64,000 bases of DNA from Desulfosporosinus youngiae DSM 17734 (GTDB lineage: Bacteria > Bacillota > Desulfitobacteriia > Desulfitobacteriales > Desulfitobacteriaceae), in the NCBI RefSeq assembly GCF_000244895.1, contig NZ_CM001441.1:4802198-4866197 (forward strand), written 5' to 3'. Shown here in pieces: positions 1 to 64,000 of the stretch. Position 1 is the stretch's first letter. Each line of letters starts with the position of its first letter. Below the pieces are notes generated by a model. The model was not told where the DNA came from and ran no database searches. It worked only from the letters and a program-made list of their open reading frames with translations. The position numbers were made by a program, and so were the translations under genes.

Positions 1-2034
1 TGAAATCGGTACACGCCCTGTCAGACTACGAATGGCTTCAATATCTTCATCCCCATCTTCCCACCAAGAACCAAGGGTCGGGGTGGAGGCATCCGCGCCA
101 AGATAGAGGAGAACATTCGATTCGGCTTCTACTTGCACATCCCCATGCGGAATTTGATCCAAAACGATTCCCCCCTTACCTTCTGTCATCGTCTTAAACC
201 CAGCTTCAGCTAAAATCTTTTGGGCCTCGGCTAAAGGAAGACCCAACACTGAAGGAACGGTAGCCGCCTTTTTAATCGGCGGAAACTCCAGCCCCTGCAT
301 AGGTTTACTTGGTGTCAAGGGTGCCTTGGGATCCGGCTTAACACCCAGGTATCTCAAGGAATCGAGCATGACGGTCTGCACAATCGGGCATCCCACAACC
401 CCGCCATAAAACGGAACACCATCGATTACACACAATATGGCGAGACGGGGTTTGTCAGCAGGTGCAAAGGCCACAAAGGAGGCAATATATTCCCCTTGAA
501 TATACCCGCCATTTTGAACCTTTTGCGCTGTCCCTGTTTTTCCTGCTACACGATAGCCTGGCAGGAACGCCCGGCGTCCCGTGCCATTGGTTACAACCGC
601 TTCCAAAGCTTCACGTTCTGTTTTTGAAGTATCCTCACTGATAATACGCCTGATTTCTTCTTTTTTAAAGGGGGTAACTACCTTACCGCTAGGTCCAATG
701 ATTTCCTTTACCAGTTGTGGCTTCAATAACGTCCCGCCATTGGCCACCGCAGAAACCGCCGTTAATAATTGAATAGGGGTGACGTTATTGGTTTGACCGA
801 TAGACATCGTCGCCAAATCTAAGGCTGTAGCCTTTTTCTTATTCGCCAAAATACCTTTTGCCTCACCGGACATCTCAATTCCTGTCTTCTGACCAAATCC
901 AAAATCATACAGATACTTATAAAAAGTGTCCATACCGAGACGTTGTCCCATCTCGATAAAACCTGGATTACAGGAGTTTTCGGCCACTTCAGTAAAACTT
1001 TGATCCCCATGCCCTCCTGCTTTCCAGCAGCGTACATTTTTTCCCAATACCGTATAAGCACCTTTATCATAGAAATGCTCATTGAGTTTAATTTTCTTTT
1101 CTTCTAAAGCTGCCGCTAAAGTAATGATCTTAAAGGTAGATCCCGGTTCATATCCATTCTGAATAGCAATATTTCGCCTCGTACTGGGATCCGCTTCTTG
1201 ATATCGATTAGGATCAAAGGTCGGCGCTGAGGCCAAGGCCAGCATTTCTCCGGTGTTAGGATCCATCACCAGAATCGAGGCGTTCTTCGGCACTTGTCCG
1301 TTCATATTAACCCCTTGACCGGTCATCAGCTTTTGCAATTCCCGTTCCGCAAAAGCCTGGATATTCTTATCGATGGTTAATCTTACTGTGTTTCCTTGTT
1401 TAGGAGCTAAGTACTGATGTTCTGCCTGAGGCAAAGGAATCCCATTGGCCCCGAATTCTTGAAGGATACTTCCCGGAATCCCTTTTAGCTCAGATTCCCT
1501 GGTCAACTCTATTCCTTCAAGACCTTGATTGTCAATTCCTGAATACCCGATAATATGGGCAGCCAGGGAGCCATTGGGATAATATCGCTGACTATCCTCC
1601 GTAGTTCCTATTCCAGGCAGCGCTAACGCCCGTACCTGAGCAGCTACCTCCGGGCTAACCCGCTTTTGGACATATTCTAAAGCAGATCGTTTCGTAATAC
1701 GCGCTTCAATCTCACCAGCAGGTTTTCCAAGCAACGAGGAAAGAGTTGCCGCCATCTCTTTGGCCCGACCGGACTGCCGAACCTCCGCCGGAATCGCATA
1801 CACTGTTTCAGTACTTACACTCATCGCTAAGATATTTCCTTCGCGATCTTCGATATTTCCGCGTTTAGGCGCTACAGGAACCCCTCGAAAATGTGAATCA
1901 TCCGCCTTTTTTCGCAAATCCGCTCCTTGACTAAGTTGAACGAAGCCTAAGCGGATAATTAAGACGACCAAGAAGGCACTAACACACAAAAAAAGAAAAG
2001 CGATTCGTTTACGCATGACGACATAAGGACTCAC
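1..2034 (-). CDS. Penicillin-binding transpeptidase of the SpoVD/FtsI type (3' end outside window)
   Basis: Class B penicillin-binding protein that cross-links peptidoglycan, either at the division septum (FtsI/PbpB) or in the spore cortex (SpoVD). The GTG start at 2034 has GGTGG upstream; an ATG at 2016 is the alternative. One N-terminal membrane segment (about residues 11-28) is followed by the dimerisation domain and the transpeptidase domain. Active-site motifs are intact: STFK (Ser299, Lys302), SCN (Ser354) and KTGT (Lys499). One PASTA domain is visible at about residues 590-650, and the frame is still open at base 1, so the end lies outside. It follows ftsL in the division cluster. The single visible PASTA domain leans to SpoVD, but a second could lie beyond the edge, so no symbol is given. 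Confidence 0.93.
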   Translation of the reverse strand, partial: MSPYVVMRKRIAFLFLCVSAFLVVLIIRLGFVQLSQGADLRKKADDSHFRGVPVAPKRGNIEDREGNILAMSVSTETVYAIPAEVRQSGRAKEMAATLSSLLGKPAGEIEARITKRSALEYVQKRVSPEVAAQVRALALPGIGTTEDSQRYYPNGSLAAHIIGYSGIDNQGLEGIELTRESELKGIPGSILQEFGANGIPLPQAEHQYLAPKQGNTVRLTIDKNIQAFAERELQKLMTGQGVNMNGQVPKNASILVMDPNTGEMLALASAPTFDPNRYQEADPSTRRNIAIQNGYEPGSTFKIITLAAALEEKKIKLNEHFYDKGAYTVLGKNVRCWKAGGHGDQSFTEVAENSCNPGFIEMGQRLGMDTFYKYLYDFGFGQKTGIEMSGEAKGILANKKKATALDLATMSIGQTNNVTPIQLLTAVSAVANGGTLLKPQLVKEIIGPSGKVVTPFKKEEIRRIISEDTSKTEREALEAVVTNGTGRRAFLPGYRVAGKTGTAQKVQNGGYIQGEYIASFVAFAPADKPRLAILCVIDGVPFYGGVVGCPIVQTVMLDSLRYLGVKPDPKAPLTPSKPMQGLEFPPIKKAATVPSVLGLPLAEAQKILAEAGFKTMTEGKGGIVLDQIPHGDVQVEAESNVLLYLGADASTPTLGSWWEDGDEDIEAIRSLTGRVPIS

Positions 2035-2087
2035 AAGCCCTCACCCCCACCTTTCCGGGGTCTCCGCGTACCCAAAGCGCCTTTCTC

Positions 2088-2582
2088 TTAACGTTGTGTT
2101 GAAGCAAAAAAGCTGGTAAATTTTTGTGAGAATTGTTTAAGTGCAGAAAGTTTATCCTCTGCGGCTTGAGTTTGGGCTTGAGTATCGGTTTGGGTCAACG
2201 GAGCCCCCTCTTGATTTTTGGCTGCAGGTACTACGCCTGCCATATACACTTTCCCCGTAGGTTTTTCCATGCCCATAGCCAGGGCTGCACTCTCAATCCG
2301 TCCTACTGCCCTAAGTTTGTCTGCCTCCATCTGGAGAAGATCATTCCTCGTTTTGATTTCGGATATTTCATTTTCCAAGGACCGAATCTGCGCCCCTTGA
2401 ACAACCGTCAGATGAATCGTTTCCGCCCCGATTGCACCTGTCAGACCAACGACGACCGCCAATGCCAGAATACTTTTAAGCTTAGAATACCTCTTCCCCC
2501 TTCTTGCGGGTTGAGGATTTCTTTTGGCATGTGTTTGTGGTAAAACCTCCTGCCATTCAACTGATTCCTCCGCCACTACCAT
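2088..2582 (-). CDS. ftsL: FtsL-like septum protein
   Basis: Small bitopic division protein of 164 residues. A basic cytoplasmic N-terminus (RRGKRYSKLK) leads into one hydrophobic helix at about residues 37-57, then a short coiled coil (ENEISEIKTRNDLLQ) and a Gln/Thr-rich tail. This is the architecture of FtsL, which forms the FtsL-DivIC(FtsB) complex at the septum; sequence conservation in the family is low, so the call rests on architecture and on position between rsmH and the PBP gene. The ATG at 2582 has an excellent AAAGGAGGAGG site 7-8 bases upstream. An upstream ATG at 2612 overlaps the rsmH stop as TAATG and could add 10 residues, but it lacks such a site. Confidence 0.82.
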   Translation of the reverse strand: MVVAEESVEWQEVLPQTHAKRNPQPARRGKRYSKLKSILALAVVVGLTGAIGAETIHLTVVQGAQIRSLENEISEIKTRNDLLQMEADKLRAVGRIESAALAMGMEKPTGKVYMAGVVPAAKNQEGAPLTQTDTQAQTQAAEDKLSALKQFSQKFTSFFASTQR

Positions 2583-2611
2583 GGGTATTCCTCCTCCTTT
2601 TGCTTTAGACA

Positions 2612-3544
2612 TTATATTTTTTCGGCAACCCGTAATTTTGCACTTCTGGACCTGGGATTTTCCTCCACTTCCTCTGCTGAGGGAAGAATCGGTTTTCTGG
2701 TTAACACCTTGGCTAGGGTTTGGGCGTTGCATCGACAAATCGGTAATTCCGGAGGACACGTGCACCGTCCAAGCCAGGATTTCATCCTATCTTTGACAAT
2801 GCGGTCTTCAAGGGAGTGAAAGGTTATCACCCCAACCCGTCCTCCATGATCCAGACACCGCAGCGCCTGATCCAGCACCCGATCTAAAACCCCCAATTCA
2901 TCATTGACTACAATTCGAATGGCTTGAAACGTTCGTTTTGCCGGATGAGGTCCGCTTCGGCGAACCGCAGCCGGAACTGCGGCCTTAATCGCTTGTACCA
3001 GATCGCCGGTAGTTTCCAAAGGATGATCCTGGCGAGTCCGGACAATAAATTGCGCAATCCGTTTCGACCATTTTTCTTCTCCATAGTTCCAAATTAGCCG
3101 GGCTAATTCCTCTTCAGTCCACGAATTGACAATCTCCCGTGCATTCAGAACACCCGCAGGATCCATTCGCATATCTAAAGGTGCATCCTGCATATAACTA
3201 AAACCCCGTTCAGCTTCATCTAATTGAGGAGACGAAACTCCTAAATCGAAAATGATTCCATTGACCGGCAGCAAGTCTAATTCCCTTAAAGTGTCCTCTA
3301 ATAATTCAAAGTTTCGATTGATCAAGATGACTCGTTCATCCTGTCCAAAAACTTCTTTGGCATGACCAATGGCTTGTGCATCCTGATCAAAGCAAATCAA
3401 CCTTCCAGATGCTCCAAGCTTCGCTAAAATCCTTTGGCTATGTCCGGCACCACCTAAAGTACAATCGACATATCTTCCTGAGGGGTCCCTAACAACTGAA
3501 TCTACGGTCTCTTCCAATAACACTGTTACATGATGAAACTCCAA
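2612..3544 (-). CDS. rsmH: 16S rRNA (cytosine1402-N4)-methyltransferase RsmH
   Basis: SAM-dependent methylase of C1402 in the 16S rRNA decoding centre (formerly MraW). The motif-I region DCTLGGAGHS binds SAM; GVSSPQLDEAERGFS and the C-terminal FHSLEDRIVK are family hallmarks. The open frame extends upstream to 3661, but the family begins at (M)EFHHVTVLL, which here is a TTG at 3544 with AAAGGA 10 bases upstream. That gives 310 residues, the usual RsmH length. It sits 16 bases after mraZ, as in most Gram-positive division clusters. Confidence 0.95.
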   Translation of the reverse strand: MEFHHVTVLLEETVDSVVRDPSGRYVDCTLGGAGHSQRILAKLGASGRLICFDQDAQAIGHAKEVFGQDERVILINRNFELLEDTLRELDLLPVNGIIFDLGVSSPQLDEAERGFSYMQDAPLDMRMDPAGVLNAREIVNSWTEEELARLIWNYGEEKWSKRIAQFIVRTRQDHPLETTGDLVQAIKAAVPAAVRRSGPHPAKRTFQAIRIVVNDELGVLDRVLDQALRCLDHGGRVGVITFHSLEDRIVKDRMKSWLGRCTCPPELPICRCNAQTLAKVLTRKPILPSAEEVEENPRSRSAKLRVAEKI

Positions 3545-3560
3545 GTTAATCCGTTCCTTT

Positions 3561-3992
3561 CTATATTCCAAGCTGAACAAGGGATTCAGCAGCACTGGCA
3601 TAGGCACTTTCTGCTTGCTGACTGTATTCTGTCCAAAGAGTCTGGCTCCAAATCTCAACACGGCTTGACACTCCCACCAGAACCAGATCTTTCTCTAATT
3701 GCGCATAATCGCGCAAATTAGCCGGCAATAGAATTCTTCCCTGCTTGTCCAGCTCACATTCCGTTGCCCCAGAAAAAAAGAAACGGACAAAGGCTCGTAC
3801 GTCAGGTTGGGTAAACGGCAGCTCACGCAGTTTCTTTTCTAAAGTACCCCATTCTGCAAGAGGGTAGACAAACAAACAATGATCCAAGCCTTTGGTCACA
3901 ATGAATTGTTTTCCTAAAGCTTCCCGGAATTTAGCAGGAATAATTAACCTGCCTTTTCCATCGATTGTATGAATGTACTCCCCCATAAACAT
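3561..3992 (-). CDS. mraZ: Transcriptional regulator MraZ
   Basis: MraZ is a ring-forming DNA-binding protein with two AbrB-like SpoVT/MraZ folds. It regulates its own division-and-wall operon by binding direct repeats in the promoter. Both copies of the signature are visible: the N-terminal [17 protein letters not shown] and the second [18 protein letters not shown]. The ATG at 3992 gives 143 residues starting MFMGEY, the canonical start, with GGGGTG 5 bases upstream. A GTG at 4001 is in frame but would consume that site. It is first gene of the cluster mraZ-rsmH-ftsL-PBP. Confidence 0.95.
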
Positions 3993-4000
3993 GTCGTTCA

Positions 4001-4047
4001 CCCCACTACTGTGGCAATTGGCCCCACTTCACTCCACATTACTCCAC
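4001..4047 (-). promoter_or_regulatory. MraZ-type operator: direct GTGGRG boxes at 10-bp period
   Basis: On the minus strand GTGGAG (4047-4042), GTGGAG (4037-4032) and GTGGGG (4027-4022) repeat with exact 10-bp spacing, so they face the same side of the helix. A fourth GTGGGG (4006-4001) overlaps the mraZ ribosome binding site. Short TGG-containing direct repeats at one-turn spacing are the known MraZ operator form. Box identity is seen; binding is inferred. Confidence 0.85.
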
Positions 4048-4049
4048 TT

Positions 4050-4078
4050 ATTCTACGTTAGAAAAAATTATCCTGCAA
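4050..4078 (-). promoter_or_regulatory. Sigma-A-like promoter of the mraZ cluster
   Basis: Minus strand TTGCAG (4078-4073), 17-base spacer, TAGAAT (4055-4050). The -10 hexamer ends two bases before the first MraZ box, so a regulator on the boxes would cover the transcription start. Confidence 0.65.
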
Positions 4079-4332
4079 TCTAATCGATTTCTTTCTGGCA
4101 AATTCCTTGATTAAGGAAGAAAGTCCTACTACTCTTGAGCATCAGTCTGACAAATCCTGTCGATTGACCTGTCTAAAGTGAGAAATCAAAACCATAAATC
4201 TCCTATATTCGGACAGTAAAAACATACAACGGACAAGTGCTTTAGTATTATCTGCAATTTTTTAGCACAAAACAATAAACATTGTCAATTCTGAATTGCT
4301 CAACGTTAAAACTACCTACTTAAGTCCTAAAC
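4079..4332. other. Non-coding gap between mraZ promoter and lpd terminator
   Basis: AT-rich stretch without a plausible coding frame or strong hairpin. Nothing further is recognised. Confidence 0.6.
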
Positions 4333-4372
4333 GAAAAACAAGCAGCGTTTAAGCGGGCTGCTTAAACGCTGC
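4333..4372 (-). terminator. Rho-independent terminator after lpd
   Basis: Perfect 13-bp stem (4342-4354 with 4360-4372) around a 5-base loop. On the minus strand it is followed by TTGTTTTT. It lies 58 bases past the lpd stop. Confidence 0.9.
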
Positions 4373-4429
4373 ACAGATAAATAAATGGGTCCGGTTTATC
4401 TGGAATAATTCTACATTTAATCCTAAAGC

Positions 4430-5812
4430 TTAAGCTAAGTGAAGTGGTTTTCCACTAATTCCCTGAGCTGCCTCCATAATTGCTTCGGGTAATGTGGGAT
4501 GGGCGTGGACGGTGCGTGCAACATCTTCAGCTTTAAGCCCTTTTTCCACAGCAATTACTAATTCTGAGATTAGGGTGCTCGCCTGCGGCCCCATGATACT
4601 TGCTCCTACTACTACCCCTTCGGCATCTGCCAGAATCTTAACGATTCCAATACTTTCCCCCAAAGCAAGGGCCTTGCCGTTAGCCGAAAATGGAAACTTA
4701 CTTATGCGATAGTCTTTCCCTGATGCTTTAAGTTCCTGTTCTGTATAGCCAACTGTGGCAATTTCCGGATGAGTGAAGATTGCACTTGGTATCGCTCTGT
4801 AACTCATATTAACCGAATGTCCGGCGATATGCTCTACAGCAATAATTCCTTCTTCAGATGCCACATGGGCCAGCATGATTCCGCCAACGACATCACCAAT
4901 CGCGTAAACCTTAGGAAGATTCGTCTGCATCTGAGCATTCACCTTAATGGCCCCTCTTTCAGTTTCTAAACCTAAACCTTCCGCATCAATTCCTTGCATA
5001 CTCGGTCTGCGGCCAGTGGATAAAAGAACACGGTCAGTCGGAATATCTCTTACCCCTTTGGCATCTTCAATTTCGACTACGAGTCCCTCGCCGTCCCGGC
5101 GAATTTGCTTAACCGCGGTCTTAGTCAAAATATCCATTCCACTGCGCTTTAACAAGGGGGTTAAGCGCTTGGGAATTTCCTCATCGATCGTCGGTAACAA
5201 AGTAGGGAGCATTTCTATAACAGTTACTTTAACTCCAAAGGCCTCGAATATTGAGGCAAATTCTAAACCAATAACCCCTCCGCCAATGATAACAAGGCGT
5301 TTAGGCAGGTCTGATCCTTCAAGTATCTCATCACTGGTCTCTACCCCCGGGAGGTCAGCCCCCGGTATCGGAATACGCGCAGGAACAGACCCTGTAGCAA
5401 GCACAACATTTTCTACCTCGAAATGCTCCACTCCACTTTCAGTCGTTACTGAAATCTGCCCTGGCTTCTTGAATTCTCCCCACCCCTTCACCACACGTAT
5501 ATTCGCATTTTTCATCAACTTCTCAACTCCGCCTACCAACGAATTGACAACTTGATCCTTGCGAGCAAGTACAGCACCATAATCTATTCGCTTCTCACCA
5601 GCAAACAAGCCGAATTCCTCAGCACGCCCCATCTCACGCCATAAATCGGCACTCTTTACCAATGCCTTAGTAGGGATACACCCCCGGTTCAAACATGTCC
5701 CCCCCAAACGGTCACCCTCAATCAGTACAACTGATAAACCCAGTTGGGCTGCTCTTAAAGCACAAACATATCCTCCCGGTCCTCCGCCAAGAATTCCAAC
5801 CTGATAATCCAC
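4430..5812 (-). CDS. lpdA: Dihydrolipoyl dehydrogenase
   Basis: FAD flavoprotein that reoxidises dihydrolipoamide with NAD+ (E3 of 2-oxoacid dehydrogenases or L protein of the glycine cleavage system). The N-terminal FAD-binding GILGGGPGGYVCA, the redox disulfide GGTCLNRGCIPTK (two cysteines five apart), the central NAD-binding VIIGGGVIGLEFASIFEAFG, and the C-terminal HAHPTLPEA with catalytic His-Glu are all present. The length of 460 is standard. Start is GTG at 5812 with AAGGAG 9 bases upstream. It is monocistronic: no E1, E2 or gcv gene adjoins and a terminator follows directly, so its partner complex is encoded elsewhere. Confidence 0.95.
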   Translation of the reverse strand: MDYQVGILGGGPGGYVCALRAAQLGLSVVLIEGDRLGGTCLNRGCIPTKALVKSADLWREMGRAEEFGLFAGEKRIDYGAVLARKDQVVNSLVGGVEKLMKNANIRVVKGWGEFKKPGQISVTTESGVEHFEVENVVLATGSVPARIPIPGADLPGVETSDEILEGSDLPKRLVIIGGGVIGLEFASIFEAFGVKVTVIEMLPTLLPTIDEEIPKRLTPLLKRSGMDILTKTAVKQIRRDGEGLVVEIEDAKGVRDIPTDRVLLSTGRRPSMQGIDAEGLGLETERGAIKVNAQMQTNLPKVYAIGDVVGGIMLAHVASEEGIIAVEHIAGHSVNMSYRAIPSAIFTHPEIATVGYTEQELKASGKDYRISKFPFSANGKALALGESIGIVKILADAEGVVVGASIMGPQASTLISELVIAVEKGLKAEDVARTVHAHPTLPEAIMEAAQGISGKPLHLA

Positions 5813-6013
5813 GTTACCTCTCTCCTTCCGTATAATTCCCCAATATTCGACTCATGGTATGATTTCCCCTGCCTGATTATTAACAAAAAAATTGTACCGC
5901 TAAACCCCTATCAATATGTCCATCGTTATCCGATCTTATGTAAGGAAGAACCTAACCCCTTACTCGGGCTTAGGTTCCCTCGAAATTTACGGAACATTTA
6001 TCAGTGTTTAAGT

Positions 6014-6652
6014 TTAGCCGTAAAACTCTCCTGTAGATACTCCAGGTATCAATAAGACCTGACCAGGAAAAATAAGATCCGGGTTACGAAGGTTATTGGC
6101 AAGAATTATCGCTTGCATTGTCGTACCAAAGCGCTTAGCAATCTTCCAAACAGTATCCCCTTGTTTTACAACATAAACTTCGAATGAAGGGGTAGGCACA
6201 GGAAGAGGTTCCGGAGCCGGCATCGAACAATGATGATGCTCCATCACAGGTGTTCCACATGGTGAACAAGGCATTGGACCCTCAAGATCGAGCGTGGCAC
6301 AACCAGGATCCATATCAACATCCAGATTTACAAAACCTCCAGGCGGGCACATTCCATAACCACCCATCATGCCATGCATTCCGCCCATATCTTGCATTCC
6401 TCCCATACCTTGCATTCCTCCCATACCTTGCATCCCTCCCATACCTTGCATTCCTCCCATACCTTGCATTCCTCCCATACCTTGCATTCCTCCCATACCT
6501 TGCATTCCTCCCATATCCTGCATTCCTCCCATACTTTGCATTCCTCCCATTCCCGGGAACATACCAGAAGTAAGATTTGGATTATAAGCAACGGAACGTA
6601 ATTCCATATTAATTTCCTCCTTTAACTCGGCCCAAGATACTTTGTCATTCAT
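6014..6652 (-). CDS. LysM protein with ten Met-Gly-Gly-Met-Gln-Gly hexapeptide repeats
   Basis: 212 residues. An N-terminal 34-residue segment is followed by ten hexapeptide units of the form MGGMQx at residues 35-94, then a Gly/Pro/Cys-containing linker, and one C-terminal LysM domain at about residues 160-204 (VVKQGDTVWKIAKRFGTT to PGQVLLIPG) that should bind peptidoglycan or cortex glycan. There is no signal peptide, which recalls cytoplasmically made spore-coat LysM proteins such as SafA, although the repeat tract is not one I recognise. The start at 6652 is preceded by AAGGGG; in-frame upstream codons lack a site. The gene is isolated between non-coding gaps. Function: glycan binding is likely, spore-coat role is inference. 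Confidence 0.8.
   Translation of the reverse strand: MNDKVSWAELKEEINMELRSVAYNPNLTSGMFPGMGGMQSMGGMQDMGGMQGMGGMQGMGGMQGMGGMQGMGGMQGMGGMQGMGGMQDMGGMHGMMGGYGMCPPGGFVNLDVDMDPGCATLDLEGPMPCSPCGTPVMEHHHCSMPAPEPLPVPTPSFEVYVVKQGDTVWKIAKRFGTTMQAIILANNLRNPDLIFPGQVLLIPGVSTGEFYG
6371..6550 (-). repeat. 18-bp tandem repeat, ten units, in the LysM gene
   Basis: Ten contiguous 18-bp units each encode MGGMQ plus a variable residue (S, D, G six times, D; the last unit is MGGMHG). The central six units are nearly identical in DNA, so unit number could change by slippage without shifting frame. Confidence 0.95.
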
Positions 6653-6891
6653 TTTCTTCCCCTTAATTAATAACAATATATGGAAACATAGTTATATTGT
6701 GTATGTACTACAAAGTAATTTGACTTATTTATTTGCTACATAAAATTTCTATACCCACCCAATAGTTAGCATATCTCTTTAGCTCTATAATCAAGTTATC
6801 TCAGCAAAGACCTTGTACTTAGAATACAAGAAACAACCTTTTAATGATTTAAGTTAAATAATCCTGTCCGAATTAGAAAGCATGATAGCAC
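6653..6891. other. AT-rich non-coding gap upstream of the LysM gene
   Basis: No coding frame of note. It should carry the promoter of the LysM gene, but no single hexamer pair is convincing enough to call. Confidence 0.5.
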
Positions 6892-6920
6892 AAAAAAGAA
6901 CTGGCCTCTTAGACCAGCTC
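6892..6920 (-). terminator. Rho-independent terminator after the DUF1858 gene
   Basis: Ten-base-pair stem with two G-U pairs (6911-6920 with 6898-6907) and a 3-base loop, followed on the minus strand by six T. Confidence 0.85.
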
Positions 6921-6971
6921 TAAATAACGACTATATAATAAATCTATTGTCCCCGCAGAACATAGATTATT

Positions 6972-7166
6972 CTAAACAACAATTGCCTTGTTTAATTTTG
7001 CAACCAGCTCATCAGGATTTTGTCCATGGGTCAGAGCCGCACCTTCAACACTTTCCATGGTCGAAGAGGGACATCCTAAACAATGCATCCCAAGTTCCAA
7101 GAACATTTGAACGGTTTGGGGATACTGCTTCAATACCTGACCCACCGTCATCTCTTTCGTTATCAT
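6972..7166 (-). CDS. DUF1858 redox-disulfide domain protein
   Basis: 64 residues, a complete single DUF1858 domain. It begins MITKEMTVGQVLKQYP and contains MHCLGCPSS, whose CxxC pair is the family's putative redox disulfide. The family is often found beside or fused to hybrid-cluster (prismane) and nitrite/sulfite reductase proteins in anaerobes; none is adjacent here. The ATG at 7166 has AAGGAGG a few bases upstream. It is monocistronic with its own terminator. The precise partner is unknown. Confidence 0.88.
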   Translation of the reverse strand: MITKEMTVGQVLKQYPQTVQMFLELGMHCLGCPSSTMESVEGAALTHGQNPDELVAKLNKAIVV

Positions 7167-7311
7167 GAAAAATTCCTCCTTTGTATTTCTTAGTGAAATA
7201 CTTGGTTTTTATTATAAAGTAAAAAATTCGGATAAGCAACCAGTTGTTCGTAGTCCGAAATCAGAGGCACGAAGTCCGAACTTCATGTTGGACGTTCCTC
7301 TCGGGTGTGTG

Positions 7312-8391
7312 TCATATAAGTCCCCTTATTTCCGCTAAAAGCTTATAGACATGTTCTGACAATTCCTTCTGAAGAGCACCTGTTCCACAACTTGGTGTCA
7401 GCATACTTTGTTGGCGAAGCAGACCTTCATCAATACCACGTTTGACGAGTTCTGCTATATTGTTTTCCAGGCGCTGTATCAGACTTTGAGCAGTTTCTTC
7501 CCAAGCAATTGGATTGGTAGGAACAATTCCCCAGGAGAGAACTCCTCCACGTTTTAGGAACCCATTTAGCGGCTCTGCTAAGGCCATCATACTCTGAAAA
7601 TAATCATAAGCATCAAAATTAACAACTTGAACCTTGGAGTCAAAAAGAAGAGTCCAATCCATGCCGGCACAGACATGTGCCCCCGGAATCCCACCTTGAC
7701 GAATAATTCCCTCAAATATTGTATCCAGGTCTTCAATGAGCTGCTCTCTCTTTAAGGTTACGTGGGTTGAAGCGCCAAAACCATAAAGCCCAGGGTCATC
7801 AACTGTCATCAGCACAGGCAAGCCAAACCTTCGGAGCCGTTTTGTCTGCCACTCAGCATGCAGGGCAAGAGCTTTGAGCAGCATATCCCGAAGGGTATCG
7901 TCATAATAACTTGATCGTCTGTTTTTATCCGTAATTTGCATTCCCACAGTTAACGGGCCGCTGAGTTGTCCTTTAAGCAGCAAGGCATCCCGTGTGCCGG
8001 AGCTCTCAAGATCACGATAGTAAGCTTCGAATCCTTCTCCCCCTTGCAGACTAAGGCCAAAGCGTTCTAAGGCTTGTTCGTTTCCCTCAAGGGCTTCTAA
8101 ATATAAGGAATAAAACATAGTCATCCGTTCTACCCAATCCGCGGCTTCCGTTTGAAATTTAGGATTTTCAAAATCCCCAATAATGCCGGTTTCAATCAAA
8201 ACATTGAGGTATTGCCCAACAAACGAACTCTCTGCTCCCAAATTGGGCAGTTGAGGCCAATGCGGAGCAAAAGGAACACTTTTCCAAATTAGTTCTAAAG
8301 CCTCTTCGCTCGTAGTTTGAGGAACACTACCCACTCCCGTTGCCAAAAAATTAGGTTTAAATTCTTGGTTTTTCATAATCCTACCGCCCAT
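7312..8391 (-). CDS. MetE/uroporphyrinogen decarboxylase-like protein
   Basis: 359 residues of the MetE C-terminal/UROD-like TIM-barrel superfamily. It lacks the N-terminal half of true cobalamin-independent methionine synthase. Putative zinc ligands are seen in GAHVCAG (His, Cys) and LTPSCGTG (Cys), matching the His-Cys-Cys site that activates thiol methyl acceptors in this superfamily, so methyl transfer to a thiol is plausible. The start at 8391 has AAAGGAAA 9 bases upstream; an ATG at 8376 is preceded by GGTAGGA and is a close alternative. It follows the GH2-like membrane gene by 15 bases and is probably cotranscribed. The substrate is not known. Confidence 0.75.
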   Translation of the reverse strand: MGGRIMKNQEFKPNFLATGVGSVPQTTSEEALELIWKSVPFAPHWPQLPNLGAESSFVGQYLNVLIETGIIGDFENPKFQTEAADWVERMTMFYSLYLEALEGNEQALERFGLSLQGGEGFEAYYRDLESSGTRDALLLKGQLSGPLTVGMQITDKNRRSSYYDDTLRDMLLKALALHAEWQTKRLRRFGLPVLMTVDDPGLYGFGASTHVTLKREQLIEDLDTIFEGIIRQGGIPGAHVCAGMDWTLLFDSKVQVVNFDAYDYFQSMMALAEPLNGFLKRGGVLSWGIVPTNPIAWEETAQSLIQRLENNIAELVKRGIDEGLLRQQSMLTPSCGTGALQKELSEHVYKLLAEIRGLI

Positions 8392-8406
8392 CTACTTAGA
8401 TTTCCT

Positions 8407-10605
8407 TTATAAAATTAAACTAATAAATGAAGATATAGTTTTGAACATCATCCGTAATTGGTCGATGATAGGCGCTGCATAGGGCTGCAGCCCATTCCAA
8501 AGAAAAATCCAATCCGCCAGATAAAAGTAAGACCCTACTAACAGAGAAACAACTATAATTCCCGGCACCCAGAGGAAAGGAAGATAACGCCCTCCAATAC
8601 GGTGGATATCACGAATACGAATAGGAAGGAATAGGAATACCAGTAAACCATATCCGGTCAGCAGTGTATAATACGGAACTCCCCAAGGCAACAAAGCCCA
8701 AGCAATTGCAATAAATACAGCCCAGCGATAACGCCGTTCCAACCAATACATCAGCCCTGCCTCATGTGGTGCATCCGGCAAACGAGGAGCGGCTACCCCA
8801 ACTTGAATCATTCGTACAAGCATGAATAACCCAACAAGCGTCATCCAAATCAGCCAAGGAGATTGCGCCTGCAGCAATTCAATCCCAGGCCACAAATGTG
8901 AAAACCATGGGCTAGCATGAATCGGAATCCTAAACAACCCGGAAGTAACTAAACCTGCCAACAAACAAACACGTGCAAACATAAACAATCTATTCCAAAG
9001 CCAAGCACTGCGCAACCGGCGTTTAGGTTTTTTCTCTCCGATCTCTTTATAGCGCCAAGTGACCGATCGAATATTCATCCAAGCGAGAAATACCATAAAA
9101 ATAGCCAATATCTGCGCAAACATAAGTTCTTTAGTCCAACCTGCACCTATACTCGAAGAAGAGGACACTCCCACTTCCCCCCATACTCCTTGAAGAGTCG
9201 ATCCTTGGACATAAATCGATTGTTCTGCGGAGAGCCCTGTATCAATGTCAGGGATTAGCTTAAGAGCAAAAGCCAAATTAGGCAGGACTTCCATTTCAGC
9301 CTGTTTAAAATAGTTTCGGGCCAAGTCGTCAGAATCCAGACCTTTTCCTATCGTCCAAGCCCAGAGGGATGGATGACGTTTTTTTTCTGTAATCACGTTC
9401 CTAAAACTATCCGGCTGTGGTAAGCGCTGAGAGGGAATCAGCTCAACAGGCAACTCAGCCCATAAACCAATACCAACTCTATCTGCCGTTTGCAGCCAAA
9501 GTTCATCAGGATACTGCCCAATAAAGTAGACAAGGTTGTTTCCTTTTTGTCGTTCTGATCTTAACCACGACTCTAACTCTCCGGAGTTTCGAAGACGATA
9601 TTCCTCCTGTGGAGTTAAGGCCTCCCCTTTAATCTGGATCATTTGCCCATTTAATAGCCAATTCCCGGATTCCATAGAGATTGTGCGAAGACCTACGGGC
9701 AGTGACAAATCATCGATGTCTCCTTTACTGTTCGTTGCGGTTAAATGTAGTTGATAGAGATAAGGATCTTCCAGGGTCCAACGCCGAGCCTCCGGTATTG
9801 TGAAGATTAATGTCACAGGTCGGTGATCTCCGCTTTCCTCGGGATATACGGTAAGAGATTGCTCGGCCAAACCAGCGGAGCCATCCGAGATCACACCGTA
9901 AACCGACCAGGGCCCTTCCTGTGAAAAACCTCGATGCCGCAAATCAGCCGTTACCGTTATTTGCGCAGTGCTCTCTATCCAGTCAACCTTCACCTCCGGC
10001 GGCATAATTGTCGTTTCTACGACGGCTTCCAAACGAATGTCACCCTTAATATACCCGGATCTTGGCCAAGCGGAACCTAACAATGTCCCACGCTGCGCTG
10101 CACTTCCCGTGAGTTCAACTAAGAGAATGTTATCTTCTCCATAGCGGAATGCCTTAGGCAAAATCTCTAATTCGTCGGCCCCACCGCTTCCTTCAAATTC
10201 ACCAATTTTCTGGCTGCCAGTGATTCCATTTAAATAAACATTGGCATGCCCCTGAACTCCGTTAAATGTCAGCAGCATGGTCCGCGAACTCCACTCTCCG
10301 GGGATTTGCAGGCGTTTGGTTACTACTGAAACTCTCGTGCTTGAAGGAAGATCTAAAGAGCTTCCTTTCGTAAGAAAGGAATGATTCGTTTTCCCTTGGG
10401 AACGTTCGGATTCTGTTGTCCAAGCCTGGCGCAATGAGGAAAACTGATTCCAACTCCCGTTTAAATTCTGAGTAAATCGTGTCGAGCTTATACCACTTTT
10501 CTCTGTAAAAAGAGGTTCTCCTTGGGGACTTGTCCAGTTCCACCAAAGAATTCCTAAGGCTAACGTCCATAAAAAACTATAAATCATGAAGCGGCGATTG
10601 AACAT
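8407..10605 (-). CDS. Membrane protein with degenerate glycoside hydrolase family 2-like ectodomain
   Basis: 732 residues. An N-terminal signal-anchor (about 6-24) is followed by a large extracytoplasmic region resembling GH2: a jelly-roll sugar-binding part (GHANVYLNG, LLVELTGSA), an immunoglobulin-like part (DPYLYQLHLTATN) and the start of a TIM-barrel (GLRTISMESGNWLLNGQMI). The motif that in GH2 enzymes reads HPS-x-x-x-WS-x-GNE is here HPSLWAWTIGKGLD, so the catalytic acid/base Glu is missing, and the barrel is cut short. About six hydrophobic helices form the C-terminal third (from about residue 490). Inference: a non-catalytic carbohydrate-binding or sensing membrane protein. The start at 10605 has GAGG upstream. 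Confidence 0.7.
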   Translation of the reverse strand: MFNRRFMIYSFLWTLALGILWWNWTSPQGEPLFTEKSGISSTRFTQNLNGSWNQFSSLRQAWTTESERSQGKTNHSFLTKGSSLDLPSSTRVSVVTKRLQIPGEWSSRTMLLTFNGVQGHANVYLNGITGSQKIGEFEGSGGADELEILPKAFRYGEDNILLVELTGSAAQRGTLLGSAWPRSGYIKGDIRLEAVVETTIMPPEVKVDWIESTAQITVTADLRHRGFSQEGPWSVYGVISDGSAGLAEQSLTVYPEESGDHRPVTLIFTIPEARRWTLEDPYLYQLHLTATNSKGDIDDLSLPVGLRTISMESGNWLLNGQMIQIKGEALTPQEEYRLRNSGELESWLRSERQKGNNLVYFIGQYPDELWLQTADRVGIGLWAELPVELIPSQRLPQPDSFRNVITEKKRHPSLWAWTIGKGLDSDDLARNYFKQAEMEVLPNLAFALKLIPDIDTGLSAEQSIYVQGSTLQGVWGEVGVSSSSSIGAGWTKELMFAQILAIFMVFLAWMNIRSVTWRYKEIGEKKPKRRLRSAWLWNRLFMFARVCLLAGLVTSGLFRIPIHASPWFSHLWPGIELLQAQSPWLIWMTLVGLFMLVRMIQVGVAAPRLPDAPHEAGLMYWLERRYRWAVFIAIAWALLPWGVPYYTLLTGYGLLVFLFLPIRIRDIHRIGGRYLPFLWVPGIIVVSLLVGSYFYLADWIFLWNGLQPYAAPIIDQLRMMFKTISSFISLIL

Positions 10606-10687
10606 AACTAGCTCCTCTTATGTTAATTACATCACTACGATAATCTTAGATATTCTAGACAGATGATTAAAACCCTTGCCAAATAAT

Positions 10688-10744
10688 AAAAAAACTCATT
10701 TAGTCAAACCCAGTCCTCAGAGAACTAAGTTAACCAAATGAGTT
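10688..10744 (-). terminator. Terminator after perR
   Basis: Long hairpin whose outer arms are AACTCATTT/AAATGAGTT, with a second inner hairpin. On the minus strand a run of seven T closes it. It lies just past the perR stop. Confidence 0.85.
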
Positions 10745-10766
10745 CGGACAATACCTTCGCAGGTGT

Positions 10767-11195
10767 TTAATTAATTTGTTCAACTTGACGGCACTCCGGG
10801 CAAAAACCATAAAACTCCATGCGATGCCCTTGAATAAGGAACCCTGATTTCTCCATGACTTCTTGGTCCATGTCAATTAGAGGTCCGTGGAAATCCGCTA
10901 CCTTGCCGCACTTTGAACAAACGATATGATAATGGTTGTTTGGGTTACCGTCAAAACGACTAGCCATATCCCCATAAGACAACTCCAGAAGATGTCCATG
11001 CTCTTTGAGCATGTTTAGTGTATTATAAATCGTTCCGAGACTTACTCCTGGAAATTTCGCCTTTACATGATGATAAATTTCATCAGCCGTAGGATGGGAC
11101 CGAGTCTCGAGTAGGAATTCCAAAATCGCCTGTCTTTGCGGTGTAAAACGGACACCCTTATCTTTTAATTGTTTTAGAATTCCAATCGCATTCAT
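10767..11195 (-). CDS. perR: Fur-family peroxide-type repressor (PerR-like)
   Basis: 142-residue Fur-family metalloregulator. The N-terminal winged helix includes FTPQRQAILEFL and a recognition helix around VSLGTIYNTLNML. The C-terminal half has the regulatory metal site around FDGNPNNHYHIVC and a structural zinc site from two CxxC pairs (CSKCG and CPEC). The Asp in FDGNPNNH is at the position PerR proteins use to tune iron-dependent peroxide sensing, so PerR is preferred over Fur or Zur. PerR represses catalase, peroxiredoxin and ferritin-type genes and often itself. Start ATG at 11195, with GAGGAG upstream. It is monocistronic. Confidence 0.82.
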   Translation of the reverse strand: MNAIGILKQLKDKGVRFTPQRQAILEFLLETRSHPTADEIYHHVKAKFPGVSLGTIYNTLNMLKEHGHLLELSYGDMASRFDGNPNNHYHIVCSKCGKVADFHGPLIDMDQEVMEKSGFLIQGHRMEFYGFCPECRQVEQIN

Positions 11196-11220
11196 GTCCG
11201 TCTCCTCTTTTCACAAATAT

Positions 11221-11247
11221 TTAAAATTACTTCTAATTAGATTTTAA
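11221..11247. promoter_or_regulatory. Candidate Fur/PerR-type operator upstream of perR
   Basis: AT-rich imperfect palindrome: outer TTAAAAT (11221-11227) pairs with ATTTTAA (11241-11247), and inside it AATTA-4-TAATT forms a second inverted repeat. Its position 26 bases before the perR start suits autoregulation; match to the PerR box consensus is only partial. Confidence 0.4.
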
Positions 11248-11432
11248 GTCAACATAGTAAAATTGTCAACGTATAGTCAGCCTTTATTAAAAAAATTAAT
11301 ATATTTCAACAAAAAGATTAATTCCCATCTGTAGGCGAAGGTCATAGATGGCCGAGTGTCCCTGTAGCCCACGAAAACGCTGTTTTCGCACGAATTAGCC
11401 TTGCAGGACGGCGAGATGAGGATTGATGATCT

Positions 11433-11482
11433 CCATGCTTGTTCCAAATTCCCAAACGTTTGGGAATTTGGAACAAGCATGG
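11433..11482. repeat. Perfect 50-bp palindrome
   Basis: All 25 bases of the left half are complemented without mismatch by the right half, with no spacer (centre AACGTT at 11457/11458). The surrounding gap 11248-11550 has no convincing gene; it also holds a 7-bp hairpin at 11372-11388 and GGGTACC-4-GGTACCC at 11508-11525. Confidence 0.95.
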
Positions 11483-11550
11483 CCGCTATATGGATTAGCA
11501 AGTAAAAGGGTACCCTATGGTACCCCAAAAACTTATACTTCCTGTTATAT

Positions 11551-11584
11551 AAAAAAGGAGAGTTAAAATCAACTCTCCTTTTTT
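11551..11584 (-). terminator. Terminator after the ferredoxin gene
   Basis: Perfect 14-bp stem (11551-11564 with 11571-11584) with a 6-base loop. It includes A-tract/T-tract on both sides, so it can act in either direction. Confidence 0.92.
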
Positions 11585-11612
11585 ATTGACTCCAATTTCT
11601 GCTATTAATCTT

Positions 11613-11783
11613 TTACGCTGGGTTTGGTGCTTCGACTGGACAGACAGTAGCGCATGAACCACAATCGATACATAGTTCCGCATTGATGACGTATTGCCCG
11701 TCTCCCTCACTAATTGCAGATACTGTACATTCTCCTTCACAAGCACCGCAACTAATGCATTCTGAGCTAATAACGTATGCCAT
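11613..11783 (-). CDS. 2[4Fe-4S] ferredoxin
   Basis: 56-residue low-potential electron carrier. Two cluster motifs are complete: CISCGACEGEC (first) and CIDCGSCATVCPVEAP (second), starting MAYVISSECISCGAC as in clostridial-type ferredoxins. The usual proline after the first motif's last cysteine is replaced by Thr. The ATG at 11783 has GAGGGG about 10 bases upstream. It is short enough to be missed by length-filtered gene calling. It is monocistronic, followed by a strong terminator. Confidence 0.95.
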   Translation of the reverse strand: MAYVISSECISCGACEGECTVSAISEGDGQYVINAELCIDCGSCATVCPVEAPNPA

Positions 11784-11892
11784 GACCAAACATCCCCTCT
11801 TCTCCGAACTTCAAAATCAATATATCAAAGCCACGGAAAAAAGGCAAGCTAAAAAATATTGGCATTTCCAATTGCGCGATAATTATTACACC

Positions 11893-12048
11893 TTAGAGAT
11901 CTCTCCCCGGCCTATAAGGCACTTGATAAAGCCGCCTCATACAATGTGAACAATATGGCAGAACACGGTTACTTACATGATTTCTGCGAAAGAGAATATG
12001 TCCTAGATCTTCATGTTCAAAACCACAAGCACGACATTTTTCCAACAT
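11893..12048 (-). CDS. Small zinc-ribbon protein
   Basis: 51 residues (MLEKCRACGFEHEDLGH to YRPGRDL). Two CxxC knuckles, CRAC and CSHC, 31 residues apart, should bind one zinc. It is otherwise basic, ending RRLYQVPYRPGRDL. The ATG at 12048 is preceded by GAGGGGG at about 11 bases. I do not recognise the family; nucleic-acid binding is possible but unproven. It stands alone between the ferredoxin gene and the VWA gene. Confidence 0.65.
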   Translation of the reverse strand: MLEKCRACGFEHEDLGHILFRRNHVSNRVLPYCSHCMRRLYQVPYRPGRDL

Positions 12049-12118
12049 AATTTTTACCCCCTCACACCTTTGTGTGTTTCTGTACAAATACTTTAGTTAT
12101 AGTATGTACCTTTTCCAC

Positions 12119-12158
12119 AAAAAATAAACAAGCACTTCATTTTAGAATTGCTTGTTTA
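12119..12158 (-). terminator. Terminator overlapping the VWA gene stop
   Basis: Ten-base-pair stem TAAACAAGCA (12125-12134) with TGCTTGTTTA (12149-12158). The upstream arm on the minus strand lies inside the last codons of the VWA gene and the stop codon is in the loop; a T-rich tract follows. Confidence 0.8.
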
Positions 12159-13500
12159 GTATCTGGGACAAATGGCCAAGGGTATAGCATTCATACATTT
12201 GGCAGAATGGAAGAAAGGCCTTAACATAAGGAGTCTCCGACCAGCGGCGTTCAGGAAGCGTGTTCAGCCAGAGCACTTGACGAACATGTCTGTGAACCTC
12301 GCCCAATAAAGCCGCAGCTTTGTCCCCTTCGAGAGTTTGCCCATCACTGACAATAAGGAATAGGGTTTGTCTAGTGAAGGTATCCGGATATTTCGTTTGC
12401 ATAGTTTCTAAAGCCTTAGCAAGGTTGGTTCCTCCTCCCCATTCCTTTCCGGATAGAGAGAGGGCTTCTTTAACCATAATTTCAAAGGTCTGCCCTTTGC
12501 GGAACTTTCCAGTTAAAGGAATCAGCGTTTCACCAAAGGCGAAGGTTTTTATCCCACTTACAACACTGGATAGTCCATAGACAAACTGCCAGATAAACTC
12601 TGCGTATTTGAGCATCGAACCCGATATGTCACAAAGCAAAACAATTCTCGGCCTGCCTTTGCGGCGGCTGCGATAGCTTCGATCAACAAGCACTCCACCA
12701 TAGCGTAGGTTTTTGCGTAAAGTAGAGCGCATATCCAAGCCGCCCCGTCTTCGGGCCGCCCGATAGCGACGAGTCACCTGACTTGCCAGGCGTTGACTAA
12801 GCCGACGGATTAAGCGAATAACCTCGGGCCACTCTTCAGGAGAAATCTTCTTTAGATCCCGGCTTAGGACCTCCACTTCCCGGTCACGCAGCGCCCGCTC
12901 CACCTCCGAGAGGACTCCATCCGTAGACCCTGGCGAAAAAATCGGGTCATCTTCCTCTAACTTTTTGCGCCAGTACTCCAAGGACCCCCGGAGAACCCGC
13001 TCAACCATAGGCTGATAGGTATGATCCACAGGAACTCCGCTTCGCGTGCCATTCGATGATTTCTCCAGAAAGTCGCGCAGCCGTTGTTTATCCTTCTCAG
13101 GCAGACTGGCATAAACAGCCCTCTGTTCTTCGCTAATATCTAATTCATTATCTTGAAAACGCAGATCTTGGTAGGTACTCTCGATCTGTTCGTTCCATTG
13201 GCTTGTTTTCTGAGCAACCTCTTCCTGCCACGCCTCCTTTTGTTCCATGGATGCGAAGTAAGCCCTAAAGGCTTCCTTAAATGCGGAAATATGTTGGACA
13301 TTCTTAACTAGGGTCGCTTGCAGGACAGCCTCCACTTTATCTCTGTCTGCTAAACCGACTAAGGATAAACCTTCAGTGGCATCTGATATCTCGGAAGGAC
13401 TGATTTTAAGACCCACTGTTCTTAATAACTGGGCAAATTCTACTAAATGACGATCTAATTCACTGATTCGATAATCGTTATAGCTATTATCCATGGACAT
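12142..13500 (-). CDS. VWA domain protein, CoxE-like
   Basis: 452 residues. The helical, charged N-terminal two thirds lead to a C-terminal von Willebrand A domain with the MIDAS metal motif DISGSM in RIVLLCDISGSMLKYAEF, followed by GGGTNLAKAL and VSDGQTLEG. VWA proteins of the CoxE type work with a MoxR ATPase as a chaperone pair that inserts metal or remodels a target complex, for example molybdenum hydroxylases. The ATG at 13500 has AAGG 8 bases upstream and overlaps the moxR stop by 14 bases. The client protein is not encoded nearby, but mobB-moeA lie 11 kb away. Confidence 0.85.
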   Translation of the reverse strand: MSMDNSYNDYRISELDRHLVEFAQLLRTVGLKISPSEISDATEGLSLVGLADRDKVEAVLQATLVKNVQHISAFKEAFRAYFASMEQKEAWQEEVAQKTSQWNEQIESTYQDLRFQDNELDISEEQRAVYASLPEKDKQRLRDFLEKSSNGTRSGVPVDHTYQPMVERVLRGSLEYWRKKLEEDDPIFSPGSTDGVLSEVERALRDREVEVLSRDLKKISPEEWPEVIRLIRRLSQRLASQVTRRYRAARRRGGLDMRSTLRKNLRYGGVLVDRSYRSRRKGRPRIVLLCDISGSMLKYAEFIWQFVYGLSSVVSGIKTFAFGETLIPLTGKFRKGQTFEIMVKEALSLSGKEWGGGTNLAKALETMQTKYPDTFTRQTLFLIVSDGQTLEGDKAAALLGEVHRHVRQVLWLNTLPERRWSETPYVKAFLPFCQMYECYTLGHLSQILNKQF

Positions 13501-14398
13501 GCCTTTCACCTTGGGCCAGTTTACCAGACTCAAAAATAAGACGCTCGGCTCCCATCTCACGATAGAAAAGCTCAACATCATCCTGGCTCTTAAGTAACAA
13601 GGTCAAGGTGGCATCGACCCAAGCCGGATCGAGACCCGTCTTGCCCATCACAAGCAAGGCCTTGGCCCAATCCATGGTTTCAGATACGGAGGGGATTTTA
13701 TTTAGAGTGAGATGTTCTCGAAGCACATTAACGGCCCTTGCCACTTCTAACGCTAATCGTTCCGGTAAATCCGGAACTTTAGCCCTAAGTATGCGCACTT
13801 CCTTATTAACCGAAGGCGGATCTACATGAAGGAAAATACACCGGCGCTTTAAGCCATCCGAAAGCTCTCGTTCTCCATTAGAGGTTAAGACTACCATCGG
13901 TCGTTCTTTAGCTCTAACAGTTCCCATCTCAGGGATGGTCACTTGAAACTCCCCTAAAAGTTCAAAAAGAAATGCCTCAAACTCAGAATCCGTCTTATCA
14001 ATTTCATCAATCAAGAGTACAGTCCTTTTCTCACTTAAAAGTGCTTGAAGTAAGGGGCGGGGCAGCAGATAGTCTGTGGAGAAAAGGTCCGCCTCCTGAA
14101 GATGCTCACGACCCATCTGAATTTTTAAAAGTTGTCGCTGATAATTCCATTCGTAAAGTGCTTTTGTCTCGTCCAACCCTTCATAGCATTGCAAGCGAAT
14201 CAGCGGAGCATCCAACACTTGGCTTAACACTTTAGCAATTTCTGTTTTACCCACTCCGGCTGGTCCGGAGACTAATAGTGGTTTACCTAACTCCGTTGCT
14301 AAATACGCCGTAAGCGCGATTCGATCATCCCGTTCGGTTATGTATCCTATGGCTTCTAACTCACTCTCAAACTGGTCCAGATTTCTTCGGTTTGTCAT
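13487..14398 (-). CDS. MoxR-family AAA+ ATPase
   Basis: 303 residues. Walker A is GPAGVGKTEIAK at about residue 40 and Walker B is VLLIDEIDKTD. Sensor-1 region VVLTSNGERELSDGLKRRC and the C-terminal lid are present. MoxR ATPases act as metallochaperones or maturases together with the downstream VWA protein, with which this gene overlaps by 14 bases. Start ATG at 14398; upstream AGGTGGG gives ribosome binding. It matches CoxD/MoxR subfamily architecture; the substrate is not known. Confidence 0.88.
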   Translation of the reverse strand: MTNRRNLDQFESELEAIGYITERDDRIALTAYLATELGKPLLVSGPAGVGKTEIAKVLSQVLDAPLIRLQCYEGLDETKALYEWNYQRQLLKIQMGREHLQEADLFSTDYLLPRPLLQALLSEKRTVLLIDEIDKTDSEFEAFLFELLGEFQVTIPEMGTVRAKERPMVVLTSNGERELSDGLKRRCIFLHVDPPSVNKEVRILRAKVPDLPERLALEVARAVNVLREHLTLNKIPSVSETMDWAKALLVMGKTGLDPAWVDATLTLLLKSQDDVELFYREMGAERLIFESGKLAQGERHVHG

Positions 14399-14594
14399 CT
14401 AAGCCCACCTCCGATTCGATATTCATATTCAAATACCTATGCAAGCACGTTTATTCAATAACTTGACTACTTCTATATTCCCTATTTCCTAAATAGAAAG
14501 CAATGGAAATTAATCAATTATACCATAAATTCTGAAAAATGAGAGTGATGAAAAGCATTGTTTGTGTGTGAGATAAAGTACATCTGATTGGAGG
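14399..14594. other. AT-rich gap upstream of moxR
   Basis: No gene recognised; presumably contains the moxR promoter. Confidence 0.4.
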
Positions 14595-14948
14595 GCAGCC
14601 GTTCATGCCGCTGCCGCGATGCCAGTAAAGGGTGAAAAAGAGCTGTGTCCGGGTCGGGCAGCTTCGTCCACATCCGCTCACCGCAGCACTCCGAGGCTGG
14701 CCCACTCGCCGGTGCGGGACTCCGCCAAACCTCAGGGTAGTACCTGATGTGAACCTGTGGCTACGTTTCCCCGCACCGTCTTGTGGGCTTTTACCGCCTC
14801 TCCATGCAATGGGTTCGCTTCTGTGGACGAAGCTGCCCCGCTTGCGGGTCTGGAGATTCTTATGTAAGTCTTTAGGGTCTTTTTTCAGAGTAGCCTGCCA
14901 TGCCGCTGTCGCAGCACCATCAGAAGATGAAAAAGATTCCACGAAGCC
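14595..14948. repeat. GC-rich dispersed repeat module, copy 1
   Basis: About 300-bp body that recurs in opposite orientation at 22402-22762. It is bounded by two direct copies (14604-14623 and 14899-14918) of a REP-like hairpin core of the form CATGCCGCTGCCGCGGCACC, 295 bp apart. Composition is much richer in GC than the neighbours. Open frames exist on both strands but the longest homologous frame is shifted between the two copies, so it looks non-coding. Confidence 0.85.
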
Positions 14949-15359
14949 TTACCAGCCTCCCCCCAAAGTTCTGCTTACATTCCCAACAAACTGGCTGAAG
15001 GAGCGCTTGTCTGCTAAGCGGATGCGTCAGTGGAGCCGCGCTAAGGCGAGCGCAGACGGTTCGCGTCCCCGTAGCGCGCCGCAGGTTCACATGCGACGGA
15101 ACACGATGTTCCTAGTGCCGCATGCGCCATGGATGGCATAGCATGCGGCCAGAAATACCCAGAGGTTCGGACGCGCTCGCGAACCGTCCAGCGAGCCAGC
15201 GGCGGAACTCGCAGACGCGTGCAGACCGAAGACACCGTCTTCGCACGGGTTAACACAGCTGAAAAGGCGCTCCGCCCCAGAGCCAGGCAGTAGAACCGAC
15301 CTCCTGTCTAACCCAGGAGACTTTTTTCAAAGTAGCGCCCATACCGCTAAAGCGGCACC
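14949..15359. repeat. GC-rich structured module ending flush with bshA
   Basis: Non-coding, rich in nested inverted repeats: GGAGCGC (15000) with GCGCTCC (15267); GACGGTTCGCG (15055-15065) with CGCGAACCGTC (15178-15188); GCCGCATGC with GCATGCGGC (15117-15150 region); hairpins GGAACA-3-TGTTCC and GAAGAC-3-GTCTTC. It ends in a third REP-like core (15340-15359) preceded by CTTTTTTCAAAGTAGC, a motif shared with the end of copy 1 (CTTTTTTCAGAGTAGC). The next base is the bshA stop codon. It could be a structured RNA. Confidence 0.75.
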
Positions 15360-16514
15360 TCAGACTTCAGACCTGGAACCGGCGTGAGAACTTAAAATCA
15401 CACTTTCATAGACTGATTCATAGCTTCTCACAGCCCGATCAACTGGAAATGATTCTCTGGCCCAGTTCGCAGCTTGTTCGGAAAAAGCTTTATACTGTAA
15501 AGGATCCGTCAGCAGTTTGAGAACCGCTTCACTCATTCCTTGAATATCTCCGACATCTGCCAGATAGCCTGTTTCCCCATGCTTTACGACCTCAGGCAAT
15601 CCTCCAACCCGGCTGGCGACAACCGGAACTCCACAGACCATCGCTTCCAGGGCAACAAGGCCAAAACTTTCCTGGGCTGAAGGGAGTAAGAAAATATCGG
15701 CCATTTGTAGAATATCCTGAACATTTTCCTGCTTACCTAGAAACTGAACCTTTCTCTCAAGCCCTAGTTTTATGACCTCCCGTTCAACTCTGGCCATCTC
15801 CGGCCCATCTCCGACGAGTAAGAGCCGACTGGGTACCACCTTCTCTACGAGAGCAAATATCTTAACGACATCCACGACCCTCTTGACTTCCCGAAAATTA
15901 GAGATATGCGTTAAAATCTTTTCATTGCAGGGAGCAAAATGTTCTCTGCATTTTGCCCTCAAACCTTCCTTGGGCAGGTACATCTTAGGATCGATAAAAT
16001 TTGGAATAACCTCAATCCCCTGTTTCAGCGGCCCAAAGGTCTCGACTGTTTCCCTTGCCAGCGCATTGGAAACCGCTGTAATACGATCGCTAACTCGTAA
16101 TGCTAAACAGGTTAACTGATTAAACTCTTCAAAAGCACCTACTAGCGTGACATCTGTGCCATGCAACGTCGTAACCACCGGAACCTGCTTGGTCATCATT
16201 TGTTTGGCCAAATAGGCACTAATACTGTGCGGAATAGCATAATGAGCATGAATCACATCCAGTCCTACATAATTTGCGACTTCCACAATTTTATTGGCCA
16301 GCAACAACGTATAGGGAGGATATTTAAATACCGGATAGCTTACATCCGATACTTCATGATAAAACAGTTTCTCATGAAACCGGCGTAAGCGAAAGGGCCG
16401 GGCTGAGGAAATAAAATGAACTTCATGCCCTCGTTCACCCAGTGCATACCCCAGCTCAGTTGCGACAACACCGCTCCCGCCATAGCTCGGGTAACAAATC
16501 ATTCCGATCTTCAA
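15360..16514 (-). CDS. bshA: N-acetyl-alpha-D-glucosaminyl L-malate synthase BshA
   Basis: GT4-family glycosyltransferase, first step of bacillithiol synthesis: UDP-GlcNAc plus L-malate gives GlcNAc-malate. The N-terminal [41 protein letters not shown] and the C-terminal donor site [15 protein letters not shown] are typical of BshA rather than general GT4 enzymes. 384 residues is the normal size. TTG start at 16514 with AGAGGTG upstream. The stop codon abuts the GC-rich module. bshC lies 13 kb away on the same strand; bshB was not seen. Confidence 0.92.
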
Positions 16515-16594
16515 TTAATCGCACCTCTTTTAATTTACATCTCTCAAAGGTCATTGTGGTCTAAAGGTGCTCTGTTCCAGCCATAAGCTAACAT

Positions 16595-16954
16595 TCAGGA
16601 ATCCACTTCTTCAAAACCTATTGGCATAGCATCTTGCATAGCCTCTCCGATAATTTTTTGAATATCATGAACCATACAAGACACTTTAAATTCAGCCTCT
16701 AAATACTCCCTTGCTGTTGGATTTATGCTTACCAAACTGTATAAACGTTCTAATTCTTGCTGTTTTTCCTCACTTATCTCTTGCTCCAGCATTTGAGCCT
16801 CACGAATTTCCCATTGTTTCAATTGAAATTCTCGAACCACCTTATGGTTATTGGCATCACTCATAACCTTTTCCTTTGATTTAAGAAAGTTTTTGAACTG
16901 ATCCGATTCCTTAAGGGTCCTGGCAAGTTCATGAGCTAAATCAGTAGTAGACAT
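16595..16954 (-). CDS. YlbF/YmcA family protein
   Basis: 119-residue all-helical protein of the Com_YlbF (DUF964) family. In Bacillus, YlbF, YmcA and YaaT form a complex that controls RNase Y-dependent mRNA maturation and affects competence, biofilm and sporulation. The charged helices (ELARTLKESDQFKNFLKSKE to EAEFKVSCMVHDIQKII) and length fit. ATG at 16954 with AGAGGAGAGGG upstream. It is likely monocistronic or read into bshA downstream, since the gap to bshA is on the far side (80 bases). Which paralogue it equals is not decided. Confidence 0.85.
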   Translation of the reverse strand: MSTTDLAHELARTLKESDQFKNFLKSKEKVMSDANNHKVVREFQLKQWEIREAQMLEQEISEEKQQELERLYSLVSINPTAREYLEAEFKVSCMVHDIQKIIGEAMQDAMPIGFEEVDS

Positions 16955-17091
16955 ATCCTGTCCCTCTCCTCTATCTCTGGCTATCTATCTAGTATATCTA
17001 AGCATTATCTCATTATATATAATTTTCATGCATCCGACAAATATAAACGACCTTTGACGGCCATAGATGGCGGGAAAAGACTTCCACTAAA

Positions 17092-17787
17092 TCACATTCT
17101 CTGACAGTTATTCACAATGTTCTCCAACAAATCAAAGGCCTGCAAACGGCTAAAGGATAATAAATCCGCCCACTGCAGCCGCGTAATATTCCATGGACAA
17201 CGAACAGCGACACGGCTGGCAAACCCTATGGGACTTCCGCCAAGCATTTTTTCCAACCGGCGTTGGGCAAGGCTGATTAAGCCCGGCGCATGAGCATTAC
17301 AGGCAATCGGTTCTAAACATAACACAGGCTCGTCTTTATACGTCACAAGCAAGCTGAATTTGGCAAGTTGCTTTACACCTACTTTTTCACGACAAATGGG
17401 CTCTTCCAAAGAGACAGGATCAGGTTGAACAACCCCGCCCAGTTTCCGCCAGAAGCTCTTTTCAGAGGAAGCAGCATTCGAGACACAGACCCCAACTGCT
17501 CCCATTTGTAAAGCAAAACGAACCACGAAGCGGGCAAAATCACATTCCATAGTTCCTTTTAAAGACAATCCATCTAAAATAACCAGCCGCTCTGCGCTGC
17601 TTAACGTAATATCTCCAACTCCTGACTCCCCTAACTGAACTACATTATATCCTGGAAGCATCTGAATCTGTGGGTTTAACCCCGTTCCCTTTTCTGTTAG
17701 AAAGGCCCCCAGGGCAAGGGCCCAATCCTCAAGACCGTCCTCATTCCATTCTGAACGGGGGGAAAGAGCAATTTCAATCCAAGGCAT
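17092..17787 (-). CDS. Unrecognised 231-residue protein
   Basis: No family recognised. It is a cytoplasmic-looking protein of 231 residues with no membrane segment or signal. Five or six scattered cysteines (VGVCVS, EEPICRE, EPVLCLEPIACN, VRCPWN) include no clear CxxC motif. Start ATG at 17787 with GAAGGAGAG 7 bases upstream, so translation is convincing. It is last in a possible operon tldD-tldE-PHP-nuclease-like-this gene, 78 bases after its neighbour. Confidence 0.6.
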   Translation of the reverse strand: MPWIEIALSPRSEWNEDGLEDWALALGAFLTEKGTGLNPQIQMLPGYNVVQLGESGVGDITLSSAERLVILDGLSLKGTMECDFARFVVRFALQMGAVGVCVSNAASSEKSFWRKLGGVVQPDPVSLEEPICREKVGVKQLAKFSLLVTYKDEPVLCLEPIACNAHAPGLISLAQRRLEKMLGGSPIGFASRVAVRCPWNITRLQWADLLSFSRLQAFDLLENIVNNCQRM

Positions 17788-17865
17788 AGTCTTCTCTCCT
17801 TCACAAACCGGCTTACAAGTTTATTGTTTCACCAGAGTGTGAAGTCTATCCCCGGTTCAGCGCAT

Positions 17866-18363
17866 TTAGCGCAATCGTTTCAGAAGCGTCCAGCGCCTCT
17901 CCTCAAAGTCATAGAACATCAACCAGATGATATCAAAATCAGAAGACGGCACAACAACACTATCGGCATAAACCTTGAAATTGCACAAGTGAAAAAGCGG
18001 AGAAACCACTCTTATTAAGAGGGCCAAAGGGTAGTCATGATTATATCCTTTAGCCTTCTCACTTTTCTGTTGTAATAAGAGGTTAAGCCGTCGAACATAT
18101 TCCTCAATGTATTGAGGATTTGGCGGGAAATTCTGCTGGCTGGATCGTCCAAAAACATAACGGGCTTCCTCTGAATCGTAGAAAAGATGTGTCACCTCAA
18201 CACCTAAACGTTTACCATCCGTTTGATTCTCGATTACAATATCCGGCCGATCTTCATGCATGAGAATTTTATAGTTGTTACCCTGCTGGATATTTAAAAT
18301 TTCTACCAAAGCTAGAGCCGCATTTTCTTCAAGCAACCATTTCTCATCAAGAAAATCCACCAA
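17866..18363 (-). CDS. Putative PD-(D/E)XK-type nuclease-fold protein
   Basis: 165 residues, unrecognised family. The segment EDRPDIVIENQTDGKRLGVE followed by VTH has the order Asp, then a strand, then Glu-Val-Thr, a variant of the PD-(D/E)XK nuclease core in which Lys is replaced by Thr. The rest is helical with aromatic-rich ends. TTG start at 18363 with AGGAGG 8 bases upstream. It lies 12 bases after the PHP gene and is surely cotranscribed with it. A nuclease role is a weak inference from one motif. Confidence 0.55.
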   Translation of the reverse strand: MVDFLDEKWLLEENAALALVEILNIQQGNNYKILMHEDRPDIVIENQTDGKRLGVEVTHLFYDSEEARYVFGRSSQQNFPPNPQYIEEYVRRLNLLLQQKSEKAKGYNHDYPLALLIRVVSPLFHLCNFKVYADSVVVPSSDFDIIWLMFYDFEERRWTLLKRLR

Positions 18364-18375
18364 ACTATGTCCCTC

Positions 18376-19137
18376 CTAATCCAGCGAATAGCTTACTTTA
18401 GCGAGTTTAGCGAACCCGACGATGGATTGAACACCAATCTCACGTAACATATGACCCGCTTCTTCCAGATCCCGTCCAACATTTTCCGCGCAATGAGCAT
18501 CCGATCCTAAGGTGAATTCAATCCCTCTTCGCTGAATCTCCTCCATCAGACGTCTTTCCGGATAAAATTCCTGAACTGGTTTATAGCGGCCATTTGTATT
18601 AACTTCCAAAACCAAACCTTTTTCAGCAACGATTGTTAAGGCCTCATCTGCCAGAGTTAAGATATCCTTCTCCGGCCTTACTCCGAAAATTTTAATAAGA
18701 TCAAAGTGGCCGATCGTTGTAAATAACCCACTTTGAGCGGCAAGCGCTATTATTTCAAAGTACCTGCTGTATAACTCATCCGCATCCTTTTGCCAATGCA
18801 AAGGTTCTTCTTCGGGATAATCAAAAGCCCATCCATCAAACTCATGCACTGACCCTATGACAAAATCAAAAGGATACTGCTCGAGTAAGTTCTTGATTCT
18901 GCCTTCTTCATGGGGACGATATTCAGCCTCCAACCCAATTCGCACCTCTAAATGCGGGTAATCCTCGGCCATTTCCCGGATTAAGGGAAAGTTCATTTGA
19001 TCCCAATAGTAATCATGGTCCGCAAACCCGATTTCTTTTAATCCCCGGCGGGACGCTTCATCCAAAAACGCCCGAATGGTTCCCTGGTTAGCCTCCCGAT
19101 CATTATGCCCGAGAAGGTGAACATGTAAATCCAACAT
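18376..19137 (-). CDS. PHP-domain phosphoesterase (histidinol-phosphatase-like)
   Basis: 253-residue PHP metallophosphoesterase. Metal ligands are visible in LHVHLLGHND, GFADHDYY, GLEAEY, GSVHEFDGW, TIGHFDLIK and LGSDAHCAENVGR. The set resembles HisK/HisJ-type histidinol-phosphatases, which dephosphorylate L-histidinol phosphate, but no his gene is nearby, so another phosphoester is possible. The ATG at 19137 has GGAGGAGGG 8 bases upstream. It follows tldE by 26 bases in one transcription unit. Confidence 0.82.
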   Translation of the reverse strand: MLDLHVHLLGHNDREANQGTIRAFLDEASRRGLKEIGFADHDYYWDQMNFPLIREMAEDYPHLEVRIGLEAEYRPHEEGRIKNLLEQYPFDFVIGSVHEFDGWAFDYPEEEPLHWQKDADELYSRYFEIIALAAQSGLFTTIGHFDLIKIFGVRPEKDILTLADEALTIVAEKGLVLEVNTNGRYKPVQEFYPERRLMEEIQRRGIEFTLGSDAHCAENVGRDLEEAGHMLREIGVQSIVGFAKLAKVSYSLD

Positions 19138-19163
19138 CTCTGAACCCTCCTCCTCTATAGTGG

Positions 19164-20483
19164 TTAAAGAGTTTGTATTCCAGTCCTTAAAATCAGATAG
19201 GGATGTGTATCGAGGTCAGATAATGCGGTCTTTGTGGTTGGAGCCGCCAAATCTGCGAAGAAGTTGCCCATTAATTTACAATCCGTTTTCCCGACAATTT
19301 GGCCCTGCAAGATCCTCAGGCTATGTGGAGCACTTAGAGAATACGAACCGGAAACCGAGTCCTGTGTATGTAACCCAAGTACCGACAAGATAAGAACTCC
19401 ATCTTCTATCCCCTCTAAAGCCTTTACCCAAGGAACCTCTGCCTGATGCCTTATGTAAAGTCCCGCCGTTCCCTGGGGGACAGCAGTCGGTTTCGTACCC
19501 CACCGCACAGCATCCTTAACTTTCAGAAAAGGAGTCTTTAGTTGTCCCTTCTGTACTAATACCGTTTGCCCGGCAGGAACCCCCTCGGGTGTAACCAGGT
19601 AAGAACCCAGTTCCAACGGACGGAGCGGATCAATCATTAAGGAAAACTGTTCATGAAAGACTTGCTTGTGCTCTTGAAAACTCTCCTTTGAAAATGCCCC
19701 TTGCCCTTCAATCACCCGATCTCCTGAAAAATTGGGCAGTACAAACTGCCTCAGCATGTCTTCTGTCATAGAGGGTGCCAGAATCACCAGGGTCTGGGGG
19801 CCAACAGGAGCAGCTTCCTTCTGCATCCACTCATATTGATTCACCGTCTGAGACCATAGCTCCTCCTGTTCATTGGGCCGGATTAATCTGCGTTTAGCGA
19901 ACCCGCCTCCCACTAAACTGTCAAATGAAAACCCGGATACAAATTGGGATTGCTGATAGGTGACAGCAAGTCCTGTTGAGGTGCGAACGTGCCGATAACC
20001 CCAAGCTGCCTGGATCCTCCCCTGCATTTTAGCTCCCGAAGGTTTATCCCTCAGCCATTGATCCACTTGATCAAAAACAAGCTTGTCCTCCCCGGAAACA
20101 ATTGTTTGAATTGCCCGGTCCTCAACCGCAACGAGGGGTAAGGATTCCGGAGCGGGTATATGTACGGCATCCGGGTCTTTATAAGCAGCCTGTCTCCATT
20201 GTTCTATTTGTTTATGCCAATACTCCGAATTACATGCAAAAGGAAGCTGAACCATGGCCTGACTGCAGGTTCCATCCGCCCAAACTAAGAAAACATCCCC
20301 GCTCTCCCCCTGTCGATAACTTGGGGGAGTATAAACACTGCCCGGAGAATTATCTTTGATTCCCAAGGCCACCACTTCGGATTCATGAACGACGATTCGC
20401 CAAGCTGAGAGCCTGAGATCGTCCTTTTTGGGTGCGTGCTGAGCTTTATAGAGCAGATCCTCTAATTGTGCAATAAGTTTCAC
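19164..20483 (-). CDS. tldE: TldE/PmbA-family subunit
   Basis: 439 residues, partner of TldD in the TldD/TldE heterodimeric metalloprotease that trims linear peptides, including RiPP leader peptides. As expected for the TldE side it lacks the HExxxH zinc site of TldD. It retains C-terminal family features (VSGFSFDSLVGGGF, LILSVLGLHTQDSVSGSYS, KLMGNFFADLA). The sequence is divergent in the N-terminal half. GTG start at 20483 overlaps the tldD stop by four bases (GTGA), so the two are translationally coupled. Confidence 0.85.
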   Translation of the reverse strand: MKLIAQLEDLLYKAQHAPKKDDLRLSAWRIVVHESEVVALGIKDNSPGSVYTPPSYRQGESGDVFLVWADGTCSQAMVQLPFACNSEYWHKQIEQWRQAAYKDPDAVHIPAPESLPLVAVEDRAIQTIVSGEDKLVFDQVDQWLRDKPSGAKMQGRIQAAWGYRHVRTSTGLAVTYQQSQFVSGFSFDSLVGGGFAKRRLIRPNEQEELWSQTVNQYEWMQKEAAPVGPQTLVILAPSMTEDMLRQFVLPNFSGDRVIEGQGAFSKESFQEHKQVFHEQFSLMIDPLRPLELGSYLVTPEGVPAGQTVLVQKGQLKTPFLKVKDAVRWGTKPTAVPQGTAGLYIRHQAEVPWVKALEGIEDGVLILSVLGLHTQDSVSGSYSLSAPHSLRILQGQIVGKTDCKLMGNFFADLAAPTTKTALSDLDTHPYLILRTGIQTL

Positions 20484-21973
20484 CCTTGTTCACCCCCTAA
20501 GCTAACTTGTTGATCCGCATCCATAAGCAGATAGCGATGGCTGCCACCGCTTGAGGCTACGGATTGCCCACCTTTTCCGCACGTACCAATCGCATCATAG
20601 CACCCTTCACCCAGCCCTCCGCGAATCGCTTCCAAAGCGGAAAGAATCTTTCCGCTAAAAATCGAAGGTTGGAAAATTGGCAGATCCGGGTCTGCTACAT
20701 CGATAATTCCATCACATTGAAAAACGAAATCCCCTGTTTTAGGGTTTACTTGACCGCCTCGATACCCTAAGAGAAGTAAATTCTTCTCACCCTCCCGCAG
20801 CTCACCATGTTCTAAAAGAGTTTCCCTGACGGATTTCACTTCGTCCATCAGATGCTCAGCAGGGGTTAAAGGAAGCATGCGGTCAACCAGTAAACGGATA
20901 TTGCTCATACGGGGTAAAGGAATATGCCCATAGCTCTCGGCACGTCCGGCTCCGCTGACCGGCATTCCCGCTTCTTCCGCCGAAAAAATGTCCCCTAGCC
21001 CGGCTTCCAACACCCCATCCCGCACAATCGTCACAGTCTGCCTGGGCAGACCGTTAGCCGAATAGGGTTGATTAGCCCAGTCCCCAAGGAGAGGCCCGTC
21101 AATAATACTGACGCCCGGCCTTGCAACACGCAATCCTTTCCTTAGTTTTCCTTCTTCACCAAGCACAGACTCATTCATATGATCCGACTCTACCGCATGA
21201 CCAAATGCCTCATGCGCCAGCCCTTTCGCCAGCCCATAATCAATAATGAGAGGGTAATGACCGCTTGGCAGCTGGGGAGCGCCGCACACTGCTCTGGCAA
21301 ATCCCGCCCGGTCTATTGCTTTTCTTTCTAATACATAGTCCTCTAATTCCTCAAAAAGCAGAGTTGCATCCACTCCACTGCGGTGAATCAAGGTGCTTTG
21401 AGCTTTGCCCTGATTCCGCACAGTTCCTTGATGCATCAGAACCGCCCGCGGAATAACAAACGACACCAAGGTTCCATCTGACCGTCCGATACACCAGACC
21501 TCTTCGATCTGGCGATAACTCGATTGCCACACTCCATCAGGAAACGCCTTGCGCAAACGAACATGCAGTTTCATAACCAAACCTTGAAGTTCAGTCAGAG
21601 GAATCTCCTCGAACCCTTTTCGAACCGAATTGCCGACCTCCTCTTGAACCCGGGGAGCCTCCCAAATCCTTCGATTCCGCTTCGACCCGATCTCTTCATT
21701 TCTGCGGGCCAGCTGAATCGCCTTTTCCACAAGTTTGTGCCCGACCCCCGTGTCTAAAACGTCCGAAGTAGCAAAGCCCGATGCCCCTTTTTCCGTAAAA
21801 GCCTGAACTCCAAATCCACTGTCTTCTCCTGTCGATACCCTTTCAAACCGTCCGTTGCTTAGCCGCATACTCCACTCCCGACGGGATTGAGCCCGTACAA
21901 TAAAGTAGCCTTCAAATTCCTTAGCCTCAGCCAAAACGGATTCAACCAACGCCCGGATTTCTTTTTGCTCCAA
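20480..21973 (-). CDS. tldD: TldD metalloprotease subunit
   Basis: 497-residue catalytic subunit of the TldD/TldE protease. The zinc motif HEAFGHAVESD (HExxxH) is intact, followed by the family stretch LLGDWANQPYSANGLP, VLEAGLGDIFSAEEAG and AGRAESYGHIPLPRMSN. TldD/TldE degrades unfolded peptides and matures microcin-like RiPPs in other bacteria; no RiPP precursor is recognised nearby. TTG start at 21973 with AGGAGG 8 bases upstream. It is first gene of a probable five-gene operon. Confidence 0.92.
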   Translation of the reverse strand: MEQKEIRALVESVLAEAKEFEGYFIVRAQSRREWSMRLSNGRFERVSTGEDSGFGVQAFTEKGASGFATSDVLDTGVGHKLVEKAIQLARRNEEIGSKRNRRIWEAPRVQEEVGNSVRKGFEEIPLTELQGLVMKLHVRLRKAFPDGVWQSSYRQIEEVWCIGRSDGTLVSFVIPRAVLMHQGTVRNQGKAQSTLIHRSGVDATLLFEELEDYVLERKAIDRAGFARAVCGAPQLPSGHYPLIIDYGLAKGLAHEAFGHAVESDHMNESVLGEEGKLRKGLRVARPGVSIIDGPLLGDWANQPYSANGLPRQTVTIVRDGVLEAGLGDIFSAEEAGMPVSGAGRAESYGHIPLPRMSNIRLLVDRMLPLTPAEHLMDEVKSVRETLLEHGELREGEKNLLLLGYRGGQVNPKTGDFVFQCDGIIDVADPDLPIFQPSIFSGKILSALEAIRGGLGEGCYDAIGTCGKGGQSVASSGGSHRYLLMDADQQVSLGGEQG

Positions 21974-22242
21974 AAGTGAACCCTCCTATATCAAACAGTT
22001 GGTATAATTATGCTTAAAAACCAGCTTTGTTACTCGCTATGGATATTATACCACGGAGCAACCAAAGTTACTTCAAGAGGAAATTCAAACTCCATTTGAG
22101 CTTTGTCCCAACTATTCGAGACTTCGACATGTATTCAACCCATAGGAGGAATCCTAGCGGCACTTAGCCAATTAAAGAAACTCTTCGGAGAAGTTTTCGA
22201 ACCTCGAGCCTCGAACCTCGCCTAACCCCTAAGAAGTCCTTG
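21974..22242. other. Non-coding gap upstream of tldD
   Basis: No gene seen. Contains a TTCG-rich array at about 22195-22220 (repeated CGAACCTCGAGCCTCG-type units). The tldD promoter should lie here. Confidence 0.5.
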
Positions 22243-22286
22243 GAAAAAAATATCCTGAGGCTTGTATAAATAGCTAAGCCTCAGGA
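22243..22286 (-). terminator. Hairpin terminator downstream of the GC-rich module
   Basis: Perfect 11-bp stem (22253-22263 with 22276-22286), 12-base loop, then TATTTTTTT on the minus strand. It would end a transcript reading from the GNAT gene through repeat copy 2. Confidence 0.8.
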
Positions 22287-22395
22287 CATGATTTAGATAG
22301 TCTCACTTTTTAATTTTTTATCCCCACTCCTCTCTTTTACTTCACTTGCGACAGTTAATCCGTCGCAAGCTTTTTTTGTGTCAAGTGTTAACGAG

Positions 22396-22762
22396 ATACA
22401 TCTGCCCGACCCGGGAGCACTCTCTCTTTCATCCTCTGCTGGTGCCGTGGCAGCGGCATGGACGGTTAATCTAAAGAAAGCCCCTAAGACATGCAGAAGA
22501 ATCCCCAGACCCGCAAGCAGGGCAGCTTTGTCCACAGAAGCGAACCCATTGCATGGAGAGGCAGTAAAAGCCCACAAGACGGCGCGGGGAGACGGAGCCA
22601 CGGGTTCACATCAGGTACTACCCGAGGGTTTGGCGAAGTCCCGCACCGGCGAGTGGGCAAGCCTCGGAATGCTGCGGTGAGCGGATGTGGCGAAGCTGCC
22701 CGACCCGGGAGCACTCTCTCTTTCATCCTCTGATGGCACCGCGGCAACGGCAAGGTGGCTAC
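22396..22762. repeat. GC-rich dispersed repeat module, copy 2 (inverted)
   Basis: Same body as 14595-14948 in the opposite orientation. A direct repeat of about 60 bp starting CTGCCCGACCCGGGAGCACT is found at 22402 and again at 22696, and each copy carries a REP-like core (22441-22460 and 22734-22753). The left flank joins the GNAT stop codon, whose TAG is part of the repeat's own AGAGTAGCC end motif. Confidence 0.85.
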
Positions 22763-23256
22763 TCTAAACATTTAACTAAGAGTTTTCTTTCCTCTGCAAA
22801 ACCAAATTTCTCGTAAAGCCGAACTGCTTTCACATTATGACTACTGACCGCAAGACCCAGGTAAGCGACCCCATGCTTGCGGCAATAGTCTTCTGCAGCT
22901 TCAAGCAACATCTGGCCCGCTCCTTTTCCTCTCCATTCAGGAAGAATGACAATATCCATGATCCATCCCTGAGTAAGACCGGTTAACTCTTCCCGCGACG
23001 AACCCTGAAGAACCAAATACCCGACCGGCTGTGCACGTTTTTCCCCATCCTCCTCAGATCTCGGCTCCTCAACAATAAAAACTTCCGATTCAGATTGCTG
23101 AATCCAGGTCCAAAACCCTCTTAAAAATTCCTCTCTGTATTTAAGCGTTACATTCATTGGCTGCTTGCGCCATGGAGAAATACTATCAGGAATACCGACT
23201 TTTCCAAGAGCATAGATAAAAGGCCAATCACGGACATTACCTTTACGAACTCGCAT
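22759..23256 (-). CDS. GNAT-family N-acetyltransferase
   Basis: 165-residue acetyl-CoA-dependent acyltransferase. The GNAT core is clear: IMDIVILPEWRGKGAGQMLL (acetyl-CoA pyrophosphate loop RGKGAG), then YLGLAVSSHNVKAVRLYEK and FGF near the end. The substrate cannot be read from sequence. An in-frame ATG at 23331 exists, but the ATG at 23256 has AGAGGTGA at good spacing. The stop codon lies inside the end of repeat copy 2, so the last residues may be set by the repeat. It is divergent from the Na/Pi gene. Confidence 0.85.
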   Translation of the reverse strand: MRVRKGNVRDWPFIYALGKVGIPDSISPWRKQPMNVTLKYREEFLRGFWTWIQQSESEVFIVEEPRSEEDGEKRAQPVGYLVLQGSSREELTGLTQGWIMDIVILPEWRGKGAGQMLLEAAEDYCRKHGVAYLGLAVSSHNVKAVRLYEKFGFAEERKLLVKCLE

Positions 23257-23376
23257 AAAATCACCTCTTAGGTAATCTATGCAGTCATCTCCTGTATCGC
23301 TTGCAAGCTGCCAAACATTATTCGCAGCCAAAGAGCGTTTTTCTCATCCATTAAATTTCCTCACAGCACTGGAATA

Positions 23377-24369
23377 GTGCCTTTTTTTGTTCTTGTCACA
23401 TTTCTTATCCAATATATTGAGAAAGGGAAACTTCCTCCGAAAGAGGTGAAATCACTGTATATCGCCATCTTGGTATTAGGCCTCTGTCTTCTTCTTTGGG
23501 GAATGAAAATCCTGCGGCAGGGGCTTCAAGCGTTTGCCGGGCATCGCCTCCACCAAGCACTTCTTTGGATGACCGCAACCCCCTGGCGTGGGTTCTGGAG
23601 CGGCTCAATATCCACAGCTCTTCTTCAGTCCAGTACTGCCTTGACCGTTATGGCTGTATCCTTCGTCGATGCCGGACTCCTTCCCTTTGGCAATGCCTTC
23701 GCTCTGATCTTAGGAAGTAATATCGGCACAACCTTAACTACCCAACTTCTGGCTCTTCCTTTAGACCACATTACTCCCTATATTATGGTTTTCGGCTCTT
23801 TAGGATTTCTCTTTATCCCCTCCCGCTGGAGGTTTCTCTCCCAATCTGTTTTTGGTCTGGGCGTTCTCTTTTTCGCCTTGGGGTTACTACAGGTTGGAAT
23901 GGCACCCCTTGTTGACTTGCCAAGCATACAAAACTTCCTCCGGCAACTAGGCGACAACCATCTCCAGGGAGTTATCGCCGGAACTATCATATCCGCCCTG
24001 CTTCATTCCTCCAATGCTACGACAGGCATTGTTATGCTGCTCACGGCTGACGGATGGATAACCCTCCCTACGGCACTCGCCTTTATCTTCGGCGCAAATA
24101 TCGGCACCTGTTTTACTGCCGTTTTTGCAGCTCTCGCCTCCTCGCGGGCCGCTCAGCGGGTGGCACTCTTCCACGTTTTACTAAACATCTTTGGAGTTTT
24201 ACTCTTCTTCCCCTTCGTTGAACCTATGGCCCATGGACTGACCCTCTTAGGCGGAAGCCTCGCACGGCAAGTGGCCAACGCCCATACCATTTTTAATCTA
24301 TTGTCCTCCGCTTTGGCCTTTCCCTTATTGCCATGGTCAGCCAGGTTCCTGAAAAAAGTACTCCCCTAA
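23377..24369 (+). CDS. Na/Pi-cotransporter family protein
   Basis: Polytopic membrane protein of the PF02690 Na/Pi symporter family, moving phosphate or another anion with sodium. It has the two inverted repeats of the fold: QSSTALTVMAVS with GSNIGTTLT, and HSSNATTGIVML with GANIGTCFT. About eight hydrophobic helices are seen, with no C-terminal PhoU domain. The start is uncertain: GTG at 23377 gives 330 residues but lacks a good ribosome binding site; GTG at 23446 (just before SLYIAILVLGL) gives a more typical N-terminus. It is one of two plus-strand genes, convergent with mobB. Confidence 0.85.
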   Translation: MPFFVLVTFLIQYIEKGKLPPKEVKSLYIAILVLGLCLLLWGMKILRQGLQAFAGHRLHQALLWMTATPWRGFWSGSISTALLQSSTALTVMAVSFVDAGLLPFGNAFALILGSNIGTTLTTQLLALPLDHITPYIMVFGSLGFLFIPSRWRFLSQSVFGLGVLFFALGLLQVGMAPLVDLPSIQNFLRQLGDNHLQGVIAGTIISALLHSSNATTGIVMLLTADGWITLPTALAFIFGANIGTCFTAVFAALASSRAAQRVALFHVLLNIFGVLLFFPFVEPMAHGLTLLGGSLARQVANAHTIFNLLSSALAFPLLPWSARFLKKVLP

Positions 24370-24405
24370 AAAATACTCCATCAGGAAGTTACTGCCTTGG
24401 GTAAC

Positions 24406-24933
24406 TCAAATAGGGTTTTCCTTAATCCCGAACTTCTCTTGAATTAAGTCACAGATTCCTTGAACATCATCTAACCCAAAACAGGGTATGCCGTTATCAA
24501 ATTTGACATCACTTGCTATGGCAATAAGCTCCTCCGGTTTAGAAAAAAGCTTATCATGCACAGCAAAGCGGAAAACCTCAATTTTAGGCTTATCAGCATA
24601 TTTATAGCCCTCAGTGAAAATCACATCCACCCCCTGAATTCGGTTCAATACTTCATCTAGGGGCTGGTCATCTGAGACACGTTCTAAAATGGCAATCCTT
24701 TGGGGCGAGCTGATAGCCACAATATCCGCACCGGCTTGGTCATGACGCCAGGTATCTTTGCCGGGTTGATCCATCTGAAACCCATGAACATCATGCTTCA
24801 GAGTCGCCACCCTCCAGCCGCGGCTTTTAGCTTCACGAATCAGTTTTTCCAAGAGCGTGGTTTTTCCGGAATTCGACTTTCCGCCGACAATTGAAATAAC
24901 CGGTATCGGAGAGCATTCCCCTCTTACATTCAT
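24406..24933 (-). CDS. mobB: Molybdopterin-guanine dinucleotide biosynthesis protein MobB
   Basis: 175-residue P-loop protein that supports attachment of GMP to molybdopterin by MobA. Walker A is GGKSNSGKTTLLEKL; KHDVHGFQMDQPGKDTWRH and VIFTEGYK are family signatures. The ATG at 24933 has GGGAGAG 5 bases upstream, within the moeA end; an in-frame codon at 24954 overlaps moeA further. It is the second gene of a moeA-mobB pair. MobA is not in the window. Confidence 0.92.
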   Translation of the reverse strand: MNVRGECSPIPVISIVGGKSNSGKTTLLEKLIREAKSRGWRVATLKHDVHGFQMDQPGKDTWRHDQAGADIVAISSPQRIAILERVSDDQPLDEVLNRIQGVDVIFTEGYKYADKPKIEVFRFAVHDKLFSKPEELIAIASDVKFDNGIPCFGLDDVQGICDLIQEKFGIKENPI

Positions 24934-24934
24934 C

Positions 24935-26149
24935 TTAGCTCTCCCATTCCGCAATCCAGCGTGCCATTAAACGTTCCCCAACTTCTACAGGCCCATGGTT
25001 TGCCGGTACGTCTATTAACAAATGGCTGCCAATCATAGAACGAAGAATTCCCGAGCCCTGAGCGAGTGCGAGGTCTGCCCATATCTCTCCGTCTTTAAAC
25101 ACCGCCTGACCGCGCAAGAAACGTCTTTGTTTTCCGGCCTTGCCAAAGCTGCTTGCCATTTTGACTGGAAATTCTCCTTCTTCAGGAGTGGAACGACCGG
25201 CTAATTTACGGAGGACCGGACGAACTAAAAGTTCAAAGGTTACCATCGCTGCAGCTGGATTTCCTGAAAGAGAGAAAAAGAACTGTTTTCCTTTTTGCCC
25301 TACAGAAACTGGAGTCCCCGGTTTTAAATTTAACTTCCAGAACAACATCTCACAGCCAAACTCGGCAAGGGCATGACGCATAATATCATAATCCCCCACT
25401 GAGGCCCCGCCGGTAGTTATAATTACATCAGCCTCCGCAACCTTTTCCAATGCTTCGAGAGTATCCTCGATTTGGTCGGAAACAATAGGAATCACTTGAA
25501 CATCGCAGCCGGCTTCCATTAGCATTCCGCGCAGCGTGTAGCTGTTACTATTATAAATCTTGCCTGGATTCAAGGGCTGGCCCACATCCATAAGCTCCGA
25601 TCCTGTGGAAAGTACTCCCACACGCGGACGACGATAGACATTGACTTGATCTAAACCAACCGCTGCAAACAACCCAATAGCAGGAGGGGTTAAATGAAAT
25701 CCTTGTTTAAGCAGAATATCCCCCTCTCTGATTTCTTCTCCTTTATGTACAATATTAGAATCGGGCGACACCGGACAAAGGATTGTCACTTTATCACTGA
25801 CAGACTCCGTGTCCTCCATCCGCACGACACAGTTAGCACCCGGGGGTATGGGTGCTCCTGTAAATATCTTGGCCGCCTCCCCGCTATCAATAACCCTTTC
25901 TGAGAAAGTACCCGCCGGGATTTCACTTACGACCTTCAGCCGGAGCGGCCGAGGATCAGCGTCAGTGGCCCGATAAGCATACCCATCCAGCGGAGAGCGC
26001 GCAAACGGGGGCATATCAATCTGAGATGCAACATCTTGGGCTAATACACGATAATAAGCGTCTGCAAGTGAAATGCATTCTGTTTCAACCGATTGGATAC
26101 GATCAAGAACTATCTCTAAAGCCTCTTCTAATTCAATCATTATTTTCAT
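24935..26149 (-). CDS. moeA: Molybdopterin molybdenumtransferase MoeA
   Basis: 404-residue enzyme that inserts molybdate into adenylylated molybdopterin. Family signatures are DMPPFARSPLDGYA near residue 45, FTGAPIPPGANCVVRMEDTE, VLSTGSELMDVG, the MoCF-biosynthesis motif TTGGASVGDYD and the C-terminal domain IV. The ATG at 26149 has only a weak site; an ATG three codons later is equivalent. It is followed one base later by mobB. Together with the VWA/MoxR pair and the selenocysteine genes it suggests molybdenum or tungsten oxidoreductases elsewhere in the genome. Confidence 0.95.
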   Translation of the reverse strand: MKIMIELEEALEIVLDRIQSVETECISLADAYYRVLAQDVASQIDMPPFARSPLDGYAYRATDADPRPLRLKVVSEIPAGTFSERVIDSGEAAKIFTGAPIPPGANCVVRMEDTESVSDKVTILCPVSPDSNIVHKGEEIREGDILLKQGFHLTPPAIGLFAAVGLDQVNVYRRPRVGVLSTGSELMDVGQPLNPGKIYNSNSYTLRGMLMEAGCDVQVIPIVSDQIEDTLEALEKVAEADVIITTGGASVGDYDIMRHALAEFGCEMLFWKLNLKPGTPVSVGQKGKQFFFSLSGNPAAAMVTFELLVRPVLRKLAGRSTPEEGEFPVKMASSFGKAGKQRRFLRGQAVFKDGEIWADLALAQGSGILRSMIGSHLLIDVPANHGPVEVGERLMARWIAEWES

Positions 26150-26270
26150 GCCTATCTTGTTCCTTCCACTACTAGAGTTATATTATAAACGCTTTGTCTT
26201 TTTTTCTTAAGTGTATCTATTATTCTAAATTTTGTCAAAAAAACCTACTGACTAATGGCCGGGCATCAGG

Positions 26271-26345
26271 GGCGTGACAAGGGGACGGGGTTATTGACAC
26301 AAAAATGCATTTTGTGTCAATAACCCCGTCCCTTAGTCACACCTG
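26271..26345. repeat. Long hairpin with GGGACGGGG arms
   Basis: Perfect 23-bp stem (26282-26304 with 26310-26332) around the loop ATGCA, extended by a second GTGAC/GTCAC pairing with small bulges. It lies 9 bases past the fapA stop. There is no T-tract, so it is not a standard terminator. The GGGACGG sequence is shared with the hairpin at 28393-28482. Confidence 0.9.
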
Positions 26346-26353
26346 ACACCCCT

Positions 26354-28288
26354 TTAAAGCGGATTCACCCGTATTTTTTCGAATTGAACCCGTCCATTCT
26401 CACGATAGATTTCTACGTTACGATAGTCTTCTTCTATTCGGACAATCTCCCTGCCAACCGAGATAATAACATTAGAATGGCAATAATCTACGTAAAGGCG
26501 GCCGCCGGAACTGATTTGGACAAAGGTTGAACTAACCTCCGAGCCTCCAAGTTCACGTATTTTTACAATCCCCCCCGCAAAAATTTTACCTCCCCGACAT
26601 ACACCATTAATCGTAACATTTCCTTCTACTCGAATAACCGAATTATAGGTTCCTTTCTGACACTCAAATGAACCTCCGCACTCAATAGATGTTCCTTGGA
26701 CATAACTTACTATAAAACTGAGTTTCTCCGGAATTTCAACCGTCAGACTTTCGGCAAATTGTTCAAGGGCTTGATTCACCCGTTGCAAAAGAGGGATTGC
26801 ATTTGGTTCTAAGGGCCCTAATCCTCCCAAAAAGTGTTTTGCTGTTCGGACAGAAACGATCAGGCCCTCTGTAATCATTTCATCCTCTTTATTATCTAAA
26901 ACAAATTTCTCCACACATTTAGAAAGTTTAGGAAGGTCAGAAAACTGCTTTTCCATAATCAGCTTTAAGCATTGCCCCGGTTTAAGATTAACAGCCCCCG
27001 GAGACTTCATCAGCTCTCCGGTACGCTGTAAACAAACCTTCAAACGATCCCGCAAATCAGAGATAAGGCGCAGGAGTTCTGATCGAACCACGAATTTCTC
27101 TCCAACAAGTACCTTGCCCCCTAAAAGATTCTGATGAATCCTGGCCCCTTTTTCCGCCCTCAGCTCAGCATGTGAGACAGATCCCTTAATTTCCAACTTC
27201 CCTCCGGCAAAAATATGCAGTCCATCCTGGACATTTCCATTGACGAAAACGTCTCCCGGAAACTCGATGCTGCCGGTTGCCAGATCAACATCCTTATCCA
27301 TGAGATAAACATTTTCAACCATATACGTCCTTTCATCCAAACGTATGGGCTGACCGGCACAAGCAGCCACTACTTCCAATCCATCATCTGAAAGATAGAC
27401 ATTCTTTTTCAGATTAAACTTAAGATCCTTCTCAGTGGCAGAGGGAAGAACCTTACCTAACACATCTTTGCCCGGAATCCCCGGCCTGCCTGGAATTTTA
27501 CGAGCAAGAACGGCGCCTTCCTCAACCAGTTTCACCTTAGAAGCAAAAAAATCAATGGTTTGTTCCTCTGCCCCATACAGGACTTGAGCCTGTCCTACAA
27601 AATCTTCAATCCGAGCATGAATGGGTGCTACCGGAAGAGTCGCTTCAGCAAGAACGACTTCTCCAACCCCTTCGACTGCCATTATTTCCTCCCAAATCCC
27701 TTGTCTTAATCCATGGACCACCTTTAATTGCTCCAGATCTGCTTTCAACCTGGCCTCATCCCAAATCTCACCTTGGGCAGGCAAGTTCTCCCAACCTACA
27801 TACTGCGCCAAATCAAGCACTTCCATACCGGGAATTACCGGAGCAAGGCTATAGCGCCCCGGCAGTTCATGTTTGACTTTTGCTGCGACAGACAAACCTT
27901 GAAATCGAAGGTTCAGCTCCCATGTCAGCTGACCTGCTTGGATTAAGGGATGAAATTCCACTTGCTCCCCTAAGCTCACTTGAAAGGATTTATTTTGAAG
28001 CACACCATTATACCAAACTTCGCCAGCCTTCGCATAGGGAATAATCTGTTTGACCCCTTCGCCAGGGCTGATAAGATAGTTAGTGCCATTCCAAATGGCT
28101 TGACTGGGATTTAAGACAGGGGCTTGAGTTTTATCCTGCCAAGAAAGCCTGACTGTCCACTGCCGGGAAAAAAAACTGGGTTTATCTATAACTTCAAGCG
28201 TGATGTTCTCTGGTAAAATATTGAGTTTACGGGCCCACTCCTCTTTAGTCCCTTCTAGAGAATGCGCCTGAATGACCTTTTCCGGCAT
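26354..28288 (-). CDS. FapA-like DUF342 protein
   Basis: 644 residues of the DUF342/FapA family. An N-terminal alpha/beta region is followed by the DUF342 core with right-handed beta-helix-like repeats (VFVNGNVQDGLHIFAGGKLE, ECGGSFECQKGTYNSVIRVE, NVTINGVCRGGKIFAGGIV) split by a coiled-coil-like helix (about 400-540). Family members influence flagellar assembly, cell polarity or envelope functions; this copy is outside the flagellar operon. ATG at 28288 with GCGGGGTG upstream. It is the last gene before the 26.3-kb hairpin. Confidence 0.8.
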   Translation of the reverse strand: MPEKVIQAHSLEGTKEEWARKLNILPENITLEVIDKPSFFSRQWTVRLSWQDKTQAPVLNPSQAIWNGTNYLISPGEGVKQIIPYAKAGEVWYNGVLQNKSFQVSLGEQVEFHPLIQAGQLTWELNLRFQGLSVAAKVKHELPGRYSLAPVIPGMEVLDLAQYVGWENLPAQGEIWDEARLKADLEQLKVVHGLRQGIWEEIMAVEGVGEVVLAEATLPVAPIHARIEDFVGQAQVLYGAEEQTIDFFASKVKLVEEGAVLARKIPGRPGIPGKDVLGKVLPSATEKDLKFNLKKNVYLSDDGLEVVAACAGQPIRLDERTYMVENVYLMDKDVDLATGSIEFPGDVFVNGNVQDGLHIFAGGKLEIKGSVSHAELRAEKGARIHQNLLGGKVLVGEKFVVRSELLRLISDLRDRLKVCLQRTGELMKSPGAVNLKPGQCLKLIMEKQFSDLPKLSKCVEKFVLDNKEDEMITEGLIVSVRTAKHFLGGLGPLEPNAIPLLQRVNQALEQFAESLTVEIPEKLSFIVSYVQGTSIECGGSFECQKGTYNSVIRVEGNVTINGVCRGGKIFAGGIVKIRELGGSEVSSTFVQISSGGRLYVDYCHSNVIISVGREIVRIEEDYRNVEIYRENGRVQFEKIRVNPL

Positions 28289-28392
28289 ATTAACACCCCG
28301 CTATTCATTCCGTTTTTTAAATAATATCATAATTCCCACCCATCCCTATAGGTCTTTAGTCCCAATAAATCACAAATTTCTAAACAATTATG

Positions 28393-28482
28393 TGTCGGGG
28401 ACGGCGTGCCAACGGGAGCGGCCCTTTTAACACACTACAAGTGTGTCAAAAGGGCCACCCCCGTGACACGCCGTCCCCGACA
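28393..28482. repeat. Long interrupted hairpin with GGGGACGG arms
   Basis: Outer 16-bp perfect stem (28393-28408 with 28467-28482), a middle ACGGG/CCCGT pairing, and an inner 16-bp stem with one mismatch (28420-28435 with 28441-28456) closed by a 5-base loop. It starts 5 bases after the LCP stop codon and has no T-tract. Confidence 0.9.
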
Positions 28483-28487
28483 GCTCC

Positions 28488-29636
28488 TTACAAAATTTCT
28501 ACAGTGGTCGTATTTTTCTGATGTCCTGGAGATTCCCGTCCATTTGGATCTTTATTATTACCTGGAACAACAATGGAATCAAGGTCCTCTTTGTCAGTCC
28601 CATCATGCTGATTTCCCGGTGACTTTACCCCATTGGGATCTTGGCTATTACCAGGGACTTTAGGCACAGGCTTACTGGGTGTGGGTACGACAGGCTTTAA
28701 TAAATCAACGCTGGCCTGCCCAATTATTTCATCGGTAGTCTTCCCTTGAAACAAGTTGGCAACCACTTTCTTAACTTCAACAGGATCCACCTTCCAATAG
28801 CTTATCCCATCAAGGTCTAAAAACGAACCCGGCAGGGTCTGGGAAACCACTTTCGAACTATCAAATCCAACCGCCACTTTAGCGAGCCTGAGAATGTCCT
28901 TAGAGGATACATTCGTATTAACCGCATCTAATATTTGGGGGACAAGAAAGGGGAGTTTGGGAATTGTGCTTAACTGAAACATCTCTTTAGCAACCGCTTT
29001 CAGCACTACCTGCTGCCTCGCGGTTCTTGAGATATCCGCTAAAGCATCATGACGGAAACGTGCATACTGCAGGGCTTTAGACCCATCTAAACGCTGCTCG
29101 CCTTTACGCAGATTGATATACCCATCCTCATCGTCACCAGTCTCATAGTACATATTTTTCTCAACGTTAACCGTTATTCCGCCCAGGGTATCGATGATTT
29201 TCTTAAACCCTTGAAAATTTGTTTGAACATATCCCGAGATTTTTTCCCCGGTTAACTCCTCTACCGTCTTTTGCAGGGTCGGTAAGTCCTTTAATAATAC
29301 AATCTCATTAATCTTGACATAACCATGCCCCTTAAGAGAAACCCGCGTATCCCGGGGAATGGAAAGCAAGCTTATCTGTCCGCCTTTCGGATCCACACTT
29401 GCTAAAATTATTGTATCCGTGCTAAATGTTTTCTGATCAGGACGCTGATCTGCCCCAATAAGCAAGACGCTAACCCGATTTTTTAATTCATCAGCATTAT
29501 TGGTTAGAGTTGAATCTGATTGATACCCATCCGGCATCTTTCCCGATTCAAAGGCTACCAGATAGCCGACAAACCCAACAGCTAAAACGACCGTCAAGGC
29601 AGCTGCCATCAGAAACAACTTTAATGCTCGCCGCAC
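28488..29636 (-). CDS. LytR-CpsA-Psr (LCP) family glycopolymer transferase
   Basis: 382 residues. An N-terminal signal-anchor (about 5-28) is followed by an extracellular LCP domain. LCP enzymes transfer teichoic-acid-type or other glycopolymers from lipid carriers to peptidoglycan. Signatures are VSVLLIGADQR, TDTIILASVDP, LLSIPRDTRVS, GGITVNVEK and the C-terminal ALQYARFRHDALADISRTAR with conserved Arg residues. After about residue 320 comes a Pro/Asn/Gly tail with two imperfect repeats (GNSQDPNGVKSPGNQ and GNNKDPNGRESPGHQ), probably a wall-spanning linker. GTG start at 29636 with TGGAG 8 bases upstream. Confidence 0.9.
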   Translation of the reverse strand: MRRALKLFLMAAALTVVLAVGFVGYLVAFESGKMPDGYQSDSTLTNNADELKNRVSVLLIGADQRPDQKTFSTDTIILASVDPKGGQISLLSIPRDTRVSLKGHGYVKINEIVLLKDLPTLQKTVEELTGEKISGYVQTNFQGFKKIIDTLGGITVNVEKNMYYETGDDEDGYINLRKGEQRLDGSKALQYARFRHDALADISRTARQQVVLKAVAKEMFQLSTIPKLPFLVPQILDAVNTNVSSKDILRLAKVAVGFDSSKVVSQTLPGSFLDLDGISYWKVDPVEVKKVVANLFQGKTTDEIIGQASVDLLKPVVPTPSKPVPKVPGNSQDPNGVKSPGNQHDGTDKEDLDSIVVPGNNKDPNGRESPGHQKNTTTVEIL

Positions 29637-29789
29637 ACTACCAACTCCAATAAAGTAACATCCTTTACACCCATTATACCCAACTTTTAATGTAAAAAAA
29701 GAATCATGATTAAATCTTTATAAAATATTAAGAAAACTGCTAATTTCTGGACGTAATTTGTCGTTCATTTATCGTTATCTAAGCTTAAA

Positions 29790-31364
29790 TCATAAACATA
29801 TCTGATGTTCAGAAAAATCCCGAATTGGGATTTCAGAAACTTGGTCAACAAAGCTAAGACCATAACGACTGACAAAACTTAAGGGGTTTAAAACTCTCTC
29901 CTGCCTGGAACGCTGGGGAGTAAGCCCATCTTCAAGCTGCTGCAGGATTTTTAACTGATCTCCACAGCGCTTGCGCTGTGCCTGCCAAACCTTTCCTTTC
30001 AAATACTCCAACTGAAAATTGACTTTCTCCTCATTTCGAATTAACCAGTCCCGGACATTGACATGAATCTCTTCTAATGGTTTAAGTTCAGCATATCCCT
30101 TTTTAATCTGTTCACGAAAATGCTGAAAGCGTTCATCAATATCCAGGGTATCCTGCTCCCTCACACATCGCTCTCTCCGGACTTCTAAGCCGCCATAAAC
30201 ATCCTCAATAGTTAAGGATTGTTTATTTAAGTATTTCTGCCAAGAAGGGGTGAGCACGACTGCAGACAGCCGGGGGAAGAGAATCGGCATAACGAATCCC
30301 AGGGCAGAAAAAACTCCACCCAGCTGAGCCCAATAATTCAGTTCTCCCGGCCCCGGAACATAGGCCAGCGTCGGAAACAGAAATTCCTGCACAACCGGAC
30401 GAGTAACCACATTGGGAGAAAACCGTTCAGGAGCTTGAATCAGCAAGTCATTAAGCTTATCCAAATCCCAGGGTTCCTTTTCCCCGCGTAAATGAAAGGA
30501 TTGATCTTCGTAAAGGATCGCCCGTCGTTCAGGCAGGCCAAGAAAAAGATTAACTTCCCCACCGGTTGGTTGAATTTGTGGATCAAATCCTAGTTCAACC
30601 CATTTTTTTGTTCGTTCCGTTAAAGCTTCCCGAACATCCACATGCATTTTTAAAATCTGTTCATACATAGGTGCCGCTAAATGTTTAAATCCCGGTAGCA
30701 TTGGGTCGAAGAAAATCAGCCCCCATTTTTGGAGAAGCCACTGTAAGGTCAGGGCAAACCACTCCGTCAGATTTTCTGCCTGCTCCGTAAGCTGACGGCA
30801 TTTTTTCAAAACAGAGACTCTAAATTCACTCTCAGGCAGCTCTAAGAGTTGGGCTTCAATCCGGTCCCAAGCCGGAACCTTTTGATGCCCTACAGATTCC
30901 CCACCCCCATCGCCGGGCAGAAGGCAGGAAAATGGTTTTCCATCCGAATTTAAAAAATAAGTCTCGCGAATTTCAAGCCAATCATGATCTTCACCGGCGA
31001 TCCAAAAAATTGGGACAACAGGGCGGCCAAGCCTTTTACGCTGCTCTTTAGCCAATTGAATGGTCGTCATGGCTTTATAGAGGGTATATAAGGGACCGGT
31101 TAAGATTCCGGCTTGCTGTCCCGTGATCACAGCAAGGGTCTCTTTTTCTCTTAACTCTTCAATCATTTGCAGGGTTTCCGAATTAGCACCTAAACGCTTA
31201 TGATACTCCTTCAGGGTATCCGCTAAAACCTCTCTGGAATAATTCCTTGAATCTAAATAAGCTGCCCGGCGTTTAAAACTCTCTTGGCTTTTGGGATCAC
31301 CGCCCGGAAAAAATAAGGCTACTTGTTCAAAACAAGTAGCCATGGTTTGCATTGGATTTCTCAT
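29790..31364 (-). CDS. bshC: Bacillithiol synthesis protein BshC
   Basis: 524 residues, the putative cysteine ligase that adds Cys to GlcN-malate in the last step of bacillithiol synthesis. The N-terminal LAVITGQQAGILTGPLYTLY and PIFWIAGEDHDWLEI are family hallmarks, and the C-terminal coiled coil is present. ATG at 31364 with GGGGGGATAGAG upstream. It follows selD by 39 bases, likely in one transcript selA-selD-bshC. With bshA it argues for bacillithiol as the low-molecular-weight thiol of this organism. Confidence 0.93.
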   Translation of the reverse strand: MRNPMQTMATCFEQVALFFPGGDPKSQESFKRRAAYLDSRNYSREVLADTLKEYHKRLGANSETLQMIEELREKETLAVITGQQAGILTGPLYTLYKAMTTIQLAKEQRKRLGRPVVPIFWIAGEDHDWLEIRETYFLNSDGKPFSCLLPGDGGGESVGHQKVPAWDRIEAQLLELPESEFRVSVLKKCRQLTEQAENLTEWFALTLQWLLQKWGLIFFDPMLPGFKHLAAPMYEQILKMHVDVREALTERTKKWVELGFDPQIQPTGGEVNLFLGLPERRAILYEDQSFHLRGEKEPWDLDKLNDLLIQAPERFSPNVVTRPVVQEFLFPTLAYVPGPGELNYWAQLGGVFSALGFVMPILFPRLSAVVLTPSWQKYLNKQSLTIEDVYGGLEVRRERCVREQDTLDIDERFQHFREQIKKGYAELKPLEEIHVNVRDWLIRNEEKVNFQLEYLKGKVWQAQRKRCGDQLKILQQLEDGLTPQRSRQERVLNPLSFVSRYGLSFVDQVSEIPIRDFSEHQICL

Positions 31365-31403
31365 CTCTATCCCCCCGCTACCTTACCAGTACACGGTATT
31401 TTA

Positions 31404-32486
31404 TCATGCACGGCTTGAAACCGCAATTCTTCCGGGCTCACCTTTTTTAACCCGGCCAATAACAGCCGCGGCAAGAGTTTTATGTTCCTTTAACTGTTTA
31501 ATCAATCTGTCCGCCCGATCTTCCGGTACGGACAGCAATAAGCCTCCCGAGGTAATTGCATCAAAAAGGACAATTCTTAGTTCTTCTTTAACATCCGGTT
31601 CGAAAGCAACCTTAGCCTCAAGATGACGCCGGTTGGCCTGAGTTCCTCCGGGAACAGCCTTTTGCTGAATACAATCCCACACGCTGTCCAGAACAGGGAC
31701 AGCTTCTGCATACACCTCAGCACAACAAGCGCTGGCTTCAAGCATCTCATGTAAATGCCCCAAAAGTCCAAAGCCGGTTACATCCGTGGCCGCATGCACA
31801 CCAACCGATATGGCTGCTTCTGCAGCTCCCTTATTTAAGGCGGCCATAACCCTAATGACTTCCGCCTCGGCTTCAGGTGAAACAATTCCTCGCTTAATCC
31901 CGGTTGTGATGATTCCTACTCCAAGCGGTTTTGTAAAAACCAAGATATCCCCCGGCTCAGCTTTGGCATTGGAAAGAACCTGGTCCGGGTGCACGATTCC
32001 AGTGACCGACAGACCATATTTCGGCTCAGGATCATCGATTGAGTGCCCTCCGACCAGAACCGCACCCGACTCCCGAATCTTATCACTCCCGCCTTGAAGA
32101 ATCTTAGCCAAAACTTCCATCTCCAACTTCTTAACCGGAAATGACACCAAGTTCATGGCCGTTATCGGCTTAGCACCCATCGCGTAAATATCACTTAAAG
32201 CATTAGCTGCCGCAATCTGTCCGAAGGCATAGGGATCATCCACTACAGGAGTAAAAAAATCAACGCTTTGCACAATGGCTTGCCGGTCATTTATCCGATA
32301 AACCCCAGCATCATCCGACGTCTCCATCCCAACCAAAAGGTTAGCATCCTCTTGATTAGGGGGTAAAAAGCGCAAAACTTGCGCCAGGTCTGAAGGACCT
32401 ATTTTGCATCCTCAGCCAGCCTTCGTCGACATCTGGGTCAGCCTGACCTTATCCGTCACCTTATCCTGGGCCATATTAAGATCCAT
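31404..32486 (-). CDS. selD: Selenide, water dikinase SelD, a selenoprotein
   Basis: Selenophosphate synthetase: makes the selenium donor for selenocysteine from selenide and ATP. Reading from ATG at 32486 gives MDLNMAQDKVTDKVRLTQMS, then TKAG, an in-frame TGA at 32414-32412, then GCKIGPSDLAQVLRF, exactly the (C/U)GCK active-site environment of SelD. TGA therefore encodes selenocysteine at residue 25; Lys28 is the catalytic lysine. Total 360 residues. A gene finder that stops at TGA would start at a TTG at 32375 and lose the active site. Downstream ATP-binding elements (ETSDDAGVYR, SVDFFTPVVDDP, GGHSIDDPEPKYG, GFGLLGHL) are intact. It lies 86 bases after selA. Confidence 0.96.
32372..32407 (-). 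promoter_or_regulatory. Candidate bacterial SECIS hairpin in selD
   Basis: Starting five bases after the selenocysteine TGA, GCAAAA (32407-32402) can pair with TTTTGC (32377-32372), and inside it AGGTC pairs with GACCT around the loop CTTCA. Position and size suit a SelB-binding bSECIS; the bulge on the 3' side is large. Confidence 0.65.
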
Positions 32487-32572
32487 TCTTCACCCCACCC
32501 ATCGCTGATTACAAACTATTCAATGCATTATTCTTTAATTATAACCCAATATAACCTTACGTCAACCTTCAT

Positions 32573-33988
32573 CTAACGGTCCCATTCCCCTAACCGCCGG
32601 ACGATCTCCTCGCTGTCACCATTTAACAAGGTTCGCACATCAATCAGGACCCAATCCTTGTGAATCCTTGAGAGTATCGCTACCGGACCTAAGCGTAAAA
32701 AGGTTTCCAGTTCAATAATGCTCCCCTGCTTCGGGCGAACAGCACACACCCAGGTTGGCAGCTCAGCTGTCGGCCAAGCCCCGCCACCCACCTGAGAGAC
32801 ATCCTCTTGCAGCTCGGCAAAAATCTTGGGGTTCAGCTGAAGTGCCATTACCAGCTCAGAAGCGACTTTATGTAGTTTATCCAAAGGAACCGAAAGCATC
32901 CTCCAGACAGGAATATCTTCAATTCCTCCATTTTCATATAAGCGAAGGGTCCCTTCAAGAGCCGCCAAGGTTAATTTATCCACCCTTAAAGCACGGGTTA
33001 ATTGATTTTTCCTTAATTTCTCGACAAAAACCCGTTTCCCGACAATAATTCCGGCCTGCGGGCCGCCAAGCAATTTATCTCCGCTGAAGGATACAAGGGA
33101 CAGTCCCGCTTTAACCGTTTGTTTAATGGTGGGCTCCGGCGGGAAGCCCAGATTTGTTCCATCAAAGAAACTGCCGCTGCCCAAGTCTTCCATTACAGGC
33201 ACATCATGCTTTTCTCCAAGCTCTACCAACTCAGACCCTGAAACAGCATGAGTAAACCCTTCAACCCGGTAATTACTCGTATGAACTTTTAATAAAAGAG
33301 CCGTATCCGGGCCAATCACTGCTTCATAGTCTTTCAGCCAAGTCTTATTGGTCGCCCCAACCTCCACCAATTTTGCTCCGCCGGCTTTTAGGACCTCCGG
33401 TATTCGAAACGATCCGCCAACTTCCACTAGTTCCCCGCGGGAAACGATAACTTCTTTCCCTTGAGCAAAGGTATTCATCATCAGTAACACTGCCGCAGCA
33501 TTATTATTGACCACCATTGCAGCTTCTGCTCCAGTCAGACGACAAAGGAGCTCTTCAACATGGGCATAGCGGGAGCCCCGCTCCCCAGTCTCAATGTTCA
33601 ACTCCAAATTGCTGTATCTTTCCCCTTGATCAGCGACAAACCGCGCGACTTCCGGCGCGAGCAACGCTCTTCCGCAATTAGTATGTAAAACAACCCCCGT
33701 AGCGTTGATAACCCGCCTCAAACTGGACTCAGCTCGCGTCAACCTCAGGAAAAGCTCACTTAATAGCCCCGGCCAAAGGGTTGCTTCAAATTCTTCGAAC
33801 GAATCTGTATGATTTTGGGATATAGTTTCCCTGGCACTTTGTAAAACCTGTCGAACGCAATGAGTTAAACGGGGCAAGCACCGCTCATTCGTCATAAACG
33901 GACGGAATTCTGTTTCGTCTTCCAACCGGGAAATTACCTCATGAACCGCCGGAAGTGCCCTTAAACGTCTATGTATCTCTTTTTGCAC
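32573..33988 (-). CDS. selA: L-seryl-tRNA(Sec) selenium transferase SelA
   Basis: 471-residue PLP enzyme converting Ser-tRNA(Sec) to Sec-tRNA(Sec) with selenophosphate. INATGVVLHTNCGRALL, MVVNNNAAAVLLMM and the PLP-lysine motif SFSGDKLLGGPQAG are present, and length is normal. GTG start at 33988 with AAGGAG upstream. Gene order selA-selD places donor synthesis and transfer together; selB and selC (tRNA-Sec) were not found in the window. Confidence 0.95.
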   Translation of the reverse strand: MQKEIHRRLRALPAVHEVISRLEDETEFRPFMTNERCLPRLTHCVRQVLQSARETISQNHTDSFEEFEATLWPGLLSELFLRLTRAESSLRRVINATGVVLHTNCGRALLAPEVARFVADQGERYSNLELNIETGERGSRYAHVEELLCRLTGAEAAMVVNNNAAAVLLMMNTFAQGKEVIVSRGELVEVGGSFRIPEVLKAGGAKLVEVGATNKTWLKDYEAVIGPDTALLLKVHTSNYRVEGFTHAVSGSELVELGEKHDVPVMEDLGSGSFFDGTNLGFPPEPTIKQTVKAGLSLVSFSGDKLLGGPQAGIIVGKRVFVEKLRKNQLTRALRVDKLTLAALEGTLRLYENGGIEDIPVWRMLSVPLDKLHKVASELVMALQLNPKIFAELQEDVSQVGGGAWPTAELPTWVCAVRPKQGSIIELETFLRLGPVAILSRIHKDWVLIDVRTLLNGDSEEIVRRLGEWDR

Positions 33989-34232
33989 TGATCCCCACTC
34001 CTTATAGACCGATTCTATTATCGACCAAATTCCCTCAATCTGGCCCGCAGACTTTTTAGGATTTCGACAGCACTATTAGCATATGATAAAGGAAACTCAC
34101 GCAGTGAGTTTGTCCAGTCCGTAAACTCGCAGTTCTTATGTGGGAGTTCCATAGGACCAAGCTTAAACTGAACGAGTATACTGACCTTTATTTTTTATTA
34201 GCTGAAGTTATCTGTTATCTGGTCTTCAACCA
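33989..34232. other. Divergent non-coding region between selA and the zinc-ribbon gene
   Basis: Contains a perfect 8-bp hairpin with a 3-base loop at 34093-34111 (AAACTCAC/GTGAGTTT). No gene, tRNA or known riboswitch was recognised. Confidence 0.5.
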
Positions 34233-34260
34233 TTGACCTTTGACCTTTGACTTCTGACTC
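34233..34260. repeat. Short TGACCTT/TGACTTC heptamer array
   Basis: Four tandem degenerate heptamers of the type TTTGACC, ending TTCTGACTC. A similar array occurs at 57993-58024. Confidence 0.75.
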
Positions 34261-34295
34261 TTGCTCCTCTAACTTCTAATTCAAGGAGGTATTTC

Positions 34296-34499
34296 ATGTC
34301 TAACATCAGCCTAACTGGTCCACTTGAACAGCCAACGCAGCAGGCTGTTATTCTCCCCTTTAAACTGCGCTCCCAAACAAATGAACAATTCTCTCCTTGT
34401 ATCTTTTGCGGTAAAACAGTGAAGATTCAGAGATTTAAAGGAAAAACCGTTTGCATCAGCTGTCTTCATGAAATCCCGGAGATTTTTTCCTTTGGTTAA
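34296..34499 (+). CDS. Small zinc-ribbon protein (AbrB-tail-like)
   Basis: 67 residues. A short N-terminal stretch is followed by CIFCGKTVKIQRFKGKTVCI and SCLHEI, a two-CxxC zinc ribbon of the kind seen at the C-terminus of some clostridial AbrB/SpoVT regulators, but without an AbrB domain. It has a near-perfect AAGGAGG site 7 bases before the ATG at 34296. It is plus-strand, monocistronic, and shares a bidirectional terminator with mecA. The function is unknown. Confidence 0.75.
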   Translation: MSNISLTGPLEQPTQQAVILPFKLRSQTNEQFSPCIFCGKTVKIQRFKGKTVCISCLHEIPEIFSFG

Positions 34500-34613
34500 T
34501 CCAGATTTTTCACCGGGATCAAACTTGCTTACAAAAAGGACCTTAGATCCGGAAATAAATGTGAGTTGGACCCCGGATTAATGAAACCAAGTAATACACT
34601 TGGACTAGCAAAC

Positions 34614-34639
34614 AAAAGGGAAGCATTTGCTTCCCTTTT
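34614..34639. terminator. Bidirectional terminator between zinc-ribbon gene and mecA
   Basis: AAAAGGGAAGC (34614-34624), 4-base loop, GCTTCCCTTTT (34629-34639): a perfect 11-bp stem with A/T tails serving both converging genes. The last bases overlap the mecA stop. Confidence 0.9.
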
Positions 34640-35240
34640 AAAGTACCTCGCTTTGTGCCGTTTTATTGAAAGAAGCATTAAGAATCTGCACGGCCCTGGC
34701 TGAAATAATCTCTTTTCCATGTTCAGATAGGAAAACTCCGGTTGTACCTACGATCTCACCGTATTCATCAAGGATTGCCTCGGCAAATAACCGTTTCTTA
34801 CCTGTTCCCATCCGGTTGAGTACGAGATAATATTCTTTTTCGAATTCATAAAGGCTTGAACGAAGCTGAGCAAATTCCGGCAAACGCCCAACCGCCGAAA
34901 TCACGTCTTCGAGATCGGCAAATACATAGACTAATTCCGTCACCCGACCTTTAGAGGATTTCCGAACCACCTTCTCTTTAACAGAACCTTCAGCTTGATC
35001 CTCCTGTTTCATAATCGTGATTACAAACTCATCATTTGCTGCCACGGTTGCCTGAATCCAGAAAGGCTGATCTAAATTAAATTCAACTTCTTCTCTGGCT
35101 TGTGCAATGAGTTCCCAAAACAACTGCTCCGTCTTAGCCGATCTCTGAAAAAGATCAGCCATCGTTATATCCCTATCAGTTAATTCTGTTAAAGAGATAA
35201 AGATGCGGATGGTATGCTCATTAACTTTTTGTACACGCAT
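34638..35240 (-). CDS. mecA: Adaptor protein MecA
   Basis: 200-residue adaptor that delivers substrates to the ClpC AAA+ unfoldase; in Bacillus it targets ComK and modulates sporulation and division. The N-terminal substrate-binding part (MRVQKVNEHTIRIFISLTEL, LFQRSAKTEQLFWELI) and the C-terminal ClpC-binding domain (YVFADLEDVISAVGRL, LYEFEKEYYLVL) are both present, joined by a charged linker. The ATG at 35240 with GGAG 10 bases upstream is preferred over GTG at 35249, which lies on top of that site. Confidence 0.9.
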   Translation of the reverse strand: MRVQKVNEHTIRIFISLTELTDRDITMADLFQRSAKTEQLFWELIAQAREEVEFNLDQPFWIQATVAANDEFVITIMKQEDQAEGSVKEKVVRKSSKGRVTELVYVFADLEDVISAVGRLPEFAQLRSSLYEFEKEYYLVLNRMGTGKKRLFAEAILDEYGEIVGTTGVFLSEHGKEIISARAVQILNASFNKTAQSEVL

Positions 35241-35364
35241 ATTCCACACTCTCCTTTCCGCATCGATTCTTACTCAAAACTATACTTACTTTATCTTATT
35301 CCCATTATAGCATATTACGCCAATACTTTTCCCGTGAAATCATGAGATTTGCAGATTCTCAATA

Positions 35365-36468
35365 TTATCCAACCTGAATGAGCTCATAATCGCGGCTTCC
35401 TAAACCAATCTCTTCTCCATAGGAAAGCTGAATTGTCCAGTCTATCTCCGGGAACAGTACCCGGAATTTATCATGTTCGCCATGGCGGGCACCAAGCTCT
35501 GATAAGGGATTTCCGTGGGCCTGATTAATCAGATCCACAGCCGCCTGGTCAATAGCAACCGGATCCTTAGACGCCAGAATACCAATATCTCCGACGATCG
35601 GCACATCATTCCAACCACAACAGTCGCAAAGGGGCGAAACGTTGGTCACAAAGGTAATAAATCCGGTTTTCCCCTCTTTACCTTTGAGGACCCCAACCGT
35701 ATATTCCGCTATCTTTTCCTGAATAGTATCAGCTTCTGTCTTCCAGTTAATTGCAATCGCCCGGACTGGGCAGGTGACCGTACATTCGCCGCACCCTATA
35801 CATTTACTCTGAGAAATCTTCGCCTTGCTTTCTACCACAATAGCCTCGGCAGGACACCATTTCGCACATTTCCCACAGGCGATGCAAGCCTCTTCATTAA
35901 TTTGGGGCAGCAGATCCGAATGCTGCTGTTGTTTTCCGGCACGACTGCCTAAACCCATGCCCAAATTCTTTAATGTCCCTCCGAACCCTGTTGCTTCATG
36001 CCCTTTTAAGTGGGTAACCGCCAGCAGTGCATCCGCGTGGACTGCGGCACTTCCGATTTTCACTTCTTTGAAATGCTTAAGGTTTACCGGCACAGTTACA
36101 TAGTCTTTCCCATTTAAGCCATCGGCAATCATTAAAGGAGCCCCCACAACAGAATAATCAAAACCATTCTCAATAGCTGTTTCTAAATGATCCACCCCAT
36201 TAGAACGTGAACCGGCATAAAGGGTATTAGCATCCGTTAAGAAAGGACGTCCGCCTTTTTTCTTGACCTGCTCAACAACACGCCGCACATATTGTGCCGG
36301 AACATAGGCAAGATTGCCGCGTTCTCCAAAATGCAGCTTGATTGCCACAAGGTCTTTAGGGGCGATTACATCCAGTAATCCCGCTCGTACAATCAAAGTC
36401 TCCAGTTTCTTAAGGAGACTTTCTCCTCGTTTCGTCTTCATGCTGGTGAAATAGACTTTCGAACTCAA
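35365..36468 (-). CDS. DUF362 protein with two [4Fe-4S] ferredoxin motifs
   Basis: 367 residues. A DUF362 domain (VAIKLHFGERGNLAYVPAQY, LTDANTLYAGSRSNGVDHLE) encloses a ferredoxin insert with two complete motifs, CIACGKCAKWCP and CIGCGECTVTCP, plus CDCCGW downstream. Such proteins are common in anaerobes and are presumed electron carriers; a specific reaction is not established. The TTG at 36468 (LSSKVYFTSMKTKRG) has AGGAG 8 bases upstream and is preferred over the longer frame from 36492. It stands alone. Confidence 0.85.
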   Translation of the reverse strand: MSSKVYFTSMKTKRGESLLKKLETLIVRAGLLDVIAPKDLVAIKLHFGERGNLAYVPAQYVRRVVEQVKKKGGRPFLTDANTLYAGSRSNGVDHLETAIENGFDYSVVGAPLMIADGLNGKDYVTVPVNLKHFKEVKIGSAAVHADALLAVTHLKGHEATGFGGTLKNLGMGLGSRAGKQQQHSDLLPQINEEACIACGKCAKWCPAEAIVVESKAKISQSKCIGCGECTVTCPVRAIAINWKTEADTIQEKIAEYTVGVLKGKEGKTGFITFVTNVSPLCDCCGWNDVPIVGDIGILASKDPVAIDQAAVDLINQAHGNPLSELGARHGEHDKFRVLFPEIDWTIQLSYGEEIGLGSRDYELIQVG

Positions 36469-36519
36469 AACAATCACTCCTGACAATGTCAATATTTCTA
36501 TGTTATAGGCAAATTAAGT

Positions 36520-36966
36520 CTATAGCAAGTCCCCTAAAAGCTCACAGCGTACAACCTCCCGTCTTGCCGGCAGATACATAAGTTTAACGTGATCATCAAC
36601 GTTCAATTGTTCATACACATAAGAATCGACATAAAACTGGGTTTGCTGTACTCCGCTTCGTATATCCACAACATATGAGCTTGAACCTGAGTCAAAGGAC
36701 TTTCCCTGAACCGAACCTTGGATTATCCCTGGTTTATGAAACCAATCCGGTTGAGAAAACAAGAAGAGTTCTGTATAGACTCCCAGTATTCCGACCCAAA
36801 TTGAGACTTTCGCCAGCCAAAGTAAAAAACCCCAAGCATCACGCGCATAACGCCAGGTTCTAAAGAACTTCCAGCCCAGTCGGGAGAGTATTACTCCATA
36901 TATCAAAAAGAGTACGATTAGATTAGGCCACGTCGTACTCCATAGATAACGATAATAGTCTGCCAT
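36520..36966 (-). CDS. Unrecognised two-helix membrane protein
   Basis: 148 residues, family not recognised. Two hydrophobic helices (about 14-30 and 47-68) are followed by a soluble C-terminal part rich in beta-strand patterns (SSYVVDIRSGVQQTQFYVDS to HVKLMYLPARREVVRCEL). The second part could be a small OB-like or NfeD-like barrel, but this is only an impression. ATG at 36966 with AAAGGGGTAAGAA directly upstream. It is the next gene after the flagellar operon terminator and probably not part of it. Confidence 0.6.
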   Translation of the reverse strand: MADYYRYLWSTTWPNLIVLFLIYGVILSRLGWKFFRTWRYARDAWGFLLWLAKVSIWVGILGVYTELFLFSQPDWFHKPGIIQGSVQGKSFDSGSSSYVVDIRSGVQQTQFYVDSYVYEQLNVDDHVKLMYLPARREVVRCELLGDLL

Positions 36967-37118
36967 TTCTTACCCCTTTGCAAAACAGTATACCTAAAAT
37001 TTATCACAGGCTGAATGTTTCCTTAAACACGAATAGTTTAAACGTCTGCCAACATTAATCTAGTTCGCTAAAGAGGCCTTATCTCCTTCCTGATAACGAT
37101 AATTAATGGATCGAAACC

Positions 37119-37145
37119 AAAAAGGAGCAGTGTTTCTCACGCTCC
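37119..37145 (-). terminator. Terminator of the flagellar operon
   Basis: GGAGCGTG / CAC-T-GCTCC stem with a one-base bulge and 5-base loop, followed by TTTTTGG on the minus strand. It is 43 bases past the transglycosylase stop and is the first convincing terminator after fliF. Confidence 0.8.
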
Positions 37146-37187
37146 CTAAATAAACGATCTTAATCGTGACGCACTATTCCACTTTGA

Positions 37188-37817
37188 CTAGGCTTCCCAA
37201 TCGTTTTTTAATCCAACCATGATCTTCTGTACGTAATTCTGAGTTTCCTTATAGGGAGGAATCCCTTTGTATTTATCCACAGCACCAGGTCCGGCATTAT
37301 AAGCTGCCAGGCTCAAGGGAATATTTCCTTGAAAACGATCGAGCAAATCCTTTAAGAAATGCGTGCCCCCATCTAAATTCTGGATCGGGTCAAAGGGGTC
37401 CTGTACTCCATAAGAAGCGGCGGTTCCCGGCATTAACTGCATTAATCCCATAGCTCCAGCGGATGATTTTGCATCTGGATTGAATCCCGATTCTGCTTTG
37501 ACAACCTGCTGAATAAGACTCGGATCCACTCCATATTTTTGGGCCATAGAATAAATAAGGTGTTCCACCGAACGGCGATTCCCACTCTTAGCCTCAGGTT
37601 CCTGAACCCGGCTATAGTCATTGACCGGATAGTTGAATTCTCCAAAAGAACTTGTCCCTCCTCCAAGAGCGGCTTTAAGCAAGGTCGCAAATAGAAGGGC
37701 CTTTGAACTGCTGCTTTCATCAGCTCCAGATAAACCTGCCTGCTCAGTTTGAGCAGACTGCCAGGCAGTATTCATCTCTAGAAGTTGAAATAAGAGGAAC
37801 ATTTGAGCGACGTTCAT
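37188..37817 (-). CDS. Lytic transglycosylase (SLT domain)
   Basis: 209 residues. A variable N-terminal 75 residues is followed by an SLT/goose-lysozyme-like domain: catalytic Glu in [20 protein letters not shown], then [13 protein letters not shown] and [15 protein letters not shown]. It cleaves peptidoglycan glycan strands. No signal peptide is evident, so export may go through the flagellar type III system. As last gene of the hook/rod block it is the best candidate for the rod-penetrating muramidase role of FlgJ, which is otherwise missing. The export route is inference. Confidence 0.88.
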
Positions 37818-37868
37818 CTAAAAGAAACCTCCTATTCTACCTGAAAAGGTTGGAAAGTAATACACCTG

Positions 37869-38345
37869 CTAGTGAAAGGATAATTGGCTAAGTCCCTGCA
37901 CTTCATCGTTCTCAAGTATTTTTTCCGGAACAAGTTGGATAATGATCCGATCTGACAGATTAACTACTCCACCAATAAAGGGTGCAGTAACCAGCGGTGG
38001 GGGCGGGGCAATATTCTCTAAAATACGTACCTCACGAACCTGGTCCACAGCAAAACCTATCTGATTACCATGAACCTCGGTAATTAAGGCGAATGTGTTC
38101 TCCATAGAGTCTGCATCTTTAGATGTTATAGCTTCTGTTGTACCGTTTGCTTGCTCGATGCCAAACCGATCATGTAAATCAACAATTGGGATCGCCATAC
38201 CTCGAATATTAACCAATCCCCGTACGTACGAGGGGGCTTTGGGAATTGTACGTACCTCCGCTAAACGGGTAATTTCCCGGACTACCTCGATTGGCATCGC
38301 ATACTCTTCCTGACCTAGGGTAAAAACGACCACTTGAACAGCCAT
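37869..38345 (-). CDS. cheW: Chemotaxis coupling protein CheW
   Basis: 158 residues, one CheW domain that links chemoreceptors to CheA. VVVFTLGQEEYAMPIEVVRE, IPKAPSYVRGLVNIRG, IPIVDLHDRFG and IGFAVDQVREVRIL are the family strands. ATG at 38345 with AGAGGA 9 bases upstream; the longer frame from 38384 overlaps flgF. It lies in the operon after the flgF-like gene; CheA, CheB and CheR are not encoded here. Confidence 0.93.
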   Translation of the reverse strand: MAVQVVVFTLGQEEYAMPIEVVREITRLAEVRTIPKAPSYVRGLVNIRGMAIPIVDLHDRFGIEQANGTTEAITSKDADSMENTFALITEVHGNQIGFAVDQVREVRILENIAPPPPLVTAPFIGGVVNLSDRIIIQLVPEKILENDEVQGLSQLSFH

Positions 38346-38364
38346 CCTAACACATCCTCTGCAA

Positions 38365-39108
38365 CTATATCTTCCCGACCTCATTAACTGCTTTTGCTAA
38401 CATCTCATCTTGAGTCTGAATCAGTTTCTGATTAGCTTCATAGGCTTTCATGACCGACATCATGTTCACCAATTGTCCTGAAAGGTCTACATTGGAGTTT
38501 TCAATGGCTCCCTGTCGAACTTGTGCCCCAACCGAAGCTTGAACCGGCTGAGCTGAACTATACAAGGATTGCCCTGCACGCTGTAAAGCATCTTCCGGAA
38601 TCTCCACAATACGCAAACGATTGACGTATTGTCCTTGATCCATTACCGTGCCATCTGCACTAATGCTGAATTCGGAACTTAAAGGTCCGATCGGACCTTC
38701 TTCTCCTTGAAGTGTGAAGCCTTCAGCCGTTCGAAGCATCCCGGCACTATCCAACTGGAAATGACCATTGCGTGTATACCGTTCTCCTTCCGGAGTCTGA
38801 ACTACAAAATATCCTGGCGTAGTAAGAGCTAAGTCAGCATTGGCATCTGTCACGTCCAGAGATCCTTGAACATTAGACCAAGAAATCCGGTCAACCCCTA
38901 ACCCTGTCCCCATCCCACCAATTGCTACAGCCCCGGAGACCTGGTTTCCTTCTATACGCTGAATGAGCTTTGCCGGAAAGGAAATATTACTGGCCAGTTG
39001 TTCTTTAAAGCCGGCTGTCTTAATATTGACCACGTTATCCCCTATTACTTCGCTTTGGGTTTGCGCGGCTAACATTCCCGTGGCTGAAGTATATAATCCC
39101 CGTATCAT
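38365..39108 (-). CDS. flgF: Flagellar rod protein, FlgF/FlgG family
   Basis: 247 residues of the rod-hook family. The N-terminal helix motif MIRGLYTSATGMLAAQTQSE with GDNVVNIKTAGFKE and the C-terminal NSNVDLSGQLVNMMSVMKAY pack as coiled coils in the axial structure; the middle TPGYFVVQTPEGERYTRNGH is the FlgF/FlgG signature. The second such gene (39529-40320) is the better FlgG, so this is called FlgF (FlhO/FlhP type) with some doubt. ATG at 39108 with AAAGGTGGGG upstream; the open frame extends to 39246 inside flgB. Confidence 0.8.
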   Translation of the reverse strand: MIRGLYTSATGMLAAQTQSEVIGDNVVNIKTAGFKEQLASNISFPAKLIQRIEGNQVSGAVAIGGMGTGLGVDRISWSNVQGSLDVTDANADLALTTPGYFVVQTPEGERYTRNGHFQLDSAGMLRTAEGFTLQGEEGPIGPLSSEFSISADGTVMDQGQYVNRLRIVEIPEDALQRAGQSLYSSAQPVQASVGAQVRQGAIENSNVDLSGQLVNMMSVMKAYEANQKLIQTQDEMLAKAVNEVGKI

Positions 39109-39121
39109 GTTTACCCCACCT

Positions 39122-39520
39122 TTACTTAACAACCATCCGCAGCAATCCCAACTGTGAAGAGATAGTACGAGTAAGAGAATTATAATATAGGCCATTCTCA
39201 GCCACATTAGCCATTTCACGGTCGACATCCACGTTATTTCCATCATTGCGCAAAGAGGTTGAATGATCCGTCACAATCCCCGAACCACTGCCGTCTTCGA
39301 AACCATGAAGGTGTTTGGGAGATGTCAGCTTCATAGGCAGGTTCCCACTCTCTTCACCTAAAGCTGCATTAAGAACTACTTGAAAATCAACATCTGAACG
39401 TTTAAAGTTCGGAGTGTCAATATTGGCAACATTATCAGCCAAGACCTGTTGCCTCAGGCTCGAGGCATTCAGTCCTTTCTGTAAAACGTTTAAAACCGGT
39501 GTTTCTAACCAACCAGCCAT
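39122..39520 (-). CDS. flgB: Flagellar proximal rod protein FlgB
   Basis: 132 residues. LRQQVLADNVANIDTPNFKR is the rod-family motif in its FlgB form (no large middle domain), and VDREMANVAENGLYYNSLTR is the C-terminal helix. It assembles the proximal rod on the MS ring with FliE, FlgC and FlgF. ATG at 39520 with GAGGAGG upstream. Oddly it lies between flgG and flgF rather than beside flgC-fliE-fliF. Confidence 0.9.
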   Translation of the reverse strand: MAGWLETPVLNVLQKGLNASSLRQQVLADNVANIDTPNFKRSDVDFQVVLNAALGEESGNLPMKLTSPKHLHGFEDGSGSGIVTDHSTSLRNDGNNVDVDREMANVAENGLYYNSLTRTISSQLGLLRMVVK

Positions 39521-39528
39521 ACAGCTTT

Positions 39529-40320
39529 TTACCTCCTCAGGGCATTAGCAATTCCCCACATCTTATCTCCATCCTGAACCAGCCTTGCACTCATTTGATA
39601 CGCTCTCTGAACCTGAATGAGATCCGTCATAGAAGCAGCCATGTCCACATTGGATTGTTCCAAAGACTTACTGCGAAGGGTTCCAAGCACCAGATTTCCG
39701 GCTGTGATACCACCTGGTTGTCCAACCTGGGCTTCACCCGAATTAAGCGTAGGCACAAAAAGATTGTTCTCGCTTCTTTGCAGGCCCTCAGGATTTTGAA
39801 ATCCTGCCAGAACAATCTGGCCAAATACCCTGCTTTCCCCATCTATAAGCCCGGTAATATCGCCATTGGCAGCAACTGCTACTTCTGAAGCACCATAGGG
39901 AATCAAGCCATTGGTTTGGACAATATTTCCCTGCATATCCGTAAGCTGCTCTGATTCATCGATCTGAAAAGCACCTGCCCGGGTATAACTTATCTCTCCA
40001 TCCGGAGTTTGAACCTGAAAGAAACCCGCTCCGTCAATCCCTAAGTCTAAAGGGCGCTCAGTCTGTTCCAGAACCCCTTGCTGAAGATTCGTCTCAATTC
40101 CGCTATACAGCACTCCGGCTCCCACGTCCAGAGTACCCACAGTATTGGGATCTTCAGCATTTATTCTTCCGGAACGCACCTCTGTCGCCAGCGCCTCTGC
40201 AAAAACCATCTTATTGGCCTTAAAGCCAGGCGTGCCGGCATTTGCTAAATTATTCCCTATAGTGTCTATTGCTAACTGCTGGGCACGGAGGCCCGACGCA
40301 GCAGTTCCTGCCAGGCGCAT
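39529..40320 (-). CDS. flgG: Flagellar distal rod protein FlgG
   Basis: 263 residues. N-terminal TAASGLRAQQLAIDTIGNNL and ANAGTPGFKANKM, central RPLDLGIDGAGFFQVQTPDG and SYTRAGAFQIDE, and C-terminal LEQSNVDMAASMTDLIQVQR followed by AYQMSARLV are the complete FlgG pattern. The N-terminus MRLAGTAASG is slightly atypical (usually MMRALWTAASG). ATG at 40320 with GGAGGG upstream. It lies 8 bases before flgB. Confidence 0.9.
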   Translation of the reverse strand: MRLAGTAASGLRAQQLAIDTIGNNLANAGTPGFKANKMVFAEALATEVRSGRINAEDPNTVGTLDVGAGVLYSGIETNLQQGVLEQTERPLDLGIDGAGFFQVQTPDGEISYTRAGAFQIDESEQLTDMQGNIVQTNGLIPYGASEVAVAANGDITGLIDGESRVFGQIVLAGFQNPEGLQRSENNLFVPTLNSGEAQVGQPGGITAGNLVLGTLRSKSLEQSNVDMAASMTDLIQVQRAYQMSARLVQDGDKMWGIANALRR

Positions 40321-40369
40321 GAAGCAACCCTCCGTCTTCTCGAACTTAGTTTAGAGCTCATCATAACCA

Positions 40370-41815
40370 CTAGCGTTTGAGATTAATGAGTTCTTCCAAG
40401 AGCGTATCTGAGACCGTGATTACCCTCGAATTAGCCTGGAAACCACGCTGAGTTACGATCATATCCGTGAATTCCGTGGAAAGGTCAACGTTGGACATTT
40501 CTAAATTATTGGAAATGATGCTTGCCCGGCCATCCTCACCGGCAGCCCCGATACTGGCCATTCCAGAGTTATTAGACATCGTGAAAAAATTACCGCCCAC
40601 ATTCTGAAGACCGGCATCATTGGCAAAGGAGGCTACCGCGATTTGAGCTATTTTATGAGACACCTCGTCTACTCCATTACTGTATACCCCGGTAATTACC
40701 CCGCTTTGGTCGATGCTGAAGTCTTTTAGGGTATGGGGTTTGTTCGTGAAATCGTAACTGATTGAGGTTGTTGCAACGGTATCATCTGGAGGAACTGCAT
40801 CCTGAACAACACCTGCATCATCAGTGTAAGCAGGAACTCCAGCGTGCATTGGCCCAAAAGTAATTTGATAATTTCCCCCGCTCAAAGCTTTTATTGTATA
40901 TTGTCCATTTCCTGGCGTATCAGAATCAGTATACGTGTAAGGATCAACTGAATTATTATATACCGTAGCTCCTGGCTTGGGTGGATACGCTACAATGACA
41001 GTACCAAGCGTTGTTGTAGTCGCATCAACACTATCGATTATTGCTGGGCTATTGCTAGTGCCACCATCTGATGGGTCCTGAAAATGGATAGTTATTGGAT
41101 TAGCTGTACTGGGAACACAATCAGAGGCAAATGTTATTAATCCATGTATTGGATCAAAAGAGAATTGCCCAGACAATGGAGTACCACTTACCCTTGTCAT
41201 TCCATCAATTGTCAAATTTTGGGCTCCTATCAAGTCTGTGTCCTCATACATGTAATTTGCTGAAAGATCCGATGCTGCTGATAAAGTAATGTTCGAGTTA
41301 TCAGACTCAGGTATCGGGAAAAAGCTATCCGCCGCCAATACATCCCCTATCTTAAACCTTATATCCGATACAGCCCCCCTCGTATCATCAGCTCCCCAAC
41401 TGAAGCCCTGAACCTTAGCTCCTGTGGCCGGATCTATAAGAGTACCATTGCTGTCCCGGTCAAACCCACCGGCACGAGTGTAGACTTCCTGTCCGTTATA
41501 ATTCAAGACAAAGAATCCCGTTCCTTGTAACATCAAATCCGTCGCTTTACCTGTGGATTGTGAACTTCCCTGGGTCATAATTTGATCGATGGAACCTATT
41601 CTCATCCCTAGACCAACTTGTGTCGCGTTTGTCCCCCCTTGAGTCGGGGAAGCAGCAGAGGCTCCTTTCATGGTTTGACTCAGTTCGGTGGCAAATGACA
41701 CCCGGCTCCTCTTAAAACCTGGCGTATTAACATTGGAAATGTTATTGCCGATAACATCCATTTTAACTTGATGATTTTTCAGCCCCGAAATGGCGGAATA
41801 TAATGAACGCATCAT
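40370..41815 (-). CDS. flgE: Flagellar hook protein FlgE
   Basis: 481 residues. Conserved D0/D1 ends (MMRSLYSAISGLKNHQVKMD, GNNISNVNTPGFKRSR; C-terminal MSNVDLSTEFTDMIVTQRGF) flank a long variable exposed region at about 175-370 that is rich in Thr, Asp and Tyr and matches no usual FlgE core. The variable part looks AT-richer than the ends, as expected for fast-evolving surface domains. ATG at 41815 with GGGAGG upstream. The hook follows flgD after a 74-base gap that holds a small hairpin (41846-41864). Confidence 0.92.
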   Translation of the reverse strand: MMRSLYSAISGLKNHQVKMDVIGNNISNVNTPGFKRSRVSFATELSQTMKGASAASPTQGGTNATQVGLGMRIGSIDQIMTQGSSQSTGKATDLMLQGTGFFVLNYNGQEVYTRAGGFDRDSNGTLIDPATGAKVQGFSWGADDTRGAVSDIRFKIGDVLAADSFFPIPESDNSNITLSAASDLSANYMYEDTDLIGAQNLTIDGMTRVSGTPLSGQFSFDPIHGLITFASDCVPSTANPITIHFQDPSDGGTSNSPAIIDSVDATTTTLGTVIVAYPPKPGATVYNNSVDPYTYTDSDTPGNGQYTIKALSGGNYQITFGPMHAGVPAYTDDAGVVQDAVPPDDTVATTSISYDFTNKPHTLKDFSIDQSGVITGVYSNGVDEVSHKIAQIAVASFANDAGLQNVGGNFFTMSNNSGMASIGAAGEDGRASIISNNLEMSNVDLSTEFTDMIVTQRGFQANSRVITVSDTLLEELINLKR

Positions 41816-41889
41816 AAAACGTATATCCTCCCTATTATCTTAATACCCTGCTAAACCAGCAGGGATAATATCTATGTTAACGTGAACGG

Positions 41890-42456
41890 TTAAACGGTTT
41901 CCAATTCAGGTTCTGTTACAGGTTTATCTTCTTCCGCACCCGTATCTTCATTGATATCACTGGATTCATCGTTAACAGGCGGAATTATCTCAGGGGTTTT
42001 TTCTTTAACGAGCGTAATCAGACCCATTTCCAAATCCACAACGGTTCCGTCTTCCTTGAGAATTCGGAGCTTAGGGTCCCCGTCAAGCCACTTAACCGCT
42101 TCAACGGTACCTTCCAGTATGGTCTTCCCATCAATATCCACGCCACTCACCCATTTGCCGATCATAGCTGCCCCTTGTATAAGAGACGATTGTTGAGAGA
42201 AAAAAGTCATATTTTTATTCAAAGCGTCCATAGATGTTGCAATATTATTCATTTGCTCTAAGGAACTGAACTGGGCTAATTGCGCAATCGAATCTTTATT
42301 ATCTGTTGGGTTTAAAGGATCTTGATTTTGCATTTGGGCTATAAGCAACTTGAGAAAATCATCTTTCCCCAGTGTATCATTAGTTATGATTGATTGGCTT
42401 CCGCTCAAAGTATTAGATGAACCGCTCTTAGACGTTCCATTAATAGTGTTAGTCAT
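41890..42456 (-). CDS. flgD: Flagellar hook-capping protein FlgD
   Basis: 188 residues. The conserved N-terminal LGKDDFLKLLIAQMQNQDPL and SIAQLAQFSSLEQMNNI is the FlgD signature for hook-cap assembly; the C-terminal part is short and ends in a Glu-rich acidic tail. ATG at 42456 with AGGAGGG upstream. It lies 9 bases after fliK. Confidence 0.92.
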   Translation of the reverse strand: MTNTINGTSKSGSSNTLSGSQSIITNDTLGKDDFLKLLIAQMQNQDPLNPTDNKDSIAQLAQFSSLEQMNNIATSMDALNKNMTFFSQQSSLIQGAAMIGKWVSGVDIDGKTILEGTVEAVKWLDGDPKLRILKEDGTVVDLEMGLITLVKEKTPEIIPPVNDESSDINEDTGAEEDKPVTEPELETV

Positions 42457-42465
42457 AGTTCCCTC

Positions 42466-44205
42466 CTATGCCGTGACATTAATGCGATTGATTCCATCCT
42501 GACCGAGAGAAATTGAATTGACCATGGAGATCAGATCCTCATCTGCGTTAGAGAGTGAGTTACTTGGCCGGAACGTCCTTTGGGCCTCATCCCCCTGCGG
42601 CTGTTGCCGCCCTTCTCCCTCTTGCCCCATTTGCAGCGAGCCGCAGTTCACACCTTGACTCATCAGATTCTGGCGCAAATCAGCGAGCTGATTCTGCAAA
42701 AGCTGTCCGGTCGCCGCCTCTGAAGCTTGTACTTGCAAATGGACCTGCCCGCTCTCCCAACGTAATAATATCCTGATCTTCCCTAAATCTTCCGGATGGA
42801 GCTGAATATCTAACTCCTTCAAAGCCTGCTGCCTGCTCATGATTTGCTCACGAACTACCACAGAGATCTGTTCCCATACGGGAATCGCAACAAATTTTCC
42901 ATCTGAAAGAGTCAGAGGTAATAGGTTGGCAACTGACCCTGCTCCAGTGCTTGGCGGCTGGGCATGACTATCTTTTGTCCCAGAGAGTTCGACGGATTTC
43001 ATGAGATGTTCTTTGGGAACTTCTTCATTAAGAATAGCATGGAAACTGTTTAGGGCCTTGCTTTCCTGCTGACTCATTGCCTCGAATTTCTTGTGAACAT
43101 TGTCAGAAAGAAAACCTGCGGCATTCATATCTTTCACGGTGCCAGAGATTGATTTGATGAATTCCAAGTCAATCCCAAGACCCTTTAGCTCTTTGAGAGC
43201 TTCCTTTAATCCCGGAACTGCTTGCGCATTTCCGGCCTCTTCTTTAAGTAAAGGGTAAAGGGCGGCTAAGAGACTGGCTGCCTTCATGTTCAGCTCAGGG
43301 TTACCACCATCAACTTTACCACTTCCTACCGCTAAACCCTCAATTAATAGGTGTAGTCCGTTTTTCCAAATGGTATTTAATTCATTTTTTATATCATTTG
43401 CTGCCGACATATCTGCAGTAGACATCCAGTCTTGTACGACTTTCCCGATATCCTGTCGAGTATCCTTAGTTCCGCCGCTGTTAGCTGCTGACGAGTCAGC
43501 TAACGAATTTTTCTCTTCTCCAACACCCTCGGTCACCGTTATCCAGTTTTGAACAATCCTCGCCAAGTCCTGACTTAAATCCTTTGGTCCTGTGCTCCCT
43601 CCCAGGTAGTTCCCCTCTGAGGTGGAGTCTGTAATCGTACCTGATAGTGCCACTAAAAGATTGGTTATTATCCGTCTATATTTATCCAATTCCGCATTTC
43701 CAAGGTTATCCCCCTGAGAGTTTAGCGCCAACATTCCTATCGGCACATCATCCTCATTTGAAGCTAACTCAACATCTTTACCTGCTGCACCCGACACATT
43801 GGTTAATGCCAGATTAGCTAATGACGAACTCTCACTTCCCTGACTTATACGTTCTCCGGAATTGGCCTCCTTGCCTGCCGGAAGATCACTCTGAAGCATC
43901 ATCTCTGTAAGAAACGGAAGTACATGGTTACCATACCCGAGAATGCTTCCCAATCCATTCAAGTTCTGATCACTTTGTCCTGGATTAGCAGCATTGCTCT
44001 GAACTTCCTCCGAATCTTGATCCGCTTTAGAGGAGCTTTGCCCTTTCGGATTTGAGTCTAAGTTCATTTTGCCATTAAGTACTACAGCAAAAATTGCCGC
44101 CGCATTATCATTGCAGCCTGCTGCCTCTTTTCCCTTTGAAGATACCAAGTTCTCTGATTTATACCCACTCTTAAGGTTATCCGAAAGGACATGAATACCT
44201 GTCAT
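42466..44205 (-). CDS. fliK: Flagellar hook-length control protein FliK
   Basis: 579 residues. A long low-conservation, Ser/Asn/Gly-rich N-terminal ruler region precedes the C-terminal Flg_hook domain with ELDIQLHPEDLGKIRILLRW and VQASEAATGQLLQNQL. FliK measures hook length and switches export specificity through FlhB. The ATG at 44205 has GAGGTGG 6 bases upstream; the codon at 44220 is in frame but lies before it. It starts the fliK-flgD-flgE-flgG-flgB-flgF block, which in Bacillus sits next to fliJ instead. Confidence 0.9.
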   Translation of the reverse strand: MTGIHVLSDNLKSGYKSENLVSSKGKEAAGCNDNAAAIFAVVLNGKMNLDSNPKGQSSSKADQDSEEVQSNAANPGQSDQNLNGLGSILGYGNHVLPFLTEMMLQSDLPAGKEANSGERISQGSESSSLANLALTNVSGAAGKDVELASNEDDVPIGMLALNSQGDNLGNAELDKYRRIITNLLVALSGTITDSTSEGNYLGGSTGPKDLSQDLARIVQNWITVTEGVGEEKNSLADSSAANSGGTKDTRQDIGKVVQDWMSTADMSAANDIKNELNTIWKNGLHLLIEGLAVGSGKVDGGNPELNMKAASLLAALYPLLKEEAGNAQAVPGLKEALKELKGLGIDLEFIKSISGTVKDMNAAGFLSDNVHKKFEAMSQQESKALNSFHAILNEEVPKEHLMKSVELSGTKDSHAQPPSTGAGSVANLLPLTLSDGKFVAIPVWEQISVVVREQIMSRQQALKELDIQLHPEDLGKIRILLRWESGQVHLQVQASEAATGQLLQNQLADLRQNLMSQGVNCGSLQMGQEGEGRQQPQGDEAQRTFRPSNSLSNADEDLISMVNSISLGQDGINRINVTA

Positions 44206-44302
44206 TTGCCACCACCTCACTAAAAAGACTCTATATCCTATATCGACAAACTATCCACAAAACATTAGGTATTTATAATTCAGTTATAGCTGAACAAGTT
44301 TA

Positions 44303-45055
44303 CTAAAACAAATTCTTTTTTTGCCGGCTCAGCCTTCCCCTTAACCGCAAAATCGCTTGGGAATGGAGTTGGGAAATTCTTGATTCGGAGAGCTTCATGA
44401 CTGCAGCAATCTCTTTTAAGGTTAGTTCTTCTTGATAATAAAGCCCTATCACTAATTTTTCTTTTTCCGGCAACTTTTCCACTGCCAGGGCCAGGATCTG
44501 TTTTTGTTCGTCTTTTTCTATCACCTTATAAGCTTCCTGGGCATCCAAGTCCACTAGCAGGTTAAGGGGAGTACCGCTATTATCTCCTTCACTATCGACA
44601 GAGCTTTCATCAAAGGATGTTAAGTTTAGAACCTGAGCCTGGGCCAAAGCCCCTTCTATCTCCTTTACGTCAACTTTCAGCCATTCTGCGACTTCTTCGG
44701 CCGTAACAGCCCGTCCAAGCTGATTTTCCAACTCGGCAAAGCCGTCTTGAACCCGTTTCACTTTCTGTCTGGCCGAATGAGGGACCCAGTCCATCGTTCG
44801 GAGTCCATCGATCATTGCTCCGCGAATACGGATTGAGGCATAGGTTTCAAATTTAAACCCTCTAGCCGGTTCAAAACGCTCCAAGGCATCGAGTAACCCA
44901 AAGACACCATACCCGATAATATCATCCTCGTCCACATGAGATGGAAGGGAGATTGCTAAACGACCCGCAATCCGCTTAACCAAAGGCAAATATCGTTCTA
45001 TATGCTCTTGTTTCCAAGGTCCGCGTGAGGCGGCTTCATAGGCGTTCGGTATCAA
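44303..45055 (-). CDS. fliA: Flagellar sigma factor FliA (sigma-28, SigD)
   Basis: 250-residue sigma-70 family factor for late flagellar and chemotaxis genes. Region 2 is GYGVFGLLDALERFEPARGF with KFETYASIRIRGAMIDGLR and DWVPHSARQ; region 4 is LPEKEKLVIGLYYQEELTLK with EIAAVMKLSESRISQLHSQA. The DWVPRS-type motif and length point to FliA/SigD rather than a sporulation sigma. TTG start at 45055 with GGGGGTGAG upstream. It is placed between the chemotaxis genes and the hook block. Confidence 0.93.
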   Translation of the reverse strand: MIPNAYEAASRGPWKQEHIERYLPLVKRIAGRLAISLPSHVDEDDIIGYGVFGLLDALERFEPARGFKFETYASIRIRGAMIDGLRTMDWVPHSARQKVKRVQDGFAELENQLGRAVTAEEVAEWLKVDVKEIEGALAQAQVLNLTSFDESSVDSEGDNSGTPLNLLVDLDAQEAYKVIEKDEQKQILALAVEKLPEKEKLVIGLYYQEELTLKEIAAVMKLSESRISQLHSQAILRLRGRLSRQKKNLF

Positions 45056-45073
45056 GGTTTACTCACCCCCTAT

Positions 45074-45119
45074 ATCGAAGTTCGAGGTTCGTGGTTCGAG
45101 ATTCATAGTTCGAATCGAG
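45074..45119. repeat. TTCG-rich degenerate hexamer array
   Basis: Six TTCG/TCGA-centred units at about 6-11 base spacing (ATCGAAGTTCGAGGTTCGTGG, continuing to GTTCGAATCGAG in spirit). It is in the 282-base gap 45056-45337 before fliA, whose other end (45300-45337) carries a second array of TCGGA units abutting the upstream stop codon. Nothing else was seen in the gap. Confidence 0.7.
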
Positions 45120-45337
45120 TATGTAGTTATCAACTATTAATTATGTCTCCTGCATTCGAACCACGATTATCTAAAATCGCACATCAGCATTTCACCCCAA
45201 GATAAGTGACTATGTTTTATGTTTCGATGAAGAGTTAAACTCCACACAAGTTATCAGCTTGATATTCTTAGCGCAAATTCCCAAACAAGCTTAATCGTTC
45301 AAATGTCGGATATCGGATTTAGAACTTCGGACCTCGC

Positions 45338-45730
45338 TTATTGCCAGCCCATTCGGCGAACCATTTCCGCTTGTTTTTCGCTGTCCGGTAACCCGGAGCT
45401 TAAATCACGATCAACCTGTCCGGGAAATCCTGCATCGTTTCCCTGTGAACTAAGAGGTTCATCGTCTCCGACAGAGAAATCTATATTACCTCCACAGTCA
45501 GAAGTTGTGTCGGACTGAATATCCTGAGGTTTTTGGTGTGCCGTCCTTTCAAACAGCTCTAAACTTCCAGTGATTAAGCAATAGATGACGCCAAAAGAAA
45601 CCCCCGCCCGAACGATTATGTTCAGAAACCTTATCTCATTGATCAAGCTCAGCAATACGACGATTATGGCGGTAACAATTGAGAGGCGCATAGCCCAAAT
45701 TTGATATTGTTCTCTATTCAGGACGACCAT
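45338..45730 (-). CDS. Unrecognised two-helix membrane protein between cheD and fliA
   Basis: 130 residues, no family recognised. Two hydrophobic helices (about 14-31 and 35-56) are followed by an acidic, Ser/Asp/Gly-rich cytoplasmic-type tail (TSDCGGNIDFSVGDDEP to MVRRMGWQ). ATG at 45730 overlaps the cheD stop as TGATG, so it is coupled to cheD. Bacillus has the small membrane protein SwrB near sigD, but on the other side of it and without evident similarity, so no homology is claimed. Confidence 0.7.
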   Translation of the reverse strand: MVVLNREQYQIWAMRLSIVTAIIVVLLSLINEIRFLNIIVRAGVSFGVIYCLITGSLELFERTAHQKPQDIQSDTTSDCGGNIDFSVGDDEPLSSQGNDAGFPGQVDRDLSSGLPDSEKQAEMVRRMGWQ

Positions 45731-46209
45731 CAAACCACCTTTTCTCCATGATTAATGGTTCGTATTCGTAATTCTCCTGTTCCGACATCGAAATGAATGG
45801 TACGCCCAAAACTTCCTCCGACATCGGCCGCCAGAAGAGGAATTCCATATCTTTTAAGTTCCTGTTCCACTGCTTCAGCGTTGCGATCCCCGATTTTAAG
45901 AACCGGAGGTTTTCCCGGAAAGGAAAACATCTGAGCACCACCGGCCATTTTTGCTTTCAAGCGGGTTTTATTGGCACCCATACCTATGATGGCTTTAAGC
46001 AATAATTCCAGCGCAGTGTCTGCGTATTTAGCCGGATTTCCTCCCATGCTTCCATTAGCCGTCGGCAGCATAATATGGGCCATTCCGCCAACTTTAAGGA
46101 AGGGGTCATGTATGCAAATCCCAATACAGGATCCTAACCCAGCCGTTAGTAACAGGTCAGGCGAGGCGGCGGTTTTAAAATCAGCCATTCCGACAGTTAT
46201 AACACTCAT
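45730..46209 (-). CDS. cheD: Chemoreceptor glutamine deamidase CheD
   Basis: 159 residues. The catalytic Cys lies in GLGSCIGICIHDP and the His in VGGMAHIMLPTA, the CheD pair that deamidates receptor glutamines; KMAGGAQMF is also typical. CheD binds CheC and raises its phosphatase activity. ATG at 46209 overlaps the cheC stop by four bases (ATGA). Confidence 0.95.
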   Translation of the reverse strand: MSVITVGMADFKTAASPDLLLTAGLGSCIGICIHDPFLKVGGMAHIMLPTANGSMGGNPAKYADTALELLLKAIIGMGANKTRLKAKMAGGAQMFSFPGKPPVLKIGDRNAEAVEQELKRYGIPLLAADVGGSFGRTIHFDVGTGELRIRTINHGEKVV

Positions 46210-46802
46210 ACTCCCATAGCCCCTAACAATTTTTTCAATGAACCATCATCCGGCAAAAAGATAAATTGCCCTTCAATCTGAGGAATTCCGGTAAGCTGAG
46301 TATCGATAAACAATACGGTATCGTCCAGTACACCTTCTTCAAGGAAAATAGCATCTAAACTGGCACCAATCATATCTACCGCTAAAGCGGGCACAGAAGG
46401 TTGAAGGGGAATCCCCGAAAACTGTGTTAAGGCTATGATAAAGGAACTGACTAAAATATTTCCCACTTCTTTTAAAGCCGATTGGGCCATCTCACTCATA
46501 TAAAGGTCCATTGGCTCGTTCGTCCCAAACAGAGCCTGAACCACGATTTCGGCGCTTTCTACCGGAAAGAAAAAAACCGCTTTTCCCGAGGCCTCTCCTT
46601 CAACTTTCACATAGATAACAGCTTGAGGTGAGTCAAGTTGTCCCACAATATTTGAAACTTGTTCAAAGGGTACCGCCCAAACTTCAGGTATCGACATATC
46701 TATTCGACGCTGTAAAAGAGTGGACAAAGCTGTCGCTGCATGTCCGGATCCAATGTTTGCTATTTCACGTAAGGCGTCCAGCTGCAATTGGGTAATCTCC
46801 AA
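46206..46802 (-). CDS. cheC: CheY-P phosphatase CheC
   Basis: 198 residues. Two CheC/FliY/CheX phosphatase motifs of the ExxN type are seen: LREIANIGSGHAATALSTLL near the N-terminus and LKEVGNILVSSFIIALTQ in the middle. It dephosphorylates CheY-P and partners with CheD. TTG start at 46802, 2 bases after the PilZ gene stop. Both active sites appear intact, unlike some CheC-like proteins. Confidence 0.93.
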   Translation of the reverse strand: MEITQLQLDALREIANIGSGHAATALSTLLQRRIDMSIPEVWAVPFEQVSNIVGQLDSPQAVIYVKVEGEASGKAVFFFPVESAEIVVQALFGTNEPMDLYMSEMAQSALKEVGNILVSSFIIALTQFSGIPLQPSVPALAVDMIGASLDAIFLEEGVLDDTVLFIDTQLTGIPQIEGQFIFLPDDGSLKKLLGAMGV

Positions 46803-46804
46803 AT

Positions 46805-47458
46805 TTACACCAATCCTTTCTTACGCATTGCCCTTTGTATATCAAAGACGCAGCGGATAATTTTATCTCGCTCCCGTTCCGAGATTTCATGAAATTTGAC
46901 TGAAACACTATATTGTTTAGTGTCTTCAATACTTACCACCCGGCAAACACTAGCCGGGGTCTGTATCTCTCCATGGGGAAGGGAGAATTGCACAAAGAGC
47001 AAAGATTTATTCTCGATCCGTTCCTTCGTTGAGAAACGCATACCCCCGCCACTCAGGTCAAGGGTTACCGCCTTAAAACTATCACTGAGCCCTTCCCGCG
47101 TCACCATTCGAAAGGTGATGGGAAATGTGGCCGGCACCCTCACAAAATCCCGTCGTTGGACTTTGGCTACCGTATCAGGCAATACTAAAACAAATATAGG
47201 AAATGGAACAGCAATCCTTTGCATAATTTTCCCCTCAAAGGAATAGGCGGCAGTTTCATCCCAAAAGGTTACTTTCACCTTAGTTCCCTCACGAACGGGA
47301 ACTAATTCACCATTTTCAATAGGAACACCCACCGAGAGGAGTCTTTCTCCCATTTCTTCAACACGTGATCGGTAGTGCCCTTCATAATCGCCTTCGAGCA
47401 CGGTAAGTTCTACCGCCATCCCTAAGGAAAGCTTTTTCTTATACGACAATGTCGTCAC
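46805..47458 (-). CDS. PilZ-domain flagellar brake protein (YcgR/MotI-like)
   Basis: 217 residues. A YcgR-like N-terminal domain (YKKKLSLGMAVELTVLEGDY, EGTKVKVTFWD) precedes a PilZ domain with both cyclic-di-GMP motifs, RRDFVRVP and DLSGGGMRF. Such proteins slow motility when c-di-GMP rises by acting on the motor. The start is ambiguous: GTG at 47458 has the GGGGGG almost in contact, and a TTG three codons later (47449) has better spacing. It lies inside the operon, between flhG and cheC. Confidence 0.9.
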   Translation of the reverse strand: MTTLSYKKKLSLGMAVELTVLEGDYEGHYRSRVEEMGERLLSVGVPIENGELVPVREGTKVKVTFWDETAAYSFEGKIMQRIAVPFPIFVLVLPDTVAKVQRRDFVRVPATFPITFRMVTREGLSDSFKAVTLDLSGGGMRFSTKERIENKSLLFVQFSLPHGEIQTPASVCRVVSIEDTKQYSVSVKFHEISERERDKIIRCVFDIQRAMRKKGLV

Positions 47459-47496
47459 CCCCCTATCGATGATCGTGGTGGTTGTTCGTAGTTCGG

Positions 47497-48360
47497 TTAA
47501 AACGAGCGGAGCAATTTACTTAAGAAACCTTTTACACCGCCTGCCGGACGTGGCGGACGAAGATAAATTCCAGCGACTTTACCGGCGATCCACTTGGTAC
47601 ACCGATAGGCTGAACTATCAGGAAAACTAATTCCCAAAGGTTCCTGCTGCATCACTGAGTGCCCTACAAGCGGGTCATCATAAACCCATCCCAAAAAATC
47701 CAGTGATTCATCCAGAAATTTACTCACAGCAGTATCTAACCGTTTAAAGGTTGACAAGGCATCTTTTTCGGACCGCACTCGGTTAATCACCAGGTGAATT
47801 GGGACCTCGCTTGCTTCCCGCCTCAAGGATTTCAGCAACCCATAAGCATCCGTAATTGCCGTCGGTTCCGGCGTTGTTACCATAATAATATCATCCGCAG
47901 CCTGTAAAAAATTGATCACTGTATGACCAAGACCCGCTCCTGTATCTATAATCAATAGATCTGTCAGCTTTTCCAAGCGCCCAAGATTAGTGATAACATT
48001 CATCAGCTTATCTCGTTCTAAATTGGCCAGTTCCTGTACTCCGGACCCTCCTGGTATAATACCTATTCCCATGGGACCCCTGAGCAGAATCTCTTCCAGG
48101 CTTTTTTCTCCGGATAATAAATGCTCAACCGTATACCGTGCCGATAGACCAAAAGCAATATCTACGTTAGCAAGCCCTAAATCTCCATCAAGAATAATAA
48201 CTCTTTGCCCATATTCAGCCAAGGCCAGTGCCAAATTAACCGTAATAGTGGTTTTACCCACCCCGCCTTTGCCGCTGGTTACAGCGATAACCCTCATTTT
48301 TGCTTTTTTTTGATTTTGGCGGGATGCTAAATCCCGCAAAGCACTCGCTTGATCATGCAT
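47497..48360 (-). CDS. flhG: Flagellar number regulator FlhG (MinD-like ATPase)
   Basis: 287 residues. The deviant Walker A is TSGKGGVGKTTITVNLALAL and the ATP-switch is IIDTGAGLGH. The N-terminal DQASALRDLASRQ is the helix that activates the FlhF GTPase. FlhG and FlhF set flagellar number and position. The ATG at 48360 has GGAGGAG upstream within the end of flhF (8-base overlap). The C-terminal helix for membrane binding (GFLSKLLRSF) is present. Confidence 0.93.
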   Translation of the reverse strand: MHDQASALRDLASRQNQKKAKMRVIAVTSGKGGVGKTTITVNLALALAEYGQRVIILDGDLGLANVDIAFGLSARYTVEHLLSGEKSLEEILLRGPMGIGIIPGGSGVQELANLERDKLMNVITNLGRLEKLTDLLIIDTGAGLGHTVINFLQAADDIIMVTTPEPTAITDAYGLLKSLRREASEVPIHLVINRVRSEKDALSTFKRLDTAVSKFLDESLDFLGWVYDDPLVGHSVMQQEPLGISFPDSSAYRCTKWIAGKVAGIYLRPPRPAGGVKGFLSKLLRSF

Positions 48361-49522
48361 GGGGCATCTCCTCCCCGAGCACATAGCGCACCAAACGGTC
48401 GGGAGTCGCTGCTTCTATGTCATCGGGGACATTCTGCCCATTGGTCAGATAGGCAGTAGGAAGTGTTGTTCGACCCAGAAGATTTAAAATTGCCCCGGCA
48501 CTCCCCGTCTCGTCCAGCTTGGTGAAGATGAGATGTGTGGTTAAATCTTCGAAGCGCTTATAAATCCGATATTGATCGGCCGAGTGAGTAGTGGCGCTCA
48601 TAACCAGCATGGTGAAATCCGGTTGAGCCTCATTCAAAAACCCGCGTAATTCAGACATATGCACCTCATGCTGTGGACTGCGGCCCGCAGTATCAATAAA
48701 TATCAGTTCTTTATCCGCATGAAGCTGCAAAGCATTCCTTAGCCCTGATGGTGTCATGACGACTTCAACCGGAACTCCAATGATTTCCCCAAAAGTTTTA
48801 AGCTGCTCAACTGCCGCAACCCTATAGGTGTCCGCTGTAATTAAAGCAACCTTGCGTTTGTCAACAATACTAAAACCGGCTGCCAACTTACCGATCGTCG
48901 TCGTTTTTCCCACCCCCGTCGGACCAACCAAGGCGACAATCCTGGGTTTCTCAATCCCAGGCTGAATAAGCCCAATCTGTCCGCAGATTTGACGGACATT
49001 GGCTTGGATACGGAGGTACACCTGGGAATCGTCAGCCCATTCTTTGGGGGGCAATGTTTGCTGCACATGACTTATCAAGCGCTTAACCAAGTTTTCATTG
49101 ATGCCTCTGTTTTGCAGCAGGTCCGCCCATCTTTGCAGAACCGGCGGCCAAAGGTTTTTGTCCTCCTCAAGATTGGACTGTTTATTGATTTGGTGATTCA
49201 TTTTCTCAAGTAAGAGGCGCATCGACTTTATTTCCGCCTGAAGGTCTTCAGAGTGGTCTTCAGCATCGGGCAACAGCTTCGCTGAAGCCGGTTTTACGCC
49301 TTCAGTACTAAAGCCATAATTAGAAGCTGAAGTCTTCTTTGGAGTAACCGGAGCTTCTTCAATGGCCGCTGTGATCTCAATTTTCTTCTTGCCAAACAGG
49401 CCAAAGAAACCTCCATCACTAAATTCACGTGTCTGAAGGATAACAGCTTCAGATCCCAGTTCCCGTTTCACTTTTCCCATGGTCTCTGACACATTATCTC
49501 CCACAAATCGCCTAACTCGCAA
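48353..49522 (-). CDS. flhF: Flagellar biosynthesis GTPase FlhF
   Basis: 389-residue SRP-type GTPase. A basic/variable N-terminal domain (MRVRRFVGDNVSETMGKVKR) is followed by the NG domain: GPTGVGKTTTIGKLAAGF, LITADTYRVAAVEQLK, IDTAGRSPQH and FTKLDETGSAGAILNL. It recruits early flagellar components. TTG start at 49522 lies in the end of flhA (11-base overlap). Confidence 0.94.
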   Translation of the reverse strand: MRVRRFVGDNVSETMGKVKRELGSEAVILQTREFSDGGFFGLFGKKKIEITAAIEEAPVTPKKTSASNYGFSTEGVKPASAKLLPDAEDHSEDLQAEIKSMRLLLEKMNHQINKQSNLEEDKNLWPPVLQRWADLLQNRGINENLVKRLISHVQQTLPPKEWADDSQVYLRIQANVRQICGQIGLIQPGIEKPRIVALVGPTGVGKTTTIGKLAAGFSIVDKRKVALITADTYRVAAVEQLKTFGEIIGVPVEVVMTPSGLRNALQLHADKELIFIDTAGRSPQHEVHMSELRGFLNEAQPDFTMLVMSATTHSADQYRIYKRFEDLTTHLIFTKLDETGSAGAILNLLGRTTLPTAYLTNGQNVPDDIEAATPDRLVRYVLGEEMPHA

Positions 49523-51581
49523 GATCCATCCCCACCATTCCTACAGCTTGAACTTGTACCCCTTGGACCAATTCATTATATGAAAGCACCATAAGTTGCG
49601 GCAGTTGCCGCTCAGTGACCCGCTTTAAATTGATCCTCACTAGCGGAGCGCAGACAATGACCGGCGTCATGCCTTTAAGCACAACCTTTTCTACCTCGCG
49701 CGTAAGATTTTGCATGAGCACATGCAGCACTTTAGGATCTAAAGCTAAATAAGTTCCATAATCAGAGGGCTGAATGCTGTCTAATATCTGCTGCTCAATC
49801 TGCGGATCCAAGGTCATCACCGGTAAGCTCTTATCTTTCCCAAGCAGCGGCTGCAGAATTTGTCGTGCTAAGGCCTGCCGGACATGCTCTGTCAAGCGGT
49901 CCAGATCTTTTGTGGCGTGGGCATGATCCGCCAGAGTCTCCAGAATGGATACCATATCCCTGATTGAAACCTTCTCGCGCAGCAAGTTAGCAAGAACCTT
50001 CTGGACTTGACCCAGGCTAAGTATATCTGGAATTAACTCATCCACAACGGCCGGAGCCAATTCCTTGGCATGATCAATCAGTGTTTTAACATCCTGACGA
50101 CTTAGAATCTCCCAAGCCTGACTCTTAATGACTTCCGTAATATGGGTCGCCAGCACAGTCGGGGCATCAACAACCATCCACCCGTTAAGCTCGGCTTGTT
50201 CCCGGTACATGGCATTAATCCATTTAGCATCAAGCCCGAAGGCCGGGTCCTTTGTGGGAGTACCCGGAATCCCTTCATCATCAAACCCTCCGCTCATAGC
50301 CATGTAGTGGTCCGCCAATATTTCTCCGGCGGCAATTTCTGCTCCCCGGATTTTTATAACATATTGATTAGGCTGCAAGTTCATATTGTCGCGAACCCTA
50401 ATCACCGGAACAATAAAACCCAGCTCACTGGCAATTTGACGGCGAATCAAGACAATCCGGTCGAGCAAATCCCCCCCCTGCTGGACATCAACTAAGGCGA
50501 TCAGCGCATAGCCTAATTCAAGCTCCATATGGTCAACCTGTAAAAGATTCAGGACATTTTCCGGTTTCTTGCTCTCTTCAATTTCCGTTTCTCGTACTGC
50601 TGCAGTTTCTTTGATGACAGACACCTTTGAACTGCGCTGCAGCATGACTCCCAGGCCAACCAAAGCGGCGGCCACCATAAACAGCGGTAATCTCGGCAGG
50701 CCAAGCAGAGCTAACATGCATAATACTCCAGCCGTAATGAATAAAGCTTTCGGCTGTTTAAAAAGCTGCTTTACCAGATCGTCCCCTAAGTTACTTTCCG
50801 AAGCCGCCCGGGTGACCACTAATCCTGTCGCAGTCGAAATCATCAGGGCCGGAATCTGAGAGACTAGTCCCTCTCCGATTGTCAGTAAGGTATATTTATG
50901 CAGGGCATCCAGCAGGGCCATATCCTGCATGGCAACCCCTGTGATAAAACCTCCGATAATATTAATAAATAAGATAATAATTGCAGCAATGGCATCCCCC
51001 TTAACAAACTTGGTTGAACCATCCATCGCCCCATAAAAATCCGATTCCTGCTGGATCGCCTTTCGCCTGTCACGAGCCTGTTGCTCGTTAATCATCCCGG
51101 CATTAAGATCAGCATCAATCGACATTTGTTTTCCCGGCATAGCATCTAAGGTAAAACGAGCTGCCACCTCCGAGACACGTTCAGCTCCCTTGGTGATCAC
51201 AATAAACTGCACAAGAACCAAAATAATAAAGATAATAAAACCTACTACCGCATCTCCACGAATAACGAACTCCCCAAATTGCTGAATAATCTCCCCCGCA
51301 TGCCCGTCAAGGAGAATGAGGCGGGTCGCTGAGATATTCAGAGACAAGCGGAACAAGGTCAGCGTCAATAAGAGGGAAGGCAGAGCAGAAAACTCTAAAG
51401 GGTCCTTGGCAAAAACCGCCAGCATCAGAGTTAGAACAGAAGCTGTAATATTCAAAGTAATAAGAACATCCAGCAGTCCTGCAGGCAGCGGGACAACCAT
51501 CATGACCACGATGCTGACCAGTCCCAATGCCGCAATAATGTCCGTATTATTCAAGAACCGCCCCTTAACCATCGTAGACAT
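49512..51581 (-). CDS. flhA: Flagellar export gate protein FlhA
   Basis: 689 residues. About eight N-terminal membrane helices (from ALGLVSIVVMMVVPLPAGLL), the FHIPEP region with GAMDGSTKFVKGDAIAAI, and a cytoplasmic C-terminal domain that docks chaperone-substrate complexes. The ATG at 51581 has AAAGGAGGAG 5 bases upstream, clearly better than the frame start at 51605. A 134-base gap before it holds the hairpin at 51659-51720. Confidence 0.95.
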   Translation of the reverse strand: MSTMVKGRFLNNTDIIAALGLVSIVVMMVVPLPAGLLDVLITLNITASVLTLMLAVFAKDPLEFSALPSLLLTLTLFRLSLNISATRLILLDGHAGEIIQQFGEFVIRGDAVVGFIIFIILVLVQFIVITKGAERVSEVAARFTLDAMPGKQMSIDADLNAGMINEQQARDRRKAIQQESDFYGAMDGSTKFVKGDAIAAIIILFINIIGGFITGVAMQDMALLDALHKYTLLTIGEGLVSQIPALMISTATGLVVTRAASESNLGDDLVKQLFKQPKALFITAGVLCMLALLGLPRLPLFMVAAALVGLGVMLQRSSKVSVIKETAAVRETEIEESKKPENVLNLLQVDHMELELGYALIALVDVQQGGDLLDRIVLIRRQIASELGFIVPVIRVRDNMNLQPNQYVIKIRGAEIAAGEILADHYMAMSGGFDDEGIPGTPTKDPAFGLDAKWINAMYREQAELNGWMVVDAPTVLATHITEVIKSQAWEILSRQDVKTLIDHAKELAPAVVDELIPDILSLGQVQKVLANLLREKVSIRDMVSILETLADHAHATKDLDRLTEHVRQALARQILQPLLGKDKSLPVMTLDPQIEQQILDSIQPSDYGTYLALDPKVLHVLMQNLTREVEKVVLKGMTPVIVCAPLVRINLKRVTERQLPQLMVLSYNELVQGVQVQAVGMVGMDLAS

Positions 51582-51658
51582 GGGTCTCCTCCTTTCATTG
51601 AGCATACTTGCAAACCCGCATTTTAATTTAAACCATTCCGTCTGCCATCCTATGATCC

Positions 51659-51720
51659 CATGAATGAAATAAGATTGCCAAATGAACCCTCATGCTAACC
51701 CCAAATTTATTTCATTCATG
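51659..51720 (-). other. Perfect 14-bp intra-operon hairpin across the flhB stop
   Basis: CATGAATGAAATAA on the minus strand (51720-51707) is fully complementary to TTATTTCATTCATG (51672-51659), with a 34-base loop. The upstream arm contains the flhB stop codon. There is no T-run after it, so it is not a standard terminator. Confidence 0.85.
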
Positions 51721-52768
51721 CCCGCTTCTTCTTTTTCTTTAACCGGTAAACAAACGCCAGCACTTCGGCAACCGCTTTATAAAGATCCGCCGGAATCCCC
51801 TGCCCGATTTCCACCTGGGCATAAAGAGCACGGGCCAGCGGCTTGTTTTCCATGATCACAAGGTCATATTCCTTGGCCAACTCCCGCATTCGCAACGCAA
51901 CCTGGTCTTGACCCTTGGCAACGACGTAAGGGGCATTTTGTACTTTCGGGTCATAACGCAAGGCCACTGCAAAGTGGGTTGGATTGGTGACAACGACATC
52001 CGCCTGTTTCATGTCCTGCATCATTCGGCCCATGGCCATCGCACGTTGTCGTTTTTTTAGTTCACTTTTCAGTTCAGGGTTTCCTTCAGTTTGTTTGTAT
52101 TCCTGTTTTAAATCCTCATGAGACATTCGTAAATTCTTCTCATATTCCCACCGCTGGTAGATGTAATCAAAAGCGGCTATACCTAAAAACGAAAGGGAAA
52201 TATTCCAAGCAAGTTCCATTAAGGCCTCGCCTAATAAAACCGCCGCCTGCCCCACATTGAGTTGTTGCAGTGCTGGATAAATATGCAGGCGATCCCGGAC
52301 ACTTGCGTAAAGAAAATAGCCGATCAGAAGCACTTTCATTAACGATTTGACCAATTCCACCCATGCCTTTACGCCAAACATTCGCTTCGCGCCGCTGATC
52401 ATACTTAAACGTGAAAGTTGAGGTTTCATGGATTCCCCCGTAAAAAGAAATCCCACTTGGATATAATTAGAGATTAGGGCAATTAAAAACCCAGTACCTA
52501 AAATCGGGGCCATGATTTGAATCCCCAGCCAAAGAACGTTGAGCATGAGACTGGCCACCGAACGTTCCGTCCAATCCGAGGAAAGCCCTAAAACGTAGGG
52601 AAAAAGATACTGTATACGGAGAAACATTGCCGGAATCCAAAACCTAAGAAGAGCCACCAGACCTAAAAGCATCAACGCAGAGATAACTTCCTGGCTTTTA
52701 AATACCTGACCCTTTTTGCGCGCTTCCTGTTTCCGTCTGGGCGTGGCGGGATGTTTTTTTTCGCTCAC
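51716..52768 (-). CDS. flhB: Flagellar export switch protein FlhB
   Basis: 350 residues. Four membrane helices are followed by the cytoplasmic autocleaving domain with the NPTH site in VVVTNPTHFAVALRYD, where self-cleavage allows the hook-to-filament switch with FliK. The GTG at 52768 (SEKKHPATPRRK) overlaps the fliR stop by four bases and has GGGGTGG upstream; the frame start at 52801 is inside fliR. Confidence 0.95.
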   Translation of the reverse strand: MSEKKHPATPRRKQEARKKGQVFKSQEVISALMLLGLVALLRFWIPAMFLRIQYLFPYVLGLSSDWTERSVASLMLNVLWLGIQIMAPILGTGFLIALISNYIQVGFLFTGESMKPQLSRLSMISGAKRMFGVKAWVELVKSLMKVLLIGYFLYASVRDRLHIYPALQQLNVGQAAVLLGEALMELAWNISLSFLGIAAFDYIYQRWEYEKNLRMSHEDLKQEYKQTEGNPELKSELKKRQRAMAMGRMMQDMKQADVVVTNPTHFAVALRYDPKVQNAPYVVAKGQDQVALRMRELAKEYDLVIMENKPLARALYAQVEIGQGIPADLYKAVAEVLAFVYRLKKKKKRA

Positions 52769-53544
52769 TGTTTCCACCCCTGATAAAGTTCTAAGACCCA
52801 AGACATATTGGTATCAAATAGCCGGGCAACAGCTTCTCCGAAAAAGGGAATCGAGAGATACAAAATAATAAGTCCAAAAACAATCTTAACCGGGAAAATC
52901 ACCGCAAAAATATTAAGTTGAGGTACTGTTCTGGATAAGAGCCCGACCCCGACATCGGATACAAGAAGTGCTCCGAAAACCGGCATTGCCAATTGAGCTG
53001 CTAAAGCAAAAACATGAGCAACCAGCTGAACGTAAAAAAGATAGTTATGCGGCAAGCTGGACGGGTTTATAGGAATATAAGCATAGCTCTTAACCATGGC
53101 GGCAATTAAATAGTGATGAGAATTCGTCGAAAGCAAAAGCATGGTCGCTAATATTATCTGGAAGTTACCCATCATAGGACTTTGTACACCATAAACAGGG
53201 TCAATGGCCGACCCCATCGTAAAACCCATTTGATAATCGATCAACTGCCCTGCTCCTTGTAAAACAGCCGTCAGCAGGTAAATGAGAAATCCAATGACCA
53301 GCCCCACCAGAACTTCCTTGATTACCACCGCAACATACGGCAAAAGCTCCTCTGGAATGGATGGATTCGCTGCCTGAATGAGGGGATACAGAATTACCGA
53401 GATGCTGGCCGCCAAGCCAAGCCTTGCCATACCAGGAACGCCCCTCGCGCCGAAAACCGGTGCCAGCATAATCATACCCGCCCAACGAGATAAAATCAGC
53501 AGGAATAACGAGAGATTCCATTGGAGCAGCTGGGCCAGACTCAA
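52765..53544 (-). CDS. fliR: Flagellar export protein FliR
   Basis: 259 residues with about six membrane helices. AGMIMLAPVFGARGVPGMAR and QGAGQLIDYQMGFTMGSAID are FliR family motifs of the export gate ring. TTG start at 53544 with GGGGGGAG upstream. A 126-base gap separates it from fliQ, unusual in the fliP-Q-R run, and is filled by TTCG arrays. Confidence 0.93.
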   Translation of the reverse strand: MSLAQLLQWNLSLFLLILSRWAGMIMLAPVFGARGVPGMARLGLAASISVILYPLIQAANPSIPEELLPYVAVVIKEVLVGLVIGFLIYLLTAVLQGAGQLIDYQMGFTMGSAIDPVYGVQSPMMGNFQIILATMLLLSTNSHHYLIAAMVKSYAYIPINPSSLPHNYLFYVQLVAHVFALAAQLAMPVFGALLVSDVGVGLLSRTVPQLNIFAVIFPVKIVFGLIILYLSIPFFGEAVARLFDTNMSWVLELYQGWKQ

Positions 53545-53562
53545 ATTTTCTCCCCCCTGTTG

Positions 53563-53669
53563 CGATGTTCGTGGTTCGATGTTCGAAATCTATAGATCAT
53601 GTTTGGGGTCGCGGTTAATACTTCGTTAGTCAGAGGACCCAAGTCCGAATTCGAATTTCGAACCTCGCG
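53563..53669. repeat. TTCG-rich arrays filling the fliQ-fliR gap
   Basis: Two arrays, 53563-53588 and 53643-53669, of TTCG-centred units. The second begins directly at the fliQ stop codon on the minus strand as GCGAGGTTCGAAATTCGAAT. No reading frame explains them. Confidence 0.7.
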
Positions 53670-53670
53670 C

Positions 53671-53943
53671 TCACATGCCTCCAAACGTCGCCAACTGAGT
53701 CAATAAATTGGTCGCATAGGCGGTCAGAACTGACAGCATCCACGGACCTAACAAGAGCATAACGACAGCCACGGCAACTACTTTGGGAATAAAGGAAAGC
53801 GTCTGCTCCTGGATTTGTGTCATAGACTGAAAGATGCTGACCAGAAGACCGACCAACAAAGCGACCCCGAGAATAGGCCCTCCCACAAGCAGCACTGTCC
53901 CAACGGCTTCCTTAGCCATATACAGTACCTGATTTTGGGTCAT
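53671..53943 (-). CDS. fliQ: Flagellar export protein FliQ
   Basis: 90 residues, two hydrophobic helices (about 10-38 and 52-75) joined by a polar loop (SMTQIQEQTLSFIPK), the FliQ pattern. Two ATGs are in frame; 53943 has AAGGGGG at proper spacing whereas 53949 touches it, so 53943 is preferred. It lies 17 bases after fliP. Confidence 0.93.
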   Translation of the reverse strand: MTQNQVLYMAKEAVGTVLLVGGPILGVALLVGLLVSIFQSMTQIQEQTLSFIPKVVAVAVVMLLLGPWMLSVLTAYATNLLTQLATFGGM

Positions 53944-53960
53944 TGTCATTCCCCCTTTCC

Positions 53961-54728
53961 CTACTTAAAGCTGCCCACTAAGGATTCTACGACAAGATGC
54001 CAGCCGTCCACCAAGACAAATAACAATAATTTGAAGGGCAGAGAAATCATCATCGGCGGAAGCATCATCATCCCAATTGACATAAGGGTAGTGGAAACAA
54101 TCATATCGATAACTATGAAAGGAACAAAAATAGCAAATCCCATTTGAAACGCTGTTTTTAATTCACTGATCACAAAGGCTGGAATCAGAACATAGGTGGG
54201 AACGTCCCGATAAGTTTTGGGGCGTTCCATTTTAGACAGCCCCACAAAAAGCTCCAGGTCTTTTTCCCGTGTCTGCTTAAACATAAACATTCGCAAGGGC
54301 TCTTCCGCTCTCTCAAGGGCCTCTGCCTGGGTAATCTGATTCTGCATATAAGGCTGAATGGCATTGGTATTGATCTGATTCCAGGTCGGGGCCATGATAA
54401 AAAACGACAGAAACAGGGATAAGCCTACGAGCACTTGATTCGGGGGCAGCTGCATGGTTCCTAAGGCATTTCTTACAAAGGACAAGACAATAATAATCCG
54501 GGTAAAGGACGTCATCATCATCAGAATGGCGGGGGCCAAAGAGAGTACCGTTAATAACATTAATATTTGCAGTGAGGTACCTGTTTGTTCCGCCGTTGAT
54601 GTTCCCAAATCTAAGGTTAATCCTGCCGCCCAAGCAATTTCAGGACATGAAAACAATCCAAATCCCAGCGCAGCGCCAAAAGCCAGCCCTAAAGTCAAGA
54701 GTTTAATGGTACGGCCTGAAGAAGACAT
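53961..54728 (-). CDS. fliP: Flagellar export protein FliP
   Basis: 255 residues. A signal-like N-terminus is followed by four membrane helices with [38 protein letters not shown] and [18 protein letters not shown], all FliP hallmarks. It forms the core of the export gate with FliQ and FliR. ATG at 54728 overlaps the fliO stop as TAATG. Confidence 0.95.
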
Positions 54729-55195
54729 TACTTTTCGACCTCCTCAAGCAAACGCTTCAATTCTGCAGAAAAAGTGTCTTTCTTGCGGGACTGCTTCGGC
54801 CAAAGCTTCCGGGCACTTTGGAGCCATCCTTCCACACGTTCCGTGGGACGTGTGGCGATCTCTTCCAAAATCTCAGCAGCGATATGGGGATCATTGATCT
54901 CACTAAGTTTCACCAGGTGGTGATCCGATCCGCCAAGGACCTGTAACTTTCCGGCAATCTCCACCAGGTACAGGCTTTGCTGCCCACTTAGAATTTGCCG
55001 GTCGAGAACCCTTGCCCAGGGTGCATTCATCGTCCGCATAGCTGCCCGATTCAGGCGCCGGAGAATCCAGAGAGACACCAGTAAAATAATAAGGAAAACC
55101 AGTAACGTTCCCAGAAGCCCCCACCATGAGAATACAGACTGGGTAACCGCCGGAGCGGTTCCACTTGAAGGAAACACTTGGTCTTCAAAGGACAT
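54728..55195 (-). CDS. fliO: Flagellar assembly protein FliO
   Basis: 155 residues. One membrane helix (about 22-45, [20 protein letters not shown]) and a cytoplasmic domain with the FliO/FliZ strand pattern [20 protein letters not shown], then a charged tail. FliO helps FliP assemble. It starts one base after cheY; the ribosome binding site is weak, so coupling to cheY is likely. Confidence 0.88.
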
Positions 55196-55196
55196 G

Positions 55197-55559
55197 TTAT
55201 TTCAACGCCTTCGTGACAGCCTCAACCACGCGTTCCGCTTGAAAAGGCTTGACGACAAAGTCTTTAGCCCCGGATTGAATAGCTTCGATGACCATAGCTT
55301 GTTGACCCATAGCACTGCACATAATGATCCGTGCTTTCGAATCCAGTTTACGGATTTCTTTTACCGACTGCAGCCCGTCCATTTCCGGCATTGTAATATC
55401 CATAATTGTCAAGTTCGGCTGCAACTCCTTATACTTTTCAACAGCCACCGCTCCATTTTCAGCTTCACCAATTACATTGAACCCATTTTTCTGTAAGATG
55501 TCCTTTAGCATCATACGCATAAACGCAGCATCATCAACAATCATTATGGTAGCACTCAT
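55197..55559 (-). CDS. cheY: Chemotaxis response regulator CheY
   Basis: 120-residue single receiver domain. Acid pocket MIVDDAAFMR, phospho-acceptor Asp in LTIMDITMPEMDGL, switch Ser in IIMCSAMGQQ, and Lys in DFVVKPFQ are all seen. Phospho-CheY binds FliM/FliY to change rotation. The ATG at 55559 has GGGAGG 7 bases upstream. Gene order fliY-cheY-fliO is as in Bacillus. Confidence 0.95.
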   Translation of the reverse strand: MSATIMIVDDAAFMRMMLKDILQKNGFNVIGEAENGAVAVEKYKELQPNLTIMDITMPEMDGLQSVKEIRKLDSKARIIMCSAMGQQAMVIEAIQSGAKDFVVKPFQAERVVEAVTKALK

Positions 55560-55621
55560 CACATTTCCTCCCTTATCTACTTTCAAATACTCCAATTTCT
55601 ATTAAACCAGGACTCCTCACT

Positions 55622-56872
55622 CTACTTCAATGAATTCATCCGTTCCACGGGATGGACAATATCTGTAATCCGAATTCCAAAGGTCTCATTAATGACAACA
55701 ACCTCACATTTAGCAATCAACTTGCCATTGACAATCATATCGACTGGTTCCCCGGCCAAGCGATCCAATTCGATAACTGAACCGGGTCCCATATCCAGGA
55801 TTTCTTTAATCGTTTTTTTCGCCCGGCCCAGTTCAACACTTATTTGTAAAGGTACATCCAGAATCAAGCTTAGATTATCAGGCTGCGTCAGGGGAGGTCC
55901 CGGCTGAAGCGGTGCAAATTGTGCCGGCTGAACCGGCATCTGCACTCTGGCTTGATGACCAGGCTGCCCCATTCCATAGGAGGAATGATCCATTGGCGCC
56001 GAATAAGGTGCCCCATCGTAGATCGGAGACTCGTAAGCGGGTGCTCCGTAAGCCGGAGCCGGGGCTTCGTAGACTGGTGTTGAGGGTGGCTGGGGGCTTT
56101 GAAACGCTGTGGGCGGGGGAGCAGGAGCTGCAGGTTGTGCAGCCGGAGCCGGTGGAGCGGAGCCTCCATCCATCCCGCCCATTAGCTTACCGACCATTCT
56201 TTTAGCAACGTCAAGGGGAATTACCTGAACAAGAGTACTGTCAATGACATCTTCTACAACCATGCGGAAAGAGATCCGGACAAGGGGTTCATCCGCAGAC
56301 AAAAAATCATGAATCACATCTCTCCCCGTCGCCATGTCATTAAGCACTAAATTTGGCGGGGTAATATCTACCATCGCATTAAACATGGTCGACATAGATG
56401 TGGCAGCCGATCCCATCATTTGGTTCATAGCTTCTGAGATACCGCTGATTTGAAGATCAGAAAGCCCGTCTGACGGGTTTTTTCCATCCCCTCCCATCAT
56501 CAAGTCAACAATGACTGAACCATCCCGTTGAGAAAGAATCAAGAGATTCGAGCCTTCAATTCCTGCTTTGTATTTGACATCACAAATCACGGAAGGGATA
56601 GGATAATCATGACGAATCTGTTCCGAGGTCGTTAAGTCCACTTTCGGCGTGGTAATATCCACCTTTTTGCCTAAGAGCTGAGATAATGTCGTGGCAGCAG
56701 TACCCATGGAAATATTAGCAATTTCGCCGAGAGTATCCTTTTCCATCTCATTCAATAAATCAAAGGCCGTTAATGACTCCGGGGCCAATTCAGGTGGTGT
56801 GTCCAAGTCAGATTCAAGTGTTCCTCGAAGCAGCGCATCAATTTCTTCCTGAGTGAGCGACCCATTACCCAT
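55622..56872 (-). CDS. fliY: Flagellar motor switch phosphatase FliY
   Basis: 416 residues in three parts: N-terminal CheY-P-binding motif LTQEEIDALLRG; CheC-like domain with two ExxN sites (LGEIANISMGTAATTLSQLL and ISEAMNQMMGSAATSMS); then an 85-residue Pro/Ala/Tyr/Gln-rich linker (about 240-325) and a C-terminal FliN/SpoA domain (DVPLQISVELGRAKKTIKEI). It is both C-ring component and CheY-P phosphatase. ATG at 56872 with GGAGGGG upstream; overlaps fliM by 8 bases. Confidence 0.95.
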   Translation of the reverse strand: MGNGSLTQEEIDALLRGTLESDLDTPPELAPESLTAFDLLNEMEKDTLGEIANISMGTAATTLSQLLGKKVDITTPKVDLTTSEQIRHDYPIPSVICDVKYKAGIEGSNLLILSQRDGSVIVDLMMGGDGKNPSDGLSDLQISGISEAMNQMMGSAATSMSTMFNAMVDITPPNLVLNDMATGRDVIHDFLSADEPLVRISFRMVVEDVIDSTLVQVIPLDVAKRMVGKLMGGMDGGSAPPAPAAQPAAPAPPPTAFQSPQPPSTPVYEAPAPAYGAPAYESPIYDGAPYSAPMDHSSYGMGQPGHQARVQMPVQPAQFAPLQPGPPLTQPDNLSLILDVPLQISVELGRAKKTIKEILDMGPGSVIELDRLAGEPVDMIVNGKLIAKCEVVVINETFGIRITDIVHPVERMNSLK

Positions 56873-57860
56873 CTTGTTCCCCTCCTTCCTCTATTATTTC
56901 CGTTATCTGAACGGCGAGATGTTCCCCGTGAAGACCAGGGATAGACTTGAATTTCATAAATTCACCCACATAAATTGGCAGTGGATCCTGAACTGATTGG
57001 TTCAGTGGAATAACATCTCCTTTAGCAAGATCCAAAAGGTCTCTGACCAGGATTTCCGAGTTACCTAAAAACGCAATCATATCAACTTTCGCCCATTCGA
57101 TTTTTTTCCGAATCGCTTGTACCTGCTCCGGAGAAGTGACCTTCGCCTCTGTGGAAAAGAGGAAAAACGTACTTAACTTATCTAAGATGGGCTCAAGGAC
57201 CAGATAGGGCATACAGATATTAATCATCCCGATTGCTTCGCCGACCTTGACTTCAAGGGTTATGAGTACAATCATTTCATTAGGAGCTACAATTTGTGTA
57301 AACTGAGGATTCGATTCCATCGATATAAAATGCGGTTTAAGGGCGTAAACCTCTGACCAGGCTTCTTCCGTGATATTTACCATTTGAGTTAAGCGGTTTT
57401 CTATAATTGTCCTTTCAATCTCGGTTAAATCCCGGTTTTTTTCCGTCCCTTGCCCTTGCCCTCCTAAAAGCCGGTCCACCACCGCAAAGGTGAGAGAAGG
57501 GCTCACCTCCATTAAGATTGTACCCTCCAGCGGATTCAGGGAGTAAAGGGCCAGGACAGTGGGGTTAGGTAAAGACCGGATAAACTCGTCATAGGTGATC
57601 TGTTCTATTGAAACAACAGAGCTTTCAACGACAGAATGCAGATTCCCGGAAAAAAAAGTAGTAAGACCTCTGCAATAATTCTCATGAATATTATGGAGGG
57701 AGTGAATCTGATCCTTGGAAAACTTATTCGGACGTTTAAAATCGTATACACGAATCCGCTTTTGAGTCTTGGTTGTCTTCATTTCCTCTACGTCAACTTG
57801 TCCATCGGACAGCGCATTCAGCAGAGCATCAATCTCAGCCTGGGACAAGACGTCTCCCAT
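56865..57860 (-). CDS. fliM: Flagellar motor switch protein FliM
   Basis: 331 residues. The N-terminal LSQAEIDALLNAL is the CheY-P docking peptide; then YDFKRPNKFSKDQIHSLHNI, the GGxG motif GGQGQG in DRLLGGQGQGTEKN, and a C-terminal SpoA domain (LLDLAKGDVIPLNQSV). ATG at 57860, after GGGGGTGG; a TTG immediately before it is in frame. A 164-base gap upstream holds repeat arrays. Confidence 0.95.
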   Translation of the reverse strand: MGDVLSQAEIDALLNALSDGQVDVEEMKTTKTQKRIRVYDFKRPNKFSKDQIHSLHNIHENYCRGLTTFFSGNLHSVVESSVVSIEQITYDEFIRSLPNPTVLALYSLNPLEGTILMEVSPSLTFAVVDRLLGGQGQGTEKNRDLTEIERTIIENRLTQMVNITEEAWSEVYALKPHFISMESNPQFTQIVAPNEMIVLITLEVKVGEAIGMINICMPYLVLEPILDKLSTFFLFSTEAKVTSPEQVQAIRKKIEWAKVDMIAFLGNSEILVRDLLDLAKGDVIPLNQSVQDPLPIYVGEFMKFKSIPGLHGEHLAVQITEIIEEGGEQDG

Positions 57861-57874
57861 CAAACCACCCCCTT

Positions 57875-58024
57875 GCTCGATATTCGATCTTTCTGGTTCG
57901 AACCTTTATTCTCAATCTATATAGCTTAAACTCATAACCAATGTTCGATTGTGAGTTATTCGTCGTCACACCAGAAATACCAACCTCGCAACTCTGACCT
58001 CCGGCTTCTGACCTCTGACCTCTG
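57875..58024. repeat. TTCG array and CTGACCT heptamer array between fliL and fliM
   Basis: Near fliM, 57875-57904 carries TCGATATTCGATC and GGTTCGAACC units. Next to fliL, 57993-58024 carries four CTGACCTC/CTTCTGACC heptamers ending exactly at the fliL stop codon. The unit resembles the array at 34233-34260. Confidence 0.7.
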
Positions 58025-58453
58025 TTATTGGTAGACCAAAGAAAGAAAGAGAACATCTGTGATTTGATCTTCTGCCACTTCATTAAGCTTCTCAATTAAC
58101 TCTTTCCTCAATTTTTCACGTGCCTGTGTGGTTTGTACATCGGCAAGGGATTTATCCGCCAAAACCGTATTAACCCGGTCTTTTAAGAACGCATCCTCTT
58201 CCTTCAAATGCTCCCCCGCTTTTACATCGCTCACTTGAACTGTAATAGCCGTCTTCAGAAAGGCTCCACCTTGCAAATTCACAGTGAATTCACCGATGGG
58301 CAGTAAGGGTCCTGTTTTTTTGGCATGGGATTTTTTAGAACTGTCATCAAACGTCTTAAAGATAAAGGTTTGAGCCCCAATTGTCCCTCCCACACCAAGA
58401 GCCGCTCCCAAGAACAAGGCTAGAATTACAAAAATAAGGGATTTACGATTCAT
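58025..58453 (-). CDS. fliL: Flagellar basal-body protein FliL
   Basis: 142 residues. One N-terminal membrane helix (about 5-27) and a periplasmic-side domain with GPLLPIGEFTVNLQGGAFLK and the C-terminal LRKELIEKLNEV followed by DVLFLSLVYQ are the FliL pattern; it stabilises stators. ATG at 58453 with GGAGGAG upstream, inside the end of flbD (11-base overlap). Confidence 0.92.
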   Translation of the reverse strand: MNRKSLIFVILALFLGAALGVGGTIGAQTFIFKTFDDSSKKSHAKKTGPLLPIGEFTVNLQGGAFLKTAITVQVSDVKAGEHLKEEDAFLKDRVNTVLADKSLADVQTTQAREKLRKELIEKLNEVAEDQITDVLFLSLVYQ

Positions 58454-58658
58454 AAATCTTTTGCTCCTCCACTTTGTAAGTCTGACAACGCCTGCGAAAC
58501 TCAGCAATGCGCTCAATAAGAACCTCGATGGCTTCTGATACGACGTATTTATTTCCACCCGTTAAGGTTATGACCGTATCCGGGGTTTCTTCCATCAATT
58601 CAATCAAGTCGGGATTTAAAGCAAAGGTTTTTCCATTTAAGCGAGTAACATAAATCAT
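58443..58658 (-). CDS. flbD: FlbD family protein
   Basis: 71 residues. MIYVTRLNGKTFALNPDLIE with DTVITLTGGNKYVVSE is the complete FlbD family, a small protein always found in Gram-positive and spirochaete flagellar operons before fliL or motA; its role is not well defined. ATG at 58658 with GGGGATG upstream. It sits directly after fliJ here, where Bacillus has ylxF-fliK-flgD-flgE in between. Confidence 0.92.
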   Translation of the reverse strand: MIYVTRLNGKTFALNPDLIELMEETPDTVITLTGGNKYVVSEAIEVLIERIAEFRRRCQTYKVEEQKIYES

Positions 58659-58706
58659 AGCTTCATCCCCTTCCGTTGATCCGTAAACTAATTTCCATTT
58701 GCTTAG

Positions 58707-59165
58707 TTAAGCAAGTTCACCGACGGCTTTTTTCCCAAGCCAGTGAAGTACTTGACCCGTTTCATCCAACACCTTTTGTTCCTTCTGTAATTCTGCGGCC
58801 CGAAAGGCTGCCGCCTGTTTTTCTTTGAGGCGCTCGTATTTCTCAACTTCACGATGCGCTTCCAATAAACACCCGCGGGCCTTCTCCAGAACAGGTTCCT
58901 GCTCCCTCAGCTTTGCTTCGCATTCAAGCAATCGACGCCTCTGTTCTCTGGCAAAGACTTGACAGATCCCCAGGTCTTCCGGCCGGTGACGACCAGCTTC
59001 CCGTTGACCATCCTGGGCTTCTTTATAACGAACTTTTTGAACCTCCAAAGCATCGAAACAGGCTTGCCAGCGCTGCAGTTCCAGAGCGTACTGCCGCCTG
59101 GCCGATTCTAAAATCTGTTGAGCTAATTGAAGGCTGGCATCCAAGCGAAAGCGAAATCGAGCCAT
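58707..59165 (-). CDS. fliJ: Flagellar export chaperone FliJ
   Basis: 152 residues, almost entirely an antiparallel coiled coil with heptads (YALELQRWQACFDALEVQKV to YERLKEKQAAAFRAAELQKE). It begins MARFRFRLDASLQLAQQILE, typical of FliJ, which couples FliI ATPase to FlhA. ATG at 59165 with AAGGGG 10 bases upstream, 14 bases after fliI. Confidence 0.88.
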   Translation of the reverse strand: MARFRFRLDASLQLAQQILESARRQYALELQRWQACFDALEVQKVRYKEAQDGQREAGRHRPEDLGICQVFAREQRRRLLECEAKLREQEPVLEKARGCLLEAHREVEKYERLKEKQAAAFRAAELQKEQKVLDETGQVLHWLGKKAVGELA

Positions 59166-59179
59166 TATTTTTAAACCCC

Positions 59180-60481
59180 TTATTTAAAGATTCCCTGCAA
59201 TTGTTGAAGCATCTCCTGAGAGGTAACATATTCGTCGACTCTTTGCCGGATGAACGCTTGAATACGGTCCATATGGGCAATTGCGGCATCAATCTTAGGA
59301 CTGCTTCCCGGCGTATACGCCCCGATGTCAATCAGATCCTTGGCATCACGATAAATAGCGATATATTCCCTCACCCTGCCTGCTAATTCCTTATGTTCCG
59401 AACTGACAACATCATTCATAACCCGGCTGACTGACTGCAGGATATCAATGGCCGGAAACTGGTTTTGCATGGCCAATTCCCGGGTTAAAACAATATGTCC
59501 GTCGAGAATTCCACGTACTGAATCTGCAATCGGCTCATTATGGTCATCTCCATCCACTAAAACCGTATAGATCCCGGTAATACTTCCGATTTCCGCCATA
59601 CCTGAGCGTTCCAATAGTTTGGGCAAAAGAGCAAACACAGAAGGAGGATATCCGCGGGTTGCCGGCGGTTCACCCACTGTGAGGCCTACTTCCCGCTGGG
59701 CCATGGCAAAGCGGGTCACCGAATCCATCATTAGAAGCACATTCTTCCCTTGATCCCGGAAATACTCCGCAATAGCTGTGGCCGTAAATGCTGCCTTTAA
59801 GCGAACTAAAGCAGGTTGATCCGATGTCGCCACAATAATCACTGAACGGGCTAACCCCTCCGGGCCTAAATCTTTCTCAATGAAGTCACGCAGTTCCCGG
59901 CCCCGTTCCCCAATCAAGGCGATAACATTAATATCAGCCACAGTATTTCTGGCCATCATACCCAGTAAGGTACTCTTCCCCACCCCGGATCCGGCAAAGA
60001 TTCCCATCCGCTGCCCGCGGCCTATGGTGAGAATCCCATCGATCGCCCGAACACCGACACTGAGAGTGTCCTGAATCCGGGGACGCAATAAGGCGCTGGG
60101 CGGTTTGTTTTGCAGCGGGTAAGCTGTTTCTGGCTGAAGCGGGCGATTGTCCATGGGATGTCCCAGTCCATCCAGAATCCGACCGAGAAGTCCCGGTCCC
60201 ACCGGCACCGTCAGCTTTTGCCGCTGAGAAAGCACCCGGTCTCCCGGGGCAATCCCTTCGAGTTCTCCCAAAGGCATGAGCAGAGTGGTTGAATCCCGAA
60301 AGCCTACCACTTCTGCAGGAAGTTCCCGTCCTTCCCGCGTGATGATATGACAATATTCACCCACACTGGCTCGCGGGCCGGCTGACTCCACCATCAGGCC
60401 GACAATCTTCGCAACCCTTCCCTGAGCCGAAATCGGTTCCGTCTGTTCCGCCGCCACTGCTAATCGATTCCACACCCCCAT
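59180..60481 (-). CDS. fliI: Flagellum-specific ATPase FliI
   Basis: 433-residue AAA-like export ATPase related to F1-beta. Walker A is IFAGSGVGKSTLLGMMAR and Walker B is NVLLMMDSVTRFAMAQREVG; ATRGYPPSVFALLPKLLERSG is the family signature. The N-terminus NRLAVAAEQTEPIS and total length match FliI, and the ATG at 60481 has GGGAGGAG 7 bases upstream, so the 125-base overlap with fliH is real on current evidence. Confidence 0.95.
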   Translation of the reverse strand: MGVWNRLAVAAEQTEPISAQGRVAKIVGLMVESAGPRASVGEYCHIITREGRELPAEVVGFRDSTTLLMPLGELEGIAPGDRVLSQRQKLTVPVGPGLLGRILDGLGHPMDNRPLQPETAYPLQNKPPSALLRPRIQDTLSVGVRAIDGILTIGRGQRMGIFAGSGVGKSTLLGMMARNTVADINVIALIGERGRELRDFIEKDLGPEGLARSVIIVATSDQPALVRLKAAFTATAIAEYFRDQGKNVLLMMDSVTRFAMAQREVGLTVGEPPATRGYPPSVFALLPKLLERSGMAEIGSITGIYTVLVDGDDHNEPIADSVRGILDGHIVLTRELAMQNQFPAIDILQSVSRVMNDVVSSEHKELAGRVREYIAIYRDAKDLIDIGAYTPGSSPKIDAAIAHMDRIQAFIRQRVDEYVTSQEMLQQLQGIFK

Positions 60482-61316
60482 GTTCGAGCTCCTCCCGTAA
60501 GGTATGTTCCAGCTTATCTAATTGAGCTTCCAGCCGGCCATCAAAAATCCCTTCCTGACATTCCAGGAAACAGTCTCCAGTCTGCAACGATTCATCCGCA
60601 ACCCAAGGACAGGGCAGTTTCCCTTCAAGCCACCGGACGTCATCAGGAGCCACGTGCAGCCGCCAGCCCTCCCGTTCCAAGGGCAACAGGGCTAAAGCCC
60701 GGATGATGTCCAGCAATCTCTGAGGTTCAACCGCTATAGATGAACGCGCGATACGTTCGGCAATCTTGATCGCTAAATGAAGTAAATCCTTATCAACTTT
60801 AGAGAATTCCTCTTGGACCGCCCTCTGGGCTAACTTAAAAAGCTGATTGGCCTTATCCGTCAGGATTTTTCCCTCGGTCTCTCCGGCTTGCCTTCCTTCC
60901 CGATATCCTTCTGCCTTAGCTGCAGGATAAATCTCGGCCTGGGCACTCTCTTTAACCTCCTGGCGCAAACGATCCGAGTCACTCTGAGCCTGAGCCAGGG
61001 TTTTCTTGGCATCCGCTTTAGCTTGAGCAATAATTGTCTTGGCCTCAGCTTTAGCATCAGCCAGAATCTTTGCCGCCCGCTCCTCAGCATCTGCCAGAAT
61101 TCTCCCCGCTTGTTCTTTGCTCTCTGCCTCCCCCGGAGTATCCCGGCAGTCTGCGGGTTCAGGCTTTGTTTCAGAAATCTGAGTTTCTTCTCCCACACTA
61201 AGAACAGCTAAGCAAGTTCCCAACTGCTGAAACCCTTCATGGCATTCCACCATGCGCGGTGTTGATACCTCAACATCGTAACTTTTAACAACCCGCCCGC
61301 TAATAGATAATCTCAT
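60357..61316 (-). CDS. fliH: Flagellar assembly protein FliH
   Basis: 319 residues. A variable N-terminus is followed by a long Ala/Lys-rich helix (about 85-135, repeats of KAEAKTIIAQAKADAKKTLA type) and the C-terminal V-ATPase-E-like domain ending with GDCFLECQEGIFDGRLEAQL and DKLEHTLREELEHGG. FliH binds and inhibits FliI. The final 35 or so residues (Gly/Ser/Cys-rich) are read from within fliI in another frame and have no counterpart in the family. ATG at 61316 with GAGGAGG, overlapping fliG by 17 bases. Confidence 0.9.
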   Translation of the reverse strand: MRLSISGRVVKSYDVEVSTPRMVECHEGFQQLGTCLAVLSVGEETQISETKPEPADCRDTPGEAESKEQAGRILADAEERAAKILADAKAEAKTIIAQAKADAKKTLAQAQSDSDRLRQEVKESAQAEIYPAAKAEGYREGRQAGETEGKILTDKANQLFKLAQRAVQEEFSKVDKDLLHLAIKIAERIARSSIAVEPQRLLDIIRALALLPLEREGWRLHVAPDDVRWLEGKLPCPWVADESLQTGDCFLECQEGIFDGRLEAQLDKLEHTLREELEHGGVESISSGGGTDGTDFGSGKGCEDCRPDGGVSRPASQCG

Positions 61317-62304
61317 CGCTGCCTCCTCTGGAGATGACTATCGCGCCACTTTCCTCAAGCTTCCGAATGACTTTTACAATACGCTGCTGTGCTTCTTCAA
61401 CATCACGCAGCCGCACCGGACCCATGAATTCCATATCGTCTTTGAGCATCTGACTGGCCCGCGAGGACATGTTCGCCAAAATCTTCTGCACCACTTCCGG
61501 ATTAGACCCTTTGAGAGCCAATCCTAAGTCTTTGGTCTCCACTTCACGTAAGACCAGTTGAACACCACGGTCGTCAAGCATAACAATATCCTCAAAGACA
61601 AACATCTGCCGCTTAATTTGTTCTGCCAAATCAGGATCATCGACCTCCAGAGAATCCATGACAACTTTCACAGTTCCCGGATCTGTCCGGTTAAGGACAT
61701 CCACGATACTTTGGATCCCGCCCGAAGCCGTATAATCCGTCGGTGCCAGGCTGGAAATCTTACGTTCGAGAACTTTCTCAATCTCTTTGAGCACTTCCGG
61801 ACTTGTACGGCCCATGGTTGCAATCCGCTTCGCCACATCTGCCTGCCGGTCCGGGTTGAGACTGGCGAGCAAAGTGGCCGCTTTATCAACCGGAAGATGG
61901 GTCATGATCAGCGCAATTGTCTGAGGGTGTTCTCCCTGAATAAAGGAAAAGAGCTGTTTAGGGTCTGTCCTGCGCACAAGATCAAAAGGCCTCATCTTCA
62001 AAGAAGTCGACAAGCGGCTGATGATCTCAAAGGCACGGGTTTCTCCCAAAGCCCGTTCTAATACTTCTCTGGCATATTCAATGCCCCCCTGGGAAATATA
62101 ATCGTTGGCCATGCACATCTGATGGAATTCTTCGATAACATGATCCCGCTGTTCCGGCGATATTCTCCCGACATTGGCCATTTCCAAAGTCAATTGTTCT
62201 ATTTCAGATTCCCCAAGGTGTTTGACCACATTGGCCGAATTTTCCGAACCCAAGGCGATCATCAGGATCGCAGCTTTTTGGATTCCCGTTAAAGCTTGCG
62301 CCAT
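61300..62304 (-). CDS. fliG: Flagellar motor switch protein FliG
   Basis: 334 residues. LTGIQKAAILMIALGSENSA at the N-terminus docks to FliF; the middle domain has EHPQTIALIMTHLPVDKAA; the C-terminal torque domain has MFVFEDIVMLDDRGVQLVLR and MSSRASQMLKDDMEFMGPVR with the charged residues that face the stator. ATG at 62304 directly follows the fliF stop, with GGAGGAGAGG in the fliF end. Confidence 0.96.
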   Translation of the reverse strand: MAQALTGIQKAAILMIALGSENSANVVKHLGESEIEQLTLEMANVGRISPEQRDHVIEEFHQMCMANDYISQGGIEYAREVLERALGETRAFEIISRLSTSLKMRPFDLVRRTDPKQLFSFIQGEHPQTIALIMTHLPVDKAATLLASLNPDRQADVAKRIATMGRTSPEVLKEIEKVLERKISSLAPTDYTASGGIQSIVDVLNRTDPGTVKVVMDSLEVDDPDLAEQIKRQMFVFEDIVMLDDRGVQLVLREVETKDLGLALKGSNPEVVQKILANMSSRASQMLKDDMEFMGPVRLRDVEEAQQRIVKVIRKLEESGAIVISRGGSDEIIY

Positions 62305-63903
62305 CTACCTCTCCTCCGATAGCCATGTTTTCATAAGACGGGCGGCCTCATCCGGGTTATTGCGTGAGTAAAGTTCCACGGCCTCTTTAATCTTTTTCTT
62401 CCCAATCTCTTCCGCTGACTTAGCATTTTTCTGAGCTAAACTCAATTGAGCCTCTTCCTCAGCCTTCTGTTGAGCCAGGAGCAGCTCAGCTTCAGCGACA
62501 TTTACCGGTTCTGAATTATTTAACTCCAGCATTCTTTCAGCGCGCGCTTTGCGTGCTTTTTGTAACCGCTTGCCGAGAAACACAAGCCCGAGTATCAAGC
62601 CAATTAATGCAACAGCACCAATTTGAGCATACATAATTAGCTGCTGTCGTTTCTGAGCCTCTTCCATCGCCAATGCTTCTTTCTGTATGTCCGTCTTATT
62701 AAAGGGAAAAGCGGCGACCTGAACGTCATCCCCCCGGTTGGCGTCCACTCCGGCAGCAGAAGCCACAATCGTTTTAATCTGATCCAGCTGCTCCTGGTCA
62801 ACCGCATCCTCATCCGCCATGACGGAAACAGAAAGCCGCTTAACACTGCCCGGGTTTACCACTTGTTCCTCTTGAGTGGTATCCACCTGATAGTTTCTGG
62901 TGCTGGTGGCCTTCGTAGAGGTTGAGTTCATATCCTGGCCGGTTGGATAGATCGGTGCTCCATTGGCATCCAATCCCGGTGTCCCTCCGGCCCCCACTGT
63001 ACCGTTCGTATTGGTTTCATTGGAGGTCTGCTCACTAACGACTGCCCCCGGGCCATTGGTCTGCTTGACTATTTTCCTCTGATCAAAGTCTAATACTGCA
63101 CTAACCCGAACAACAGCCTTGCCCGAACCCAGCACACGGTCCAACATACTTTGGATCGATTTCCGGGTATCTTCTTCAACCGTTTGTTTAAGCTGATATT
63201 GTGTAACTGTCAGCTTTTCAGGATTACCTTTGCCAAGATCATCGGACAAAACATTTCCGCCGGTATCCACAATCGTCACATTCTCCGGCAGCAATCCTTC
63301 GACTGAGCCTGACAGCAGATTAGCGATAGCACGTACTTGGTCTTCGCCAAGCTTCGTGTTCGGAAGAAGCTTCAAGGTTACCGCCGCAGTTGCCGGTTTT
63401 TGATTATCCACAAAGAGTGAGGGTTCAGGCATTACGATATGTACACGCGCATCTTCCACACCATTCAATGTCTTGAGGGTATTCTCCAATTCGTTCTGCA
63501 ATCCGAGAACATAACGCAGTTTCCGGTCGGCATCTGTCTCCCCCAGCCGCATGGTATCCAGATTATCGAAGCTGAATTTACTTTGTTGAGGAAGCCCCGC
63601 ACTGGCCAGTTGTAAACGAAGATCCGCGGCCGACTGTTGGGGAACCATGATGGTTGAACCATTATCCGCCAGCTTATAATCCGCTTTCAAGTCTTTCAGC
63701 TTCGTCGTAATTGCCCCGGCATCAGCATCACTAAGTTTAGTAAAAATCGGCACATACTGCGGGCGTCCGGCCCACATAATCAGGTAAATTAACGCTCCGG
63801 CGACCAAAAGGGGAGCAAGCACCGTTATTATTTTCTGTGGGCTAGAAAGATTGCTCCAAAAATTCATGACTGATTGCTTTATTCCCGCCCAAGAAAAATT
63901 CAC
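62305..63903 (-). CDS. fliF: Flagellar MS-ring protein FliF
   Basis: 532 residues. Membrane helix 1 at about 26-45 (IITVLAPLLVAGALIYLIMW), the YscJ-like periplasmic domains (LRLQLASAGLPQQSKFSFDN, VEDARVHIVMPEPSLFVDN), a Gly/Asn/Thr-rich linker, membrane helix 2 at about 430-450 and a cytoplasmic tail (ARLMKTWLSEER) that binds FliG. GTG start at 63903 with AAAGGAGGAG upstream. It is the first operon gene inside the window; fliE and flgC, if present, would lie beyond 64000. Confidence 0.96.
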   Translation of the reverse strand: MNFSWAGIKQSVMNFWSNLSSPQKIITVLAPLLVAGALIYLIMWAGRPQYVPIFTKLSDADAGAITTKLKDLKADYKLADNGSTIMVPQQSAADLRLQLASAGLPQQSKFSFDNLDTMRLGETDADRKLRYVLGLQNELENTLKTLNGVEDARVHIVMPEPSLFVDNQKPATAAVTLKLLPNTKLGEDQVRAIANLLSGSVEGLLPENVTIVDTGGNVLSDDLGKGNPEKLTVTQYQLKQTVEEDTRKSIQSMLDRVLGSGKAVVRVSAVLDFDQRKIVKQTNGPGAVVSEQTSNETNTNGTVGAGGTPGLDANGAPIYPTGQDMNSTSTKATSTRNYQVDTTQEEQVVNPGSVKRLSVSVMADEDAVDQEQLDQIKTIVASAAGVDANRGDDVQVAAFPFNKTDIQKEALAMEEAQKRQQLIMYAQIGAVALIGLILGLVFLGKRLQKARKARAERMLELNNSEPVNVAEAELLLAQQKAEEEAQLSLAQKNAKSAEEIGKKKIKEAVELYSRNNPDEAARLMKTWLSEER

Positions 63904-64000
63904 TCTTGGCTCCTCCTTTCATTCGATGCTCGAACAGAGACATTCGTTTCAAACCTCTCAGAGGCTGAATCTCGTGTGTCGCTCCTGGCGCTTTGGATCT
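63904..64000. other. Region upstream of fliF at the window edge
   Basis: Contains the fliF ribosome binding site and a short TTCG-rich stretch (63921-63957). No gene is called. Confidence 0.4.

Follow-up and report, generated by a model that had tools for sequence, protein, structure and literature searches.

What are the TTCG-rich runs in the gaps of the flagellar operon of Desulfosporosinus youngiae, and are they tied to the stop codons that some of them follow? A sequence-only reading of the window (the whole 64,000-nt stretch of DNA analysed here) had described degenerate arrays that begin directly after stop codons, fill most gaps over 100 bases and are neither coding nor terminators. 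We found arrays at most of the sites that it listed (Table 1), but the one at 63921–63957 and the run after the stop of the 45338 gene are weak. Arrays do occupy three of the four gaps over 100 bases in the region concerned, the exception being 51606–51715. No called gene covers them. Genes were called over the window and a grid of 60 stretches of the same genome (1.2 Mb) with a purpose-written script (coding fraction, 0.79), so that genes were missed in some gaps and some starts are misplaced. An intrinsic terminator was likewise rejected: in 45000–58600, G+C-rich stems with a T run behind them number 8 (14.2 in shuffles), and none of these is inside an array gap.

Table 1. Heptad arrays and related repeats in the window; words are TTCG/CGAA words
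Feature	Position	Strand	Words	Remarks
Heptad array outside the flagellar operon	7256..7280	-	3	Stop side of its gap; 7- or 14-bp steps
Heptad array	22197..22220	-		+ strand unit, TCGAACC; 3.4 copies at period 7 (tandem-repeat finder)
Start-side arm before sigma-factor gene (fliA/whiG-like)	45074..45119	-	4 (45081–45112)	7- or 14-bp steps
Stop-side arm after the 45338 gene	45305..45337	-		GCGAGGTCCGAAGTTC...; probably eroded, no exact 7-bp TTCG pair
flhG to PilZ/YcgR-like gap	47459..47496	-	2 (47485–47495)	38 nt; two CGAA heptads of start-side type, 7- or 14-bp steps
Start-side arm, fliQ–fliR gap	53563..53588	-	3 (53568–53585)	Coding-strand CGAA heptads just 5′ of GGGGGGAG site; 7- or 14-bp steps
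Stop-side arm, fliQ–fliR gap	53646..53670	-	3 (53646–53662)	TTCG words that run from the fliQ stop into the gap; steps 6 and 7
Start-side arm, fliL–fliM gap	57875..57904	-	2 (57883–57900)	One 14-bp step
Stop-side tandem heptads of different sequence, fliL–fliM gap	57992..58024	-		AGGTCAG type, 4.7 copies
Array before fliF start	63921..63957	-	One TTCG, two CGAA	Weak, possibly eroded; no 7- or 14-bp pair

A degenerate heptad with a 7-bp period

The commonest unit is the degenerate heptad TTCG-W-D-R (470 units). In the grid and the window together, TTCG paired with itself at a spacing of 7 bp 25 times in intergenic DNA against 4.56 expected, while called genes had no peak (21 such pairs; other spacings, 6 to 35). 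A 3-unit pattern matched 22 times in this genome and its reversed control 3 times, and the same-direction gaps of the window contain 8 heptad pairs (0.23 in shuffles). A guessed pattern, RGGTCNR in triplicate, had no match in this genome.

The excess over base-composition expectation that had been anticipated is present in the window, in the grid and in the related genome G013, and it comes mainly from CGAA pairs; TTCG pairs in the grid number 3 against 1.23 in shuffles. In the D. youngiae genome it is modest and clearest before starts. Six CGAA pairs lie within 35 nt of a start (shuffles 0.26, maximum 2), whereas a single TTCG pair lies within 25 nt of a stop (shuffles 0.14, maximum 3), and therefore the enrichment right after stop codons expected from the earlier description was not borne out in the grid. 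Stretch L202, chosen for its matches, was excluded from the frequency counts. The runs following the flhG stop exist as reported, but they are CGAA-type heptads in a 38-nt gap and so can be assigned to the start side no less than to the stop side.

We next turn to the relatives. The heptad pattern is found in 40 of 45 family genomes and exceeds its control in most of the 29 genus genomes (G023, 157 matches against 3); a 4-unit pattern occurs in 48 of 73 genomes of the order. The sister genus g3 had no pattern match in any of its four genomes. Arrays in the window are degenerate, in agreement with the statement that they are not perfect repeats, but perfect ones exist in some related genomes, such as 20 words of TTCGTAG in G010, and G014 has alternating 14-mers.

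Chance or base composition is hardly credible as the source of all this. The modest excess in this genome, the two weak runs noted above and four genus genomes near their control (G008, G009, G017 and G025) are what it would lead one to expect; the shuffles, the reversed-pattern controls and the family-wide occurrence all oppose it. Individual weak runs may be chance, but as a family the low-complexity arrays are a dispersed, genus-wide set of heptads. The earlier description of a common low-complexity filler came close in this sense.

Inward-facing arms between genes

Between genes the heptads form, as their basic unit, two arms that face each other, (TTCGWDR)n ... (CGAAYHW)n. Among 124 same-direction gaps with heptads, TTCG preceded CGAA in 54 and followed it in 2, CGAA stood alone in 48 and TTCG alone in 20; hence 54 of the 56 gaps with both arms have the same order. 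Duplicate gaps and self-overlapping TTCGAA words were removed for this count. When both were kept, the numbers were 65, 4, 37 and 16, respectively. As the loci L203–L262 were picked around 3- or 4-unit matches, they inform on order and orientation and not on frequency. Gaps alternating between the two orientations (F-R-F-R) were few (4 of 124). The proposed expansion at 3′ ends is therefore an incomplete description, the arms being paired and this genome being enriched at the start side.

In 35 of 76 gaps, no more than 9 nt separate the stop from the first TTCG. The last CGAA lies a median of 22 nt before the start (104 gaps), and in related genomes the start-side CGAA heptads end just 5′ of the ribosome-binding site. 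Words resembling a Shine-Dalgarno sequence were present in 5 of 142 CGAA arms versus 24 of 99 TTCG arms. In the orthologous gap between fliQ (Bac_export_3) and fliR (Bac_export_1), 10 of 12 rows have two or more CGAA words spaced by 7 bp, and in several orthologous gaps an arm or both arms are missing.

We also compared one close pair of loci, L023 and L031. By eye, three heptad gaps differ by 0–2 nt and one by 104 nt, and in no case does the difference amount to a clear run of whole units. The start-side arms diverge by 4.7 percent (106 sites), as against 13.4 percent at third codon positions (6612 sites), and the stop-side arms by 14 percent (121 sites). The slow divergence of the start-side arms hints at constraint.

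RNA folding and the palindromic core

Arms of this kind are predicted to pair strongly as RNA. In 37 strictly defined paired gaps the predicted folds had a mean z of −4.3 compared with −1.3 in 37 word-free gaps, of which 11 likewise had z below −2, and the stop side was closed to the start side by at least six pairs in 30 paired and 16 word-free gaps. Looser sets of 44 gaps gave an unchanged picture. In the window, the two arms of the fliQ–fliR gap pair in the predicted fold, and for the gaps 53545–53670 and 45056–45337 the fold is no stronger than that of shuffled sequence (z 0.45 and −0.65).

A hairpin, or an A/C-rich start-side arm, could control translation of the downstream gene or message stability. 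The position of the CGAA arms directly before the ribosome-binding site and the slow divergence of the start-side arms in the one species pair are consistent with such an RNA element, as is the lean of arrays in this genome toward same-direction gaps (17 of 550 versus 1 of 173 other gaps, P = 0.09). G013 showed no such preference (6 of 356 versus 3 of 90, P = 0.39, trend opposite). If the signal were specific to each gap, arms should match their own partners, and the outermost triplets do have a small pairing advantage over permuted triplets (2.00 versus 1.80 of 3, P = 0.037, n = 34). However, exact triplet complements were not in significant excess (P = 0.27), and whole arms had the better duplex energy with their own partner than with swapped arms in only 27 of 50 cases (P = 0.67; strict set, 24 of 41, P = 0.35). 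Partner-specific hairpins thus find no support in the whole arms, the triplet test being weak, and the RNA-level signal suggested earlier is not supported in its gap-specific form. A hairpin alone would also not demand TTCG before CGAA, because the reverse order pairs equally well. Together with the arms missing from several orthologous gaps, the absence of any hit above the gathering score when the window and the loci L221, L239, L240, L033 and L025 were compared with Rfam, and the two orientations of the core described below, these results make an RNA-level element rather unlikely.

In some relatives the heptad arms flank a conserved 86-nt core with two palindromes. Our model of this core had matches in 18 of the 45 genomes, with a maximum of 13 in one genome, and in some genomes they lie on several contigs. 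A separate search for repeated gap middles returned mostly other repeat families. The arrangement recalls REP/BIME, ERIC and MITE-type repeats, which are small, non-coding, intergenic and palindromic and are tolerated inside operons. The TTCG/CGAA arrays are similarly small, non-coding, intergenic, palindromic and operon-tolerated. Unlike those repeats, they have no fixed consensus outside the heptads and no linked transposase was found when Y1_Tnp was sought, and this genome is coreless.

Could the window then hold coreless relics of a small MITE- or REP-like mobile element, with heptad arms as its inverted ends and the core as its body in some species? In favour are the multiple copies of the core with its arms and its two orientations (15 copies in the same and 23 in the opposite one, with orthologous copies counted separately), and the fixed polarity of the arms would be expected of one element type. 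Core counts in the 29 genus genomes correlate with those of Y1_Tnp (rho 0.49, P = 0.007) and with those of heptads (rho 0.64, in part by construction since cores carry heptads). Heptad counts, on the other hand, do not correlate with Y1_Tnp (rho 0.24, P = 0.22), and heptads exceed their control in two genomes that have no Y1_Tnp match, G018 and G031 (67 percent complete). A core match is present in G018 and in G014, which has one Y1_Tnp match. The heptads thus give no sign of a link to a RAYT/Y1 transposase, and the correlation of the core is moderate. The model search did not detect the core in the D. youngiae genome or the window; when remnants were sought in the window and at other flagellar loci, the model R1 matched only L033 and L040 among 14 sources. 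Moreover, in several genomes all core copies crowd into one small region: all 7 in G022 share one contig of 13 kb, and 4 of 4 lie within 10 kb in both G013 and G019. We regard descent from such an element as improbable.

Probably eroded heptads and their counterparts in other phyla

The reading that we prefer, with a probability of somewhat more than one half, is that the arrays are eroded members of a degenerate heptad family of Desulfosporosinus and its relatives, for the most part tolerated filler and not a dedicated signal. Arms would grow by polymerase slippage, aided by the self-complementary TTCGAA step; the perfect arrays of G010 and the alternating 14-mers of G014 fit this. Long simple sequence repeats with 7-nt units were reportedly described by Mrazek in 2007, with slippage proposed (cited in PMC4679880 and PMC4692102). 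Modules may then be copied between gaps, often locally, by template switching or gene conversion. The crowding of cores in three genomes points to local copying, as does the clustering of arrays in this genome, where 8 of 15 loci lie within 310 kb (0 of 20000 simulations, the width having been chosen post hoc). Local copying is not universal, since the 10 core matches of G035 are spread over 7 contigs. We infer both slippage and copying from one genome per species. The arrays may be tolerated in tight operon gaps because their RNA forms a protruding hairpin and thereby keeps the stop close to the ribosome-binding site, and the A/C-rich CGAA arms may be kept at the start side because they are rarely Shine-Dalgarno-like. 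Against this reading stand the absence of clear whole-unit differences between L023 and L031, the slow divergence of their start-side arms, the two window gaps with folds like those of shuffled sequence and the 11 word-free gaps that fold well; in addition, a review reports a correlation between structure directly behind the stop codon and weaker coupling (PMC12548453).

Among open-licence papers on intergenic, tandem, heptamer or interspersed repeats of Desulfosporosinus or Peptococcaceae, we found nothing on the heptad feature. Its nearest counterparts are the heptads of Xanthomonas campestris and X. axonopodis (GGGAATC or (GGGANTN)n) and of Nostoc (GGGGA(C/T)T), as described in PMC4692102. 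Like these, the TTCG/CGAA arrays consist of tandem, partly degenerate, intergenic 7-nt units, and they have the same inward-facing paired geometry at gene ends, sense near stops and antisense near starts and often as convergent pairs, although this genome is clearly enriched at the start side only. There are also differences: the phylum is another one, and some relatives of D. youngiae add a palindromic core between the arms. For the preference for same-direction gaps of the Xanthomonas/Nostoc type, this genome gives P = 0.09 and G013 a trend the other way (P = 0.39). The Xanthomonas and Nostoc unit is G-rich and forms G-quadruplexes (PMC4692102), whereas GGG occurs in 2 of 99 arms of the TTCG type and in 4 of 142 of the CGAA type, leaving few G-tracts from which a quadruplex could form.

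This kind of repeat pair is already known and poorly explained, and here it is built from a different unit. That a unit mostly without G-runs has the same polarity and pairing suggests that the two groups share position and orientation and not the quadruplex; the Xanthomonas and Nostoc heptads have been studied for G-quadruplex formation. A bolder and less probable reading is that inward-facing heptad pairs at stops and ribosome-binding sites are a convergent feature of unrelated phyla with unrelated units, made by a common process (e.g. slippage combined with selection for leaders poor in G and for spacers that fold out) or by a role in translation coupling, with the G-quadruplex not being the reason. 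Why heptads, and why at gene ends, is an old loose end that can now be tested by comparison. Annotators should bear in mind that a gap of this type is not necessarily a gene or a terminator.

A third group, the TAACTGA repeats of Beggiatoaceae and some Cyanobacteria and Bacteroidetes, also forms intergenic heptad arrays close to starts, with a translational role that is proposed and not shown (PMC4679880). It differs in having one main unit, mostly in one orientation toward the start codon and mostly without a ribosome-binding site, and one inverted set is reported there for that genome (PMC4679880).

Heptads in the D. youngiae genome

The TTCG-rich runs of the window were heptads, in which TTCG (CGAA on the opposite strand) recurred at 7-bp steps together with three variable bases. 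Among 470 units, the variable triplet was mostly W-D-R (451, 461 and 430 by position), with TGG, ATA, AGG, ATG, TAG and AAG being the most frequent. In the grid sample (60 stretches, ∼1.2 Mb) plus the window, we observed 25 intergenic TTCG self-pairs at spacing 7 against 4.56 expected; the 21 inside called genes were unremarkable. Genome-wide, a 3-unit pattern gave 22 matches, as compared with 3 for the reversed control, and by our own merging these made 15 loci, eight of them inside 310 kb, a crowding that exceeded all 20000 uniform simulations (width picked post hoc). The arrays reported by the sequence-only reading do exist, and their excess in this genome is genuine yet moderate.

That reading had also placed the arrays directly after stop codons and expected enrichment there. 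From the comparison with shuffles, the start side is the enriched one: in the grid sample, six CGAA pairs lay 35 nt or less from a start (mean of the shuffles 0.26, highest value 2), whereas one TTCG pair lay within 25 nt of a stop (mean 0.14). The corresponding window counts were five (shuffles 0.07) and one (0.01). In the flagellar operon, the placement holds clearly after fliQ, the sole clear stop-side arm; after the minus-strand gene with its stop at 45338 such an arm is eroded at best, and the flhG gap is merely 38 nt with CGAA-type units. Gene names were checked by Pfam on ten proteins, nine of which matched: sigma factor, PilZ/YcgR-like, a ParA/MinD-type ATPase (flhG position), an SRP54-type GTPase (flhF), fliR, fliQ, fliM, fliL and fliF. 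The 45338 gene had no match in Pfam.

Order, placement and distribution of the arms

We examined arm order in a strict set of flagellar loci, loci picked around matches, the D. youngiae sample and a sample of genome G013 (another Desulfosporosinus), from which duplicate gaps and self-overlapping words were taken out. Among 124 same-direction heptad gaps, TTCG preceded CGAA in 54 and followed it in 2, with CGAA only in 48 and TTCG only in 20. A looser first count, which included some gaps twice and scored TTCGAA as both words, gave 65, 4, 37 and 16, respectively. In 35 of 76 gaps (strict set), no more than 9 nt separated the stop from the first TTCG, and the last CGAA lay a median of 22 nt upstream of the start (104 gaps), immediately before the ribosome-binding site. 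An insertion in a tight gap necessarily touches the stop and the ribosome-binding site, and the placement may therefore be partly passive. F-R-F-R alternation was seen in 4 of the 124 gaps. Divergent gaps with heptads (6 of 150, three with TTCG before CGAA on the plus strand) were too scarce for a verdict. Same-direction gaps did not differ significantly from other gaps, either in D. youngiae (17/550 versus 1/173, P = 0.09) or in G013 (6/356 versus 3/90, P = 0.39).

For a side-by-side comparison of orthologous gaps, we used named Desulfosporosinus genomes and their FlhF loci. Two or more CGAA heptads preceded a G-rich ribosome-binding site in 10 of 12 rows of the fliQ–fliR gap, the exceptions being L026 (one CGAA) and Acididesulfobacillus L043 (none), and TTCG heptads adjoined the stop in several rows (e.g. 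L030, L029, L027 and L033). The gaps from the 45338 gene to the sigma factor, flhG to PilZ and fliL to fliM held similar arrays in relatives, present in some, missing from others and highly variable in length. The 3-unit pattern matched in 40 of 45 family genomes; most of the 29 genus members were well over control, with G008, G009, G017 and G025 near it, and all four genomes of sister genus g3 gave 0 matches. A 4-unit pattern was found in 48 of 73 genomes across the order.

Our literature searches, limited to open-licence papers, did not find the feature described for Desulfosporosinus. Xanthomonas and Nostoc heptads share the geometry; the account in PMC4692102 emphasizes quadruplex formation, and its authors could identify no role. 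Unlike these, Desulfosporosinus arms mostly lack GGG (present in 2 of 99 TTCG and 4 of 142 CGAA arms). PMC4679880 deals with a further heptad located near starts and cites a slippage proposal for the abundance of 7-nt units. The arrays thus seem to vary a known heptad pattern, for which the quadruplex is apparently dispensable.

RNA pairing and a conserved core

As TTCG and CGAA units are complementary, the arms can pair. Predicted folding gave a mean z of −4.3 in 37 strictly defined paired gaps (mean length 167) versus −1.3 in 37 gaps free of the words (mean length 134). At least six pairs linked stop side to start side in 30 versus 16 of them. Looser sets of 44 each gave −3.8 versus −1.5 and 35 versus 22. 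Arms paired no better with their own-gap partner than with arms taken from other gaps of the genome (better in 27/50, P = 0.67; strict set 24/41, P = 0.35). The outermost triplets (n = 34) showed a weak signal for paired positions (P = 0.037) and no significant one for exact complements (P = 0.27). In the fliQ–fliR gap of the window, a predicted stem links both arms without involving the ribosome-binding site. Pairing alone is insufficient for the arm polarity, because the reverse order is equally able to pair.

Some modules in other Desulfosporosinus genomes had a conserved middle, 86 positions long in the model, that contained two short palindromes, TTCGATTC-TGC-GAATCGAA and GCGAAC-TTT-GTTCGC. 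The core model matched 18 of 45 genomes at E 0.01, every one in the genus, with no match in the D. youngiae genome, including the window. Of 46 copies in the examined loci, 38 were in same-direction gaps (15 oriented with the genes and 23 against, orthologous copies not collapsed) and 8 in unclear context. Copies were frequently crowded (7/7 on a 13-kb contig in G022; 4/4 within 10 kb in G013 and likewise in G019), and scattered in G035 (10 matches over 7 contigs). Flanks read by eye suggest that some of these gaps precede mreB- and minD-like genes. The fliQ–fliR gap contains the core in MAG_BO167 (L033) and its second half in SbF1 (L040). At L239, L240, L221, L244 and L033, heptad arms flanked the core, in both orientations and often locally clustered.

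Proposed growth of the arrays, and other repeats

In the best-supported reading, the heptads would grow through slippage, be copied as inward-facing modules, and be tolerated between genes because the RNA folds out of the message. Slippage growth fits the perfect arrays of G010 and the alternating ones of G014. Shine-Dalgarno-like words were commoner in TTCG arms (24/99) than in CGAA arms (5/142), which makes selection against TTCG arms ahead of starts plausible. Between two closely related species, the arms on the start side had diverged by 4.7% (106 sites) versus 13.4% at third codon positions (6612), and stop-side stretches, at 14% of 121 sites, were not below the latter. This slow start-side divergence is a mere hint, since third codon positions had likewise diverged more than the gap middles (5.6% of 142) and the remaining intergenic sites (8.2% of 744). 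A simple 'coupling bridge' reading of the heptad gaps is opposed by a review (PMC12548453), in which translational coupling declines with distance and predicted structure just after the stop codon correlates with weaker coupling.

Heptad gaps and other repeats, in window coordinates unless a locus is named
Position	Feature	Observation
45056-45337	gap between 45338 gene and sigma factor	folding z −0.65, no stronger than in shuffles
53545-53670	fliQ–fliR gap	folding z 0.45, no stronger than in shuffles
53646-53670	stop-side arm of fliQ	
22536-22758	dispersed intergenic repeat, roughly 220-300 bp	86-91% identity to own-genome gaps including L132:8379-8914, L149:6640-7126, L112:14714-15113
26150-26353, 28289-28487	gaps whose opening stretch is long and hairpin-like, around GGGACGGGGTTATTG and GGGGACGGCGTG	by eye, resemble another small palindromic repeat family
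34229-34258, 57992-58024	tandem heptads	plus-strand units ACCTTTG and CTCTGAC
6375-6550	18-bp tandem repeat	9.8 copies, 94%, within open frame 6014-6676
L244:12548-13231 (G013)	one gap	successive short tandem repeats (AGAATAG, TTGAAG, GTTGAG, others) plus heptad arms
G001:C1 near 619903, 682769, 3449742	∼3 kb set of heptad positions	seen three times

The ACCTTTG and CTCTGAC arrays indicate that 7-nt tandem repeats are not restricted to the TTCG family. With its succession of distinct short tandem repeats, the L244 gap looks prone to slippage. The threefold set in G001 perhaps lies around rRNA operons.
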